DNA of 64,000 nucleotides from Schizochytrium sp. TIO01 (lineage: Eukaryota; Sar; Bigyra; Thraustochytrida; Thraustochytriidae), in contig SMSO01000032.1 in assembly GCA_004764695.1 (NCBI GenBank), forward strand, positions 1,138,501 through 1,202,500, given 5' to 3'. The position numbers and the translations under genes are program-made. Numbering within the stretch: position 1 is the first letter of the stretch; every line of letters starts with the position of its first letter. Of this stretch, positions 1 through 64,000 are shown piece after piece. The notes beneath the pieces are model-generated. The model saw only the letters and a list, made by a program, of their open reading frames with translations, was not told where the DNA came from and ran no database searches.

Positions 1-827
1 TGCACTACTAATGGTGAGAGAACGTTTTCTGCAAGTATCTCGGGACGATGTTTGGCTCGTCTCAACACATTTGGATCCAAAACCCATGATGGCCTATTCC
101 GCACAATGAACTCAAGGTGATCGAAGTTTTTAAACAAAGGATGCTGCACATGGCGCTTGACAACCTGACAACGAGTTTCATCTGATTTGCTAAGATATAA
201 TGATGGACTAGGATCCACAACTTTAACAAAGTGCTTCCGAACTGCTGAGTGTTGGCGAGACTTCTTTCTGCAGCCAACCGAACAATATGGGACCCATCTA
301 TTTTTCCTGTGCTCTAGCATGTACAAATCACCAGAAGCACAGTCCAATATCACATCTCTACGTGGGTATTCAACACGTGCAGCCATATTGTGTGCATTTA
401 TGTCGTCAATTGATCCACCCTCTCGTCCATTGATAGGATTAATATCAAGACCTCGCGCAGCGCAGAGAAACCCAAGAAATTGCGCAACACCCCCAGCACC
501 AAAGACACACTTCTTAGTAAAAAAGCACATTTTCAACAAAATATAAAGATCTTGTCCTGCTGTTTCCCATGGGAGTAAATTGGCGGAACAGCCAATGAGG
601 AATACATCTGTACGGTCGAACGCTTTGAGCCCGCTCGTTCCAGAACATTCCTGCACGTCGCTATTATAAATAAACTTCTTTATCTCTCCACTGGGAACAA
701 CTCTGACTTGCACATTTCCAGCCCCACTCGCATCAATCGCGTCTCGACACGCATTTTCAAAGGCAGCAAATTGGCGACGTTCCTCCGCCTTGCCTTCTTC
801 AAAAGCGTCTATCAATACAATTAGCAT
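1..827 (-). CDS. Unrecognised protein, partial (C-terminus off the left edge)
   Basis: The minus strand stays open from an ATG at 827 to base 1, giving 275 codons with no stop; the gene therefore continues outside the window. I read every codon. An in-frame stop at 957-959 with no ATG between makes 827 the first possible start. The protein begins MLIVLIDAFEEGKAEERRQF, followed by a mixed alpha/beta-looking region with hydrophobic strands such as DVFLIGCSANLLPW and a Gly-rich turn (VFGAGGVAQFLGF). A later segment holds a small Cys cluster (YCSVGCRKKS). No signal peptide is evident. I do not recognise the family. Composition is ordinary and globular, unlike the low-complexity reading frames nearby. 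The nearest neighbour is 3.4 kb away, so context says nothing about function. The existence of the gene is likely; the product is unknown. Confidence 0.7.
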   Translation of the reverse strand, partial: MLIVLIDAFEEGKAEERRQFAAFENACRDAIDASGAGNVQVRVVPSGEIKKFIYNSDVQECSGTSGLKAFDRTDVFLIGCSANLLPWETAGQDLYILLKMCFFTKKCVFGAGGVAQFLGFLCAARGLDINPINGREGGSIDDINAHNMAARVEYPRRDVILDCASGDLYMLEHRKNRWVPYCSVGCRKKSRQHSAVRKHFVKVVDPSPSLYLSKSDETRCQVVKRHVQHPLFKNFDHLEFIVRNRPSWVLDPNVLRRAKHRPEILAENVLSPLVV

Positions 828-3422
828 TTTGGTCCTGAACCTAAATGACTCTCTCCTACGCCTCGACTCACAGGACTCGCGCAAATGACTCGAGCGCGGC
901 ACGCACCGCCCTCGAGATTGCGGAGATGTACAAGGATCAGCGAGGATTACTTTGTATCAATGATCATACTCGGCGGATCACTCTTGAGCTTATAGTTCTC
1001 CTGCAACGACGCTGCGTGCCACATCGTGTTCACGAACCAGGGTGTGTGCTTTGTGTCTATGTAGTGTGGGGTGTGCACCCCATTCTCATTCAGCAAAATT
1101 ACTGTATTTCCTTCGTCTTAAACAAAAAAGAAAGTAGCGCTATCTTAGGTATAGGTGTCCTTTTCTTGCCGTTTTGATTGTTTGTATGCAGCCAAGTAAA
1201 CGCACGGACACCGCACGATGTATTATGTTGCTGCACAGCCTCGCAATGAATGCAACTGGAGAATCTAGTATTGCCGTTTTTAATTTCTTTTCTCTCTTTC
1301 TAAGATGTTTTTTTTATAAGAAAGAAAGCAATAGAGCAAATTCTCACTTAGTTTTCAACACCTTTCAGTAGGTTTGGCCATGACGTAAGATGAACAACAC
1401 ATGACTCTTGCTTGCCGATTCGCTATTTCGAACGTATTTACCTTTCCAGAGAATGAACTATATACCAGCAGTGTCAGCGAATGTTTCGTTTTCACCAACT
1501 CAAGCCACGATAGTACACCTTCCTTCCTTTTTAGTTCTTCAGGATAAAAAATAAAATAAAAGTAAATAAATAATAATAATAATATAATAATAATAACAAT
1601 AACAATAATAAAACTGCTACCTTGATACCTTTACTAGCCTATATAATATAATGAAAAAAAATGTGGATTAGATTGTTTTACCAGAATTTCCGCAATTATT
1701 GTGACATGACGATTGTTTCTTCGGTTGCTGCAGTTGTCCCCTTTGTGCAAAAGCGTTTAATATATATACATATATATATTTAATATATTTTAAAAGCTTT
1801 TATGACGTCTACAATCCTTGTTGCCTCGTGTTCATCTGAACCAGTAAACTTTTAGGGCCCTTTCTAGATTGCATAACATGACATGACTTAAAGTAGCTAG
1901 GCACCATCTGCTTTGGAGAATCGTACTAAGAAAGCCTGCTCCTGCTCTTCTCCTTTTGTGCACCAATACTACCTACTTACCTCCTGTATCATCATGGCAC
2001 TTCGCTTTCGATCATCCTTGCCACAATACATTTGACTGACCTGGCAGTCTTTTGAAACTTCTTCAACCAGGGCAAGCACGACAGCTTCTCAATAGGTGAA
2101 CGAATCTCCATCACATTCGCTTTCACTGATTCCCCATTTATAGCCTCCAGTTTCGTCCAATTGTGTCCAGCTTCTCACATTGGTGCACTACCTGAGACCC
2201 TGCGTCACGATTTTGCGTAGGGGCCGTAAAATCATACTCTCTGGTGTCCTCGGCATTTTCTCTTGAGAAGCCTTTGCACCGCCACCGCTGCGTTGGAATT
2301 GAAGAGAGCTGAGTTTGAGAAGCCAGCGTTTATTCTCGCAGTACTACTATTAGCACTAGTATCAGGCATACATGCTATAGATAGATTTTTATATATTTTA
2401 TTTTCGAAAACTAGTAAAAGAAGTCAATTAAAAAAGCATTGTGGTTGAAAAAGATGTTTTAGGCTCAGAAATAATCTAGGCACGCCTCTGTGTACGCATA
2501 CGAGAGTAGAAGTGCCGAAAGTATAACATTCCGCCGTGCCCGACGCCGCTCTTATCTATGCTCAAGAATGTCCATATCCGAATGCGAATTTATCGTATAG
2601 TATGGTGAAACCAATTTGCTACAAATCAAGCACAATAGAAAAAACAAATCAAATAAAATATGTATAGAGGTGTGATACGCGTCTTGATTAGTTTTTCAAC
2701 TCCTTGAAGCAGGATAAATCTCTCTTCTTCCCAGTCGCTCTGTTTTCTTTGTTAAGGCCTACCGCGTTTCCAATATCGTATCACCAGATTTTAAGTTGCA
2801 GTACGCCTTGTCATATCATTCATTCAAAAATAGTCGTCAGAAATATTTAAGGCCAGCAACACCATCTATTAAGAACTCAAATGCGTTTACACATCAGCGA
2901 AGTGGGTGGCCAAATACTATGTAATTGAACGCTTATTCTTCACGCGCGCAGTCCTACAGCAAATTTGTCCCGTTATGTTTTGGCCAAACTCGCCTCCGCG
3001 CTGTCCTCCAGAGAGAGACGTGAAGAGCACAGCGCCTAAGGAGACCCTCTTAACCTATTCTTAAGATTCCCTTAGGACCCCGAAGAGAAGTTTCCGCTCT
3101 CTGTAGTAGGTGCTACTACCTACCTACGTATTACACTGCACATGCGCTTTTCCCCCATTCTAGCACAAAGGGAAGAAGAACTTGACGCAGCTCGAAGAAA
3201 TACTTGACTTGACTGCTTCATGCGGTTGCTTGATCGACTGATTTCTGGCTGACAAGCTGCTCGCAGGCCGACCAGAGCCTCCTAAGGCAGTTTTGGATAT
3301 ACAAGTCCACTGTCTTTTTGCGGGTTGACTCCAAAGTAAGGCTGAGTAAACTCGCCAAGGCAACGGGTCGAGAGTCGTACGTAGCATGATAGAGGTCCTA
3401 TCGTTACTCGCAGTTAGGTTGT

Positions 3423-3423
<1 letters not shown>

Positions 3424-3484
<61 letters not shown>

Positions 3485-3486
3485 AA
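3424..3486. repeat. GAAA/GAGAAA polypurine microsatellite
   Basis: About 63 bp of alternating GAGAAA and GAAA units, purine-only on the plus strand. Confidence 0.9.
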
Positions 3487-3838
3487 TGCCTTCTTTTCTC
3501 CCCTTTTGGTATCATAATCGGAAAGAAATGAGGAGTATAAAACGCAGAGTGTGCTCTGAGAAAGGATATTTGAGGTTCTTCTCTTCAGTTTCATATGCAT
3601 ACACCTGCCTTGCACAACAGGCGGTAGAAAACCCTGCTTTCGCGCAGAGACTTGGCGCCTGACTCGCTTGTTTAGCTTTCTTTTGGGAAAGGAGAAGAAG
3701 ATACTACAACTTGAATGCGAAGAAAAATGATGAGAAAGGAATCGACACTTGAAAAGGTCACTCGAACTCCTTATCTCCAAAGGACGGTCGGTCCTCACGG
3801 AGCACACAATCTTCACTCACCCTCGTGAATTAAAGCAA

Positions 3839-3840
<2 letters not shown>

Positions 3841-3873
<33 letters not shown>

Positions 3874-3889
3874 ATAAACAAACAAACAG
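3841..3889. repeat. CAAG microsatellite grading into CAAA
   Basis: About seven AGCA units followed by AACA/ATAA variants; a simple tetranucleotide array that decays at its right end. Confidence 0.9.
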
Positions 3890-4276
3890 ACATACAAGCA
3901 TACAAAGAAAGCAGCATACTTTTGGCTTTGCCGCTCGTGCTCGCGAGCTACGATCAGGCGTGGATAGAGGAAAGAGTATAGATCAGTGAGTCAGTCAGGC
4001 AGCCGAAGGCCGAAGATCGTTCCACCTGCTACATCGCTCTACTGGGGATTAACATGGAGATTGGAAAGAGCAGAAAGTGGAACAAGAACACAAGACGGAG
4101 AATACTATGATTTATGAAGAAAAGAAAGAAAGAGAGAATGCTGAGGTGCCTAATAGTAGATAGATGAAGAGATATCTGAAGAAGATTGATGCGCAGGTAG
4201 AAGAATATTTGATTAAAAGAGATACAGAAAGAGCGAACGAAGGCTGGCAAAGTCAGAACAGAGCCTTCGCGGCGGC

Positions 4277-6577
4277 ATGGCGGACGGCGCGGGCGCGGGC
4301 GGAGGCGGCGGGGGATCAGCATCGGATGGAGATGTGGGCGAGGTAGCGGCTTCAGGTGCCGTTATTGGCCTGGCCGCGCAGGCGCTCGCCGCCGATGGCC
4401 CCGACGGCACAGAAAGCCATGATGACGAGAGTCATAACGAGAGCCTTGACGGCCAGCTTGAAGGCCAAGGCGCGGCAGGAGCCCAGAAAGCTCAGCAAAA
4501 TAATGATGGAAATGAAGGCGATCAAGAATCATCAAGAACCCTTGAAGACTCCACAGATGTACAAGAGGACAACGCGAGTCCGGAGGAAAGGAGAAAAGGC
4601 TTCATTCATAGGCGGAAACCAAGTTGGCTGAACGAATCGCATCCTTCGTTTGTTTGGGGAGACCAGCAAACCCGAAAACAGATTCGTGAGGAGTTCCATC
4701 GTGCCAATGATGAGCTTGGAGGCTCTTCCAAGGACCTTCGCGAGGATGATGATGAGTCTGGAGACGATGAGGACGACGAAGTTGATGACGCCGATCTTAA
4801 CTATGGTGTGGACCCTGGATTTGCTGACCTTGATGAGGAACTACGCGTCGTTGAGGGCATGATTTCTGAGCACACAAAGCTGGCTGAGGTTGAAGTTGAT
4901 GATGAAAGTGAGTCTTCCAGTGATGAGGACGAAGGCGAACAGGGAGCTGCCAAGCATAGCCCACGTCCACCTCGTAGAATCAATCTGCCGCCTCCAGCGA
5001 AGAGCAACATTGCCAAGGCACTCGAAGCTCAGAAAAAGTCATCTTCGTTAGGTCGCTCCCTTGCTCCACAGGATCAGAAATCATCACGCTCAGATCGGAG
5101 CTCTATCCTTCCATTAGTAGTCAAATCCATTGATACTGTAACCGACACGGATGCTACATCGGGCGCTGCTTCAAGTGCTCATCCACCCTCCCCACCACAT
5201 AAAACTACCGAAAATTCTGTCAACCCTTCATTGAGTAGCGAAAATCAGGAGCAAAAGCAGAAGCAACAAGTTGAGTCCAACACCACTTCTGAAGCTGCAA
5301 ATGAAGTGTCCTTATCAACATCAAAAACACTCGAAGTGAAGGACTCTGCAAAAAGTGATTCGAAGGCCCTAGATATAGCACCTAGCGAAGTGAAAGCAAA
5401 AGATACTGCCACTGCCACGGCAGATGTTGACGTAGCTTCTTCCTCAACTCCATCGACTGTTGAGGCGGGCTCTGATGCTGTAAAAGATGCTTTTCAAAAG
5501 CTTAAGCTCGATGGCAAAGAGACTGAGCCTAGCGACGGAGTTCCTTCAGAGGGTGTATCTAACAACAAGTCTGTGGCTGCAGGTTCCAGCTCCTCTGCAA
5601 CCATCCCAACCGTTGTTTCCAGCGACGGGGAGGATATGTCTGTCGCGTCGTCTGCGGCGTCTCCGCAATCCCGACCAGCGTTGAGCAGTCCAAGCCTCGC
5701 CTCTGTGAAGTCAGCACCCAAACCTCGAAAAAAGCGAGTCCGCTTGGTAGAATTGCCAGATTATTTAGCAATGATCGCTCGCGAACACAAACAACAGTTG
5801 TTGGAAAAACAGCGATTAGAGCTGGCTAAAGCAGCCGAAGCCGTAAATCGTCGCGAAGCTGAGTCAAGTGGAGGAGTTAAAGCTCGTGCACCCCGCTCGG
5901 AAATTATGATTCGTCGCGGTTACCTTGACCGTCTTGGTATCGGTGGAGATTCGGCACCTGTGTCTCAACTCCAGGCCTCTGGAGTAGGACCGAAGGGATT
6001 TGACATGGGAATCAATGCTCGTCGTGCTGCCATTGCTTCTGCACGTACCCGCCGGAAACCTCCTTCAATGCGAGTCCAACTGCGAGAGGCTCCATCGTCA
6101 TCCAGGGGCAAGGGATTCTTCAAAAAACTTGCATCGTGGATCGCCTCGGATGATGGCTCGTCTTCATCTGATGCCTTTGCCGGTGCGGGTGCCTCAGGTG
6201 GTCTTACGCAGATTTCATCGTCCTTGGATTCAATGAGTAGCGCTGGAAGTGGTAGCCCAGCGCTTGGCCCCAAGGGCCTTTCTGCGAACCGCCCACGGCA
6301 TGTGAACTTTAAAGATTCAGCAGATGTTTATTTCATCCCAGCACGCTCCGACTACCCTGCTAAGGTGAAACATGCTATTTGGCACTCACGCGCCGAGTTT
6401 GTGGAAATGGTCATGTCGAATATGGATCAAGTAGAGTTGGAGCTCCAACAGGAAGCAGAGAATCAACGGCGGATCCAGGATCTCAAGGATAATCCTCCGC
6501 CCAGCTTTTCGTCCAAGTCTCGTACTCAGAAAGATAAGTCCAAAGATGTACATGCTGAAGGAAATAGTCCTGCATAA
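4277..6577 (+). CDS. Acidic disordered protein with a PP1-docking-like motif
   Basis: An intronless gene for 766 residues starting at ATG 4277. The N-terminus is Gly/Ala-rich, followed by acidic stretches (about residues 150-230, runs such as DDDESGDDEDDEVDD) and long Ser/Thr-rich disordered sequence. A basic patch (KPRKKRVRLVELPDYL) leads into a short predicted coiled coil (AREHKQQLLEKQRLELAKAA). Near the C-terminus, residues 674-678 read RHVNF, which fits the RVxF docking consensus of protein phosphatase 1. Five residues later comes VYFIP (684-688), fitting the second hydrophobic docking motif as spaced in GADD34/CReP-type PP1 regulators. An Ala/Trp/Arg/Phe-containing helix follows (AIWHSRAEFVEMV). 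What I see is the motif pair and spacing. The inference is a PP1 regulatory subunit. No enzyme domain is visible and I cannot name an orthologue. Confidence 0.85.
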   Translation: MADGAGAGGGGGGSASDGDVGEVAASGAVIGLAAQALAADGPDGTESHDDESHNESLDGQLEGQGAAGAQKAQQNNDGNEGDQESSRTLEDSTDVQEDNASPEERRKGFIHRRKPSWLNESHPSFVWGDQQTRKQIREEFHRANDELGGSSKDLREDDDESGDDEDDEVDDADLNYGVDPGFADLDEELRVVEGMISEHTKLAEVEVDDESESSSDEDEGEQGAAKHSPRPPRRINLPPPAKSNIAKALEAQKKSSSLGRSLAPQDQKSSRSDRSSILPLVVKSIDTVTDTDATSGAASSAHPPSPPHKTTENSVNPSLSSENQEQKQKQQVESNTTSEAANEVSLSTSKTLEVKDSAKSDSKALDIAPSEVKAKDTATATADVDVASSSTPSTVEAGSDAVKDAFQKLKLDGKETEPSDGVPSEGVSNNKSVAAGSSSSATIPTVVSSDGEDMSVASSAASPQSRPALSSPSLASVKSAPKPRKKRVRLVELPDYLAMIAREHKQQLLEKQRLELAKAAEAVNRREAESSGGVKARAPRSEIMIRRGYLDRLGIGGDSAPVSQLQASGVGPKGFDMGINARRAAIASARTRRKPPSMRVQLREAPSSSRGKGFFKKLASWIASDDGSSSSDAFAGAGASGGLTQISSSLDSMSSAGSGSPALGPKGLSANRPRHVNFKDSADVYFIPARSDYPAKVKHAIWHSRAEFVEMVMSNMDQVELELQQEAENQRRIQDLKDNPPPSFSSKSRTQKDKSKDVHAEGNSPA

Positions 6578-7123
6578 AACCAACACCTTTTCCTTCTTCA
6601 AAACCTATTATCAAAGTTTTTCTTTGTTGATCTAGTGTAAGCTCAATAATACAATTGTGGGCTTATTACTTTGAGATCTTCTTTTCACTCAGTCGTACAT
6701 AGCAAATAAACAAAATTAAAAAAAAAATGAAATTTGAATCTCCTTTATCGCTCAAGAGCAGGATCTCTAACTTATTGACTTAAGATTGATCCACGTTGTT
6801 ACTAGTTTTCCTTTTCTTTTTCAGCATGCTCAAACACTAGAGTAGGTATACTTAGCAGACTTATTTTTTTCTTACTTTCAGCTGCTGTCTGGCAGTGTGG
6901 AATTTTCCGCAGTATGGATGAAGGGGGCTTTCAGACCTTGAACCCTCCTCCGAGAATTGCTGTTGAAGGATACCGTATGTTCTGCTCGTTGTTTCTGACT
7001 CTTTTTTTCTTTTCTTTTTCTACACAATGCATGGTTTTCAGATATTATCAAGTTGTAATATATTTCTTACTTTCAACAGTATATAAAAAGAGGAAGAAGA
7101 GTGTTCACATGTAAATGCAACCC
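6578..7123. other. Convergent 3' spacer
   Basis: AT-rich sequence between the plus-strand 766-residue gene and the minus-strand hydrolase gene. It should hold both 3' untranslated regions. I see no gene. Confidence 0.6.
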
Positions 7124-8630
7124 TTACAGTTTACTTTGTGACTCTTCTTTGGGGTGATCGATAAGAGTACTGTATACGATGTTGCTAAATAGAGTACGCA
7201 ATGGCATCTTGATTTCATCGAGCTGAAGCACCTGAGTGAAGAACATTGCGAACATATCTTCCTTCGGGTCGCAGAAAAATATTGTACTAGCTGCTCCAGA
7301 CCAGTAAAATTGTCCGAGACTAGCTTGTAAACCAGCCAAGGTTGGATCCATATGGATGGCAAAGCCGAGTCCAAAGCCGAGACCCGGATGGCCAATATAC
7401 CGGTTACTCGGAAGTAGCAAGTTCGTACACATCCTTGTTCCCCGGGAGATGATTGCGAATAGCAAACTCAAATGTTTTTCTTCCAAGAAGGCGTTTACCA
7501 TCAAGCTCGCCCATGTTCATACAAAATTGACAGAAGCGTGCATAGTCACGAAAGGTAGAGACTAGCCCACCACCGCCAGACAGAATGTTTTTCTTCTTCG
7601 TATATTCTCCCCACTTATCATGCATTGGGGTCATGTCAAAGCGAGTGCGATCTGGCTTCTCAACATGAAGAGAGACAAGACGACCATAATTTACCTCATC
7701 CAGTTGGAATGTAGTATCACGCATGTCAAGGGGTCCGAAAATCCGCTCTTGGAAAAATTCATCCAAGGTTTGACCCGAGATAACCTCCACAATTCGGCCA
7801 ACAACATCTGTGGCAAGGCTATAATTATATTTCTCCCCAGGCTGGCAACACAAAGGCAGTTCTGCAAGTCGGTCAACAAGCATTTCCAAAGTCTCATTCT
7901 TTTTCAAACCTACCCGAGCTGAATCGCGATAAAGAGAGTCCACAGGGTTCTCTGGGTCCAAGTAGAACCCGTAAGAAAGACCCGCCATGTGTGTTAGCAG
8001 ATGGCGAATACGGATCTCTCTTTTGCACGGGAGAAGCTCTCCACCTTTTTTCTCAAGGACCCGAAGGTTTTGCTTCTTCCACTTGGGTCCAAGATAAAGG
8101 TGCGCAGGCTCTTCAAGGGTTACTTTGCCTTCCTCAAGGAGCATCAATAAGGCAACCGAAGTGATTGGCTTTGTCATTGAGTAAATACGGAAGATAGAAT
8201 CATGCTCCAGGGGGGTGCCCTTCTCGGTCAAAGCATGACCAGTGCCCTTGTAATACACGACTTTCCCCTTCCGTGACACCAGAGCTCCAGCCATAGGAAA
8301 GTCATGGCCGAGTGCAGCATCAACGGTGTGCTCAAGAAAGTTGTCAATACGCTTCAGTGCTGGGCTGGAGATACCAACTGATTCAGGACTCTCTGCCCAA
8401 GGAAGGCCAACATCTTTGCCGGTAAAGTCGAAGATCCCGTCCTTGCTCATCTTCTGCACCTGTCCTTTACTGTTAGACTCTTGGTATAACCCTAGTTCCG
8501 GGTTTGTTGTTGTGCTCAGAGAACGGAAAACTGCTTTCAAAGTAGTGGGTTGGGTCTGGTTTGTACCTTGCCTGTGCGAGAGTATTGCTAGTTCTCGTCC
8601 AGATGCAAGGGTTTTTGCCAGACTCCTCAT
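7124..8630 (-). CDS. Beta-lactamase-fold serine hydrolase, frameshifted near the C-terminus
   Basis: Member of the beta-lactamase/class C esterase family (PF00144 type). The ATG at 8630 opens 408 codons. The N-terminal 60 residues are Ser/Thr/Arg-rich (FRSLSTTT) and could be a mitochondrial presequence; the neighbouring paralogue lacks them. The catalytic SxxK is SMTK at residues 151-154. A YNYS segment supplies the likely active-site Tyr. The frame meets TAA at 7406-7404, directly after a segment matching LPGNKDxxELxT of the paralogue. The missing C-terminus (PGLGFGLGFA, FYWSGAA, DPKEDM) continues in another frame to 7124. The gap measures 25 bp where the paralogue implies 27, so two bases appear lost (or one gained). 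It is too short for an intron. This is either a sequencing error or a decaying duplicate. Substrate unknown. Confidence 0.8.
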
Positions 8631-9094
8631 CTGTGAACTCCTTAGCTCACTTCGACGGGTCTGTTCTTTATTGAATTCGTCTCTAGGTTATAGAGGTAGG
8701 TACTAAGTATCTGTCGTGTAACCAGGCTAGACACGACAAAGTAGTCTAGTCCGCCACTTGGCAGATTTCCTTCCGCACTCTGAAGACGCCTACATAGTAG
8801 ATACATATGGACCTACTAAAGACGCCAAACCTCTTGGCGATCTTTTTTATTTCTTCTTTTATAGTACTATACGCCTAATTATAATTAAAGAAACAAAAAC
8901 GCTCTTTCAAAAAAAAAAAAAAGGTTCGCTGGAGTATTATCGCAGGGACGGAAAGAGACAGTGAATGGACCAATGACGCACTTTATAAATCTCAAGAGAT
9001 TCGTTCTCATCATGAGTGCGTGAAGTTATTTGATACTTGCGTGTGGGTACGCAGGAGCCAAATGCAATGTCGAATGGAAACTTGCTTCATATTT
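8631..9094. other. Spacer between the tandem hydrolase genes
   Basis: Promoter-side DNA of the downstream hydrolase gene and 3' region of the upstream one. It contains a short poly-A run near 8910-8923. No gene seen. Confidence 0.6.
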
Positions 9095-10402
9095 TTATAG
9101 TTTAGGAGGAGAAATGATCGTTCCGTAGACAATATTGCTAAATAGCGTGCGCAAAGGAACGCGAGTCTCGTCGAGGCTCAAAACCTGTGTGAAGTACATG
9201 ACCAACATGTCTTCCTTTGGATCACAAAGGAAAATAGTGTTGGCTGCGCCTGACCAATAGAATTGACCAATGCTAGATTGCAAGCCGCTTAATGTCGGGT
9301 CTTGTTGAACAGCAAAACCAAGTCCAAAACCAAGACCAGGTTTGGCTAACGCGGAGGCATAGCCTGGAGTGGTGAGTTCTTGAAGATCCTTATTGCCCGG
9401 CAAATGATTCTGCACAGCCAACTCAAACGTCTTGCGTCCGAGCAGACGCTGTCCATCCAGCTCGCCCTTATTGAGGCAAAATTGGGCAAATCTCGCGTAA
9501 TCCCGGAATGTTGAAACCAAACCGTGACCTGCATGAATAATATTTTTTCGCTTGGTGTAATCTCCAGACTTGTTCTGAATTTCAGTCATATCGAACCTAC
9601 TTCCATCTGGACGCTCACAATGGAGGCTCACAAGTTCTTCACGAGTCTCGTCATCCATTTGAAACATCGTGTGACGCATGTCAAGAGGTTCAAAAACCCG
9701 GATTCGAAGAAACTCTGGTAGAGTCTGCCCTGAAATTACCTCAATAACGCGTCCCAGGAGCTCTACGTGATAACCATAGTTGAACTTCGCCCCAGGTTGG
9801 CAACAAAGAGGAAGGGTGGACAGTCGGTCTACAAGCATCTCCAGCGTCTCGTTCAAATGAGCAGCTTCGCGATCCGACTCGCGGTAAATAGGGTCCACCG
9901 CATTCTCTGGGCTCAGCATAAACCCATACGAAAGACCACCAGTATGCGTAAACAAATGTCGCATAGTGATATCTTGCTTGCAGGCAACAGGTTCTGTGCC
10001 TTCGACTTCAAGTACGCGCAAGTTCTCCTTTTTCCATTTGGACCCAAGATACAAATGGGCAGGTTGATCCAAGGTCAGCTTTCCTTCCTCCATGAGCAAA
10101 AGAAGAGCAAGGGAGGTGATTGGCTTTGTCATTGAATATATGCGAAAGCAAGAGTCAGGTTCGAGGGGCGTCCCCTTTTCAGTCGAGGCATGACCAGTAC
10201 CTTTATAGTATACCACCTTGCCATGCCTTGCAACCAAAGCTCCGGCCATGGGAAAAGCATATCCATCGGTCTTATTTACGGAGTACTCAAGGAAGGCATC
10301 AATTCGTTGAAGGGCCGATGAACAAATCCCTACAGACTCTGGGCTCTCTGCCCAAGGCAATCCGACGTCTTCTCCAGTCCAATCTAATGCCATACTTGAC
10401 AT
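9095..10402 (-). CDS. Beta-lactamase-fold serine hydrolase, intact paralogue
   Basis: Intact 435-residue member of the beta-lactamase-related serine hydrolase family. The open frame extends six codons further to a TTG with a TAG immediately upstream, so I take the first ATG at 10402 (MSSMALDWTGEDVGLPWAES). The SxxK catalytic motif is SMTK at residues 90-93. The Tyr motif lies in FNYGYHVE (Tyr near 209). The C-terminus holds GLGFGLGFAV and FYWSGAAN, giving the usual fold length. Such proteins are esterases, peptidases or D-amino-acid-handling enzymes; the sequence alone does not say which. It is closely similar to the gene 460 bp downstream, in the same orientation, so the two are a recent tandem duplication. 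No presequence is seen here, so the copies may occupy different compartments. Confidence 0.92.
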   Translation of the reverse strand: MSSMALDWTGEDVGLPWAESPESVGICSSALQRIDAFLEYSVNKTDGYAFPMAGALVARHGKVVYYKGTGHASTEKGTPLEPDSCFRIYSMTKPITSLALLLLMEEGKLTLDQPAHLYLGSKWKKENLRVLEVEGTEPVACKQDITMRHLFTHTGGLSYGFMLSPENAVDPIYRESDREAAHLNETLEMLVDRLSTLPLCCQPGAKFNYGYHVELLGRVIEVISGQTLPEFLRIRVFEPLDMRHTMFQMDDETREELVSLHCERPDGSRFDMTEIQNKSGDYTKRKNIIHAGHGLVSTFRDYARFAQFCLNKGELDGQRLLGRKTFELAVQNHLPGNKDLQELTTPGYASALAKPGLGFGLGFAVQQDPTLSGLQSSIGQFYWSGAANTIFLCDPKEDMLVMYFTQVLSLDETRVPLRTLFSNIVYGTIISPPKL

Positions 10403-12902
10403 GGAACGATTTTGATTCAACTACTTGCCTCGCTTTCAGTTTTGGTTCTGGTCAATCAAATTTGCAAATTTGGCCTGCGAGCATCAGAGCAGGTTCAGAT
10501 CCTTTCTGTACATCGGACTGAGACGTGCTTTAACCTTATAAGTAAGGGAGATTAACTTCTCAAGGATACTTTGCTCCGGCCTAAGGCCTGTGAACAAGGC
10601 TGGTAAAGCACAGCTACGGGTTCAGGAGTCCTTCTTATCTAAGCCCACACATCCTGCTGCAGTGTCTCATTATACATATCTGTGTACATTTACCTATGTT
10701 GAGATAACGTAATCATTGAATGTTATTGGGCAATCATAGGGCATCATAACATACTTCTTGAGACAATTCGGGCTGTCTTCGTGTCCGCGCCTAGCCCTGG
10801 GTATATGGGTTTAAATGAGGAGAGATATGAAAGAGGACTATCAAGTCGAGTCGGGAAGCGGGGTTTAGTTGTGGTTTTTATATTTTGGTCTCAATTATAG
10901 AAATATTATTTTAATTTAAATTCATACCTTCAACATTGAGGGCATGCCCTATTCCCCTAGACAGCGACACCGGCATACACGTTCAGCTATTTTTAAATGA
11001 GTAGGCGCGATAGATGTAACAAATACATGGGTTTTGTTAGTTTCACTTCCTTTGAAATTGTATTTGAAAGAAACATATCCACTAAGATTCCAATTTTAGA
11101 GTGGACGACAGGAAGGTATGAATTTCGTTATACTTAGGACCGATCCAAGCTCATAAGCTCACTGCTGTTTCCTAATCGTATCTTGAGGACGCATAGGAGT
11201 CGTCTCATGTGTCACAGACAACAAATCACCTCAGCTGCCGCTTCTTTGTACCGTAAGTCACGCCAATCGCTGAGCGAGCTGAGCTAGCTGAGCATCACAG
11301 CGTATAGTATGGATCCTAAAATAATCTAAGTATCGTCAAAAAGTCGATTCAGGATCAACAACAAAGTAACCGCATCCAGCGCAAAGCCAGATATCATACC
11401 TTCCCAATCATAATAATGGAGAGATTTGGTCAAGCGGAACAACTTAACTTTGTTCTTACTAACCAGGGGTTAATCTTTTAAAACAATTTTTTCCTAAATT
11501 CGATAGTTCTGGTATTGACTTGCTTCAAATCTCATAATACTAGCAACACTCAAGGAATATCTGAAATGGGCAACGCCGTAGGTCATGATTTCATCGAGAC
11601 GCAGAAGCAATGCTTGCAAGCGTGGTGTGACATTGTTTTCATTTTGATTCACTGCCCCTATGCAGAGAACATGTAAAAGGAAAAGATGTTGGTCTATATT
11701 GTAATGAAATCTGACATTTTAAAACTGAATAGCACCGCACCTACAACAAACCTTGGGGAGGGTGTATGCCTTCAGGGAAATAAATCTTGTAGCTATTGTG
11801 TACAAGATTATGATAGGATTTCGCAAATTTCATACGAAAGTTTCTTCGTTTGACAAAAAGCTTTATTATAACTGATATGAAGCTTGGAGGATCTTTAAAA
11901 AGTGTCCTATACTCCTGACTAGGTCAAATTGGTCGCTAAGATAGTGCATACTTGCGTTTTGGGTCTGCTAATTGTTTCGAGTCTGCTGCTCAACGGCTGT
12001 AGTTGTCTATCATCTTTCATCTTGTATAATATGCTTCACTTATGTTTCATCAGTGCCTAAATATTGGTGTTTGCAGTTGTCCCTGAGTGAAGTTTTCTTC
12101 TCATGGGTTGTACCTCCAGCCCCTAGGGAGCTCCAATCCGTGGAGTGTGAATGTTGATATGCAATAGCTGTCCTCTTACTTTCACAGAACCTTGCTTGTC
12201 TTAGATTTGTTCCTTATTCGTAATTAAGTAGAACTAGCAACCTTCGTTTCGTCATTTCGTGAATAAAGAGTTTTACTTAAAGAAGCGAACGACATAAATA
12301 CAACTCAAGTATTTTCTTTGTTAACATAGAGTTTTACTTAAAGAAGCGAACGACATAAATACAACTCAAGTATTTTCTTTGTTAACATATTATAAATACC
12401 AAGCTTATCAATTAATTCATGCTTTTGCCGCTCTCAAAATGTGCAAGTGATGATAACATCTATAAATACATTCATGAAAGCACAGGACGTGCAATAGAAT
12501 ACGTTGATTAGATCATCTGTCTTCTCTTTGCACAATTGACCCTTCTTCCCTGAGCAGTTACAATGTATTATCATCGTCATCATCATCATCATCATTATCT
12601 ACAGCAGCAGCAGCATTACCCTCTGCCCAAACTCATTATTGACCTTACTCCTTCATTCGATTCAAAAAACATCGAGTGACTAAAACCTTAATAGCCTTGC
12701 TATAATAAGTACTGATCCTGGGTAATCCGTCGTTAGGACCAGAAATTTTTCCTCTATTATAGAGTAGGCACTACCTACTACCTTAATACCTAGGTAGGTA
12801 GAAACAAATGGTGATAGTTCTTAAGCCTTTAGAATGATGTTTTGAATTGCTGGCAATCCCTCAAGTGTGCAACTCGCGAGGAACCACTGCCGTGTGCCCG
12901 TG
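10403..12902. other. Spacer without a convincing gene
   Basis: Mixed, moderately AT-rich sequence with no long frame on either strand. It contains an exact 61-bp tandem duplication at 12268-12389 and short ATC and CAG runs at about 12566-12615. It should include the divergent promoters of the hydrolase gene and the SUMO-motif gene. I see no RNA gene. Confidence 0.6.
12268..12389. repeat. Perfect 61-bp tandem duplication
   Basis: 12268-12328 is repeated exactly as 12329-12389 (unit starts GAGTTTTACTTAAAGAAGCG). There are no mismatches, which suggests a very recent duplication or an assembly artefact. Confidence 0.95.
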
Positions 12903-15900
12903 ATGGGCGCGGTGCCAAGCGCTCCCGATGGGCCTAGAACTGTTCTGGGCCCACTGCGTCGCGAGAAACCTGCGAGGCAAAAGATTACTCAGGATGTTGG
13001 GGTACAGGCAATTACGATGATCTTATCTGAGGCTTCCGAGAGTGGTTTGCCGTCGATGTCTTCGAGCGCTGACGATGACCTCGGCAACCGAGGAGGCGAG
13101 AATGGCCTTCCATTGAGGTCTCCAAGAGACTCGGATGTAGGCGAACGAGGAAACGTGGGTGAGCTTTCAACGAAATCTCCAGAAGATATAGCTCAGGAAC
13201 ATACGAACGCAGGTGAACAAGGTGAGAACGGCTTGCCTCCGAAGTCTCCAACAGATATGAACACAGTTAAACCAGGAGAAGATAACTCTCGGATAGGAAA
13301 CCTACAGAGTGTGCATGAACCTCTTGGGGGTTCGGGAGCACTACAAAACCCCTCTGATAAGGAGAAAGCAGGCAATTTAATGCATAATATTCGAATCCAA
13401 CCTGAAGGCAAATACTGTGCAGAGATATTTGATGATTCTATCCAATGTATGCGGTCAATAGGTTTGTTTGATCGACGTGACGAAGTAAGTTCATATTTTT
13501 TGGTCGCTTCAATGATTACAAAGTGCGATTCCAAACTGTAAAGATGGCACAAAGAAATATAGCACGGGTATTAACGCATTTGATATTTCACCTTGGGAAA
13601 CCATCCCTTTGCTCTTAATGTATTGATACAGGCTACGATAATTACTTGGTTGGTGAGATATATTAAGCATAAAGAATCTCTTGAGAATAAAATACCAAGT
13701 ACAATATCGGACTTGTCTGTGTTTGTGGAACGACTTCGTTCTATTCCCAACAATTTCCAAATGCTGTGCTACGAGTATCACTACACGAAGTCTGAGAAGG
13801 GGATAGTCGGACGTCTCACCGTTGAAATGCGTTACCTTGTATACGCACTAGATTTTGAGCAAGCGTGGTTTCAATCACGATCGGAGACAGATAACCTTCT
13901 ACTGCCGCTGCAGGGACGTTTTGAATTCGAATATTGGACAGACGCATTTACCGAACTGGAATTATCAAAAAATCGCATTTGTGAGACATTTCTCAACATT
14001 CGCGAGCCAGGAAACCGAAGACATATATTAAACGATTTTAAGAAGGTGACTAGGTCTATTTGGGCGGCACGAACCCAATTTTCAAAGAGACTAGTTGAAG
14101 TAGGATCATCCTTCTCTATTCCAGTTCCTCGTATTGATGTGAACTTAAAAAAGTACTTGCGTATTCATCAACATTCTCAGAAAAACCCTGATGTGATAGA
14201 CCTTACTGAATTAGATGAGCACAATGGTTTTAGTGGAGCTAGCGAATTGTTGAGCAGTAGACTTTCTTCTAATAGGCATACCAATCTACATCCTACCTTA
14301 CCTCACAAGAACCTTGGTAGTTCGATTGTGGTAGCTTCTTCACCGTGTTCGTCTTCACCGTCATCGCCATTGTCAGTGTCACCAGCAAGGTCGATGTGGT
14401 CAGGTGTTACAGAGGTTGCACAGAACAAAAATCCTACTTTGTCTCAAGGTGAGAACGCAAATAGCACGCAGCCTCCTCTACTAGTACACTCTATGAAAAC
14501 TAGAAAAAGAAATGACATGGAATCACCTCACCAAATTGTAAATCACAAACGTGTAGCTCCTCAAGACTACCCGCATGGCGTTACAGCCCGAAACTCGAAT
14601 TCTTTTAGCAGTTCGAACTCTTTACAGTCTTTCTCTGTAAATCCAAAGGCATATGAGAGCCCGCGTTACGTACGTCTTCCACCCCGTGGTTTATCTCATC
14701 ACAATAAGGAGTTTGGGCAAATTCAACAGGCCGAGCAACAGTATCGGCAGCATGTTCGTGAACAACACCAACATCAGCAATGTGACACCTACAAACAACC
14801 TACGAATCGCCATGGCGATGAAGACGCTCTCTGCCTTGAGTATCAGAATCGTGCCAATGAAGTACACCAAAATAAACAATACCAGGCATACGAACATCAT
14901 TTGAATCGCCAAGATAACATCCGTACCCAGCGCCTTCAGTATCAGCAACATCAGGCCTACGAACAACGTATGAATCACCAAAATGATGTCCAGGCACAGC
15001 GCTTTCAGGACCAGCATCACACTCATGAAAAGCGCCACTATCAACAGCATCAGGCCTACAGAGAGAATAGAATTAGCGAACATGATGTCGGCGTCCAGCA
15101 ACTTCAGCATCAGCGGTATCTGCATCAGCAACAAGTCCAACAACCAAATCGATATGAATATCAACAGCACCGACATCGCCAACATCGCCCGCATTTAGAG
15201 CATGAGCAACTTCAAGATCTTCGGCGAACCGAGCCAAATGACCTCAATGTCCAAGCCCAATTACACTCCCGACATGGGATTCCACATTCTCAAGTACAGA
15301 ATACTCTTAATCGTCAGGCATCCCAAACCCAGCGCGTCCTATCACCATCGCATGAATATAAGAAAGCAAGCGTTGCGCAAGGTTTACCTGAACAGGGACG
15401 AGGAAACGCAGCGCATAGTCGTTATAAGTCTGGGTTTCTGTCATTGCTACCTTCGCATATAAATATTTCTCCAGAAGAAAATGCAGCACTGGCTCGACGA
15501 TCGCAGTTTGAGTGCCAACATGAGCCATGGTTTAAAAATCTTGTTCGATTATTCAATACGAAGGTCCGTTCTGAGGTCGAGAATGCTGAGTACGAAGTTC
15601 TCCGTCAACAATTTCAAATATATCATTTCCAGAGAGCTGAGAGATTCGTTTCCAGAAGAGAAGCGTGTCGCCTGAATCGCAACATGAAGTTTCTGAAAGA
15701 AAAATGGAAGGTTGCATATGATCGATCGCATTATCAACTGATACAACAGGAATATTCCAATGTTCAGCCAGATTCAACGAGATCTCATAGAATAAGCAAA
15801 TCAACAGAGGTGTACCATCAAGCTTCTTCGCCAGAAACTGACGCAGCATTAACCATACAACGCCAGGCAAGCGTAACAGAAACAAACACCCGCAGAAACG

Positions 15901-18878
15901 TCGAGGATGAGCAAAGGGACTCTCAAATATATTCTAACGATTTACGAGAACTTACTTGCACTTCCTTAAGCTCGAGAGGTGAACACCCACCTGTGATAAA
16001 TACCCACTCAGCTTCTTCTGTTTCTGAGTCCCCTAAACGTTATGATGCGCCGTTTGTTTCTAACTCGACATTGTCGTCAGCAATGGAAACACGAATTTCA
16101 ACAAAGGTGAAGCCTTCTCAAGATGTTAGACATCGAATTTATCAACCATTAAACCGTGCTCACTCAGACAGCGAAGGAACAAAGCTTCATCACCCAAGCT
16201 TCCAGCAGTATGAACAGGCGACTCCCGGTCCTTCAATCGAACATACTGCTGATAGGAATATTGAGTCAGTAGTTCATCAAACATCATCCCAATATCAAGC
16301 GCCCTTGCCATCAGAAATATCCATCAACTCTAACAAGGTATCTCATTGGGAGATGCGCCCATATACAGATGCCAATTTGACCACCGTTTCGTTGCAATTT
16401 GCAGAAGCGGAATGTAGTCCTGATAGAAGTACTGAGAATTTAGGACACATCTCTGATGCAGAGAAGTCGTGTTCAAAAGAGAAGTCTCTGGCTTCCTGTG
16501 TGAATCCGCAGATTGATCCTTTGGAAGCCCCCAAAGGAGAAAACGAGGTTGCGAATACGGAGAACCCAGAAGAAACATCTGTTGTGGAACACTCTTATTA
16601 TCAGGAAACATATTCACCTTTGAATATAGATGTAAATTCTGATACCTTGCAAGTGATCGAAAGAGAAAATGGTACTGTCAATACCGAAAATATAAGAGCA
16701 ACATATAGCACTGAGCATTTGAGTTCGAAGGAGAAACCCTCATCTTCGGATCTGGATCAGGCTGCTGATTCCTTGCATAGCATTCAAGCTGGACAAAGTT
16801 CTGCTAATACTGGCCATTTGAACGGGGTTTCTGATAACCCAACAAACTCTCATGTACAGGAGGGCTGCGCAGAGAGTCAGGGGGCCGATGATATCTGCAG
16901 AAGCCTTGCCGAGAGCCGCAGGCGTGAGGTAACGTGCCCTTTGCTGCCTGGACGACCTAGTGTAGATCGCCCAATAACAGCGAACACCCATATTGAGGAG
17001 ACAGAGGCTAGCAGAAAAATTAATCTCTTAAACTCTGAGACTGAAATCCAAAATGATGAAACTACAACATATAGCAAAGAGGAAACACCAGCACAACCTA
17101 AGACAAAGGAGGGGGCTATATCTTTATTCAACAAGGGATTTAAAAGTACTGATTCGGGGATAGCTTCAAAAACTAATCCATCATCGGACACTGCAGAGGA
17201 AAGAAGTCTTATGCGCTGCCAAAAAGACTCCCTTATCTATCGTTCTCACAGAACAAGTTCTCACAAAACCTCATCGGAATATCTGATTGGACAGCGTAGT
17301 AAGGGCCATTTAATCGTGAAAGACCCTTCAAATAAGTCAATAAAGTCCATCAGTCATAGGAATCCTATTAAGATGGAGTTGAATTCGGCTTCAGGTCTTA
17401 GTTCCGAGACTACCCTTCCATGTAAAGAAGAAAAGCTAGAAGCGACGGAGATCGCTGTAGAACAGCAACTCAAAAGGAATCATTCAGTGGATTGTAATAA
17501 TCTGAAGGCCCAACCTGGATGGGAAACAGAAAAACACAAACCTGTGATAGAATCTCACCCTCAGGTTGGTTCTCAGGTGAAGGTTGAAAGAAGGGGAGAT
17601 ATGGATTCAGCCACTCAACAAAGTATTTCCAAGCAGGGTGTTTCAATTGACATGAATCGCGTCGACAAAGACATGAAGAAAGCTGAATGTTCATCTTCAG
17701 CTTCTCCCTCCGGAGCAGCTGGATTGGTTACTTTGAAAGACCCAACAGCGATTAAAACCTCAAGTAACGAAGCTATCTGCCAAAAGACATTTACTGGTGG
17801 TTCATGCGACAGGAGCGACCAGGAGGTTTCAAACCTGAATGCCCCTTTGACACAAAATTCTCCTCCTAAGACCTGCATAAAGAAAGAACTGGTTCATGTA
17901 TCTTCTGAACAGCAAGATACTCATGAAGTTATTGATCTTTGCGATGATGATGAAGAAGATGGTGGTCATCACATTGATGGGGTGGGACAAGCAACCTCAC
18001 AAGGCGAGCGTAATGGGACTGCACATGAGGCAACTCTGTCAAATCGTGCTCAAGATTGTTCTCATTTGTTGTCTACACCCAAAGTAGTTGCCAAACTCAA
18101 GGGTGCAGATAATAACTCTCGACAGAGTAAAAAACCTTTTACAGTTGGGGCTTCCCCGCCATTTTCTAGTGGAAGCCAACTGCACATTAAGAATCATGAG
18201 CAATGCCTTTCTCGAAGTGTTGCCACGGAACGCTTAATCCCAAGTTCAGCAGGAAATTGTACATTGAACAAAACGGATCATTTACAGTTGTCAAACTTAA
18301 AGAGCAAACCATCTGCTGATACGCCAAATGAGGTAGTTCCCCCAAAAGGCACATGTCCGACTCTCAGGAAATGCTTGCCAAATCTACAGAAAAGTGCACA
18401 ATCGAACTTCAGTGAACATAAACTGGATACTGCGCAAGTAGATCAGGCGAGTAGAAGAATTGGTTTGTCTACAAGAAATGGCTTCTTATCACAAAGACAT
18501 CATCGTTCACCTAGAAGTAACTCTAGTTCTGGTTTAGCCCGTCCACACGATCACAAAACACTCAACATGGATGAAAATTATGCTCGCATGTCAGATGACT
18601 CGATAAGTAAAAGACCTCGGCTTACCATTTCACATGATTCGGAGTCTTTGAAAAGGAAACGTCTGTCTTCGAAAGATCTTAGCCCTCACAACCACTCCTC
18701 CAAAGAACCGCGATCAAATGTTACTCCATCGCCACACAAACCAACTGAAGACTTTCAAGATGGCAAAGATGTACATGAAGAGGATGACTTCTATAGTGAT
18801 AGGTTTGATGATGACGCACAGTCGAATAGTAGTTATGAGCCTTCAAAGGACGAACTGGTTTTGCCCTGCCAACCTTAG
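12903..18878 (+). CDS. Large disordered protein with two SUMO-interacting motifs
   Basis: Two exons, 12903-13484 and 13632-18878, joined in phase 0 across a 147-bp intron (GTAAGT at 13485, ACAG at 13628-13631); 1,942 residues. The open frame extends to a GTG at 12867, but the first ATG is 12903. MGAVPS at the N-terminus would suit N-myristoylation. Exon 2 begins with a globular helical block of about 170 residues (residues 195-370; ATIITWLVRYIKH, FEFEYWTDAFTELEL) that I do not recognise. VIDLT (382-386) and VIDLC followed by an acidic run (1627-1631) are classic SUMO-interacting motifs. SUMO-acceptor consensus sites occur at IKME (1440), VKVE (1510) and IKKE (1610). About residues 558-735 are an imperfect Gln/His/Tyr-rich repeat. 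The rest is Ser-rich and disordered with basic C-terminal patches, then an acidic end. Inference: a nuclear SUMO-binding scaffold. No enzyme domain is seen. Confidence 0.85.
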
Positions 18879-19357
18879 CGAAAAACATACCATTCCAGGC
18901 CTTACGAAAGATCGTGTCAGTGGCCTGTCTTCGTACGAAGAATGGACATTATCAAGCTCCATACCTAAAATCTATTTTTAAAAATTAAACGGAAGTGGAA
19001 TTAACAGAGTATATTAAAATTAAAAAATTCTGTTTTTGAATGACTTCATCTGGAGTTCAATTGTTACAAGAAAAATATTGCATACAAATGAAGTTAATTA
19101 TCATAGCATTCGATGTTCTCAAAGTATCCTCAGTCCAATGTCTTTGTCGTTTGGCTAATAACAAGAATATGCTCAGGCACGCAAACTCGGGACAAAGTCA
19201 TGATTTAATCTTGGTTAGACTAGTGACGACCTGTTTTTAAGGGGAGGAAGCTCTCGAGGAATCGCGTTGATTCTATGTCCACTTCTTCGTAAAATTAAAG
19301 ATCGTACTGAGCTGCAGATACTTATATTCTTTATGTTTAATAACAGTGACTCGTCGT
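18879..19357. other. Convergent 3' spacer
   Basis: Sequence between the SUMO-motif gene and the LRR gene, both ending here. AT-rich around 18980-19030. No gene seen. Confidence 0.6.
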
Positions 19358-21296
19358 TTATGTCGTCGGGGATAGTGTAGGCGAAGGTGTAGGGCATGGA
19401 TATTCAGATGAAACCCATTCATACTTAGATTTCGGATACCTGGTCTTTTTAATAGACTCAAACAAGTAACACTGATTTTTCCGCCCGAAGTATGACATGT
19501 AGTTACACCCACCGTATGACTCGCAAAGGTTTAGACACGCAATTGCTGACGATGCTTCGACATATTTCGATACACCAGAGGTATATGTGCCATAGTAACG
19601 CATGTCTGCAACAAAGCATTCCTCGTCTGGCGTTCGCGAAGTTGTGGGCGCTTCAGTACTAGAACAAGCGTCAAATTCCACATCACTAAGATCAGAGCTA
19701 ATTGCCACTTGGATGTTTGGGAGTTCTCCACAGAATTCGTTCGGAAGTGCCAAAAGGTAATCTAGGCTAAGGGTTTCCATAGAAGATGGAAGTGTTTGGA
19801 GTGAGTTGTTACGAATATCGAGAAATCGAAGAGAAGACAAGTTTTCACCAAACCCATCTGGGACATACTGTAGATCGTTGTTATCTACACTCAATGTGCG
19901 GAGTGTCGATAAATCACTCAGAAGCAGGAGCGAGTCTGGGTCTACCTGGTTACTACCTAGAGTAAGATAGACAAGGTCACTTAACACATTGATCCAATCA
20001 GGAATTTCAGCAATCGTGTTGTTATCTACTGCAAGTTCTTTCAGGCTTGTCATGTTCGCGATGACACTCGGAAACTCGCTGAAAAGGTTTTCTCTTATGG
20101 AAAGCTCCTCAATTGAGCTAAGACCCAGTGACTCAGGAAGTTCACCAAGCTTGTTGTCAGACACGTCCCTGTTGAAAAAAATGCATGATGTTAGTGGCTT
20201 TGGTCCTGACTCCATAGAGCCTTTTGTGCAAGCTTAAGTAAAACGTACAGTGTCTCTAATTGAGTGAGTAAACCAAAATTATCTGGCAGTTCTGTCAATG
20301 CATTGCTTGAAACATCGAGTGAGGTGAGCGAGGAAAATGTTTTAAGGAAGGTAGGAAGTGATACGATATCGTTGTGATCCAATGAAAGTTCGTTCAGGTT
20401 GACGAGTCCAGAAAGATATTGTAAGTTAGACAACTGGTTTGAGCCCAGATTGAGTTTCAACAAGGGGTTCAGATTCGTGAGCTTTTTTGGCAAGCCTGTA
20501 AGTAGGTTGCTGGACGCATCGAGATAAGTTAGAGAAGACATTGAGCCCATTTTACTCGGAAGGGCAGAAAGTGAGTTGTCTTGGAGGTCACTGCATGTTT
20601 CGGAAGTACAAACTTAGTGTGAGTGGTCTGGTCTAGAATGTTGCTACGCTCTTTATAAGGTCAGGATCTACTTACAGGTATGCTAGCTTGTCAAGGGTTC
20701 CAATATTTGAGTGCAATTTCTGGATATTGCAGTTTGACATTGTCCTATGTTATTGATGAATATTCGAAGCACCGCATTCACTGTGGTTAGTCGCACAGAT
20801 TCAGATTCCATTTGGTTTTAAATCATTGGAGGTAATCACTTACATTGATGTCAACAACTTAAGCCGTTTGATGTTCTTTGGGATTTTCTTGAAATCGGAG
20901 TCGGTCATGGTTCTGTGAATCAACAATAGTTCCGTGTTAGTTCGTCATCAGCTCTATACAGTTGATTGAACCCACCTCGCAAATCCCAGCGGGCACGAGG
21001 AGAGATGTGAGAGCGATTATGAAGTTTGAAACTCTTCTTTTCAAAGGTAGTATGCACTCAGTAACTTACAAAGACGTGAGAGCAGAGAGTTTAAAAAGAC
21101 GCCTCGAAAAAGAAGTCACGCCTGTGCAGCTCAACCTCGTTGCAGAAATAGGTGCTGAGTCGAGTGGCCGTGTCCCAATATATCCAGATGCATCCCACAT
21201 TTCACATTCTGCTTGAACGAGGTCACTATTGTAAAGAGTAATGACGATAACAAGCGCAAATGCTTTAACTAATGCTGACACCATCGTAAGTGCCAT
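19358..21296 (-). CDS. Secreted leucine-rich-repeat protein with C-terminal PAN domain
   Basis: Five exons on the minus strand: 21296-21070, 20912-20844, 20744-20676, 20590-20249 and 20168-19358. Each donor is GTAAGT or GTACGT, acceptors are CAG or TAG, and all four introns (80-157 bp) are in phase 2. The product is 505 residues. Residues 1-29 form a signal peptide (hydrophobic core LVKAFALVIVITL, likely cut after VQA). Leucine-rich repeats follow, about residues 65-375, of the 23-residue type (LETLDVSDNKLGELPESL across the last junction). Residues 420-494 form a PAN/apple-like domain with six Cys. The tail is Pro/Thr-rich. Exons 2 and 3 are 69 bp, one repeat each. PAN domains bind protein or carbohydrate and LRRs bind ligands, so an extracellular recognition or adhesion role is inferred. 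No transmembrane segment or kinase is seen. Confidence 0.85.
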
Positions 21297-22360
21297 CCTG
21301 TATTTTTCTGGACTATAAACGCTCGCAAGGTGAAGATCTTACGAGTTCCTAATAGTGTGCTACCTATAGCAAGGTTTATGCTCAATTTAATGTCGCACTT
21401 AGTTAGGCTATCAGTTGTATACTCTCGCACGTCTGGCAGACAAGACGAGATCCACGATGAGCGATGCCTACGCAAACAAGTTTGCTTCAAGAGCTGGGTG
21501 CAAATACACCAGAAAGGTACGAGCACCAGCTCGTCCTTCACAGATGCTCCCCCAAAAGCCTCCTCTTCAAAACGAGCTCACCAAGAGCTCTGATACGGGA
21601 TTGGAATTGATTGATGGATCACCACTCTGGATTCAATTTCGGTTTAGAAACAAACAATTTATTATTATTATTAGTAGTAAATAATAATAAATAACCCAAT
21701 AGTTCGAATATTTTTTGTTATTTTACAAAACAAAACAAAAAACAATCTGAAAAAACAAATTAATATATTGAAATGATTCGAGATGAGGATTATTGGTACC
21801 TGGCTACTTAGTGTTACTTCAAGATGGGGGACTAAATCGTCTTTTTCTTTGTCTGCAGTAATCTAGCTAGAGTCATTTTCCTTTCTTCAGAATACTAGAA
21901 CCAAAAACATCCCCTCTCACCTTCTCAATTGGCCACAAAGAAAGGAGGTAGTAGCAACTGCTGGGCTTCCAAACAAAACAAAAGCTAAAACAAATGCTAA
22001 AACAAAAGCTAAAGCTAAAATTAAGCATAAGCTAAAGCTCAAGCTAAAACTAAAATGAAAACTAAGAATAATTAAGAATCAGGTCGCTATTTCTTGCTGA
22101 ATGTGCCAGCAAATAGATCAATGATGGAGGGTAAACGAATCCAAGAGCGCAGGCACGGGAAGACGAAGGGCCGGGGCTGCGAGGGAATGGGCGCAGGCCA
22201 ACAGAGCGCCCCAGCCAGGCCAGGCACACGCGTCTGTGCCACTCCTCGCGCCTTCCGTTGGTGTCTCAGGCCACTTCCCAACGCCCTGTCCGGCGTAAAG
22301 TGCGGAGCTGAAAGACCCAAAGTGCTGTACCTTTGAACACAGTCGGGTCACTCAGAGAGT

Positions 22361-22540
<180 letters not shown>

Positions 22541-23858
22541 CTGTCTTTCAAAACAAAGTGACTTACGCCTAGGGTGGGGCTAGCGAGTGCTAGCCGCCCT
22601 GCAGTTCTCCTCGCGTTCGAGACCAGATCAGATCAGATCATCACGGCTCGCCATCCCCCGTGACTACCGGTGGCGCCTGAGATCTTCTCTCTCTGTAGAA
22701 AGGGTACGGAGACTCGACTTCTCGCGCCCTGACGCTCTAACTTACGCTGTGAAAGTTAGCGCATTAGAGGGCGCACGGTTCTGAGCGATTCCAGGCGAGT
22801 TGGAGTTTCGAGCTGCCACAGCAATTGCTATTAGTTCTCAATTATTTTATTAACTAATCAATGGTTAAAAGGTAAAATTAAAATAATTAACAGAATTAAC
22901 AAAATGGTAGCTTATTTTAATTAAAAAATAAAAATAAAAATTAAATATTCATATACACACATATACATGTAATAATAAAAGATACTAAAGGCGCCTCGTG
23001 TTTTTGCGAGACCGAGTCTATAATTGACGCTGCTCTGTCAGTCAGGGTCTGAAGCTGACGCAGACGCCAATGCAGTCGCCAATGCAGCAAAGGCAGCGGC
23101 ATATTTAGTGGGAGAGCGACAGGAGCTACGCAAGGAAAAGAAATACTGGATAAAGGGAAAGAAAGAAAGATCTCTTTACTTTCTTTATATTCGCTTAGAT
23201 GCATAGCAGCGTCCATCATGATTGGTTCATTAGTGGCGCTGTTCCTCTTATTTCGTCTGTCCATGAATACGTATACTACGATACTTAATCTTACAGAAAA
23301 TATAAAACAGATTAATAAAAGGCCGAGAGAGAACTGACTGACTGACTATACATGTATAAGCAGGTATACATACATACAGTATACTCTGCAGATAATGTAA
23401 AAGGCGCCCGTCTGAACTGCTTACTACTACTACTGACTGATGCTTTGAAGGAGCAGAGTAATCAATCAGTGCAGGAATGAATCAGAGCGCAACTGAAGAC
23501 TTTAGGGCTCGCGAAGGTCAACCTGCAGAGAGGAGAGGAAATGCACAATGGCTACTAGGGCACTCTTTTGACATCGGCGGAGACTACGGGTGGTGCAGCC
23601 TCGTCGCAACCACCTGAAATACGAGACACGGCAGAAGTCCCGTGCACCTTCGAAGGTTCTGCGTGCTCAGAACAATCCCCGGAGACGCAAAGAAGTTGAG
23701 AATGCTTTGGTGCTGCTCCCTCCCAGAGCCAAGAACTTACTACTACACGGTCTATTCCAGATGCTAGCTAGTGCTTGCTTGCTACCTCCTACCCTTCCCG
23801 TGCAGTTCCCGTAGATAAAAGGCTTTTAGGCGCTGGTAGTCTATCTCGATTCCTTCCT

Positions 23859-24002
23859 TCATTCGCTCACGCATTCATATTGAATTCGCTCACGCATTCA
23901 TATGGAATTCATTCACTCATTCATATGGAATTCATTCACTCATTCATATTGAATTCATTCACTCATTCATATTGAATTCATTCACTCATTCATATTGAAT
24001 TC
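23859..24002. repeat. 23-bp minisatellite, about six copies
   Basis: Unit CATTCATATTGAATTCATTCACT, at 23872, 23895, 23918, 23941, 23964 and partly 23987, with a partial copy before. Copies differ at few positions (CATATT/CATATG; GCTCACG in the first). Each carries GAATTC. The period is not a multiple of three, so the repeat is not coding. Confidence 0.92.
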
Positions 24003-24572
24003 GAGCTAATTTCGTGCTGATGACTGACTGTTGAAGCAGCAAGAATAAGCAACTTCCGTCCACAGGAGCTAACAGTTGTGAAACAAGAACAGGTCTCCAT
24101 CTTGTTTCCTGCATGTTTATGATTATTGACTTCTTCTTCTTCTTCTTCTATACATCAACTTTCTTTCCACGCGTTCTCACATTTTTGTTTGTTTTTTGCG
24201 TCCATCATACGTTGTCCCCCACAAATTAAACAGGGCGCTCAACGGTTGCGAGCATATGGGCAGAATGAGCTCTGGGATTGATTGAGGGGCGTGGCCGACG
24301 TAGTTTGAGTGAGAGTAATGAGCGAATGAATGCACTCGAAGCTGCAGAACGGAGACAACCTGTCGTCCTCAAATAGACGGAGGAAGCTCGTCTTTCTGAT
24401 TCCGTGACTGCTCTGCGATAGATAGACCTCGAAGCGCCGCGCTGCTGTCTTGAATAGCTAGCTGGCTGGCTGGCTGGCTGACTTGGCGGTCTGCAAGCCG
24501 CAGCTTTCAAGAAAGGTCACCAGTTTTGAATTACACGGTCGTAAGTTAGCTCAGTCATGGACGTGAGTGAGG

Positions 24573-24614
24573 TGATTGATTGATTGATTGATTGACTGAT
24601 TGATTGATTGATTG
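24573..24614. repeat. GATT microsatellite
   Basis: About ten GATT units with one GACT variant. Confidence 0.9.
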
Positions 24615-26902
24615 ACCGCGGCGTCTCAGAGGTTTTAGTTTTAGGCCACGATTCGAGGAATTCATGGCCTGCGGCAAATGCCTTGGGGCGTGCGTCATGA
24701 GCATCGCGTGTTTGCCTGGGTGGAGGGGAGGGCTGTCTGTGCAGCCAGACAGAAGAAGAGGTTCATGAGGAGCGTGCGGCCTTGGAGATCAGAGCGGATG
24801 GATTGCTCCTGGAAGCGAGTTCTCCAATCCGTGGATTATTGGGCTGTTGTAGCAATACCTCGTTTTTTATAAAACAATTCAGAAGCTAGATCTAGTAGTA
24901 CTAGCTTCTTTCTATCTATACAGCGGTCAAAACTGGAGGCTGGAGCAAAGGGGAAAGCGGCGAGCTATTTCCAAGAGGATGTAATTAGGTAGCGCTTTAT
25001 TTATTGGCTTTATGAACTGATTCCTTTTTTCTATTGTTAATGTTACTTTAAAAAAATAAAAAAATATTATGTATATAATTTTAGAACAAAGAAAGAATGG
25101 GCATAGGCCTCAATACTTCAATGCAACTGAAAATGAGCTGCTGCGCCATTAGTCTCTTAGCATTGGAGTTAACACGCCTTGAATTCATTTCCTAAAGTCT
25201 GTTGGTCATAGATACGCATGACACGCTTTTCAGCGCCCTTTTACTAACGACTTTGGGTTATGCTATGTACATTCGTTCCCTTATCCCATATTATTGCAGG
25301 CTTATACTTTAGAGCCTAGAGGTTAGCTTCTTGGCATCATTTCCGACCACTATTCAGACAAGTTTTGCAGCTCTTGCACCAGCCCCCTATTTATGGGACT
25401 TCGGATGTATGAGAGCTCCTTCATTAAGCGGATAAGTATTGTCGATGATTGAGGTTAACTGCTTGGAAATTTGGTTGCTGAGGCTGTCTGATTTTTCCTT
25501 TCTCCAAATTTTAGTATAATTCTGACTAAAATTCGAGTATCTCTGGTAGTCTGCTGGTCAGCAACTCTGTCTTCGCTTGCGTCAATAATAAGATAAATGA
25601 GAAACGCCCTACTTTCTCTCTCTCTCTTCATTTTTTCGGAGACTTGAATATGAAATCCCTATTTTCAGTGCTACTGTTGCAATAGAAGGGACATGTTATG
25701 AACTTGCAATTTGGCAATCCTATTAGAACTCTCTTGAAGGGATAGCTCCACTTATAAACTTCAAAATCAATGTTCAACAACCTCAACTTTTGAATGAGCT
25801 TTCCTAACAGATGTTTACATTGTGAAATCAATCAACCTCGAGGCTTGTTGTGATGAGACTACGATGTTGAAATGATGAAATTAAATTTGCCGTTAGTTAA
25901 TTGCATGGTGTATGCGTGTCTTGTACTTAAAGTGGTGTGTGAACTTTTAGCTATCCTCCATTCAAGTCTTTTCGTTTTGTTTCGTCCTTCATGAACTCCA
26001 TTATTTAACGTGGCAATAAAACGCACATAATTGGGTGTTCACACGGCTACAGGCCAACGAACAAGCTATCTCTTAGGACATTATAGTGTACTAGTGTGCA
26101 GTGTTTCACAGGTTCGTGTATCGAGTTCAGGGTTATCGAGATCAAATATATCGTCTTGAGGTTTTGCTTCAGAAGAGGAAGCAACAACCGTTTACCTCTT
26201 GCATCCAGCTTTTCTGTATCAAGCCGTCAAATAACTTGCAACCCCAAGGTGGACGGACAGTTGTGCTGTCAATTGCCCATAAAATCTCCACATATCCTTA
26301 CTAATAGCTTTCCAAAACTCAAACTAGCCACCCGAACGACCAAAAGACTGCCTTGACATGCCAACACAATGAATTCTTTAGAGTAATCCACTTGTACGCA
26401 GAAGAATCGTCTTGGTAAATTGCACCTCCCTGAGTCCTCGTACGCGTTAATAAGAGTGTGTACCCTCAAATAAAAGGCCTATTTAGACCACTTTGAAGCT
26501 CTCTCTGAACTCTGAAGCGCGGCTCCGCGCTGACTCTGAGAGTGCCCCCAAACCCAAGTTTCTTTGCCGGCCTGAGCTCCTGCGAACGGTGCAGGGGCTC
26601 TGCTTGTGGGTTCATCACCCGTACGAGCTCCATCAGCTACGACTTTTTTGTGGTCGCGTATACTTGCCGCGTCCCTCGTATTCTGTTCATTGTCCATCTT
26701 TTGGGATCCTTACTTGAAAATAGTGGATTCTTGTAAAACGCTGGACTCTCCCAAGCCGTACCAAGCTCTCAAGAAAATTGTGTGTTTTCGAGCACAGTCT
26801 TTCATCTCGGGCTTGGTATCGTGATCATCTGCAACTTACTTGTCACCCAAAAGCAAACGTTCCTTTATTACTTTGGCAGATTAGGTGTACTGAGCAGTCA
26901 CC

Positions 26903-27043
26903 ATGGTAAAGAACATTATCCAGCCATTTGGCATGGACCTTCTCTTTCCTGTCCTCTTCGCAGCAATACTTACCTTAAATATGCCATGGCTGAGTGGTGT
27001 ATGGTGCGTGGTTTTCTGGTTGGCGGTGTTCCGAGATAAATAA
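26903..27043 (+). CDS. Candidate 46-residue membrane microprotein
   Basis: A short frame starting at ATG 26903 in the context CACCATGG, close to the ideal eukaryotic initiation context, with an in-frame TGA three codons upstream. The product starts MVKNIIQPFGMDLLFPVLFA, stays hydrophobic (one long or two short membrane spans, split by NMPW) and ends in a charged tail, FRDK. Composition is typical of a small membrane-complex subunit. It could also be a chance frame or the last exon of a spliced gene, though the upstream stop argues against a simple extension. I recognise no family. It is the only such candidate in a 6-kb gene-free stretch. Confidence 0.35.
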   Translation: MVKNIIQPFGMDLLFPVLFAAILTLNMPWLSGVWCVVFWLAVFRDK

Positions 27044-27527
27044 GACTTAGCGAACCCAAGTTCTAATTCTTCTGCTCTCGCTTCAAACGCAAGTTCACCA
27101 GCTCGTCTTTGAACATATTTTACAGCTGGTCGAGTATACCTTTATATCTAGCAGTACTCTGAATACATTATTCACCTTATGCAAGTCGTGATTGAGCAAA
27201 ATTGGAGTAGCGAATGTTTTCTTCACGCGCAAAAGCTGTAATATAAATTTAGTTTTCACATTTCGGTTCTCTCAAGATCAGACGAAATGATTTCCCCTCA
27301 AAAGATCTTGAAAGACATACCATAGATCGGATATCATTGTTTAGTGTTGACATTTCTTCTTCTAAGATGAAAAATGCTCCTGAAGAGAACGGTTTCTCAA
27401 TGCCTTCAAATGTAAAGTAAACTTCAAGGTTGTCCTATATTCATATAAATTTCGTTTGGGTATAGCATAAAGTAAAAGAAGAAGAATAAAATGACTGCTA
27501 GAAATGTCAACGTAATGTTTGAATTTA
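27044..27527. other. Spacer
   Basis: 3' region of the inositol monophosphatase gene; AT-rich. No gene seen. Confidence 0.55.
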
Positions 27528-28550
27528 TTAAAGGTCCTTCACTAAGCCCATGATTTGATCCCCAAGCTCTTTTGAAGCAGCTGCAAAGATGCTACGACCA
27601 GATAGGTTGAGTGGACCTCCACGTGGGTCACACACCATGCCGCCGGCTTCTGTCACAAGCAAAGCACCGGAAGCAAAGTCCCAGATGTAAGGGCTGTAGA
27701 GCTCAATATAAACATCCGTCCGGCCATCAGCAATGTATGCCAACCCAAGACCACAACCACCTGTGATGCGGAAGCCACGTACCCGGCCATTCACCAAAAA
27801 GGTGCGCTGCATGGCCAAAAACTGGTCTACTTCCTTGGGTTCGCGCTGGTAGCCGATGTCTGTCGCTACAATTGCAAGAGTTGAATCCTTCTCACCAGAG
27901 GTGGACATCCGACGAGGTTCTCCCACCAGCTCAAGACCTTCTGTAGAGAGGCCTTGAACATAAGAGCCTTTGCTCTTTTCTGCATAGAAGATCTCACACT
28001 GAATAGCATCAACTATCACGGCTGCAACGATCTCCTTCTTTACCATAAAAGCAATCAAAGTAGAGCAGCTCAGGACAGAGCGGAAGAAGTTTGTTGTGCC
28101 ATCGATCGGATCAATGATGAAAGTCGGCTCATCTGTCACCTCAAACCCTTCGTCGCCTTTCGTGGCAACCTCCTCTTCACCAATAAACTTGTGGTTCGGG
28201 AACTTCTCGTGAAGATGTTTCACAATGAGTTCTTCGCAAAGACGATCCGTCTCCTGTAGCCAGAACAGAAGTCATGTATACCACAATTATTAAGATTTAT
28301 TTATTCCATTCACTCCAAAATTGCGTGAGTTCCTGAGTTCCCTATTCTGACACGCAGAGCAATATCTCGACGGCCACTCATCAATTCATCTTACCGTTTG
28401 CAGGTCTGCGGTGTTGCTTTTTGTCACAGTGCTGGACACCTGGGTTTCACGACAGCGCGTCTTCATCCATGTCTCACGGATCTTAAGGCCAGCTTGGCGA
28501 GCTGCATAAACAGCTTCGCGAAGCTCTTCGCTGCCTTCGTCAACCTTCAT
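27528..28550 (-). CDS. Inositol monophosphatase family protein
   Basis: Two exons, 28550-28395 and 28253-27528, joined in phase 0 across a 141-bp intron (GTAAG donor, CTACAG acceptor); 293 residues, the usual length for the family. ATG 28550 is fixed by an in-frame TAG four codons upstream. The long open frame of exon 2 alone would start at a GTG and miss the N-terminus. The metal-binding and catalytic motifs are complete: GEEE (Glu78-80), IDPIDGTTNF (Asp100 and Asp103, Gly-Thr) and WDFASGALL with its Asp. The exon junction rebuilds the expected LQTETDRLCEEL helix. Family members are Mg-dependent, Li-sensitive enzymes hydrolysing inositol monophosphates, and some act on galactose-1-phosphate or related substrates. 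The role is probably inositol recycling in the cytosol; the exact substrate is inferred. Confidence 0.93.
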
Positions 28551-28926
28551 CTTAGACTCGGCCTAAGATGGTATCTCAAGCAAGCAATAGATCGAAAGTT
28601 GCTCTCGCTGAAGCTGTCGTTCGTAGTTTGCAATCAAGATTCTTCTCTACTTCTGTCACCATAAGTCGTAATAAAAGTCATATAGCATCACTAGCAACGA
28701 TCATAGTCGTAATATATAGGAGATATAATTAGGACCACACCTAGATCCCAGGATGCCAAACCAACGAAAATGGTCCGTAGCTCGCGTTGCGTTCCTGGAC
28801 TGAAGGGATAACCTCTTGGAACACACTGGTAGGCCTGTCCGAGCTACAGAATTGTTAAGAATGCTAATGGTAGTAGGTATAGAAATTTGTATTAATAACA
28901 TGCTACAGAATGTCAAAAGACTTAGA
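28551..28926. other. Spacer between two minus-strand genes
   Basis: Promoter side of the inositol monophosphatase gene and 3' region of the FHA gene. No gene seen. Confidence 0.6.
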
Positions 28927-29814
28927 TCATTTGAGCGTCAAGGCCGGGTCTGCAGCGCTATCTTCAGCAGTGAGACTTGTTGCTTTCTCGTCAAACATAA
29001 CAATATACTCACGAGAACTTTTGCCGAAACGAAGTAAATCTTTTTCTAGAAGTTCGTAGTAACGCGAGGATTCCAATTTCTCACCGTTGAGAAAGGTTCC
29101 GTTCGAACTACCGAGATCGAGAATGTATGGGCGAACAAAATGGCGTGGAGGATCTAGGCTTCCAGGAGGCGGTGCTTTGGTTTTTATGCGAAATTGAATC
29201 ACTGCGTGTTGTTTCGAACACGAGGAGTGTTCTGCTAAAATATCTGCCACACGATCATCTCTGCCAACAAGATGTGCTGATTGTCCATGAAGTTCTATGC
29301 TCTTGACAATTTCGCCCTTTTTAAATACAAAGAGCCGCCAGCCAGGTCCTGGCGGTGTTACAGCATCCGAGGGCTCAGACCATTTCATCAAGACTCCATT
29401 GTACATTCGCCCAGTTCTCTCATCCTTGCCAAGCGCGCCAGAAAGACCAAAATTAGCTTTCTCTTTCTCTTCGCCCGGTTGCAGTTGCCGCTTCGGATTT
29501 CCATATGCATCAAGTTTGGGCTCCTGAGCTCCAGATTGTGTCTCCCGTTTACCCCATGTACCAGAGTGGGCTTGATCTTGTTCCGCATCGTCTTCTGCGT
29601 ATCGCTTTCTGCGCTGTCGCTTAGTCTCTCGCCTTGGGCCAGCATCTTGATCATGCCTTCGGTGTTCATCTCGTCGAGACTTTTGGCCAGAGTGGCCACC
29701 GTAGCTGCTGTCCCCACGTCTTGAGTCACGATGGTCACTTCTATGATGATCTCTTTTTCGGGAAAATCTCTCTTCTGGGTTCTGAGACCTAGTGGATTCG
29801 CCTTTTCTGTCCAT
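28927..29814 (-). CDS. FHA-domain splicing factor, SNIP1/Pml1/DAWDLE type
   Basis: 295 residues. The open frame runs to a TTG at 29850, but the first ATG is 29814 (MDRKGESTRSQ). The N-terminal 110 residues are rich in Arg, Asp, His and Ser, with a nuclear-localisation-like basic run (RRETKRQRRKR). The FHA domain spans about residues 172-275 and keeps its phosphothreonine-binding residues: VGRDD (Gly184-Arg185), SKQH (Ser200-His203) and LGSSNGTFLNG. A linker NFGLSGAL with the following MKWSEP, and the basic tail-plus-FHA layout, match SNIP1 and yeast Pml1, where the FHA protein belongs to the RES pre-mRNA retention and splicing complex. Plant DAWDLE acts in small RNA processing. Assignment to this family is firm; which of these roles applies is inferred. 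Confidence 0.9.
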   Translation of the reverse strand: MDRKGESTRSQNPEERFSRKRDHHRSDHRDSRRGDSSYGGHSGQKSRRDEHRRHDQDAGPRRETKRQRRKRYAEDDAEQDQAHSGTWGKRETQSGAQEPKLDAYGNPKRQLQPGEEKEKANFGLSGALGKDERTGRMYNGVLMKWSEPSDAVTPPGPGWRLFVFKKGEIVKSIELHGQSAHLVGRDDRVADILAEHSSCSKQHAVIQFRIKTKAPPPGSLDPPRHFVRPYILDLGSSNGTFLNGEKLESSRYYELLEKDLLRFGKSSREYIVMFDEKATSLTAEDSAADPALTLK

Positions 29815-30873
29815 CTTGGTAAAGGCTAACAAGTCAACAACGTCCCTCAAAGCTTCTTTTCAACAAGTATTTGAGGAAAAGGAAGATATACACCAAGGCT
29901 CTAATGGATTTTCGTTGAAGGTTCTTCAATGTACAGAAAGCTTGTTATGCCAAGCGTAGCGAGAGACTTCGCAGAGCGGGTGGACCACGGCCTAGAAGAT
30001 CTGCACCTAATTTTGGCAGTAGGGGAGAGTTGGCAAACGAAACTCCGAGGTAGGCACGGAGCGTCAGCCTTTACAGGGGTGTTATACTCTTGCAGAACCC
30101 TTGAGCTTTGCTCGGGGAGGCCAAGGTATCTATCTCCCTATGATACGTGGCCAGTTTCAGGTTTTGAGGAAAAAGGCACCGTCCATTCTAATTGCAAAAG
30201 CATAAGGGTGACCTACCAACCTAGTAGCCTTATAATGTAAATTAATGTATATCAGTCAGTAAGTGCTGCTATTTGTGAAGATTGAAAAAGGAACAGCTTT
30301 TCCCAGGCTTCGTCGCATCTAGGGAAAGAAGACATCAAGCGAAAATCTCAAAAGTCTTCTATATGGTCACATGGAAAAACTTGCTAGAGTGTCTTGAACA
30401 GAAAAAATGTTAGCTAGTAACATCATTGACTTACTCTATTTTTTATAATGTATTTTTTATAATGTAATTGATGAATCACATAAAAAAGATCTATTTGGTT
30501 TGCTTTGGGGCTCTTCTGACCATAGCAGATGAGCTTTAGAGACTCTTCAACCGTATAAAGTAGTAGGTAGAGAGTTTCACATTATCATGACCAGAGACCT
30601 TTCCATTCTCAAAGAACATTTACAGAACCCAAACAGAACCTAATAGTTGTTTTTATAATTAAAATATACTGACACTATTACTTTTGGAACTTATAGAACT
30701 CATGGATCTATAAGAACCTATGGAACATGGTGCGCGAGTGGTCTCGAGGGCGCCATTGGCTTTGCGGAGCCCTGCACAGACCCGATCGCAGAGGACTTCT
30801 TGGAGTCTTTTTGCTGCGAGTAGGGGTGTGTTTGAGGCGTGTGAATTCGTCGTGAAGCAGGTCTTGCTGCAAT
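29815..30873. other. Divergent promoter spacer
   Basis: Separates the FHA gene (minus) from UTP14 (plus). A 103-codon plus-strand frame at 29929-30240 starts with ATG but has no recognisable domain and ordinary composition; I do not call it a gene. Confidence 0.5.
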
Positions 30874-33672
30874 ATGGCCCGCAAGCAGTCTGGACGCAGG
30901 ACGTCCTCGGGTCCCGATGAGCGGGTTCGTGGTCCCGGTCGCAAGCAGCAGAAGCGGCGTGAAAAAGACGATAGCGACGTTGAAAGTAGCGAAGAGGAGA
31001 ACGAATACCTCAAGATGAGGACTGCAGACGACGAGGAAGTTGATTCCGATGAAGCTTTTGACTCTGAAGATGAGAGACAATTCGGAGACATCTTTGCTAA
31101 CAGGAACGCGGCAAAGGACGAGGAACTCGCAGGTGACGAGAACGAGCCTACGCTTCTTGACATGATGGCCGATAGCGACGATGAAGAAGAGGATGAGGAT
31201 GAGGACGAAGAAGAGAAGCCCGCAAATAAATCCTCAAAGACCCAGAAGGAGAAGATTGCACTCCTTCACAAGCTCATCGATGAGGCTGAAATGGACGACA
31301 GCGAAGACGAAGATGATGACGACGACGAGGTTGAAGATGACGATGACGATGAAGATGAAGATGAAGATGACGACGAGGATGAGGATGAGGATGAGGATGA
31401 GGATGAGGATGATGACGATGTTACTGGCGAAACCAAGACCAGCAAGCTCATGGACCTCATCGATGACATGGTAGAGGATCATGGCAAGAAGAACAAGGTC
31501 AAGCGCATGATCGCCGCCGCCAACAAAGCCGCTCGTAAAGAGGGCGAATTCAACGTCAGTGGAAAGAAGAAGTTGAGTATGGCCGATATGGTCAAGTCCC
31601 TTGGCTCCGACCGTAAAGACCTCGGTGCTCTCAAGCAGCGTATCGAGCAGGTACAAGATGCCAACCTTGTGGTTGGTACTAAGAACCGCCACATGGAAGC
31701 TCGCGCAGAGCGCAAAGTCGGATATGAACGTGCATCCGAGGAAATCGGAAAATGGGTACCAACCATCGCAGAACATCGTCGCGCACAAACTGTATCGTAT
31801 CCCCTCGTGGAGCCTGCACGAATCCATGATTCGTCTGCTCAGATTGTTGATGGATTTTCGGCTCAGAGTGAACTCGAGAGAGAAGTCGAGCTTGCATTGA
31901 TGGCAAGTGGACTTGGAGACGAAAAGAGAGCACGCGAAGATGAAGAGAAGTACATGCTCGATGTCAAAGAGGCCGACCCGAAGCAAATTCGAGAGCGGCA
32001 GAAGGAGCTTGCAAAGCTAAAGGCGCTCATGTTCTACAGCGAACAGAAAGCGAGACGATCAAACAAAATCAAATCCAAGGTGTACAGGCGTCTTAAAAAG
32101 CGCCGCGATGCTCGGGAGGAGGAGAAGGAGATTGAGAGACTTCGCAAGATCGACCCTGAGGCAGTGCAGGAGATGGAGGAGAGAGCGGCTTTAGAGAGAG
32201 CCAAAGAACGCATGTCCTTGAGACACAAGAACACTTCGAAGTTTATCAGAGGATTGCTTAAACACGGCGGGTCAAGGAAAGAGTACACCCAGAGCGTTGT
32301 GCAGGAGCAACTTGACGCAGAACGCAATTTGAGAAGACGCATGAGAACCATGAACGATGAAAGCGACGACAGCGAAGACGACGATGAGGATGGTCACGAA
32401 CTTCGGGGAGCAGATGATATCCTCAAACGCAAGGCTGGCTTGTTAGCTGCAGGAATTGATGCTGATATCAATGCTGGAGAGAACGGCGAAAACGCAAAGG
32501 GACTCTTTGGTCTTAAGTTTATGCAAAAGGGACTCCAGCGCGAACAAGAAGAGGCCAAAAAACGCGCAGGAGACCTTATGGAGGCTATCAAATCCGGCAC
32601 TATCACCGCTGATACGCAAGATGACTACGATAAAATGGAGGCCGCAAACAACAACTTCCAGGGACGTCGTCGTTTCAACACCGTTGTGCAAAACAAGGAT
32701 GCCAAGGACTCCGCAGAGACGGAAGGCGATGATGAGCAAACCAAGACTCTTGGCAGCAATGTCAACGCTCGTATGAGCTCGAGCATGGACGTTGGTGAAG
32801 GAAAGAAAAAGAAAACACGTAAACTCTTTGAAGCCCCTGCGTTTGAGGTCCCGTCGTTGCCTGAAGAAAAGGACACTGCTCAGGAAAAGACTCCGGTCGC
32901 TAAAGAGGCACCTGCCTCCAGCAGCAAGATCAAGGCGAAAAGTAATGTTACAGAGGCCAAAACAGCTAAAGCTGCGGTGCAGGCTGATAGTGATGATGAA
33001 GGCGAGACTGTTGCAAACCCATGGCTAAACGATGATGCTCGCCCACAGAAGTCTCAAAAGAAACGTGTTGGTGCCAAGGTTGCCGAAGAGGCTCAAGAGG
33101 TCCCCGATGTAAAGGTGAATGTATCGAAATCTCTCTTGGAAAACAAAGAGGTGGCCAAGAATGAAGACCAGGAAAGTGCGGCCAAACGCAAGCAACAGGT
33201 CAAGCTCATTCGTCGTGCATTTGCTGGTACCAACACGTTGTCGCAGGACTTTGAGGAAGAAAAGGCCGAAGAAGAGGACCGCCGTGATTCTGATCGAAGA
33301 AAGGCCAACAAAGAGGAGACAATGTTTGATAAACCTGGTTGGGGTTCGTGGACAGGAAACAACGTTGCGCCAAAGAAGCGTCGTCGTCCCCAGGCACAAC
33401 CGTCGCAACTCCAAGTTGCTGCTAAGAAGCAACGTGCCGGGCCTAAACACGTTCTTGTCTCCGAAAAGCGTAACAAGAAGGTTACTAAGTATCTTGTTAC
33501 AGACGTGCCGTACCCATTCAAGACTCGTGAGGAGTACGAGGCGAGTTTGCGAAACCCTCTAGGCAGCGACTTCAACACCGCATACATCTTCAACAAATCC
33601 ATTAAACCAGAGGTCATTACTCGCGCCGGTGCAATCATCGACCCTATTTCATCCAGGTCTATGAAGAAGTAA
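30874..33672 (+). CDS. UTP14: U3 snoRNP / small-subunit processome protein UTP14
   Basis: A 932-residue intronless gene; ATG 30874 begins MARKQSGRRTSSG. UTP14 is a nucleolar component of the small-subunit processome that recruits and activates the DEAH helicase Dhr1 to release U3 snoRNA from pre-18S rRNA. The family's landmarks are present: ERKVGYERASEEIGKWVP (about residue 280), the basic core LKALMFYSEQKARRSNKIKS near 390-400, GWGSWTGN (about 823) and a C-terminal VPYPFKTREEYEASL segment ending in YIFNKSIKP. The N-terminal third carries extended acidic tracts; residues about 141-183 are nearly all Asp/Glu and encoded by GATGAG-type repeats. This is longer than the human and yeast proteins mainly because of these tracts. 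The gene faces the VPS13-like gene, with stops about 300 bp apart. Confidence 0.95.
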   Translation: MARKQSGRRTSSGPDERVRGPGRKQQKRREKDDSDVESSEEENEYLKMRTADDEEVDSDEAFDSEDERQFGDIFANRNAAKDEELAGDENEPTLLDMMADSDDEEEDEDEDEEEKPANKSSKTQKEKIALLHKLIDEAEMDDSEDEDDDDDEVEDDDDDEDEDEDDDEDEDEDEDEDEDDDDVTGETKTSKLMDLIDDMVEDHGKKNKVKRMIAAANKAARKEGEFNVSGKKKLSMADMVKSLGSDRKDLGALKQRIEQVQDANLVVGTKNRHMEARAERKVGYERASEEIGKWVPTIAEHRRAQTVSYPLVEPARIHDSSAQIVDGFSAQSELEREVELALMASGLGDEKRAREDEEKYMLDVKEADPKQIRERQKELAKLKALMFYSEQKARRSNKIKSKVYRRLKKRRDAREEEKEIERLRKIDPEAVQEMEERAALERAKERMSLRHKNTSKFIRGLLKHGGSRKEYTQSVVQEQLDAERNLRRRMRTMNDESDDSEDDDEDGHELRGADDILKRKAGLLAAGIDADINAGENGENAKGLFGLKFMQKGLQREQEEAKKRAGDLMEAIKSGTITADTQDDYDKMEAANNNFQGRRRFNTVVQNKDAKDSAETEGDDEQTKTLGSNVNARMSSSMDVGEGKKKKTRKLFEAPAFEVPSLPEEKDTAQEKTPVAKEAPASSSKIKAKSNVTEAKTAKAAVQADSDDEGETVANPWLNDDARPQKSQKKRVGAKVAEEAQEVPDVKVNVSKSLLENKEVAKNEDQESAAKRKQQVKLIRRAFAGTNTLSQDFEEEKAEEEDRRDSDRRKANKEETMFDKPGWGSWTGNNVAPKKRRRPQAQPSQLQVAAKKQRAGPKHVLVSEKRNKKVTKYLVTDVPYPFKTREEYEASLRNPLGSDFNTAYIFNKSIKPEVITRAGAIIDPISSRSMKK

Positions 33673-33976
33673 ACTTTCGCACAAACCGTCAGCCCCTCTA
33701 TACAACTACTACCTACACTTTTATACGCATGATTAATTTCGCCCACTAAATTTCACTTTTGATAAATCAACACTGATTTCTTTCATGTCTTCTCTTTCAT
33801 CTTGGCTTGATATTCTAATTTCGCTTTTGAGTTATACTGGCAGCCATGTTTCTTAAAATTCTCGATAACACTGTGTTCATAATATTAAATTTAAACTTTA
33901 AAACATGCACGATGGTGTTCCGTTTGTATGTTTTTAGAATAATAATAAAAAATCATTTACTTAGAGTACTTTCAAA
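33673..33976. other. Convergent 3' spacer
   Basis: About 300 bp shared by the 3' ends of UTP14 and the VPS13-like gene; AT-rich, no gene. Confidence 0.65.
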
Positions 33977-36900
33977 TTAGCAGCCCAAGCAGTTCCGTTT
34001 GGCTGATTTCTTAAATTGATCTTCTTCGCGGTGAGGCCGAAGTTCCTCAGGGAAATTCATACGCTTACGTTCCATATATTGAAGATAGCATCGTTCTACA
34101 ATAACAGCTGCGCGCTTTTCACGTTCGTTTTCAATAATGTTTGGTCGGGATCCCGGGCCATAGCTGACCAAGACCCCGCCAGATGGAACGAGCGGCTCAC
34201 GGACCTTCTCATGTTTGTTTTTAGGTCTCAGAAATGGTATCATCTGGACGACTTGCTTGCCCTGATTAATGACGTACTCATGCATTTGAGCAAGAATAGC
34301 ACGCACAATCTTATCATAGTATCGATTCTGAAATTTGTGCGATGTAATCGCCTCGTAGTAACCGTTGGATAAGTCAAAGCTAAAGTCCTCAAGACGAGAG
34401 AAGCGCTTAATCAAACCATAGTATGCCATAGGAATGCCAATGTAGTTGAGTGTGTCCTCAAGCTCTGATTCAGAGCCCAAGCTAACAGAGGTGATAAAGG
34501 CAGTTGGAGATACACGAATTCTCTCACAAAATATTGTGTCCTGCGGTGGCACTGAAATATTGTTTGTTGCATCGTTGACAAGCCACTCCACCTCTGAATA
34601 AGAGGTTGTTTGATTCTCGAATCCAAGAACAGCACCTTCGCCTTCGATTGAACCTGATTCCTCTGCTCCTCCTAAAATCGGGGTCATGACTTGGAAGAGT
34701 CCACCCAACAGATTCGAGTCGAGCTTGACTTCAGTCTTATGCATAGCAATCGTAAGAAGTTTGACTATATCAAATGAAGACGACGCGCCACCAGATTCAT
34801 AAGCAAGTTGAATACGGAGGAAGCTATGAATTGCACGATGCCGCCGCAAACGATCTGACAAAAGGATGGTACGGCTTACTGCGCGCTTTGACACTGCACA
34901 TAATAGTGCCTCGCGTTCATGTTCCTGAATTACTTTAGGTTTGGGCGGTCGTGAATACATCACAATGGGATATTTGGCTTGTACCTGGGAGGAATCAATC
35001 TGGAAATGACCCACAGCGAATTCAGCCGTTGTAACGCTCTTGTTTGTCGTTCCTAGCTCCGGAACCTCCTCGAGAGCGCATTCGAAATGAATTCTTTGTG
35101 CGCAAACATACATCACTTCTAGGCCTCTAGTACTGCTAAAAACCGAAAGACATGCACTACTGATTTCAAACAGAACCTCCACCCAGGGATCTCGTGGCAT
35201 GAGTCTCCTCACAAACCGATCCAGTGTTGCATGCTCTTCCTCTTGCGCTTTTCTGCGTGCACGCTTTGTCATCTCCGAAATGACAACACTAGATCGGAGT
35301 CCATAGGTGCGCACGCTAAGGGCAAGGTCCTTTCCGGACCGTTGGGGAAATGCGGTGACCAAGCCAGCCTTATAGCGGATAGCTTTGGCATAGTCAAGGT
35401 CTGGGCTGCCATCCTTTCGAAGAGGAATAATTAGCACCTGCGTTCGCAAGCTGTCCTTGGGTGGAATGTCAAGCGGTATTGATAACTCCACTCCAGGTTC
35501 CACAACATCAGGTGGAAATGCGTTTCTGTAGAGCTTGTATGAACTAGGCAGCGGGCGAAAACAACGTTTTGCTGCCGCGCGTAAGCCAATCCCACGCGAT
35601 GGAATTTGCACAATCTTGAAAGATTGATTAGTCATCTTGTTGCGAACTGAGTAGTCAACCTCATCCACATCAAGAGTACGAAAGATAATCATTTGCGCAG
35701 GCATAGATTCATTTGCATCAACCCAAATCCGGGTGTCTCGCTTCCTTTCTTTTCCTGAGCGAAGCTGCAGCGCAAAATCGTCCAAGTCTTCGAGTTTAAT
35801 AGGCTCGGACCAAAGCGCTCCGGAGACAGCAAGGCGAACTTGCACGTGCTCGGTTGCCGTAAAAACTTTCCTCGAGGGATCGTCACGAATTTGAAAACGA
35901 GTACCAGGTGTAAGCTGGTAGTGGAAGCAAAATACGTTCACATCAGAAAGGTCATTTGGGTCGACTTGGAGAGCTGGATCCCGACCATCAAGAAGGAGTG
36001 CAGTACAATCTGGCAGTCCAGCTTGCTTAATCAACAGGGGTTCCTCGGTTACGTTTGCAACGCGGTATTTCGGACCAATCGTAAGCAGTGATGTGCGAGA
36101 GTAAGTTTGATGCATCGGTGTCAAAGAGATACCAATGTCTCTCCGAAAAGGTGACTCGAGGACCATCAGCTGGGTACTGAGACTGATTAGGCGTTCATCA
36201 ACAGGTACACCGGCAAGACTTAGCTCCAGATCAACTTGTGCCTCGCCCTTTCCATCAGCTAGCTTAATTTTCAAGGAGTGAGCTTCATCTCCTTGAATAA
36301 GAAGCTTTTCCAGAATCTTTGCGAGATCTAATTTGGCATCACCGATCACTCTCTGGTTGGAAGGATCCTTGGTATAGAGGCTGTCAAATGCCTGAGCATT
36401 CAGTGAAGTGTAACCAGAAGAGCTAGCAGCAGAAATCGAAGTGGATGCTACATCCTCGGGAGACGTACTGGTACGACCACGGTGATGACTATGTTTAGAT
36501 CCAACTCGGGCGTTCGTTTCTTGGGTATCATCATTTGGGTCATCTTCTCCAGGTTGAGTGAATGAGGATGCGGGCTGTGCAGAATGCTCACTAAAACTTC
36601 GAAGCTCAAAGAGAACCTCGCCAGCAGGGCTGTCACTCTCTGATCCAGGAATATAAACGCTCATATGGCCTGACGAGAATGGCCATTTTCTCGTTGCGCC
36701 GCCAGGCACAGCTGCAGTATAGCTTTTGGTGGGTACTGGGTTGTCCTCTAAGTCAATAAACGAGCAGGAGAGAGCCACAGCGTTACCTTGAGTAATGTCC
36801 TCTGATAGACCTTGCACTTTGGAAGCCATTATAATTAAGTTCACGGCTGGGAAGTGTTTTGATCCTGGTAATTTGCTAGCAAACAACGGAAGGTAAATAG

Positions 36901-39900
36901 GCAAACCAGACTGCAGCTCCCGGCTTTCATCATCCATAATGAATTGTTTGGAGGTGGCTGTTTTGAAGACAACAGCGTCAGGGTCTTGAGATAAGCGAAC
37001 TTCACCAAAAATCTGTCGAGACTTGGGCGGAGCATATAGAGGCATTACAGTATGTGGAAGATGGTCATACACATGCATGCGCGTGTGTGAAAGCTCCAAC
37101 TTCTTTTTGCGGTCAGCAAGGACCACCTGGTAGTCTAGAATTACATCACTCTTATTGGCAATCCAAAAGGGTGCACAAATTATAAGGCGGCGGCCACCTC
37201 CATCTTGTGTGGGAGTACGTTCAACTTCAGCAGTGATCGTACTCACAGTTCGCGACGAGTCTGAGGCATCCTTAATAGGGGTTCCGAGAGAGCTAGGCTC
37301 AATCGGATCACTCCACGAAGTAGGGCCTTCTTCAAAATGAATACGCACGCGAACCTGGCCCACCATATCATCTTGACTTGCCATTTTACGTGGATCACTC
37401 CGACTAAAAAAGCTGGAGTCCCGCGCAGAATGATGTTTTGTCCAGTTGGGATCAAGATAATCAAGTAATGCTCCATCCATCTCGTGAAAAGGCACGCGCC
37501 CTCCCTTCAGCATCTTCACCTTATGCCGCCGCAAAACCTTCTCAGGGTTGCTCTTTTCGCATACCTCTAGAGAAATTTCGATCGGGTAGGAAAGCAAGTT
37601 TTCGAGGACGAGAGAAGGGTAGAAGCTAAAAACATGTTGTAAGTAACGCTTTGGACCTCCACGGGCAGCAGCGTTTCGTTTGTAGCCAAATTCAATTGTG
37701 AGACTGCCCTTCACTTCATCTTTGCTAACTCCCCGACCAGCCTCCAACATGAAGGTTTTCTTGATTACACCACGTGCAGTCTTTACAGCATGCCCAGCAG
37801 AAAACCAGCTTACAATATCCCGAACCTTGAGGGTGACGTAACCAAGAGGATCATTGGAGCTCAGAGCATCCCAGTCGATCACGCTAAAACGAATGTATTC
37901 TTGTTCAGAAAGTGGTCGATCACTTTCACCAAACCGAAAAGTTGATTTGTTTGCCCAAATAGGGTTTAAAGTGGCCTGGATATGAGGTGTCTGAAATTTC
38001 TCCACTACCTTGTTTCCCTTAAATGTTGCAACTGCAACAAACGGGTCGGATGAATTCGTAATATCGGCAGCCATGAGGTTCGACGCTTGGAGCACCTGAA
38101 CCGTGAGAATCTCCTTCATTTCAAATTTGTGAAGGGCATTTCGTTGAGTCAACATAACACACTCTAGCAGCTTTGGAACCCGCTCACGACCGTATTCAGC
38201 ATCCTCTAGCTCCTCAATATCTTCTCGGGACGCACAGCCACTCGGTTCGTTGTTATTGGCAGCACGAGGCGATGCCGAAGCGTAGGCAGCATCGATGCCG
38301 CCACTAGTTGGTCGATTCGGAAGAAAGCATACTCGACTTGCACCAACAAGGTCACTATCCAGATCTTCATTTTTGGATTGACTTTGCATAAGAAGATCAT
38401 TGATAACATTTCCTCGCTTGTCAAGAAGGTCATCCTGTGGCCGAAAGTTTTGAATTACACGCAGTCCCTGACCTCCTTCAAGGCTTACTAAAATACCAGA
38501 TGGGGCCCACGCATCAAGGACAGATTCGTTACTTCTCTTGGAATATCCACTGTCAATTGAAAGTGTTCGTCCTCTATTGTTCTGGTTTTTGTTGTTACTA
38601 GACTCGTCATTTACAGGTTCTCCGCGTTTATTTTTCTGTAAACGCTTCAAAGTTGGGCGATCCATCACTGGGCAAACTGAGAAACCTCGTTTTCCTCCCA
38701 ACGAAGGATCTAGCTGTTGAGCGTAGAGATATTTCAAAGGAATTGATTGCTCGTCACCTGGTGATAGAGTAAACATAGTCTTTTCATACAACTTTTCACC
38801 AGAGGATCGATGGCAAACAAAGCTTACTCGAAGCGGTACGATCGTTCGATTCTCCACGCGTATAGGTGTCTCTAAGAAGAGAACGTCTCCAGCTGAGGAT
38901 CGACCAATTTTCTGGACATTGGCCATTACCAGTAGAGAGTTTGTATTGCGATCGATGAAGTCGTACCCGCGTGAGTTTTTCCCCTTAACTTGAGCAGCGG
39001 ACATCCGTTTGGACTTGCGGCGCTCTTCACGCTCTGCTTCATCCTCCTCCGGTGACTTTGCCGGTGTTGTGCTGTCGTCAAACTCTTCGTCCTCGCTTGA
39101 CTCGCGAGTTGTTGACGATGCAGTGGTATGTTCATTTCTCTTCATCTCTTCTTCGTTTTGTGTCATCAAAGTTCGGCTATACTGGCCGTCAACTGTGACT
39201 GCATTAATGGTTTGAAGCATGAATTCCCCAGCGTTTTCAGACGGTGCGAGCCCAATCTGGTTGACTAAAGGCACCTGAACAACCTGGTCACGAGCCCCTT
39301 CGTTACTTGATGGGGCACGGCCCTCGTCATCCTCCGGTAGAGAATCACGGAGATCAGTAATACGGAACCCTAAAGCATGAACATCTAAGCCAGGAGGTTC
39401 CATTTCCGCACTTTCAAGCAGGGCAGGTACGAAAAAGTCTAGGAATTCGCGGAGATCAATTCCAGTTTCAGATGCATCGACGTTCTCGACTCCCTCATCA
39501 TCCATTTCTCCGATCGAATAAAGAACTTCCTCAACGCTGATAGGTTCACCATAGTGTGAGAGTGCATTCTGTAATTCAACACAGGATATTTCACCGCTAT
39601 TGTCTTCATCAATGAAACGAAAAAGATTTGTGAGATCTCGACGGAGATCTTCTTCTTCTTCTTTTCTGTCATCCTGATCTAACATAAATTCTTGCATTGC
39701 AAGTTTATGCCTACTTTTGATCTGCTCTTCAATATTAGTGCGCTCAGCTCTATATTCTGGATCATTCTCACGAGCCTCGCGGTTGCGTCGAACTGTATTT
39801 TGCAGATACTTAATTGTCTTGAACACAATTTTGCGCCTGTTCTCGCGCATATGTTGCAAGAGCTCCGCCATTTTGGCTCGAATACGGGATGTATCATGGA

Positions 39901-42900
39901 GATGCAGCCTACGAGCTTCACCTTCTTCCACAACGTATTGTTGCTTGTCACCACGGTATTTCAGATAGTTAGGCTTAGTGGAGTGATATTGGTCATCGGG
40001 ATGTGAAATTGGCCAGAGTTCCACTTTATGACCAGTTTCGTTTACAACCCAATTCGGAGTGTACATTCCATGCAGACGTTCGTCATCAATTGGAGTATAA
40101 GTCGGGTCCAGTGAGCGCATGAAGCTGACAACCGACCGCAAAAAAGCATCCGTAATATTCAAGTTGATGCGACGGGGCGCAATAGCTTGTAAGAGAAGGC
40201 CGCCGGTATCTGTGCTTCTCTCCGCCTGCAAAAGGAGTGACCAAGGCTCGATTAGAGGCTCCCATGCACGAACTAGCGTATTGTACGAAGTGCTTGTTGT
40301 AGAAACATAACCACGAACTTGCAAGTCGTCTGAGAAGAACGTACGCGAGCAACCAATGAGATGAAACTGTGCAAGGCTGAATCTCGCAAAAGGTTGGGGA
40401 TACCCATTCAGATTATTACCGATACCGAGCATCAATTGATTTACGTAGAGGTTCGCTTGATCAAATACTCGCTCTGTCTGACGGCTTTTGTTGGCTTGCT
40501 CAAGGAGCATTCCCAGAATCTCGGCATCTCGCTCGGTATTCCAATGACCAGGTACATCCCCTGGCAGGCGACGACGGAAGGCACTGGTGTCTAAACACAT
40601 TATAAACATTGGTGCAAAATCATGCAACATCCAAGGCGCCCATGCACTCTGAGTTCCGTCCACCTTCTTAGCAGCAGGGTTGGGTGCTGCATCGTTGGCT
40701 CTAAACCCTTGATGATTTTCCGGATAGCTTTCCGCAGGGTCATATTGTATATTCTCGAATTCATTGCCAACACCCTTCAAAGGTTTGGCGCTCTTGTTGT
40801 TCAGCTCTAAATTTGTGCCGATATCATCAAGGCCTGGATCACCTACAACCAGACCTTCATCATCACTGGATTCAGAATCTTCAGAATTTCTATCGCTTGC
40901 CCCCTCTTGACCAATTATGTTGGACTTAATGTCTTTCATGAGCTTTATATCCGATTCTGTAAGGATCCGAACAGGAGCTACGCGTTTCTTCTTCCGCACA
41001 GGTGTAAAGTAGTCTTGAGACGAATCACTATCAGAAGACCGTGCGGAGTTTATAGATGCTCCATGATCACGTTTGTTTCCCTTTGAGTCAGATCTGTTCT
41101 TCTGATCCATTTGTTCGGCCACAGATGTAACGTTCTGCTCGGGATAGAACTCCGCATAAAGTTCCATCTGCTTTTTCTCAACATCCATGAGGAAGATGAT
41201 ATCGCCAGTGTCAAATCGAGTCTCCAAACCGTCCATGCGCAACTCCATCACACGGACAGTGGCATAATTGTCTCCACGGGCCTTTTGAAGTTCTTCACGC
41301 ATTACTTGCTGTGCCAAAACAGTGTGAGAGTTCACACCCCAGATGTCCTCTGCTTTGATGTCCTTCAGGCTATTTGAATTGTGCTGGGCCGAATCTTGCT
41401 TCTGTTCGTCAGTGTGTCTCGCAGAGATACTTGCGTTGGGATCAAGCTCAGTGCCCTTTTCTTCTTCCTCCTCGTTTCCCACTTTAGGCCGTTGGTGTTG
41501 TTGAAGTTTGGGCCTTTCATGGCTAATATCTTCATGTGGTTCATGATCCAGTTTGAAGTTCTGATAGTTTTCTTCAGCGTTGCGGGTAAGTGAAGACGCT
41601 GAGCTCATGGCCACGTCAAAGTGACTTCCACTTGCATGGTCAAAGAAGCCATTTAGTTCGTCCTCTGAAGCAGAACCGCCACTGTCACCCATATGCCGAA
41701 GGCGATGAGCAAGACGCAAATCACGAGCCTTTTCAATTGGCTCGGTTTCAAGTTTAAAAACGACTGTGAATGGCTCTAGCACTACATTATCACCGGAAAA
41801 AAAGTCCTCTGGAATTTGCTGGAAGCGATTTCGGTCAATTTTCGTTGGGGCAATTCTTGCATCACAAGTGGCACGTAAGGACAGAGATTCATACGCTGGC
41901 AAACATGAATGATCGTGATCGAAGTCTCGCGCAATAGCATTGAACTTAATTTCTGACCCCACACGGAAAATGAGAGACTTGGGTGGGTACTTGTGTAATC
42001 TACGTTGGGACTCTTTACAGAGGGTATGTCTCCGCATGAAATGAAACTCAACTCTGGTTGTTCGAACAAGAACCTTGATTTCAGATACGGGAAGGATTGA
42101 GCCAGGCAAAGCTTTTTGCTGGTCCTGAGATGGCTCCACTTTTTTCTCAAAATCGGCGTCAGGGTTCTCCTCCAGTTTCATTTCTTCCTCTTTTTGCTTC
42201 GCATTGCGATGATCCTGCGCCTTTTCTACTACTGCAGGCGTTTCCACGCCAGAGTCATCAAGAAGACTGAATGCAGATGCCAGCTTAAGACCAAAGTGCA
42301 TTAACGGCGTAACTAAGACAAAAAGACCCTCAAGGTCCATTCCTACCCGCAAAGAGGGTACTGGATCAAGGTTATCAGTTAAGCGCAACCTTTCTGCTTC
42401 TGCTTCCCGCTGATAAATGATGGATAGTCTAAACTGGGGACGATTTTCCTGGCGCCGAAGCTTGTCAAGTCTGCGTCGCTCCATAGAAGATAAAGTATCC
42501 TCCAGTTCAGGATACACATCCGTAAGGTGGTTTCCAATAAGAGCATGGTCTTGCCATTTGTCTTCAATCGCGAATTGTTCTGCCTGCAAGAAGAACTTAA
42601 TTAGGGGTAGGCCGCAATCATACAATGAGTATGACGCATCCATTTTGACGCCTTCAACAGACATGCAGAGGAACTCGTGAGTTCGTTTTTGATGGCGCTT
42701 AGGTTTAACGAATGACATTCGAATTTCCATTTTGTCCATGTAAAATCCAAAGGCGAGGTCTAGTTCGCGTAGTTTAGATTTTGGTATTTGGCGGACCTTC
42801 GCTTGTTTTCTACAGTCATCATTTGGTTTCTTGAGATTGCCACTGCGAGGTTGTCGCGAGCCATTCCCCTCTTCATCAGTGGTAGTATCTTGCGGAGAGC

Positions 42901-45900
42901 TGTCTTCAATGAGTTCGTCATCGGTTGTAACGAACGAATGGAAATCCTCCAGATTAGTAGCAATTGAACCAGTGTGCCCAGACTCACCTGCATGGGTCAG
43001 GCGCGGACGCTCAGCTACACTGTAGAAACTTTCTTTATCCTGGTCAGCCAGTGATAGTTGCTCAGACTTGCTATCGTCAGATGGTTCCTCCTTCTCAACC
43101 ATCGAAAGGGCGGCTTTAGCCTTAAGAGGAGCTTGTTGCTCCATGATTGTTGTTTCAAGGAGAGAAGGTCCGACCTTCTGAAGGTCATTCAAACGAACTT
43201 CCTGAGCTTGGTAAATACTGAGTGCACTCACCAAGGAATCAGAAGCACCGTTATTTAGCTGCATCGACATGACTGGTTTGCCCATGGAAATTTCAATCGT
43301 CTTCTTAGCGTCATTCAGATAGTAATCCTTAGGGATACGCACAGTTGGAAACGCTACATCGAGCAACATAGTAACATCGAGAGTGACTGGGATGTTGGAT
43401 TGTGGCCGAGGCGTCTCTCCGCATGGTTCTAGCCACATTCGCACCTGAATTGCACCTTCGTGTGACTCCTCGTCATCTTCGTCGTTTGTGCAATAGTGGA
43501 CCTTTGATTTCTTCTTCGTGGTGCTTGCATCCGCATCCATGTTCAGTGGAATCCAAACCGTCACGCTTTTTGCAGGATTAATCTCGGCTTGTGATGCAGG
43601 ACGTTGGCTATAGCGTTTCGAAGAAGACCTTCGCCTCAGCGGTGTTTCATCCATATATTGTTCAGCCTCTCGAGGTGCACGCACAATTTGCTCATAGAGC
43701 TCGTGAAGAGGAACATGTGCAACGCCTAGAAAGTCATGAGCCCACTGACCACCAAAATCCTCATCCATGACCTCGAAATCAAGAGTGTCTGGGGAAGCGG
43801 GTCCCAAGGCCGAGCCCGGTAAAGGGCCAAATTTGAATTGCGAAGTCTGAGGCTTGTCCTCCCAGCTAGGATTTAACTCGCGAGATACGGTGTGAGTTCG
43901 TGATTCCTGATGATGGCATTTAAGTATACAGTATGGATCGCTGGTACCCGTGATATCCGCTGCTGGTAACCCACATGCGCGTATGACCTGGACATTAAGA
44001 TAGGCAATATTCTGTTGCAGTATGGGTGGGAAAGACGCAAGTCCGAATGGATCAGCTTGGGTCCACTGACCCCATTCCTTTTGTGGTGGATCTTGAGCCA
44101 TTTGTCCTTGCTGTTGCCAGGTTGGAGGCATAAGCAGTGTTGGCTGCATTTGATCAGCATCATTTTCAAAGTCAAGCTCTTTTGTTTCACTTTTTTCACT
44201 ACCTTGCTCACTCGCATCTTCCATATATTCATCTTGCTCAATCTCGAACCCAGGCGATGATACATCAACACAGACACGCACCCGGACATTCTCTTCATTT
44301 GAGTTGCACCAAAAGAGCATACTCCGAGGCCCACTTCGTGCATTCGACAAAATTCGTTTCAAAACGACACTTTCGACACGGACACTCTTCTTGGTGCTAA
44401 GGTCGAAGGTCATGTTGATCTTTGTGTCAGGCTTTGTTGCCTCGAGCTGGAAGAGGTTTTGGGTCTCACCCAAAGTGATCATTGACTCGCTTTGCAAACT
44501 ACCTTCAAGACCAAGTTGCTCTGCACCACATGTAATAGTTGTCTTAACCACCTTAGCATTTTTCGGCAGTCCTTGAATCTCAGAGACTGAAACATCCAGT
44601 AGAATCTTTTCACATCGCCATGAAGGGGACTTTTTGGTCGATGACACGTCGAGATCTCGATTCCAATCATACTGGGCCAGGCCTTCAGCAGAATAAGCAT
44701 GAAACAAGGTTTTAGACCATGAAACAAGCTCGGGACGCATGTTCATGTAAAATTGGGGCACAGTGAGTCCAATTGCAGCGTCAAAGTACATCACACTTTG
44801 GTTGACGAGAGCCTCAAATTCAAAGAGAGTGTCGCATGCACGTTTCTTAGACTTGGCAAGAGCTTCCGCAGGCGTGCGAGCGGTACTACTTTCAGAAGGT
44901 ACGCTCTCAACCTGGAGACGTACCTTTCCGTAACCGCCGGGAAGATCGTACCACTCTTCATATTTTCGGTACATATGACTTCCAATACGAGAGAATTCGC
45001 TCTTCGGAATAGCGCGGACTGGCAGTTTGATATCAACAGCACACAGCAGCAGATCGTTTTCAATGGGATCAACGGCAAGCTCACGGCGGCGTACGACCCG
45101 TCGTACCCAACCCAAATTATCTTGTCTTTGCTTCACCTGCACTTGAATGTTTGCGGTGCGTTCGTTTCGACCATGTCCCACAAAAAACTCAAGCGGTGGA
45201 ACACGGTTGCGCTGCACTGAGAAATCGTACTCAGCAAAACCTTGTTTTGCCTTCATTGTAGAACCATCAATCAAACCGGTTGTCTGTTCATCGAGAGTAT
45301 CTCGAGATTCGTCAAGGTATAGAATATTACAGTACGGACTGAGCGAAGGAGCCGCATCACCTTCGGCTAGCTGTAAAGACATGACACGAACACGAAATTT
45401 AGACTCTGCTAAATCGTGTCCGATTGTCTTCGAACTCTTAGGACGCGGCTGGCTCCCATAGGCAGGGTTGCGTGAACCTTCGTCGTCATCTTCGTCTTCA
45501 TCATCGGCATCATGGTTTTCCTGGTCGTGTTGAGACGCCTTGTTATCAGGATTATGTCTATTCTCATCTTCCACAAAGCCGTGTGGTGCTAGAAGCGCGA
45601 GTTTTTCTTCACCTTTGATAACATCTGCATTCACTTTACGAATACCAAAATTGATGGCACGGAGACCAATCCACGGGTTCATCGCACCCTCAACTGCCAG
45701 GGCCGAGCACATTTCACGCATTGTAAAAACACAGCGTGGGGCATCACTTGAGGAGGTGGGGTTCTGAGAAAAGAGCGTAATCTGCACACTTTGTACAGTT
45801 ACAGAAAGCGCAAAAACATCAGGTTTGGCATCGGCACGGTCACGGTCAGCCGCACTTTGGGTAAGGTTCTCAGACTGTCCTTGCGACTTCAAGGTGGGAG

Positions 45901-47686
45901 TCATTGCTGATATCCCTTTAGCTAGTCGGGCTGGAGCGAGATCACACATTGTACAGAACTCCTTAAAGTCTATACGACCATTCCGATTTGTGTCAAAAGT
46001 TTGGACCAGGTCTTTGACCTTTTTAGTGCTTAGAGTAGTCCCAGCCATTGCAAGACCAACTTGAAGTTCAACAGCATCAATTTCCCCGCTCTTGTCTTTA
46101 TCAATGGCATCAAAGATTTTGCGTCGATGTCTAAGAAGCTTTTTGGCATCAACATTGGTTTCGTTTGAGATACCGAGGGCGTTGGAGAGGTCTCGTGCAG
46201 TCTTTGCCATTGTCTTTAATTCCTCGATAGACTTAGGTTGAATGTTCTGTCCATTTTGCTGTGTAGTAGAAGGATCTTCACTCGTACCCAAAGCCCAGCT
46301 GATCCATGCAGAGGCAGTGCCAGAAACCTGATTCATGACTGATGGCTGAATAGCTTCGTTCATGTCGTCAAGAATCTTCTCACGTTGCCTTTTTGCCACC
46401 ACTGCAGAAACACTTTGTACAATTGTGCGAATAGTCTCTGGATGGGCACGGAGTTCACGCTGCTCGAGCCAAGACAGGCCTGCAAGCAAGGCATCGACTC
46501 CGGTGGCAGCATTTGCAGGTTTCTTCGGTTTTTGAGTTTCCGGACCTACATCTTGCTTTCCCTTTTCGAACATTTTTTGGTAGATACGAAAGCATTCGCC
46601 TTGATCATCTGAAGAGATTCCTGTTTGTACAAGTTGATTAAAGCGTTCTTCACACCATAATTTCCAGCGCACTTGATGGGTGAGACTGTCGCCAATGTAA
46701 ATCAGTGCTGCAACATCTTCAGGTGCAGCTTTCATTACAACACGGCTGAGGCGCATCTCAACGATGCCGAGTGTTGGGCGCGGGTCAGCAGCAAGATTGA
46801 AAGCAAGAATGGACTCTGCATTGAACTTTTCGATCAGCTTAATGCGAAGCGGGCGGCCTTTCTTAATATTTTGTTGTAAATAAACCTCGATACCTTCGAC
46901 TAGCATTTGCTTCTTCACAATGCGTTCTGTGGTACCCTGGAGAGGCTCCACAAGGATCCCGCCCACATAGACTTCCCGTTCTGCCTTTGGCACAGAGTTA
47001 GACGCAAGGTCAATGTCATCGCCTGGCTGCACATCCTCCGCCGCTTGGTCCTGTACTTCAGAAGTGCTTCGCGCCACCTCCACATGCGGCGATAGGTTCG
47101 TATTCTCAAGTTTGAACCCTTGAACAGTAAGGCCAATATGACCACTACGATCCGAAGTTTCAAAGTGATAGGCAGCCTCTATCTTTCTTACATGAAGCTC
47201 GAAATTGCCAGCGACGCGCACAGCAAGATTTTTCACCAAACCCATTAGTGATGATTCTGAGGTATCAGGTACTAGATCACCATCCATAGATCCCAGTTTT
47301 GTCTCAACAGCTTGAAGAGCTTCGTCTCGAATGCCTTGGATGAGCGCAAGTTTGACAGCCTTTAAGGCTTCAAATTCAGCGCGTTCGTCCCATTCCTCTT
47401 CAGGACGAGCCTCCATGATAACTTTGAGGCTGTCTACATTGACACTGATGGCATAGCTCGGATTAAGGCTGAATAGTTGCAGAGGAGCCACAGAAATATG
47501 AACACGATCTAGAGAGCATGTTCTCACCTTGGCAGCAAGATTACCAGGAATAACCTCAGGTTTGAGCTCTAGATTGTGCACCCGGAACTCACCAACACCT
47601 TGGACTTTGAGAGATCCATATGTGAAGTACTCATTGAGGTATTTTTTCACGACCTTCTCTAAGACAGAGCCGACAAGATTTGACAT
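33977..47686 (-). CDS. Giant VPS13-like bridge lipid-transfer protein with EF-hands and C2 domains
   Basis: A 13.7-kb intronless gene for 4,569 residues. The open frame extends to a TTG at 47734; the first ATG at 47686 gives MSNLVGSVLEKVVKKYLNEY, a typical chorein start. VPS13 proteins form long hydrophobic grooves that carry lipids between membranes at contact sites. Landmarks in order: chorein N-terminus (1-330); an EF-hand pair with canonical loops DKDKSGEIDAVE (529-540) and DTNRNGRIDFKE (565-576), 36 residues apart; C2 domain one (about 1230-1326); an EF-hand loop DEDNSGEISCVE (2693-2704) with a degenerate partner; C2 domain two (about 3194-3291); a VAB/SHR-BD-like region starting at APFWIANKSD (about 3498); and a C-terminal VPS13-like segment (about 4200-4500). 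The acidic C2 loops (ITGTSDPYC, ITNSSDPFV) look calcium-competent. The C-terminus is NCLGC. Inference: calcium-controlled lipid transfer. Which VPS13 paralogue it represents is unclear. Confidence 0.88.
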   Translation of the reverse strand: MSNLVGSVLEKVVKKYLNEYFTYGSLKVQGVGEFRVHNLELKPEVIPGNLAAKVRTCSLDRVHISVAPLQLFSLNPSYAISVNVDSLKVIMEARPEEEWDERAEFEALKAVKLALIQGIRDEALQAVETKLGSMDGDLVPDTSESSLMGLVKNLAVRVAGNFELHVRKIEAAYHFETSDRSGHIGLTVQGFKLENTNLSPHVEVARSTSEVQDQAAEDVQPGDDIDLASNSVPKAEREVYVGGILVEPLQGTTERIVKKQMLVEGIEVYLQQNIKKGRPLRIKLIEKFNAESILAFNLAADPRPTLGIVEMRLSRVVMKAAPEDVAALIYIGDSLTHQVRWKLWCEERFNQLVQTGISSDDQGECFRIYQKMFEKGKQDVGPETQKPKKPANAATGVDALLAGLSWLEQRELRAHPETIRTIVQSVSAVVAKRQREKILDDMNEAIQPSVMNQVSGTASAWISWALGTSEDPSTTQQNGQNIQPKSIEELKTMAKTARDLSNALGISNETNVDAKKLLRHRRKIFDAIDKDKSGEIDAVELQVGLAMAGTTLSTKKVKDLVQTFDTNRNGRIDFKEFCTMCDLAPARLAKGISAMTPTLKSQGQSENLTQSAADRDRADAKPDVFALSVTVQSVQITLFSQNPTSSSDAPRCVFTMREMCSALAVEGAMNPWIGLRAINFGIRKVNADVIKGEEKLALLAPHGFVEDENRHNPDNKASQHDQENHDADDEDEDDDEGSRNPAYGSQPRPKSSKTIGHDLAESKFRVRVMSLQLAEGDAAPSLSPYCNILYLDESRDTLDEQTTGLIDGSTMKAKQGFAEYDFSVQRNRVPPLEFFVGHGRNERTANIQVQVKQRQDNLGWVRRVVRRRELAVDPIENDLLLCAVDIKLPVRAIPKSEFSRIGSHMYRKYEEWYDLPGGYGKVRLQVESVPSESSTARTPAEALAKSKKRACDTLFEFEALVNQSVMYFDAAIGLTVPQFYMNMRPELVSWSKTLFHAYSAEGLAQYDWNRDLDVSSTKKSPSWRCEKILLDVSVSEIQGLPKNAKVVKTTITCGAEQLGLEGSLQSESMITLGETQNLFQLEATKPDTKINMTFDLSTKKSVRVESVVLKRILSNARSGPRSMLFWCNSNEENVRVRVCVDVSSPGFEIEQDEYMEDASEQGSEKSETKELDFENDADQMQPTLLMPPTWQQQGQMAQDPPQKEWGQWTQADPFGLASFPPILQQNIAYLNVQVIRACGLPAADITGTSDPYCILKCHHQESRTHTVSRELNPSWEDKPQTSQFKFGPLPGSALGPASPDTLDFEVMDEDFGGQWAHDFLGVAHVPLHELYEQIVRAPREAEQYMDETPLRRRSSSKRYSQRPASQAEINPAKSVTVWIPLNMDADASTTKKKSKVHYCTNDEDDEESHEGAIQVRMWLEPCGETPRPQSNIPVTLDVTMLLDVAFPTVRIPKDYYLNDAKKTIEISMGKPVMSMQLNNGASDSLVSALSIYQAQEVRLNDLQKVGPSLLETTIMEQQAPLKAKAALSMVEKEEPSDDSKSEQLSLADQDKESFYSVAERPRLTHAGESGHTGSIATNLEDFHSFVTTDDELIEDSSPQDTTTDEEGNGSRQPRSGNLKKPNDDCRKQAKVRQIPKSKLRELDLAFGFYMDKMEIRMSFVKPKRHQKRTHEFLCMSVEGVKMDASYSLYDCGLPLIKFFLQAEQFAIEDKWQDHALIGNHLTDVYPELEDTLSSMERRRLDKLRRQENRPQFRLSIIYQREAEAERLRLTDNLDPVPSLRVGMDLEGLFVLVTPLMHFGLKLASAFSLLDDSGVETPAVVEKAQDHRNAKQKEEEMKLEENPDADFEKKVEPSQDQQKALPGSILPVSEIKVLVRTTRVEFHFMRRHTLCKESQRRLHKYPPKSLIFRVGSEIKFNAIARDFDHDHSCLPAYESLSLRATCDARIAPTKIDRNRFQQIPEDFFSGDNVVLEPFTVVFKLETEPIEKARDLRLAHRLRHMGDSGGSASEDELNGFFDHASGSHFDVAMSSASSLTRNAEENYQNFKLDHEPHEDISHERPKLQQHQRPKVGNEEEEEKGTELDPNASISARHTDEQKQDSAQHNSNSLKDIKAEDIWGVNSHTVLAQQVMREELQKARGDNYATVRVMELRMDGLETRFDTGDIIFLMDVEKKQMELYAEFYPEQNVTSVAEQMDQKNRSDSKGNKRDHGASINSARSSDSDSSQDYFTPVRKKKRVAPVRILTESDIKLMKDIKSNIIGQEGASDRNSEDSESSDDEGLVVGDPGLDDIGTNLELNNKSAKPLKGVGNEFENIQYDPAESYPENHQGFRANDAAPNPAAKKVDGTQSAWAPWMLHDFAPMFIMCLDTSAFRRRLPGDVPGHWNTERDAEILGMLLEQANKSRQTERVFDQANLYVNQLMLGIGNNLNGYPQPFARFSLAQFHLIGCSRTFFSDDLQVRGYVSTTSTSYNTLVRAWEPLIEPWSLLLQAERSTDTGGLLLQAIAPRRINLNITDAFLRSVVSFMRSLDPTYTPIDDERLHGMYTPNWVVNETGHKVELWPISHPDDQYHSTKPNYLKYRGDKQQYVVEEGEARRLHLHDTSRIRAKMAELLQHMRENRRKIVFKTIKYLQNTVRRNREARENDPEYRAERTNIEEQIKSRHKLAMQEFMLDQDDRKEEEEDLRRDLTNLFRFIDEDNSGEISCVELQNALSHYGEPISVEEVLYSIGEMDDEGVENVDASETGIDLREFLDFFVPALLESAEMEPPGLDVHALGFRITDLRDSLPEDDEGRAPSSNEGARDQVVQVPLVNQIGLAPSENAGEFMLQTINAVTVDGQYSRTLMTQNEEEMKRNEHTTASSTTRESSEDEEFDDSTTPAKSPEEDEAEREERRKSKRMSAAQVKGKNSRGYDFIDRNTNSLLVMANVQKIGRSSAGDVLFLETPIRVENRTIVPLRVSFVCHRSSGEKLYEKTMFTLSPGDEQSIPLKYLYAQQLDPSLGGKRGFSVCPVMDRPTLKRLQKNKRGEPVNDESSNNKNQNNRGRTLSIDSGYSKRSNESVLDAWAPSGILVSLEGGQGLRVIQNFRPQDDLLDKRGNVINDLLMQSQSKNEDLDSDLVGASRVCFLPNRPTSGGIDAAYASASPRAANNNEPSGCASREDIEELEDAEYGRERVPKLLECVMLTQRNALHKFEMKEILTVQVLQASNLMAADITNSSDPFVAVATFKGNKVVEKFQTPHIQATLNPIWANKSTFRFGESDRPLSEQEYIRFSVIDWDALSSNDPLGYVTLKVRDIVSWFSAGHAVKTARGVIKKTFMLEAGRGVSKDEVKGSLTIEFGYKRNAAARGGPKRYLQHVFSFYPSLVLENLLSYPIEISLEVCEKSNPEKVLRRHKVKMLKGGRVPFHEMDGALLDYLDPNWTKHHSARDSSFFSRSDPRKMASQDDMVGQVRVRIHFEEGPTSWSDPIEPSSLGTPIKDASDSSRTVSTITAEVERTPTQDGGGRRLIICAPFWIANKSDVILDYQVVLADRKKKLELSHTRMHVYDHLPHTVMPLYAPPKSRQIFGEVRLSQDPDAVVFKTATSKQFIMDDESRELQSGLPIYLPLFASKLPGSKHFPAVNLIIMASKVQGLSEDITQGNAVALSCSFIDLEDNPVPTKSYTAAVPGGATRKWPFSSGHMSVYIPGSESDSPAGEVLFELRSFSEHSAQPASSFTQPGEDDPNDDTQETNARVGSKHSHHRGRTSTSPEDVASTSISAASSSGYTSLNAQAFDSLYTKDPSNQRVIGDAKLDLAKILEKLLIQGDEAHSLKIKLADGKGEAQVDLELSLAGVPVDERLISLSTQLMVLESPFRRDIGISLTPMHQTYSRTSLLTIGPKYRVANVTEEPLLIKQAGLPDCTALLLDGRDPALQVDPNDLSDVNVFCFHYQLTPGTRFQIRDDPSRKVFTATEHVQVRLAVSGALWSEPIKLEDLDDFALQLRSGKERKRDTRIWVDANESMPAQMIIFRTLDVDEVDYSVRNKMTNQSFKIVQIPSRGIGLRAAAKRCFRPLPSSYKLYRNAFPPDVVEPGVELSIPLDIPPKDSLRTQVLIIPLRKDGSPDLDYAKAIRYKAGLVTAFPQRSGKDLALSVRTYGLRSSVVISEMTKRARRKAQEEEHATLDRFVRRLMPRDPWVEVLFEISSACLSVFSSTRGLEVMYVCAQRIHFECALEEVPELGTTNKSVTTAEFAVGHFQIDSSQVQAKYPIVMYSRPPKPKVIQEHEREALLCAVSKRAVSRTILLSDRLRRHRAIHSFLRIQLAYESGGASSSFDIVKLLTIAMHKTEVKLDSNLLGGLFQVMTPILGGAEESGSIEGEGAVLGFENQTTSYSEVEWLVNDATNNISVPPQDTIFCERIRVSPTAFITSVSLGSESELEDTLNYIGIPMAYYGLIKRFSRLEDFSFDLSNGYYEAITSHKFQNRYYDKIVRAILAQMHEYVINQGKQVVQMIPFLRPKNKHEKVREPLVPSGGVLVSYGPGSRPNIIENEREKRAAVIVERCYLQYMERKRMNFPEELRPHREEDQFKKSAKRNCLGC

Positions 47687-48359
47687 TTTCTTTGAATATG
47701 CACAGCTAGCTCCAGCGTCACCGCTGTGCCACAAGTTTTAAGCTTACTCCAACTCCAATAATCAGCTGCTTTGTTGAAGCCTTTAGAAATACTACTGATT
47801 ACGGCAACCTCTCCAACTATATTGGCTGATTGATGCCGTCAATCAATGGCTTAGCTCTGAAATGGCAGAATTGCCTTGATGAAGGAGGGTGCACGAGACT
47901 GCAGAGCCTCTGAGTTCAAGCAGCTTCGAAACCGCAATCCCTTCTCTAGTTCCACCCCAAACTGTCTTTGCCTAGTGTCCAGAACCCTGGCCTGCCCAAA
48001 AGTTTTCCGCCTTCGAGACTAATGTAGTCAAAGCAGGTTGGTGGCACTGAAGACGTCGATGCCGATGCCAAAGCAGTCGAACTCTGACTCTGCGCTTTTA
48101 AAAAGCAGTCAAATATATATATATATGTACAGACAGGATCCCGTGCCTCAGAGGCTCTGCACTGTGAACTCAACCACAGGACACTGCTTGTGGCCTTCAC
48201 AGAGCGAGTGTGGATCTTAGCGAGCGCTCTTCGCACGAGCGTGCCGCCTTGAAGTTTGTCAATTGTAGAAGAGGTAAGGGTAAGCGAGGGCGAAGTTGCC
48301 TCCGCTTGATGCTTGTTTGCTTGTTTGCTTCTTTGTTTCTGCTTCTTTGTCTTTTCTTA

Positions 48360-48484
48360 TTGTTTGTTTGTTTGTTTGTTTGTTTGTTTGTTTGTTTGTT
48401 TGTTTGTTTGTTTGTTTGTTTGTTTGTTTGTTTGTTTGTTTGTTTGTTTGTTTGTTTGTTTGTTTGTTTGTTTGTTTGTTTGTT
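48360..48484. repeat. TTTG microsatellite, about 31 units
   Basis: About 125 bp of nearly perfect TTTG. Apparent Cys/Leu/Phe/Val open frames through it on the plus strand are artefacts of the repeat. Confidence 0.95.
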
Positions 48485-48570
48485 TTCTTCCATTGTTTCG
48501 CTGTTTGTCATTCTTTCATTCATTCTTTCTTCTCTCCCTCTCTTAAACAAGTTCTCTCTTTCTTTTCTCG

Positions 48571-48599
48571 TTCTTTCTTTCTTTCTTTCTTTCTTTCTT
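48571..48599. repeat. TTTC microsatellite
   Basis: Seven TTTC units, pyrimidine-rich on the plus strand. Confidence 0.9.
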
Positions 48600-49020
48600 G
48601 GTTTCTTTTTCCCCTATTGAAAGGTAGGGACCCTAATTCCAAGCGATCGATTCCCTCTTCGAAATGTTTGCCCCCGTGCTTTTGGATGTTTGTGGCGCTG
48701 TGGTTCTTCCCCCGAAGTTCCTTCTCTCTTCACTTCACCACTCCACAGCTCCAACAATGCCACGCATAATTGAATCGACACGGCGTCAAACGTGCACTGG
48801 AAGCTCTACTTTGCTCTCTAGAGAGCACTTCCGCCGCCACCAGCCACAAGTTCACCGTCATCAACATCTTCAACATCACCAACATCATCAACATCGTCAT
48901 CAACAAAAACAAAACCAAAAACAAAAACAACACAGCAAAGACGGCCATCATCGCTCTTGGTTTGCCTCGAACCTCTCTGAATCTCGGTCGTCAGCCGACA
49001 TGATTAGTTGGTAATGCAAA

Positions 49021-49063
49021 TCGATCAATCAATCAATCGATCAATCAATCAATCAATCAATCA
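49021..49063. repeat. AATC/GATC microsatellite
   Basis: About ten tetranucleotide units, AATC with GATC variants. A similar sequence recurs near 63895-63910 at the right end of the window. Confidence 0.9.
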
Positions 49064-50812
49064 TATATATGTACCACATTCGACTCCCTCTGCGATGGCA
49101 TTTAATTGAGGTTCACGCGAGGCTCACACAGATGAAAACGCCTTTCGAGCTACGAGCGCAACTAAGGCTGTCGCAGCTCGAATTGCAGACCTAAGCGCGG
49201 GCTTTCCGCCACTCCAATCCGGTTCAAGCGAGGTCCTCTCTGTGAAGATTGCCACGCCATTCATTGATCGATCGCTGGCCATTTCTATGAACTGCGTGAG
49301 ATATGACTCAATTCTTCTTCTTCTTCTTCTTTTTCAGTCTTCTTCTTCGCTGATGAAGAGCGCATCTCCAAGTAAAGGCTCTCTAGAACCAGCTACGCAG
49401 TCCTAGTGCCTGCTATGCAATTGCACCATTGCAATTGCAATCATGCATGAACAGACAGGCGATTGTCATCTGACAGCAAAGACTTCAGCTATTGTGCAGG
49501 GAGGACCTCCACGGCGACCTCGAGAGATCGGCCTGGGAGCACAACTAATTGCGCAGCAGGATGCCATCCGTGGCGAAGAATTTATGGACGAGCAGAATGT
49601 CTTACTGCGCCTCTTTGCGTGTAAGAATAAAACATGCAGGAAGGAATCCTAAGTAAGATAATGCCAATACTATTTATTATTATTATTATTAGCAAATAAA
49701 GAACTTAAAGTACTTTTTAATTAATAAATGAAAATGATATTGATCCGGGTGGGGAAGCGAATCTTAGCAGATTCGTTCTTATTCTTATAGCTCGCTTTTG
49801 CTCAGTATCTTAAAGTTTGCAGACTGACGCATCGATCCTGAATACTTTGGACCCTCGCGACGAAGTGCCTGCATAGTACCACACCCTAAGATTTTCATTC
49901 CTCACGTTCGGTCACCTTTCTTCATTTCTGGGCACTGCTATATCTTTAGTTTTTTTGTTTTTTTTTTAATTAATTAAAAAATAGCAAATCCGGGTACAAC
50001 CAAGATCACTTTTCGCGCCCCATGGAATTGGCGAGGCAGGCGAGCTGTCCCACCCGATGTAGTTGCCAAGGCCCTGCATAAGCGCGCTTGAGCACAGCAT
50101 GCGCCTTTTGGCAGCCCGCGGAAAGATCGCGGCAGCTCGAGCGACTATGTTTTTTTGAGATGCGGGAACCAAGAACCAGGTGCTTCGGAAGAAGCTGGTC
50201 CTCGAGTTCGTCGTCAAGCTCATCCCCAGGCTCACTGGGCTTCCGACAGCCTCGTGGTCGCGTCCTTTGACGCATACGACGGTCCCTCGTTCTTGCACCA
50301 TGCGCCTGGCTTCGTCTCGCAGCAATAGCTTCTTGGTGAGTAGAGGAGGGAAACGACATCGCCTTCGTAGTGCGATGTCGTGACGCCGGTGCCGCTGGGG
50401 AGCACTGCGCTTCAACAGGTTCTTTGCCTTATCCTACGTTTGCGTTGTAGCGACCAGCGCTCTCGAGTTGCACCAAGAGGTGCGAAACGTCAAGCTCTGT
50501 TGCTTCTCAAGCTCCTCAAGCTCCTCAAGCTTGTGTTGGATTTCTTGAGCACGAAACATCGTCAACCTGTTCCCAGCTCGCCGTCAGACCAGAACAGCCG
50601 ACGGACGATAGTGCTGCGAGAGCAAAGGCAGCCACGCCATGTGCTAGCAAGCTTCTCGCGAAGATAGCAGAGCTTGAAACGCTTGCTCCACCTTGGCTCT
50701 CCCTCTTCGTCGCTGGTGAGCCTCGATTCCAACCCAAGCTCGAACTTTGGGTACCTAATCCCTAACCTGCATTCTCGTTGGAAAAAGTTACGATTTTCTC
50801 CCTCCACGCAAG

Positions 50813-50837
50813 TGTATGTATGTATGTATGTATGTAT
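50813..50837. repeat. TATG microsatellite
   Basis: Six TATG units. Confidence 0.9.
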
Positions 50838-52074
50838 GGTTGTTTGTTTTGTATGCCTTAAACGTAGGCGTCGCTTTGTCAATTTTCTGTATCCTGTATC
50901 TACTGAGCCAGCTCCTCGGTGTCAGCGAATTTACACTGCGTCCACAGATTCGAACTGAGGAGATAGGAGACCTTGAAAGGCAAGTGCTGCTGCCTCTGGA
51001 GACGGCTAGTTGACAGAAATGATCGACTTGAACATGATCATTTTTAGAAGTTTTATTTTTTTCATCCTGATTTATTATAGGTAACATAATTGTGAATATA
51101 TATGTATGTATTCATTTGTTTTCTAAAAGAAAATAAAAAATAAAAATAAGATTACCAGCGAAGTGAATTTCTTAAGCGAAAACCTCGACTCGCAGCCACC
51201 ACCAAGACTAAGCGACACTTGGCAGGTAGGAGAGGAGGGCTCGTGGTTCTTAATTCAAAGATCTTCGTCAGCATCCCCCTTACGGGGTGCGCAAAATAAA
51301 AGCTACTGGTATCTAGCTTCTGAGTCAGCGAGTTAAGCATCCAGCTTAAATTATTGCTCCATTTTCGTCCTTTTCAATTAAAAAAATGATACAATAAATG
51401 ACAGATTAAAAAAATAGAAAATAAAATAAAAAAGGTACTTAGCAGGAGCAAAGCATAGTAGGCTAAATCTAATTTCAGCAAAGGCTATGGCCGTCTCTTC
51501 CATCGTTACTTCCACGCCCGATTAAAGCCTCCAAGAAGCGCACAGTTTTCCGAGGCTCTCCAGAAACATAAAGTTTGGAAAGAATTGGGTATTACCTTGA
51601 ATATGTTCTCTCATAAAGGGAAAAGGAAAAAGAAGTTCTCGCTATCTACTACTACTACTGGCTAGAACCACTTAAAATGCAAATCAATGAACCCCAAAGG
51701 CTAACTTTGCAGAACGCATTCGAAACTGATCGACATATACCTTATCACAAACTCCAACCATATACAATCCTGACATATGTAGATGAAAGCTTTTCCGGCA
51801 CGACTTCTAAATTACATCTTCGATTCTCACTAGCTAACAGGGTCTATTAGTAGGGAAAGAGACTTATGTGTGTTTGAATAGGTCCTTTAAAATATTGTCC
51901 CATCCAATCGACGAGGAGAATGAATCAAGAGTAGAAAGAAAAGGAGCGAGAGATCGCGATCTCAACGGAGACTGTGGTCTGCTTCTCACGTCGCTCCCGT
52001 TTATGCGCGAACGCGATCTCATATACAAGTCCTGAACTTCCCCAGCTTCGCTCCACAGGGCTTCCTTGAGCGCA

Positions 52075-53541
52075 ATGCCGCCTCGTGTGTGGCTTGAGAT
52101 TGGCGTGAACGGCAAGTCCGTAGGCACTTTAAGATGCGACCTCTTCGGCGAGCGTGCTCCCCGCACTGTGGAGAACTTCCGCGCTCTGTGTACGGGTGAG
52201 AAAGGATCCTCTCCTGACGGCCAGCGCCTCCACTTCAAGGCATCCACTTTTCACAGGCTCATCCCAGGCTTCATGATCCAAGGCGGGGACATTGTCTCAA
52301 ATGATGGAACGGGCTCAGTGTCTATTTACGGTGAGACCTTTGGAGACGAAGATTACATTCGCAGAGGAAAACACGCTTTGAGAGGCGCTCTATCCATGGC
52401 AAATTCGGGCCCTAATTCGAATGGATCTCAGTTCTTCATCCTCTTTGACCGTGCGCCGCATCTGGATGGCAAGCACGTGGTCTTTGGCCAGGTCTCTACA
52501 GGTGCACAGGTCTTGGATATTTTGGAGGGCCTTCGGACTGGTCCTGGGGACAAGCCTCTTGCGAAAGTGGAAATCCTTGACTGTGGAGAATGCGAAGACG
52601 ATGAGGATGACCTGAGATCGGATAATCCTGCAGATGCCGCTTCGCATGCACAAGATGTGGTACAACAGACCATGGAGAGGCATGCATCGAACCTTCGCCG
52701 AGATGCCGAAAGGCTTAACAAGGCTGCCGAAGGGAAATCTTTTCCAATTCCAACAGCGGCAAATCCAACGGCAGTCTACGAGGATGGAGAAGCTCGCAGG
52801 GCTGCACTTGAGCGCCTGGATCAGGCTCAGGATGCAGCTCGGGCAGCAGCTTCAGGCCAGGATGGAGGTTACGCTGGTAAGATGAGCGAACGACAGCGCA
52901 AGCTGATGGAACTTCGACAGCGCAAGGCCCAAGCTCGCAGTGAAAACAGCAAGCAAGTTATGGCAGAACATGAAAGAGATGCAAAGTCTAAAGCTTCTGC
53001 TGGCAAGGAAGCTGCGAACGAACGCTGGAAACGCACTGAGGAAGAACGCAAAAAACAGCTTGAACTGCTTGGCGTTGGCGAGGACAAAGCGTACCTTCTG
53101 GATACCGCAGAAAAGGCTGCTCGTGTGCAAGCTAGCAAGCAGAAGAAAGTTGACAATATCCTTGCTGCGAAGCAGGCTCATCCGTTTGATGATTCTACCA
53201 TTCTTCGTGCTTATGATAAGCAGGTTCAGAAACTTAAACAGCTCGATGGCGATGACGACCAAGCTCAGGCGAAGCGGGAGCGTACGAGCCTTCGCGAGAG
53301 TGAGCTTTCATATGGCTCGAATGGCGCGGTTTCGGATTCAGCTAAGGACCGCATGATGCAAACTTTTGCAGAGTCAGAAAACCCTCGCAAGCGTCTGCGC
53401 AACACGAGTGCATTGCTGGAGGGCGAGGTTGTGAACGGTATCAATGGTCTCAATGAGAAGATCAGCCGGAACCTTTCCAAGGCCTATGACAAGTACACCA
53501 CTGAGATTCGCCAGAATTTTGAGCGTGGTACAGCCCTGTGA
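52075..53541 (+). CDS. Cyclophilin-SYF2 fusion protein (peptidyl-prolyl isomerase plus splicing factor)
   Basis: One uninterrupted frame of 488 residues. The open frame begins at a TTG (52066); the first ATG is 52075 (MPPRVWLEIGVNGKSVG). Residues 1-172 are a complete cyclophilin domain: FHRLIPGFMIQGGD (catalytic Arg61, Phe66, Gln69), MANSGPNSNGSQFFI (Ala109, Asn110, Gln119) and HLDGKHVVFG. The Trp of cyclophilin A that binds cyclosporin is His129 here, as in Cyp40-type proteins. After an acidic linker, residues 270-488 match SYF2: MSERQRKLMELRQRK at the start, the charged helix with GEDKAYLL, SYGSNGAVSDSAKDRM, and the signature end KYTTEIRQNFERGTAL. SYF2 is a small Prp19/NTC-associated spliceosome protein, normally a separate chain of roughly 240 residues. 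Cyclophilins are also common in spliceosomes, so the fusion is functionally coherent. No intron is seen. Confidence 0.93.
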   Translation: MPPRVWLEIGVNGKSVGTLRCDLFGERAPRTVENFRALCTGEKGSSPDGQRLHFKASTFHRLIPGFMIQGGDIVSNDGTGSVSIYGETFGDEDYIRRGKHALRGALSMANSGPNSNGSQFFILFDRAPHLDGKHVVFGQVSTGAQVLDILEGLRTGPGDKPLAKVEILDCGECEDDEDDLRSDNPADAASHAQDVVQQTMERHASNLRRDAERLNKAAEGKSFPIPTAANPTAVYEDGEARRAALERLDQAQDAARAAASGQDGGYAGKMSERQRKLMELRQRKAQARSENSKQVMAEHERDAKSKASAGKEAANERWKRTEEERKKQLELLGVGEDKAYLLDTAEKAARVQASKQKKVDNILAAKQAHPFDDSTILRAYDKQVQKLKQLDGDDDQAQAKRERTSLRESELSYGSNGAVSDSAKDRMMQTFAESENPRKRLRNTSALLEGEVVNGINGLNEKISRNLSKAYDKYTTEIRQNFERGTAL

Positions 53542-54074
53542 CGACACAAAACCTGTAGCAAACAAATTCTTTACACCTGTGTATTAGCAGGATACAGTTA
53601 TCTTCGCGAACTTTTTTCTTATTTATTCGCAGTGAGGTGCGCCTTTCACTCTGATGGAAAGGAGAGGAAATGAACTTATACTATTTACTGAGCTTCTATC
53701 TGCTTAGTAAGCATGCCGGCTAGAGGTTATTTGCTTCTTTGACTTGAAGAAAAAGATCATTTTTATAAAACAAGCAGCAGCTATCCTCAACAACATCATA
53801 ACACATAAATATAATTACCAATGGCTAAACTCGACCTGAGAGCATAATTAACTTCTCTTTTTGTTTCTTTCCTTGTCTCACTCACAAATTTGTTTCTTTT
53901 CAAAATGATTTTAAAAATTGTAGATCAGCTTTTTTTAAAGCTTCTCGTAGAATAGAATAGGTAGTTATTAAGTGCATCCTCATCATGATGAAGATAATAC
54001 TATACCATGATAGCGTTGTTCTGGGTTGGTAGTCTCGTTACTCGCCGCACAGTTCGAGGGTCCTGAGCAGCGCA
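53542..54074. other. Spacer between two plus-strand genes
   Basis: 3' region of the cyclophilin-SYF2 gene and promoter of the TRAPPC12 gene; AT-rich, no gene. Confidence 0.6.
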
Positions 54075-54221
54075 ATGTCTGACCAAGGTGGACAACACCC
54101 AGGTGGAGTAGCATCAAGACCTCCCATTCTTCGGCAAGGTCTTTCTCCAAACCCGCAGCAGCAGTCTTCGTCCGTAAGTCAGGATAGAGGTCCATGGAAA
54201 GGAGGCCCATCTCCTCTTCCT

Positions 54222-54257
<36 letters not shown>

Positions 54258-55658
54258 CAACAGCAATACTACCAGCAACAACATCCATTTGACGCGCAAA
54301 AAACTCTGACTATGAACGAACCCAAGGCCACTCTTCCGCGGCCAATTGCTGCAGCATCTTCTGGCCCGGGCAACGTCAACGATTTCACAAATAGCTCCGG
54401 AGCAGGTATCGGTAGCTCAAAAGATTTCTACATGAGCTATCTCCCACAGGACGAGCGTATATTGCAAGTATGGGGTACTAATGGCGTAATTCCAGATAGT
54501 CGGTCCACAGAAGAACTTGAAGATGAACTTAAACAACATCCTGATGATTCTGAGGACGACCTCCTCTTCGTACTCTGCTCGTGGACATGGCGGGGATGTG
54601 TGGAGCAAGTCTTGAGTGTACTAGATCGCGATTCAAACCGATTCAAGTCTGAGCCGTTCCGAGTTCTCCGTGCATCCTTACTCATGAAATTGGGCAGGCA
54701 AAAGGAAGCAACTGAAATTGTCGAGCTCTTGCAGCAAAGTAAAACAATTGCCGCAAAGATCCTGTGCGCAGTCGTTACCTTCGAATGGAATGAGCGTTCT
54801 ACGGCAGTCGACATGTTGTTCAAACTGCAGGGCCAGTTGAAACAAATTGCTGAAAACTTCTCTCTGGCTGAAACCCAAGAGGTTTCTCACACACTATTTG
54901 ACACCTTCCACGAACCTTTGACTCCAGAAGCTGCCAGACGATGGCATCAGCAAGTAATGGCTCTCCTTGTCTCCTGCTATGCCACTACCGGAAACTACCT
55001 TGTGGCTCTTGAACTATGTAATTCTGCGCTTGATGAACTTTCCCAAATTTCCCTCGAAGATGACAGCCTGGGCGATGCTGCATCTATCAATGAAGCATAT
55101 GCTCCTACTCTGTTGCAAATCGCACGTCTCCGTTTACAAATGGGTGACGTCGAAGGAGCACGTTGTGTGCTTGAGGACCTTCAGACATATGACAACTTGA
55201 ATTGGACCAACGGAAGTGGAGTCCAGGTTCTTCGGGGACTATGTGAGTTTGGTGAGGGGAATATGGAGGAGGCTAAAGAAACTTTCGCCAAACTCATAAG
55301 CCAGGTAAATGGGCCAGACTCCCCAGCTGAAGATGTAGTGCAGCCCTATTCACGAAAAGATATGATGTCTGCCTTAGTAGATGTCCAAGAGCCATTGGCA
55401 GCTACTCTGGCGAATAACCTTGCGCTTTGCCAATTAAACTTGTGCGACTTAGAGGGGGCCATGGGTGTCTTGGAGGATTGCATCCGTGCGAACCCAATTC
55501 GAAACATGCATCGCACCCTAGTGTTTAACCTTTGTACATTGTATGACTTGGCTCGATCGAAAGAGCAAAGTCGTCAAGCAAAACTTGACTTGCAAAGACT
55601 TGCAGAAATGTTGAAAATTGGCCAGAGGTTTGATGCACAAAAAGATTTACGTCTATGA
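54075..55658 (+). CDS. TRAPPC12: TRAPP complex subunit 12 (TRAPPC12) homologue
   Basis: A 527-residue intronless gene; ATG 54075 (MSDQGGQHPGG). The N-terminal 110 residues are disordered and include a Gln tract at about 50-69 encoded by CAG/CAA repeats. From about residue 115 the protein is helical, TPR-like: DDLLFVLCSWTWRGCVEQVL, then repeats rich in Ala, Leu and Gln. The C-terminal part (TLANNLALCQLNLCDLEGAM, then LVFNLCTLYDLA) matches the conserved end of TRAPPC12, a metazoan/fungal-type TRAPPIII-associated tethering subunit acting in ER-Golgi and autophagy traffic. The human protein is longer at its N-terminus. The alternative is another TPR protein, but the order of the C-terminal motifs favours TRAPPC12. 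Confidence 0.85.
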
Positions 55659-56150
55659 TTTTATGGAAAGTACTATTTAGCATATCAAAACCATTTTTTT
55701 TTAAATGGCATGACGTGCCACTTTTAACAAGTCCAGAACTTTTAGACTTACGAAGAATAACATTAGAATAGCCACTAGACCGAATTTACGTTTCATGATT
55801 TTGTCTAGATTTTGGTCTACTGCTAGAGGCATAAACTGATGAGCTCTGTTTGGAGAGGTAGCTCCAAAACTGGTCAGCACGAAGCAATAAAATATGAAAA
55901 GCATGGTTACACTGTGGCAACAACGATAGAGAGCTACATTTGAGAATGGACAGAAAAAAATTGGTTGTGATTGGTCATATCGCATTTTCTTCAGACTTGT
56001 GAGGATGGTGATAGTAGGCAATGTATTTTAGTCAGAAGCAAAAATAAGAAGATCTCTTTAAGCTCTCTTGCCAAAAATTTTCTATCTTGTGCAAGAGGGC
56101 GGGCCACTTGTCGATTCGTTTCATGGGATGTTTGCATGGTAATATTTCCA
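55659..56150. other. Convergent 3' spacer
   Basis: Lies between the TRAPPC12 gene and the small secreted protein gene, whose 3' ends face each other. A minus-strand frame at 55701-56021 is hydrophobic but has no start context or domain that I would trust. Confidence 0.5.
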
Positions 56151-56573
56151 TTACTCAAGAGTCAAAGGCTGATAGCTATATCCAGCGATTTCCCCTTGTA
56201 CCAGTTCATATTCGCCCTTGCATGCACTACGTTTCATACACGTCTGGGTATTGAGAAGAAGGACTTTGTTTCGCTTGCAGGCACACTGTGGTTCAAGATA
56301 GCGCAACTCACATGTAACCGAGGCAGCCACGGTTGCAGCAATTGCAGCTTCCTTTTCAGAGCTTTTGACACAGACTGGCGGGCAAGGCTCTAACAAGTCC
56401 CATGCCATTTTCTTGGGGCATACTTCTGCTGAGCTAGCTTTCTTTTTAAGATCACGCTTCGCAATTTCTGTAGCAGATTTTTCACCAAGCCGAGCTCCTT
56501 GAGTGAAACCTGCGTACACCAAGCAGAGCATTGCGAGGAGGAAAATACCTCGCAGTGAAAAAATGCGCTGCAT
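56151..56573 (-). CDS. Small secreted Cys-rich protein with a TIL-like domain
   Basis: 140 residues; ATG 56573. Residues 1-26 form a signal peptide (RGIFLLAMLCLVYAGFTQG). A basic stretch (AKRDLKKK, about 38-45) may be a propeptide cleavage site. The mature part has eight Cys at 52, 64, 68, 88, 97, 99, 112 and 118, in the order CPxx...EPCPPVC...TC...QCAC...TC...SAC. This is the pattern of trypsin-inhibitor-like (TIL) domains, with one of the usual five disulfides absent and an Ala-rich insert between the third and fourth Cys. TIL domains inhibit serine proteases or sit in secreted adhesive proteins. The inhibitor role is inferred; the fold is likely but not proven. Confidence 0.75.
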   Translation of the reverse strand: MQRIFSLRGIFLLAMLCLVYAGFTQGARLGEKSATEIAKRDLKKKASSAEVCPKKMAWDLLEPCPPVCVKSSEKEAAIAATVAASVTCELRYLEPQCACKRNKVLLLNTQTCMKRSACKGEYELVQGEIAGYSYQPLTLE

Positions 56574-57882
56574 CCTTAACTTCGTAGCTTTTTAGGTTCT
56601 GAATGCCCTTGGCAGTGTGAGAAATTGATGTAAACACGTGTAGGATCCTTTCTTGTGCTTGCCTGCTTGAAAATGGGCGCACTGAGTCTTCAAAGACTTC
56701 GCTCTTCTCCTAATCCCTTGAATGCACTTTGCTCCTATTTCTCAACTCAATGCTACAAGCAGCGCTCCACACAAAGGGGATTTGCTTAGCGCCTCATGTT
56801 GAGGGGGTCCGCGCTACTCTATTGAGAGCATAATAAAAACCGAACATAAAGAGAAACGAGAAAACAAATATATGCGTTACGTCCTACTTAACTTGCATAG
56901 AACGACATATGGCAATTAGGACAATTTAGCCGAAAAAGACCTAACGCGCAGGATGTAGCGTTGGGGCGCGTGTTTACCCTGCGGCATTTGCAACTACGCC
57001 AGACAAAGGTTCTGAAGAGTGAACATGCCGTGTTTGTTAAGACTGACTTTAAAAAACAATAAAAAAAAACAATGATAGGTACGTGCGCACCGTCCTCAAT
57101 ATGGCGACCCGCTGAGTGTATCCAGGTTTTAAAACATTGTTTAAAAGGAAAAGGAAGGTGAACACAGGTGTTCTCATATATGTAACAAGAAGTGGCACGT
57201 TCTCAGGTTAAGCACAATTGACCCACTTTTGCTAACTCATAATAGGTTGATAGAAGTGCGCAGTAGTTTGGGAAAGGGGTGGGGGGTGGGGGGGGAATAT
57301 ACACTAGGCGATGGTATGGCCCCCAATTCTGAGTATGAGCAGAGATCTGCCCATACTAAATCCTGGTTTCTCAATTAGAAATCGTGTTTAAGTTTGGATG
57401 TTGACAACGCTAAAGAAAGTGAGCCGGTTCATAATGACAGAACGTCAGCGCTAGCTACATGCCTGGATTGTTCACAGTGCAAGGTATCCCTTACATGAGA
57501 AAATTGGAGTCCAAAGGAAGACGTAGGAATAGATATGAAGTGAGCTGGTAATGCTAAAAGAAAAGGAAGGAAAGAGGTAGTCACGAAGCCGGGAGTGCGA
57601 TTCTAGTAGTGAAACGGTATCTCCTCTCAAAAAGAGTTGAGCCCATCACCAATAGTAAAAAATCTTCTGTTTGCTCTAATTCTTTCGAAGAACTAAGTTT
57701 ATGGTAAGACAGATATCACAAGCAGGATTCAAACAGCTTCTGCTAATGCCAAACAAAAGTGCTATTAAAGAGAGTAAGATTACGGTCTATAGGCATATTC
57801 TTTTTAAAATTTGGTTTACTTTGTATATGGGGGTATGGTATGTACTCGATTAAGTGGGAGTTGCAGGAACAAAATCATCTTT
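56574..57882. other. Spacer between two minus-strand genes
   Basis: Promoter side of the small secreted protein gene and 3' region of the proteasome gene. It contains a G-quadruplex-like tract at 57270-57295. No gene seen. Confidence 0.55.
57270..57295 (+). other. G-quadruplex-capable tract
   Basis: Four runs of at least three G separated by loops of three, one and one bases (GGG AAA GGGG T GGGGGG T then a final G run), which meets the usual intramolecular quadruplex rule. It lies about 0.6 kb past the end of the proteasome gene and 0.7 kb upstream of the TIL-like gene. Confidence 0.7.
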
Positions 57883-58737
57883 TCATGGGTTTGCGGCGGC
57901 CTCGCGCTCAGCAGAGTATTTGTCGTGGTGGTTGTAAGTATCACCAGAGAAGACCTGCGTCCAGCCGTTCTCCTTCACCAAATATACGTTGTTGACACCA
58001 CCGGAGTAGGCATCACGGTAGGTAGCATGGTAGATGGCGCGCTTGCCAAGCTCGATGGCATCCTCGTCAGAGAGATCGTAGTGGTAGCTTGAGTCAAGCA
58101 CACCATAAGCGTAAGTACCACCAGAACCAACACAGAAGAAGGGCTTATCAGCATCTGCCTTGAGGCGCGTACCATCGTTATCAACATAAAAGAGCTGGGG
58201 TCCACGCTTATCCCAGCCAGTGATCATGGTTCCCATGGACAGGCCCATGCCCTTGTAGTAGTTCATCGTGTTTGCCAACAGCTTAGAAGCTGCTGCGACG
58301 GAAATGCGTTCCTTGTTGCGAAGCTCGAACATGCGGCACTGCATACCAAGGTTACGCTCCCAGAAGAGACAGTCGGCAGCACCACCAGCCATGGTACCGA
58401 GCAGGTACGGGTTGATCTCAATGACCTTCTTCACAGTCTGAGAGCCAATGTATGATCCCTGAGAGGCACGAGAATCCACGGAAACAATAACACCGCCCTT
58501 AAAGATAAAAGCCAAAGTAGTTGTACCCTTGGAGAACTTCACTCGCTGGCCATTGTCTTCATACGTACCAGGACTGAAGTTCTGCGAAACGAACTCGGCA
58601 GGCATCTGCACACCGGGCAGAGCGAAGGCCATCTCGTTGTGCTGGAGGCTCATGGCACCGGCCATGTCCATGCGAGCAGGGCCAGAGCCCATAGAGTCGC
58701 GGAAGAGACCGCGGGAGGGGGCTTGCAGAAGATCCAT
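57883..58737 (-). CDS. PSMB5: 20S proteasome subunit beta5 (chymotrypsin-like)
   Basis: 284 residues, intronless, ATG 58737. The catalytic beta5 subunit of the 20S core cuts after hydrophobic residues. The propeptide (1-71) ends SKG, and cleavage at Gly71-Thr72 exposes Thr1 of the mature chain ([11 protein letters not shown]). In mature numbering, Thr1, Asp17 (residue 88) and Lys33 (residue 104) are all present, so the active site is complete. The pocket has Met45 (residue 116) and Ala49 (120), the beta5 signature that separates it from beta1 and beta2. The length suits the eukaryotic subunit. Assignment is firm. Confidence 0.97.
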
Positions 58738-61580
58738 AGTGACTAACTTGAGTTAAAACAGAAGATATAAATTGAGGTTAAAGCAGACGAGCTTTAAGTC
58801 TTCAACCGCTCAACGAGAGGATGAAGGAGATGAAGGATACTCGGGTTGAGTTCACTTGCAATACAAAGTGCAGAGTGAAGGACTAGGAAGGATCGAAGGG
58901 CTGCTTGCGCACGCACTCGATCGATCAAGGAAGCGATGCACAGTCAGTCACACGCTCTGCTTCACAGCAAAGAGCGAGCAAACAAGGGTTTGCTTTGCTC
59001 TGCTTTGATTTGTTTGCCTTCTTTCTTCTTATTTTCTGTCTCTTCCTTCAACAATGAGACTATCTGATCAACGAGTCTTCCTTAGTGAGGATCGAAGCTT
59101 CGTTGAATGGGGGGCATTGTGCTTGGTTGTTAGTTTCACCGTGTCTACCTTCATAAAAGTTATAATATGGAAAACCATATATTAAAGTTTATCCGATTGT
59201 CCGAAGTTATAATGTGCCTGGGCTTGCAACGTTGTGGTGATATAAGTGAGAAGTAGAGAGCTCTTACGATATTGTAGGTGCCATTTGGTCATGAAAACTC
59301 GTGTGGGCAGATCAGCATCAAGGCACAGGCGCAGAATTTAAACAAAATAGTATGAAAGGGTGAATTCGAAGTTCTGCAGGGTGCATGTTGCGATAGCGAT
59401 TATGAACAAAACAAAAAAATTCAACTGATCAAACTTTTGAAGGTAGGGGAAAGCACTATGCAACTTTGTCGTACATAGACTTGCTTCTCTATAACGTAGG
59501 TATGGACAACTTCCTTCTGATCGATCAGAGTGAACTAATCAGTGGTCCATTAGCAAATTTGCTCGATATATTTTTGGTCAAGAATCGATTGTTTTCGACT
59601 GCTGTCCTCTTCCAGAAGTGTCTGCTCTTTAGAATTGGAATGATACATTAGATTTAAATATCTGGGCCTCCTCCATATTGCTCAAATCTCGTAGCGAACA
59701 GTAAAAGTGACGCTACAGGACAAAATGTTCCTGTTTATAACTGTGTAGTTTACGCCGAGGCTTATATTTGAAGAGCTGCGCAAACCAGACGTATTAGTTG
59801 GCAAATCCGAGGTTACTAAAAGATAAAAACAAAAGCCCTTACACAGTAAGTAGTCAATGTCTCGTCCAAAAGACGAAGCATAGGTATGAGTATCTGATAA
59901 AGAAAGCTATTCCAAATATAAAGCGGTCGTTTGAAATTGCCCTCCAACTATGACTCGCCTATGTGAGCTTGGTTCATACTATCTAGAATGAGTGAACTTC
60001 TCCTAATGACCGATAAAAATGTCAACATATAGTTGACTCGTGAGCCTAGCTTTGCGAAGAATCTTTACGGTGTATAACACAACCAAACTTCTCGAGCTTT
60101 CCATATTTCCCTTCCATCAATAGCATTTATACGTTTACTACTACTTGTTATTTCATTACTAGTTTGAGGTCAAAAATTGGAAGAACCAATAGCCCTAACA
60201 AAGACGGCTGGAGTCCTATCCTATGTGTGAGGTATGGGAAAATAATCTGTCGCTGGACCTGATGGTGTTAGTACCATCAAGCCGAAACCATCAAGATTAA
60301 GGTGCGGATCGACCCACAAGATCTTCTGAAATACACATGAGTGAGATCAAACCCATGGTTGGCTATTCGGAAAAAAACCTGACCCCGAATGACGTCCGTG
60401 GATCTTGCGTAGACACTATGGTAGTTCGTATATCAATATACTAACTGTAATGATCAGGAAATCTTGATTACTTTGCCAAGGTCACCCTTCATTTGTTATT
60501 GTACTCACTACACACTTTCTACCTATTCATCGCATTTCCATTTTCATTTTTAAAGCTTCTAATTATCAAGAGTCAACTTTCAGTACATGTGCTCTCTTGC
60601 ACGGCAAGTCATTTAAGCTCTCACATTCAGCCTGCTGGTATTGTTGTAATTTTAATCACATACAAGCTGTTAAACATGCAAATATCTAGATTCGATTGGA
60701 TACTTATTTAGAGCATATGGTTCAATATTCAGTCAGGAATCCTCAAGCAAGAAGGATACAACATCAGTTAAAATGATTCTACCTATTGCAGGTGGATACA
60801 CACTTCAAAAAACATAGAGACGTTCTCATTTGCAATCTTTTAAATATAATGCTCTACATCTCTCAACAAAATCATATTGGAATCTAGGCTTGGTGCTCCC
60901 CTTCCAAGTGTTATTGGTCGAGTCACAAGTATTGAATACTCAAAGAATTGTGTTGAATGTTTTAGTCTAATACCTCGTTGCATTCAGCTTCATGACTGAG
61001 AATCTGTTAGATTTTCTATATGAACTGTGTCCTTAACTTCCTTCCATGATTCTTGGTTGCCTATCTCACAGCATACCATATCAATCAATTTTATGTAGTT
61101 TTGGTGTTGCAAGGAAGAAAACAAACCCTAGCATATTCTGTTCAGAAGTCAACACATAGAAATGACGCATGCTGATGTTGAAGCTTCCGGGATGTGTTTT
61201 ATGATTTTCATGGATGCGATTAGGTATGTATTGAAGTAATATACTGCTACTGCCTAACCTCATCTAACCTAATCTAACCTAGCTCTCCTGTCCGACTACC
61301 TCATGTGTATTGGACTGTCATTATACATTCATCCTGCCTGTATCCAGACCCGAAACCCTAATAAATCATATATCATCCTCTTTCTCTTTCCCCTGAGTTC
61401 GCCATTCTCTGTCAGACTACCTCTGCACGCTTCACAGCACAAGCGACCCTGTAATCGTATGCAAGACAATTCTGCTATATGAGTTTGATCTTCACATCTA
61501 TAAGGTATGTGTCAGTGTGCGCACTTGTTTTGGTGTTAGGGTCTGGCCTCCGTAGCTTGTGTTTAAACATCTAACTTGGC

Positions 61581-61640
61581 TCATCGTACAACACCGTGGC
61601 CCATCGTACAACACCGTGGCCCATCGTACAACACCGTGGC
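61581..61640. repeat. 20-bp unit repeated three times
   Basis: Unit CCATCGTACAACACCGTGGC at 61601 and 61621, with a first copy at 61581 differing at one base (TCAT). The copies are tandem and nearly identical. Confidence 0.92.
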
Positions 61641-63963
61641 CCCAGAAATTGTTGTGAGTGGTTGGTGCTGTTACACAATGTGACGTTCTAAGAATCTTTA
61701 GATGAGATTTTCATATTTGCAAGCTATAAATGACTGCTGGAAGGTGATACTGATTAGCTTGAGGTCGACTGTGAAGATGAAGGTAGAGGGCTTGATGAAG
61801 GCTTTAAGAAGGTTGATTTATGGGTTAGCGAACTGCTGTCCTGGAGAATGGATTCCAGGGCAGATGGATTCATGTAGTAATTAGGGAGATTAAGACATTC
61901 TTGAAAGTAGTTAGAGATAATCGGTGGGTTAGGTTAATTCAACTTTTCCAACCATCGATTCGAGTTACACCATGCTTGGATATAGGTAATGTTTATTCAC
62001 ACTTCAAGTTCTTGGCTCTGACAGACGCATGGGTCTGGCTGCCTATTCTTGCTCTATTGTAAATCTTATGTCTAATGGGGCTTTACAAAGGGATACCAAG
62101 AACTCTAGGAATGTCTTGTCCATTAGTTCCTTCAATTGGAGATCTCAGCAATGACACGCGATGATCTCATTTAGCATTCTCAACATGATTGGTGCTTGTT
62201 GTATTTTCATCTAAAATAATGTCATTCGCTTACTTGTATTGGTGGATCTGACGAAGCAAAACAGAAGTAAAAAGGTATTTTCTGCAAGCGAAGCAAATAA
62301 ACACACAACCACTCCTCCGCTCTTTCTTCTATAAGAACTGCTTTTTCTTCAACCCAAAGCGGTGTGCCAAAATCAACTCATTTACGACTATCAGGGCATC
62401 GCAGTGCTAGTCTGACACAAGCACTGAGCAATGGTGTCAACTCGTATAATGATCATTGGTGCGCGGCCTGATAGTAACGATTATTTTAACGCAGCGTTGT
62501 CCAGGTTATAGAGATATTTCATAATACCTAGAGCTTCTCGCGTTGGCTGGCATTGTGAAGGGAGACTTTGCTTGATACCATGGGCCCGGAACTCTTCTCA
62601 AGTTCCCTTTGCGCTAACATTATACATAACCTTGTTCACCTTGGAAACGCTAATAAGACAAACGGCCTCAGGAGGTCAGTATAGATTATTAGAATCAGAC
62701 GTTGCAAGGCACCGTCGACACAGAAAACAAAAATAGAAAATGCATATTAAATAATTGATTGTGATTTGTGAACTATAAGCTTACATATGTAATTCTGACA
62801 CATTTTTATTTTCAGCCTTCCATAGTTCGACTTGAAAAGATATGATCTTTGCATACTCACAGATGTTGCAACAAAAGTTCTCAAAGCGAGCTACTGTCCA
62901 GGAGCTTAGCTCTTGAATGCGCTGATCTTCCTCGGCTTTTCCAAAGCAAAGCTGCATATTTTGCGATATATGTTCGCTCTGCCCATCATGGTTGTCCGCA
63001 ATCCCTAACACGTCATTTGGGGCAGGATGAAGTTCTGCACCTCTTCCAGATGCTCAAAAGCAGCTGCAGGCAGAAAAAAGGAAGGGAAAAAAAGGCAAAA
63101 AAGATGTCACAAGACCCAGATAGAGACGTCATTGCTCTTCCCGCGTGCTTACGCGCCGGCGAGGGTCCAAGTACAGACAGGGCTCCCTCGTCAGCTCGCT
63201 GCTCTCCTTCCTCGCGCCCAGGATCATTCTCGCATCTTCGCGTAGGCTGCCGACCTCGACGCTAACCTCTCTTAGCGCTTAGTTTGCGCCGCCGCGCTGC
63301 GCTGCATGTCTTTCAACGCGCGTGTAGCTTATGGGCTTTCTGCTGCGTGGACTGCAGCGCCACTGTGGACTTCGCGGTATCGGCGCGAGCAGGCGCGCTT
63401 TCTTCTGCTGCTCGAACTGTGGTTCTCATCGCCACATCCCTTCCGCCCGCCTCACCTCGCGCTGTGGGCCCCGGCGCCGCGACGAAGTAAGCAGAGGCCG
63501 CCCGCCTCTGCCTCCTCTGCCTCCTCTGCGGCCTCGCGTTCGTTGGCTCGCGCTCGGCTTCGAGGCGTGAGCGGAACTATTATCTGTATGCATAACCTAC
63601 CTCTCGGCAGGGCGGGAGGGAGCCTCAGACGGCGCACATCCATCGTTCATTCTTTCGCGCACGATCGTCTCTCGTTGCAGCCCGAACCGGCGCCGCCGTT
63701 CTTGCGGGAGGCTTCGCCCGCAAAGCAGCCGCGCTTTGCGATTCCCCCTTCTCCTTTCGCGTGTGCTTCGCGGTGCCCTCTGCACTGACCTGGGACCACA
63801 GCGGCGCTAACTGTTCATCACTCAATCGATAACTCACTCAACCGTTCAATCGATTGAGTGATTGCTCTCTCAATGCCTCAATCGTCCTCTCGAATCAATC
63901 AATCAATCGCCTCAACTATCAGATACGGCGCTTCGCTCACGCCGCGGCGTGCTCCGCTGCATC

Positions 63964-64000
63964 AGTCTCTCTGTCTCTCTGTCTCTCTGTCTCTGTCTGT
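63964..64000. repeat. CTCTCTGT microsatellite at the right edge
   Basis: CTCTCTGT and TCTGT units run to the last base, so the array may continue outside the window. Confidence 0.85.

Follow-up and report, generated by a model that had tools for sequence, protein, structure and literature searches.

Proteins that carry a cyclophilin and the splicing factor SYF2 in one chain are already known from several lineages. In 2009, Krucken et al. reported "Cyps with SYF2 domain" from Toxoplasma, Plasmodium, Babesia, Theileria, and Cryptosporidium muris and named comparable ones from Tetrahymena, Paramecium, and Ostreococcus tauri (PMC2713222). Tetrahymena CSY1 was listed by Gene deFuser in 2011 (PMC3143110), and a SYF2 region is given for PfCyP81 and PvCyP65 (PMC11357558). 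In the Chlamydomonas C* complex, Syf2 is placed in the NTC-related group together with PPIL1 (PMC11833078); the word "cyclophilin" is absent from that paper. These papers, and the others named below by PMC number, are cited for the passages that bear on this subject. An initial sequence-only reading of the present locus had left it open whether such a fusion was described; it was (PMC2713222 and PMC3143110), and a homologous chain, 8xi2_M, forms part of a solved spliceosome. We found no account of a cyclophilin-SYF2 fusion for thraustochytrids or stramenopiles in the literature searched, which has most subscription journals outside it, and neither SYF2 nor cyclophilin is mentioned in PMC12221091. 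Besides, SYF2 peptide patterns matched 24 stretches of genome contigs and 1 of a viral contig, none of which was confirmed as a relative.

The open frame and its two domains

We translated the window, i.e., the whole 64-kb stretch of thraustochytrid DNA that was analyzed, and found a frame of 488 codons plus a stop at 52075-53541 (+) without an internal stop. The nearest in-frame stop upstream is a TGA at 52033, and the 488-residue translation has KYTTEIRQNFERGTAL as its C-terminal end. The features are as follows.

52075..53541 (+), complete frame of the cyclophilin-SYF2 fusion, readable with no intron (488 codons and a stop; Pfam and frame statistics)
52075..52590 (+), cyclophilin (PPIase) domain, residues 1-172 (PF00160 at residues 16-171; PDB matches; alignment)
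52591..52812 (+), linker, residues 173-246, acidic first and then Ala-rich, without a Pfam domain
52813..53535 (+), full-length SYF2-homologous region, residues 247-487 (phmmer against human SYF2 5mqf_N, residues 10-242 of 243)
53104..53523 (+), SYF2 domain by Pfam, residues 344-483 (covering model positions 15-154 of 154)

Single-base shuffling of the ORF, done 1000 times, left a longest open run in that frame of 79 codons on average and 183 at most, compared with 488 in the real sequence. With a codon-usage model trained on three other ORFs of the same window, the given frame was the best of six in all five pieces (the cyclophilin, two versions of the linker, and two SYF2 pieces). The margin in the linker was small, at 0.13 versus 0.02 for residues 173-245 and 0.16 versus 0.06 for residues 173-269. 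Since the two domains lie in a single open frame, one mRNA would be expected. Pfam detected Pro_isomerase (residues 16-171; E value, 1.9e-43; 148.9 bits; cutoff, 21.7) and SYF2 (residues 344-483; E value, 7e-15; 56.1 bits; cutoff, 23.5) and nothing further at an E value of ≤1. The cyclophilin-SYF2 fusion is thus confirmed as real in the DNA.

The cyclophilin domain matches 167 distinct PDB sequences at an E value of ≤0.001. Nine active-site residues of CypA (R55, F60, M61, Q63, A101, F113, W121, L122, and H126 in CypA numbering) were mapped here through other aligned cyclophilins, human CypA itself being absent from the alignment. Eight of the nine are kept (R61, F66, M67, Q69, A109, F121, L130, and H134, corresponding to R55, F60, M61, Q63, A101, F113, L122, and H126), and W121 is replaced by H129, which may lower cyclosporin binding. 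The insertion SPDGQRLH at residues 46-53 corresponds to the "divergent loop"; the XXGKXLH loop of divergent cyclophilins appears as PDGQRLH (residues 47-53), with K replaced by Q, and their Cys-40/Cys-168 pair is matched by C39 and C170. In redox-switch divergent cyclophilins, Glu-83 and Lys-48 link the inserted loop to the active site (PMC4552658). The corresponding positions are V82 and P47 in the fusion, whereas both residues are kept in 8xi2_M. We therefore reject assignment as a redox-switched divergent-loop cyclophilin, because the loop and the Cys pair are present but the coupling Glu and Lys are changed.

The SYF2 homology of the second half extends beyond the Pfam match, in that residues 247-487 or so align with residues 10-242 of the 243 residues of human SYF2 5mqf_N (phmmer E value, 5e-11). 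Residues 173-488 match five PDB sequences at an E value of ≤1, i.e., four named SYF2 and the fusion chain 8xi2_M. A search of the whole genome (64.1 Mb in 37 contigs) for a separate SYF2 gene, as the sequence-only reading had proposed, returned the fusion gene as the single SYF2 match. With full-length SYF2 homology and a single copy, the protein can be regarded as the SYF2 orthologue, and the cyclophilin is tied to a spliceosome component because no second SYF2 match occurs in the genome. The linker between the domains is Ala/Asp rich, about 75 to 95 residues long, and has no clear sequence conservation with that of 8xi2_M. Most of what the sequence-only reading had said of the protein agrees with these results: one uninterrupted frame joins the two partners, with 488 codons and both Pfam domains over their cutoffs; residues 1-172 hold a complete cyclophilin domain; and the catalytic Arg61 and Gln69 are both present. 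Its full SYF2 at residues 270-488 was correct as to full-length homology, and the profile search that it named gave a match within that interval, but the start lies nearer residue 247.

Surroundings of the fusion and its cyclophilin relatives

Housekeeping genes are found near the fusion in the window: Utp14 at 30874-33672 (+), a TPR protein resembling epsilon-COP by eye at 54075-55658 (+), and a proteasome subunit at 57883-58737 (-). In a single ORF of 4585 residues at 33977-47734 (-), an EF-hand pair occurs together with C2 domains and with a VAB (VPS13 adaptor-binding) match; we read it as a lipid-transfer protein of the VPS13 type to which EF-hands and C2 domains have been added. Two adjoining ORFs at 7404-8630 (-) and 9095-10420 (-) both match the Pfam Beta-lactamase (serine hydrolase) family, and our guess is that they are a LACTB/esterase-type pair. 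The ORFs at 13593-18878 (+; 1761 residues) and 4277-6577 (+; 766 residues) gave no Pfam match at an E value of ≤1e-5, and Rfam and ARAGORN scans of the 64-kb window gave no matches. A TTGT tetranucleotide array lies at 48313-48485, with 31.5 perfect copies over 48360-48485; the open frames that span it look spurious.

Elsewhere in the genome, a profile search found a PfaA-type polyunsaturated fatty acid (PUFA) synthase that was over the family cutoff together with its in-frame neighbors. That contig also carries a ketosynthase ORF (2044 residues) in divergent orientation. The PfaA-type family was also matched in 11 of 14 control genomes, in none of them over the cutoff. This arrangement is that of OrfA/OrfB in thraustochytrids and would by itself point to a thraustochytrid-like genome.

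The genome search proceeded in six frames and by single exons, with counts to be read as minima; it gave at least 20 cyclophilin matches, with L016 and L021 being apparently exons of one gene. A Pfam scan that left out L016 to L021 covered 13 of the 20 matches besides the fusion and showed one with WD40 (PPWD1 type), one with FKBP and TPR, one with RRM (PPIL4 type), and ten with cyclophilin alone. The best PDB match of L011 was human PPIH. The PPIL1, PPIL2-like, PPIL3-like, and CWC27-like types were named by sequence features that we take to be theirs, and the PPIL2-like name of L003 is weak because no U-box was found in the scanned piece. The match L005 (G000:C24, about 3010250-3011730) is a dual immunophilin ORF with the order FKBP-TPR-cyclophilin, an architecture (FCBP) listed for Toxoplasma, Theileria, and Babesia (PMC2713222). 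Among other splicing factors, ISY1 is present (E value, 4.6e-56), and an N-terminal match to Aquarius was weaker (23.6 bits alone and 40.3 bits with neighbors; cutoff, 26.6).

Phylogenetic analysis was performed with 17 cyclophilin domains (the window domain, seven other matches from the same genome, and nine PDB chains). The fused cyclophilin sided with CypA, PPIH, and PPIE, away from PPIL1, PPIL2-like, and PPWD1 (support, 100/99); its finer position in this tree was not settled, with a branch length of 1.13 against a median of 0.26. Because this branch is long, catalysis of the fused domain may be relaxed. Grouping with 8xi2_M was neither found nor rejected in the same tree (lnL, 4.43 lower; AU p, 0.20). 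The identity of the fused cyclophilin was 51.5% to the Chlamydomonas domain and 42 to 54% to the 15 other rows. Furthermore, the Chlamydomonas domain scored 277 bits with wheat CypA as the query and 167.6 bits with the fused cyclophilin as the query, values that would fit either an independent fusion or fast change in this lineage. In the tree of Krucken et al., their own family was not monophyletic because of PfCyp80.9, which notwithstanding they treated it as one by domain architecture (PMC2713222).

Proposed role in the spliceosome and alternatives

It is very probable that the fusion is the organism's SYF2 with an N-terminal cyclophilin of the CypA/PPIH side, the SYF2 half entering the spliceosome as an NTC-related component and the linker tethering a prolyl isomerase. 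Incorporation into the spliceosome is most likely by analogy with the homologues. The SYF2 half would seat the protein in catalytic spliceosome complexes, as SYF2 does elsewhere; the linker of about 75 to 95 residues would let the prolyl isomerase reach and probe proline loops in its vicinity; and the tethered isomerase may bind or isomerize proline-containing loops of adjoining subunits. For the fused domain, an active isomerase, a flexible linker, and any substrate are points that we only infer. The covalent link may also serve to deliver isomerase activity at fixed stoichiometry, as the sequence-only reading supposed. In the human C complex, SYF2 contacts the back face of PPIL1, and human PPIE is located near SYF1 and AQR (PMC6315705).

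A mis-joined or chance frame of this kind might also arise from a fault of assembly or from two neighboring genes that merely happen to be in phase, and the small codon-usage margin in the linker would accord with that. Nevertheless, 488 codons are free of in-frame stops, no other SYF2 match occurs in the genome, and the domain order recurs in 8xi2_M, which belongs to a purified spliceosome; on these grounds we reject this explanation, which we consider exceedingly improbable. Alternatively, the cyclophilin domain may be mainly a binding or scaffolding module, a reader of proline loops that strengthens the seat of SYF2 in the NTC, and not a working isomerase. Its long branch and the change of Trp121 to His are in line with such a module, and binding of PPIH to Prp3/Prp4 is reported to be independent of enzymatic activity (PMC2713222), whereas conservation of eight of the nine examined active-site positions speaks against it. 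We regard the binding module as possible but rather doubtful.

The fusion might also take the place of PPIE, so that SYF2 would carry the isomerase that PPIE brings elsewhere. No PPIE-type gene (RRM plus cyclophilin) was found when the 20 cyclophilin and 81 RRM matches of the six-frame, single-exon search were compared by distance: within 9 kb there was one pair alone, that of the PPIL4-type gene, at 468 bases, and in the next pair, at 9.2 kb, the RRM is on the opposite strand from a complete FKBP-TPR-cyclophilin gene. The fusion protein itself does not have the PPIE architecture, as Pfam gives no RRM and places the cyclophilin at the N terminus. The presence of PPIH, PPWD1, and PPIL4 types, of PPIL1 as named by eye, and of ISY1 and, more weakly, Aquarius is in favor of a replacement, but the exon-by-exon counts are lower bounds, and the 17-row tree does not connect the fused cyclophilin with that of PPIE. 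To our knowledge, yeasts have a stand-alone SYF2 and no PPIE, and loss of PPIE therefore needs no fusion. PPIE-like Cyps are reported as absent from all apicomplexan genomes (PMC2713222), and PPIE is among the factors that human C* has beyond those of the Chlamydomonas complex (PMC11833078), although a protein missing from one structural model is not necessarily missing from the genome. In addition, human PPIE beside SYF1/AQR and SYF2 beside PPIL1 occupy different neighborhoods (PMC6315705). Because SYF2 sits by PPIL1, replacement would be possible only if the linker reaches the SYF1/AQR site or the domain works elsewhere. We consider such a replacement unlikely. The broader version, in which the tethered cyclophilin of SYF2 replaces PPIE in green algae, alveolates, and the thraustochytrid, the isomerase supply having been rewired by fusion, possibly repeatedly, and the domain here having adapted to one internal proline target, seems to us quite unlikely. 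Replacement of PPIE by the fusion is therefore a testable idea, though a weak one.

Under the preferred reading, namely, a SYF2 with a tethered prolyl isomerase, this natural covalent link between an isomerase and one position of the spliceosome could reveal the places at which individual cyclophilins act in the catalytic complex. The record adds a lineage, and no PPIE was found here by the distance comparison, as reported for apicomplexans.

Comparison with known cyclophilin-SYF2 proteins

The best PDB match of the whole fusion protein was 8XI2 chain M, listed as Syf2, of Chlamydomonas reinhardtii C* (563 amino acids; E value, 6.3e-60), with a cyclophilin at 4-172 and SYF2 at 336-560. The two share an N-terminal divergent-loop cyclophilin, a long linker, and a C-terminal SYF2, whose match had an E value of 1.8e-14. 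They differ in the linker, which is about 160 residues in 8XI2 chain M and about 75 to 95 here. Moreover, the algal chain keeps the Trp at CypA position 121, the Lys of the loop, and the Glu, each of which is changed in the fusion. Entire SYF2 parts align with the stand-alone SYF2 5mqf_N, 9esh_Y, and 8ro0_M, the latter two of which we take to be those of Schizosaccharomyces pombe and Caenorhabditis elegans. Such stand-alone chains have 229 to 243 residues and no cyclophilin; the view in the sequence-only reading that SYF2 and cyclophilins are separate elsewhere applies to them but not to the apicomplexan, ciliate, and algal fusions.

By description, the apicomplexan proteins (TgCyp66.2, PfCyp80.9, BbCyp57.3, PyCyp74, and others) share with ours a Cyp_ABH domain at the extreme N terminus, SYF2 near the C terminus, and a poorly conserved intervening region; they are 48.8 to 80.9 kDa, with six exons in Toxoplasma and a single exon in PfCyp80.9 (PMC2713222). 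Tetrahymena CSY1 is likewise, by description, a one-copy cyclophilin-SYF2 fusion (PMC3143110). The thraustochytrid protein has PF00160 at the N terminus (residues 16-171) and PF08231 SYF2 near the C terminus in the same frame; its Cyp_ABH-like status comes from the PF00160 match and the side taken in the tree, not from the cd01926 model. Judged by these domains, it is a member of the cyclophilin-SYF2 kind described in 2009 and, as a single gene, is ordinary for its family. What it adds to the cyclophilin-SYF2 proteins is a member from the thraustochytrid lineage.
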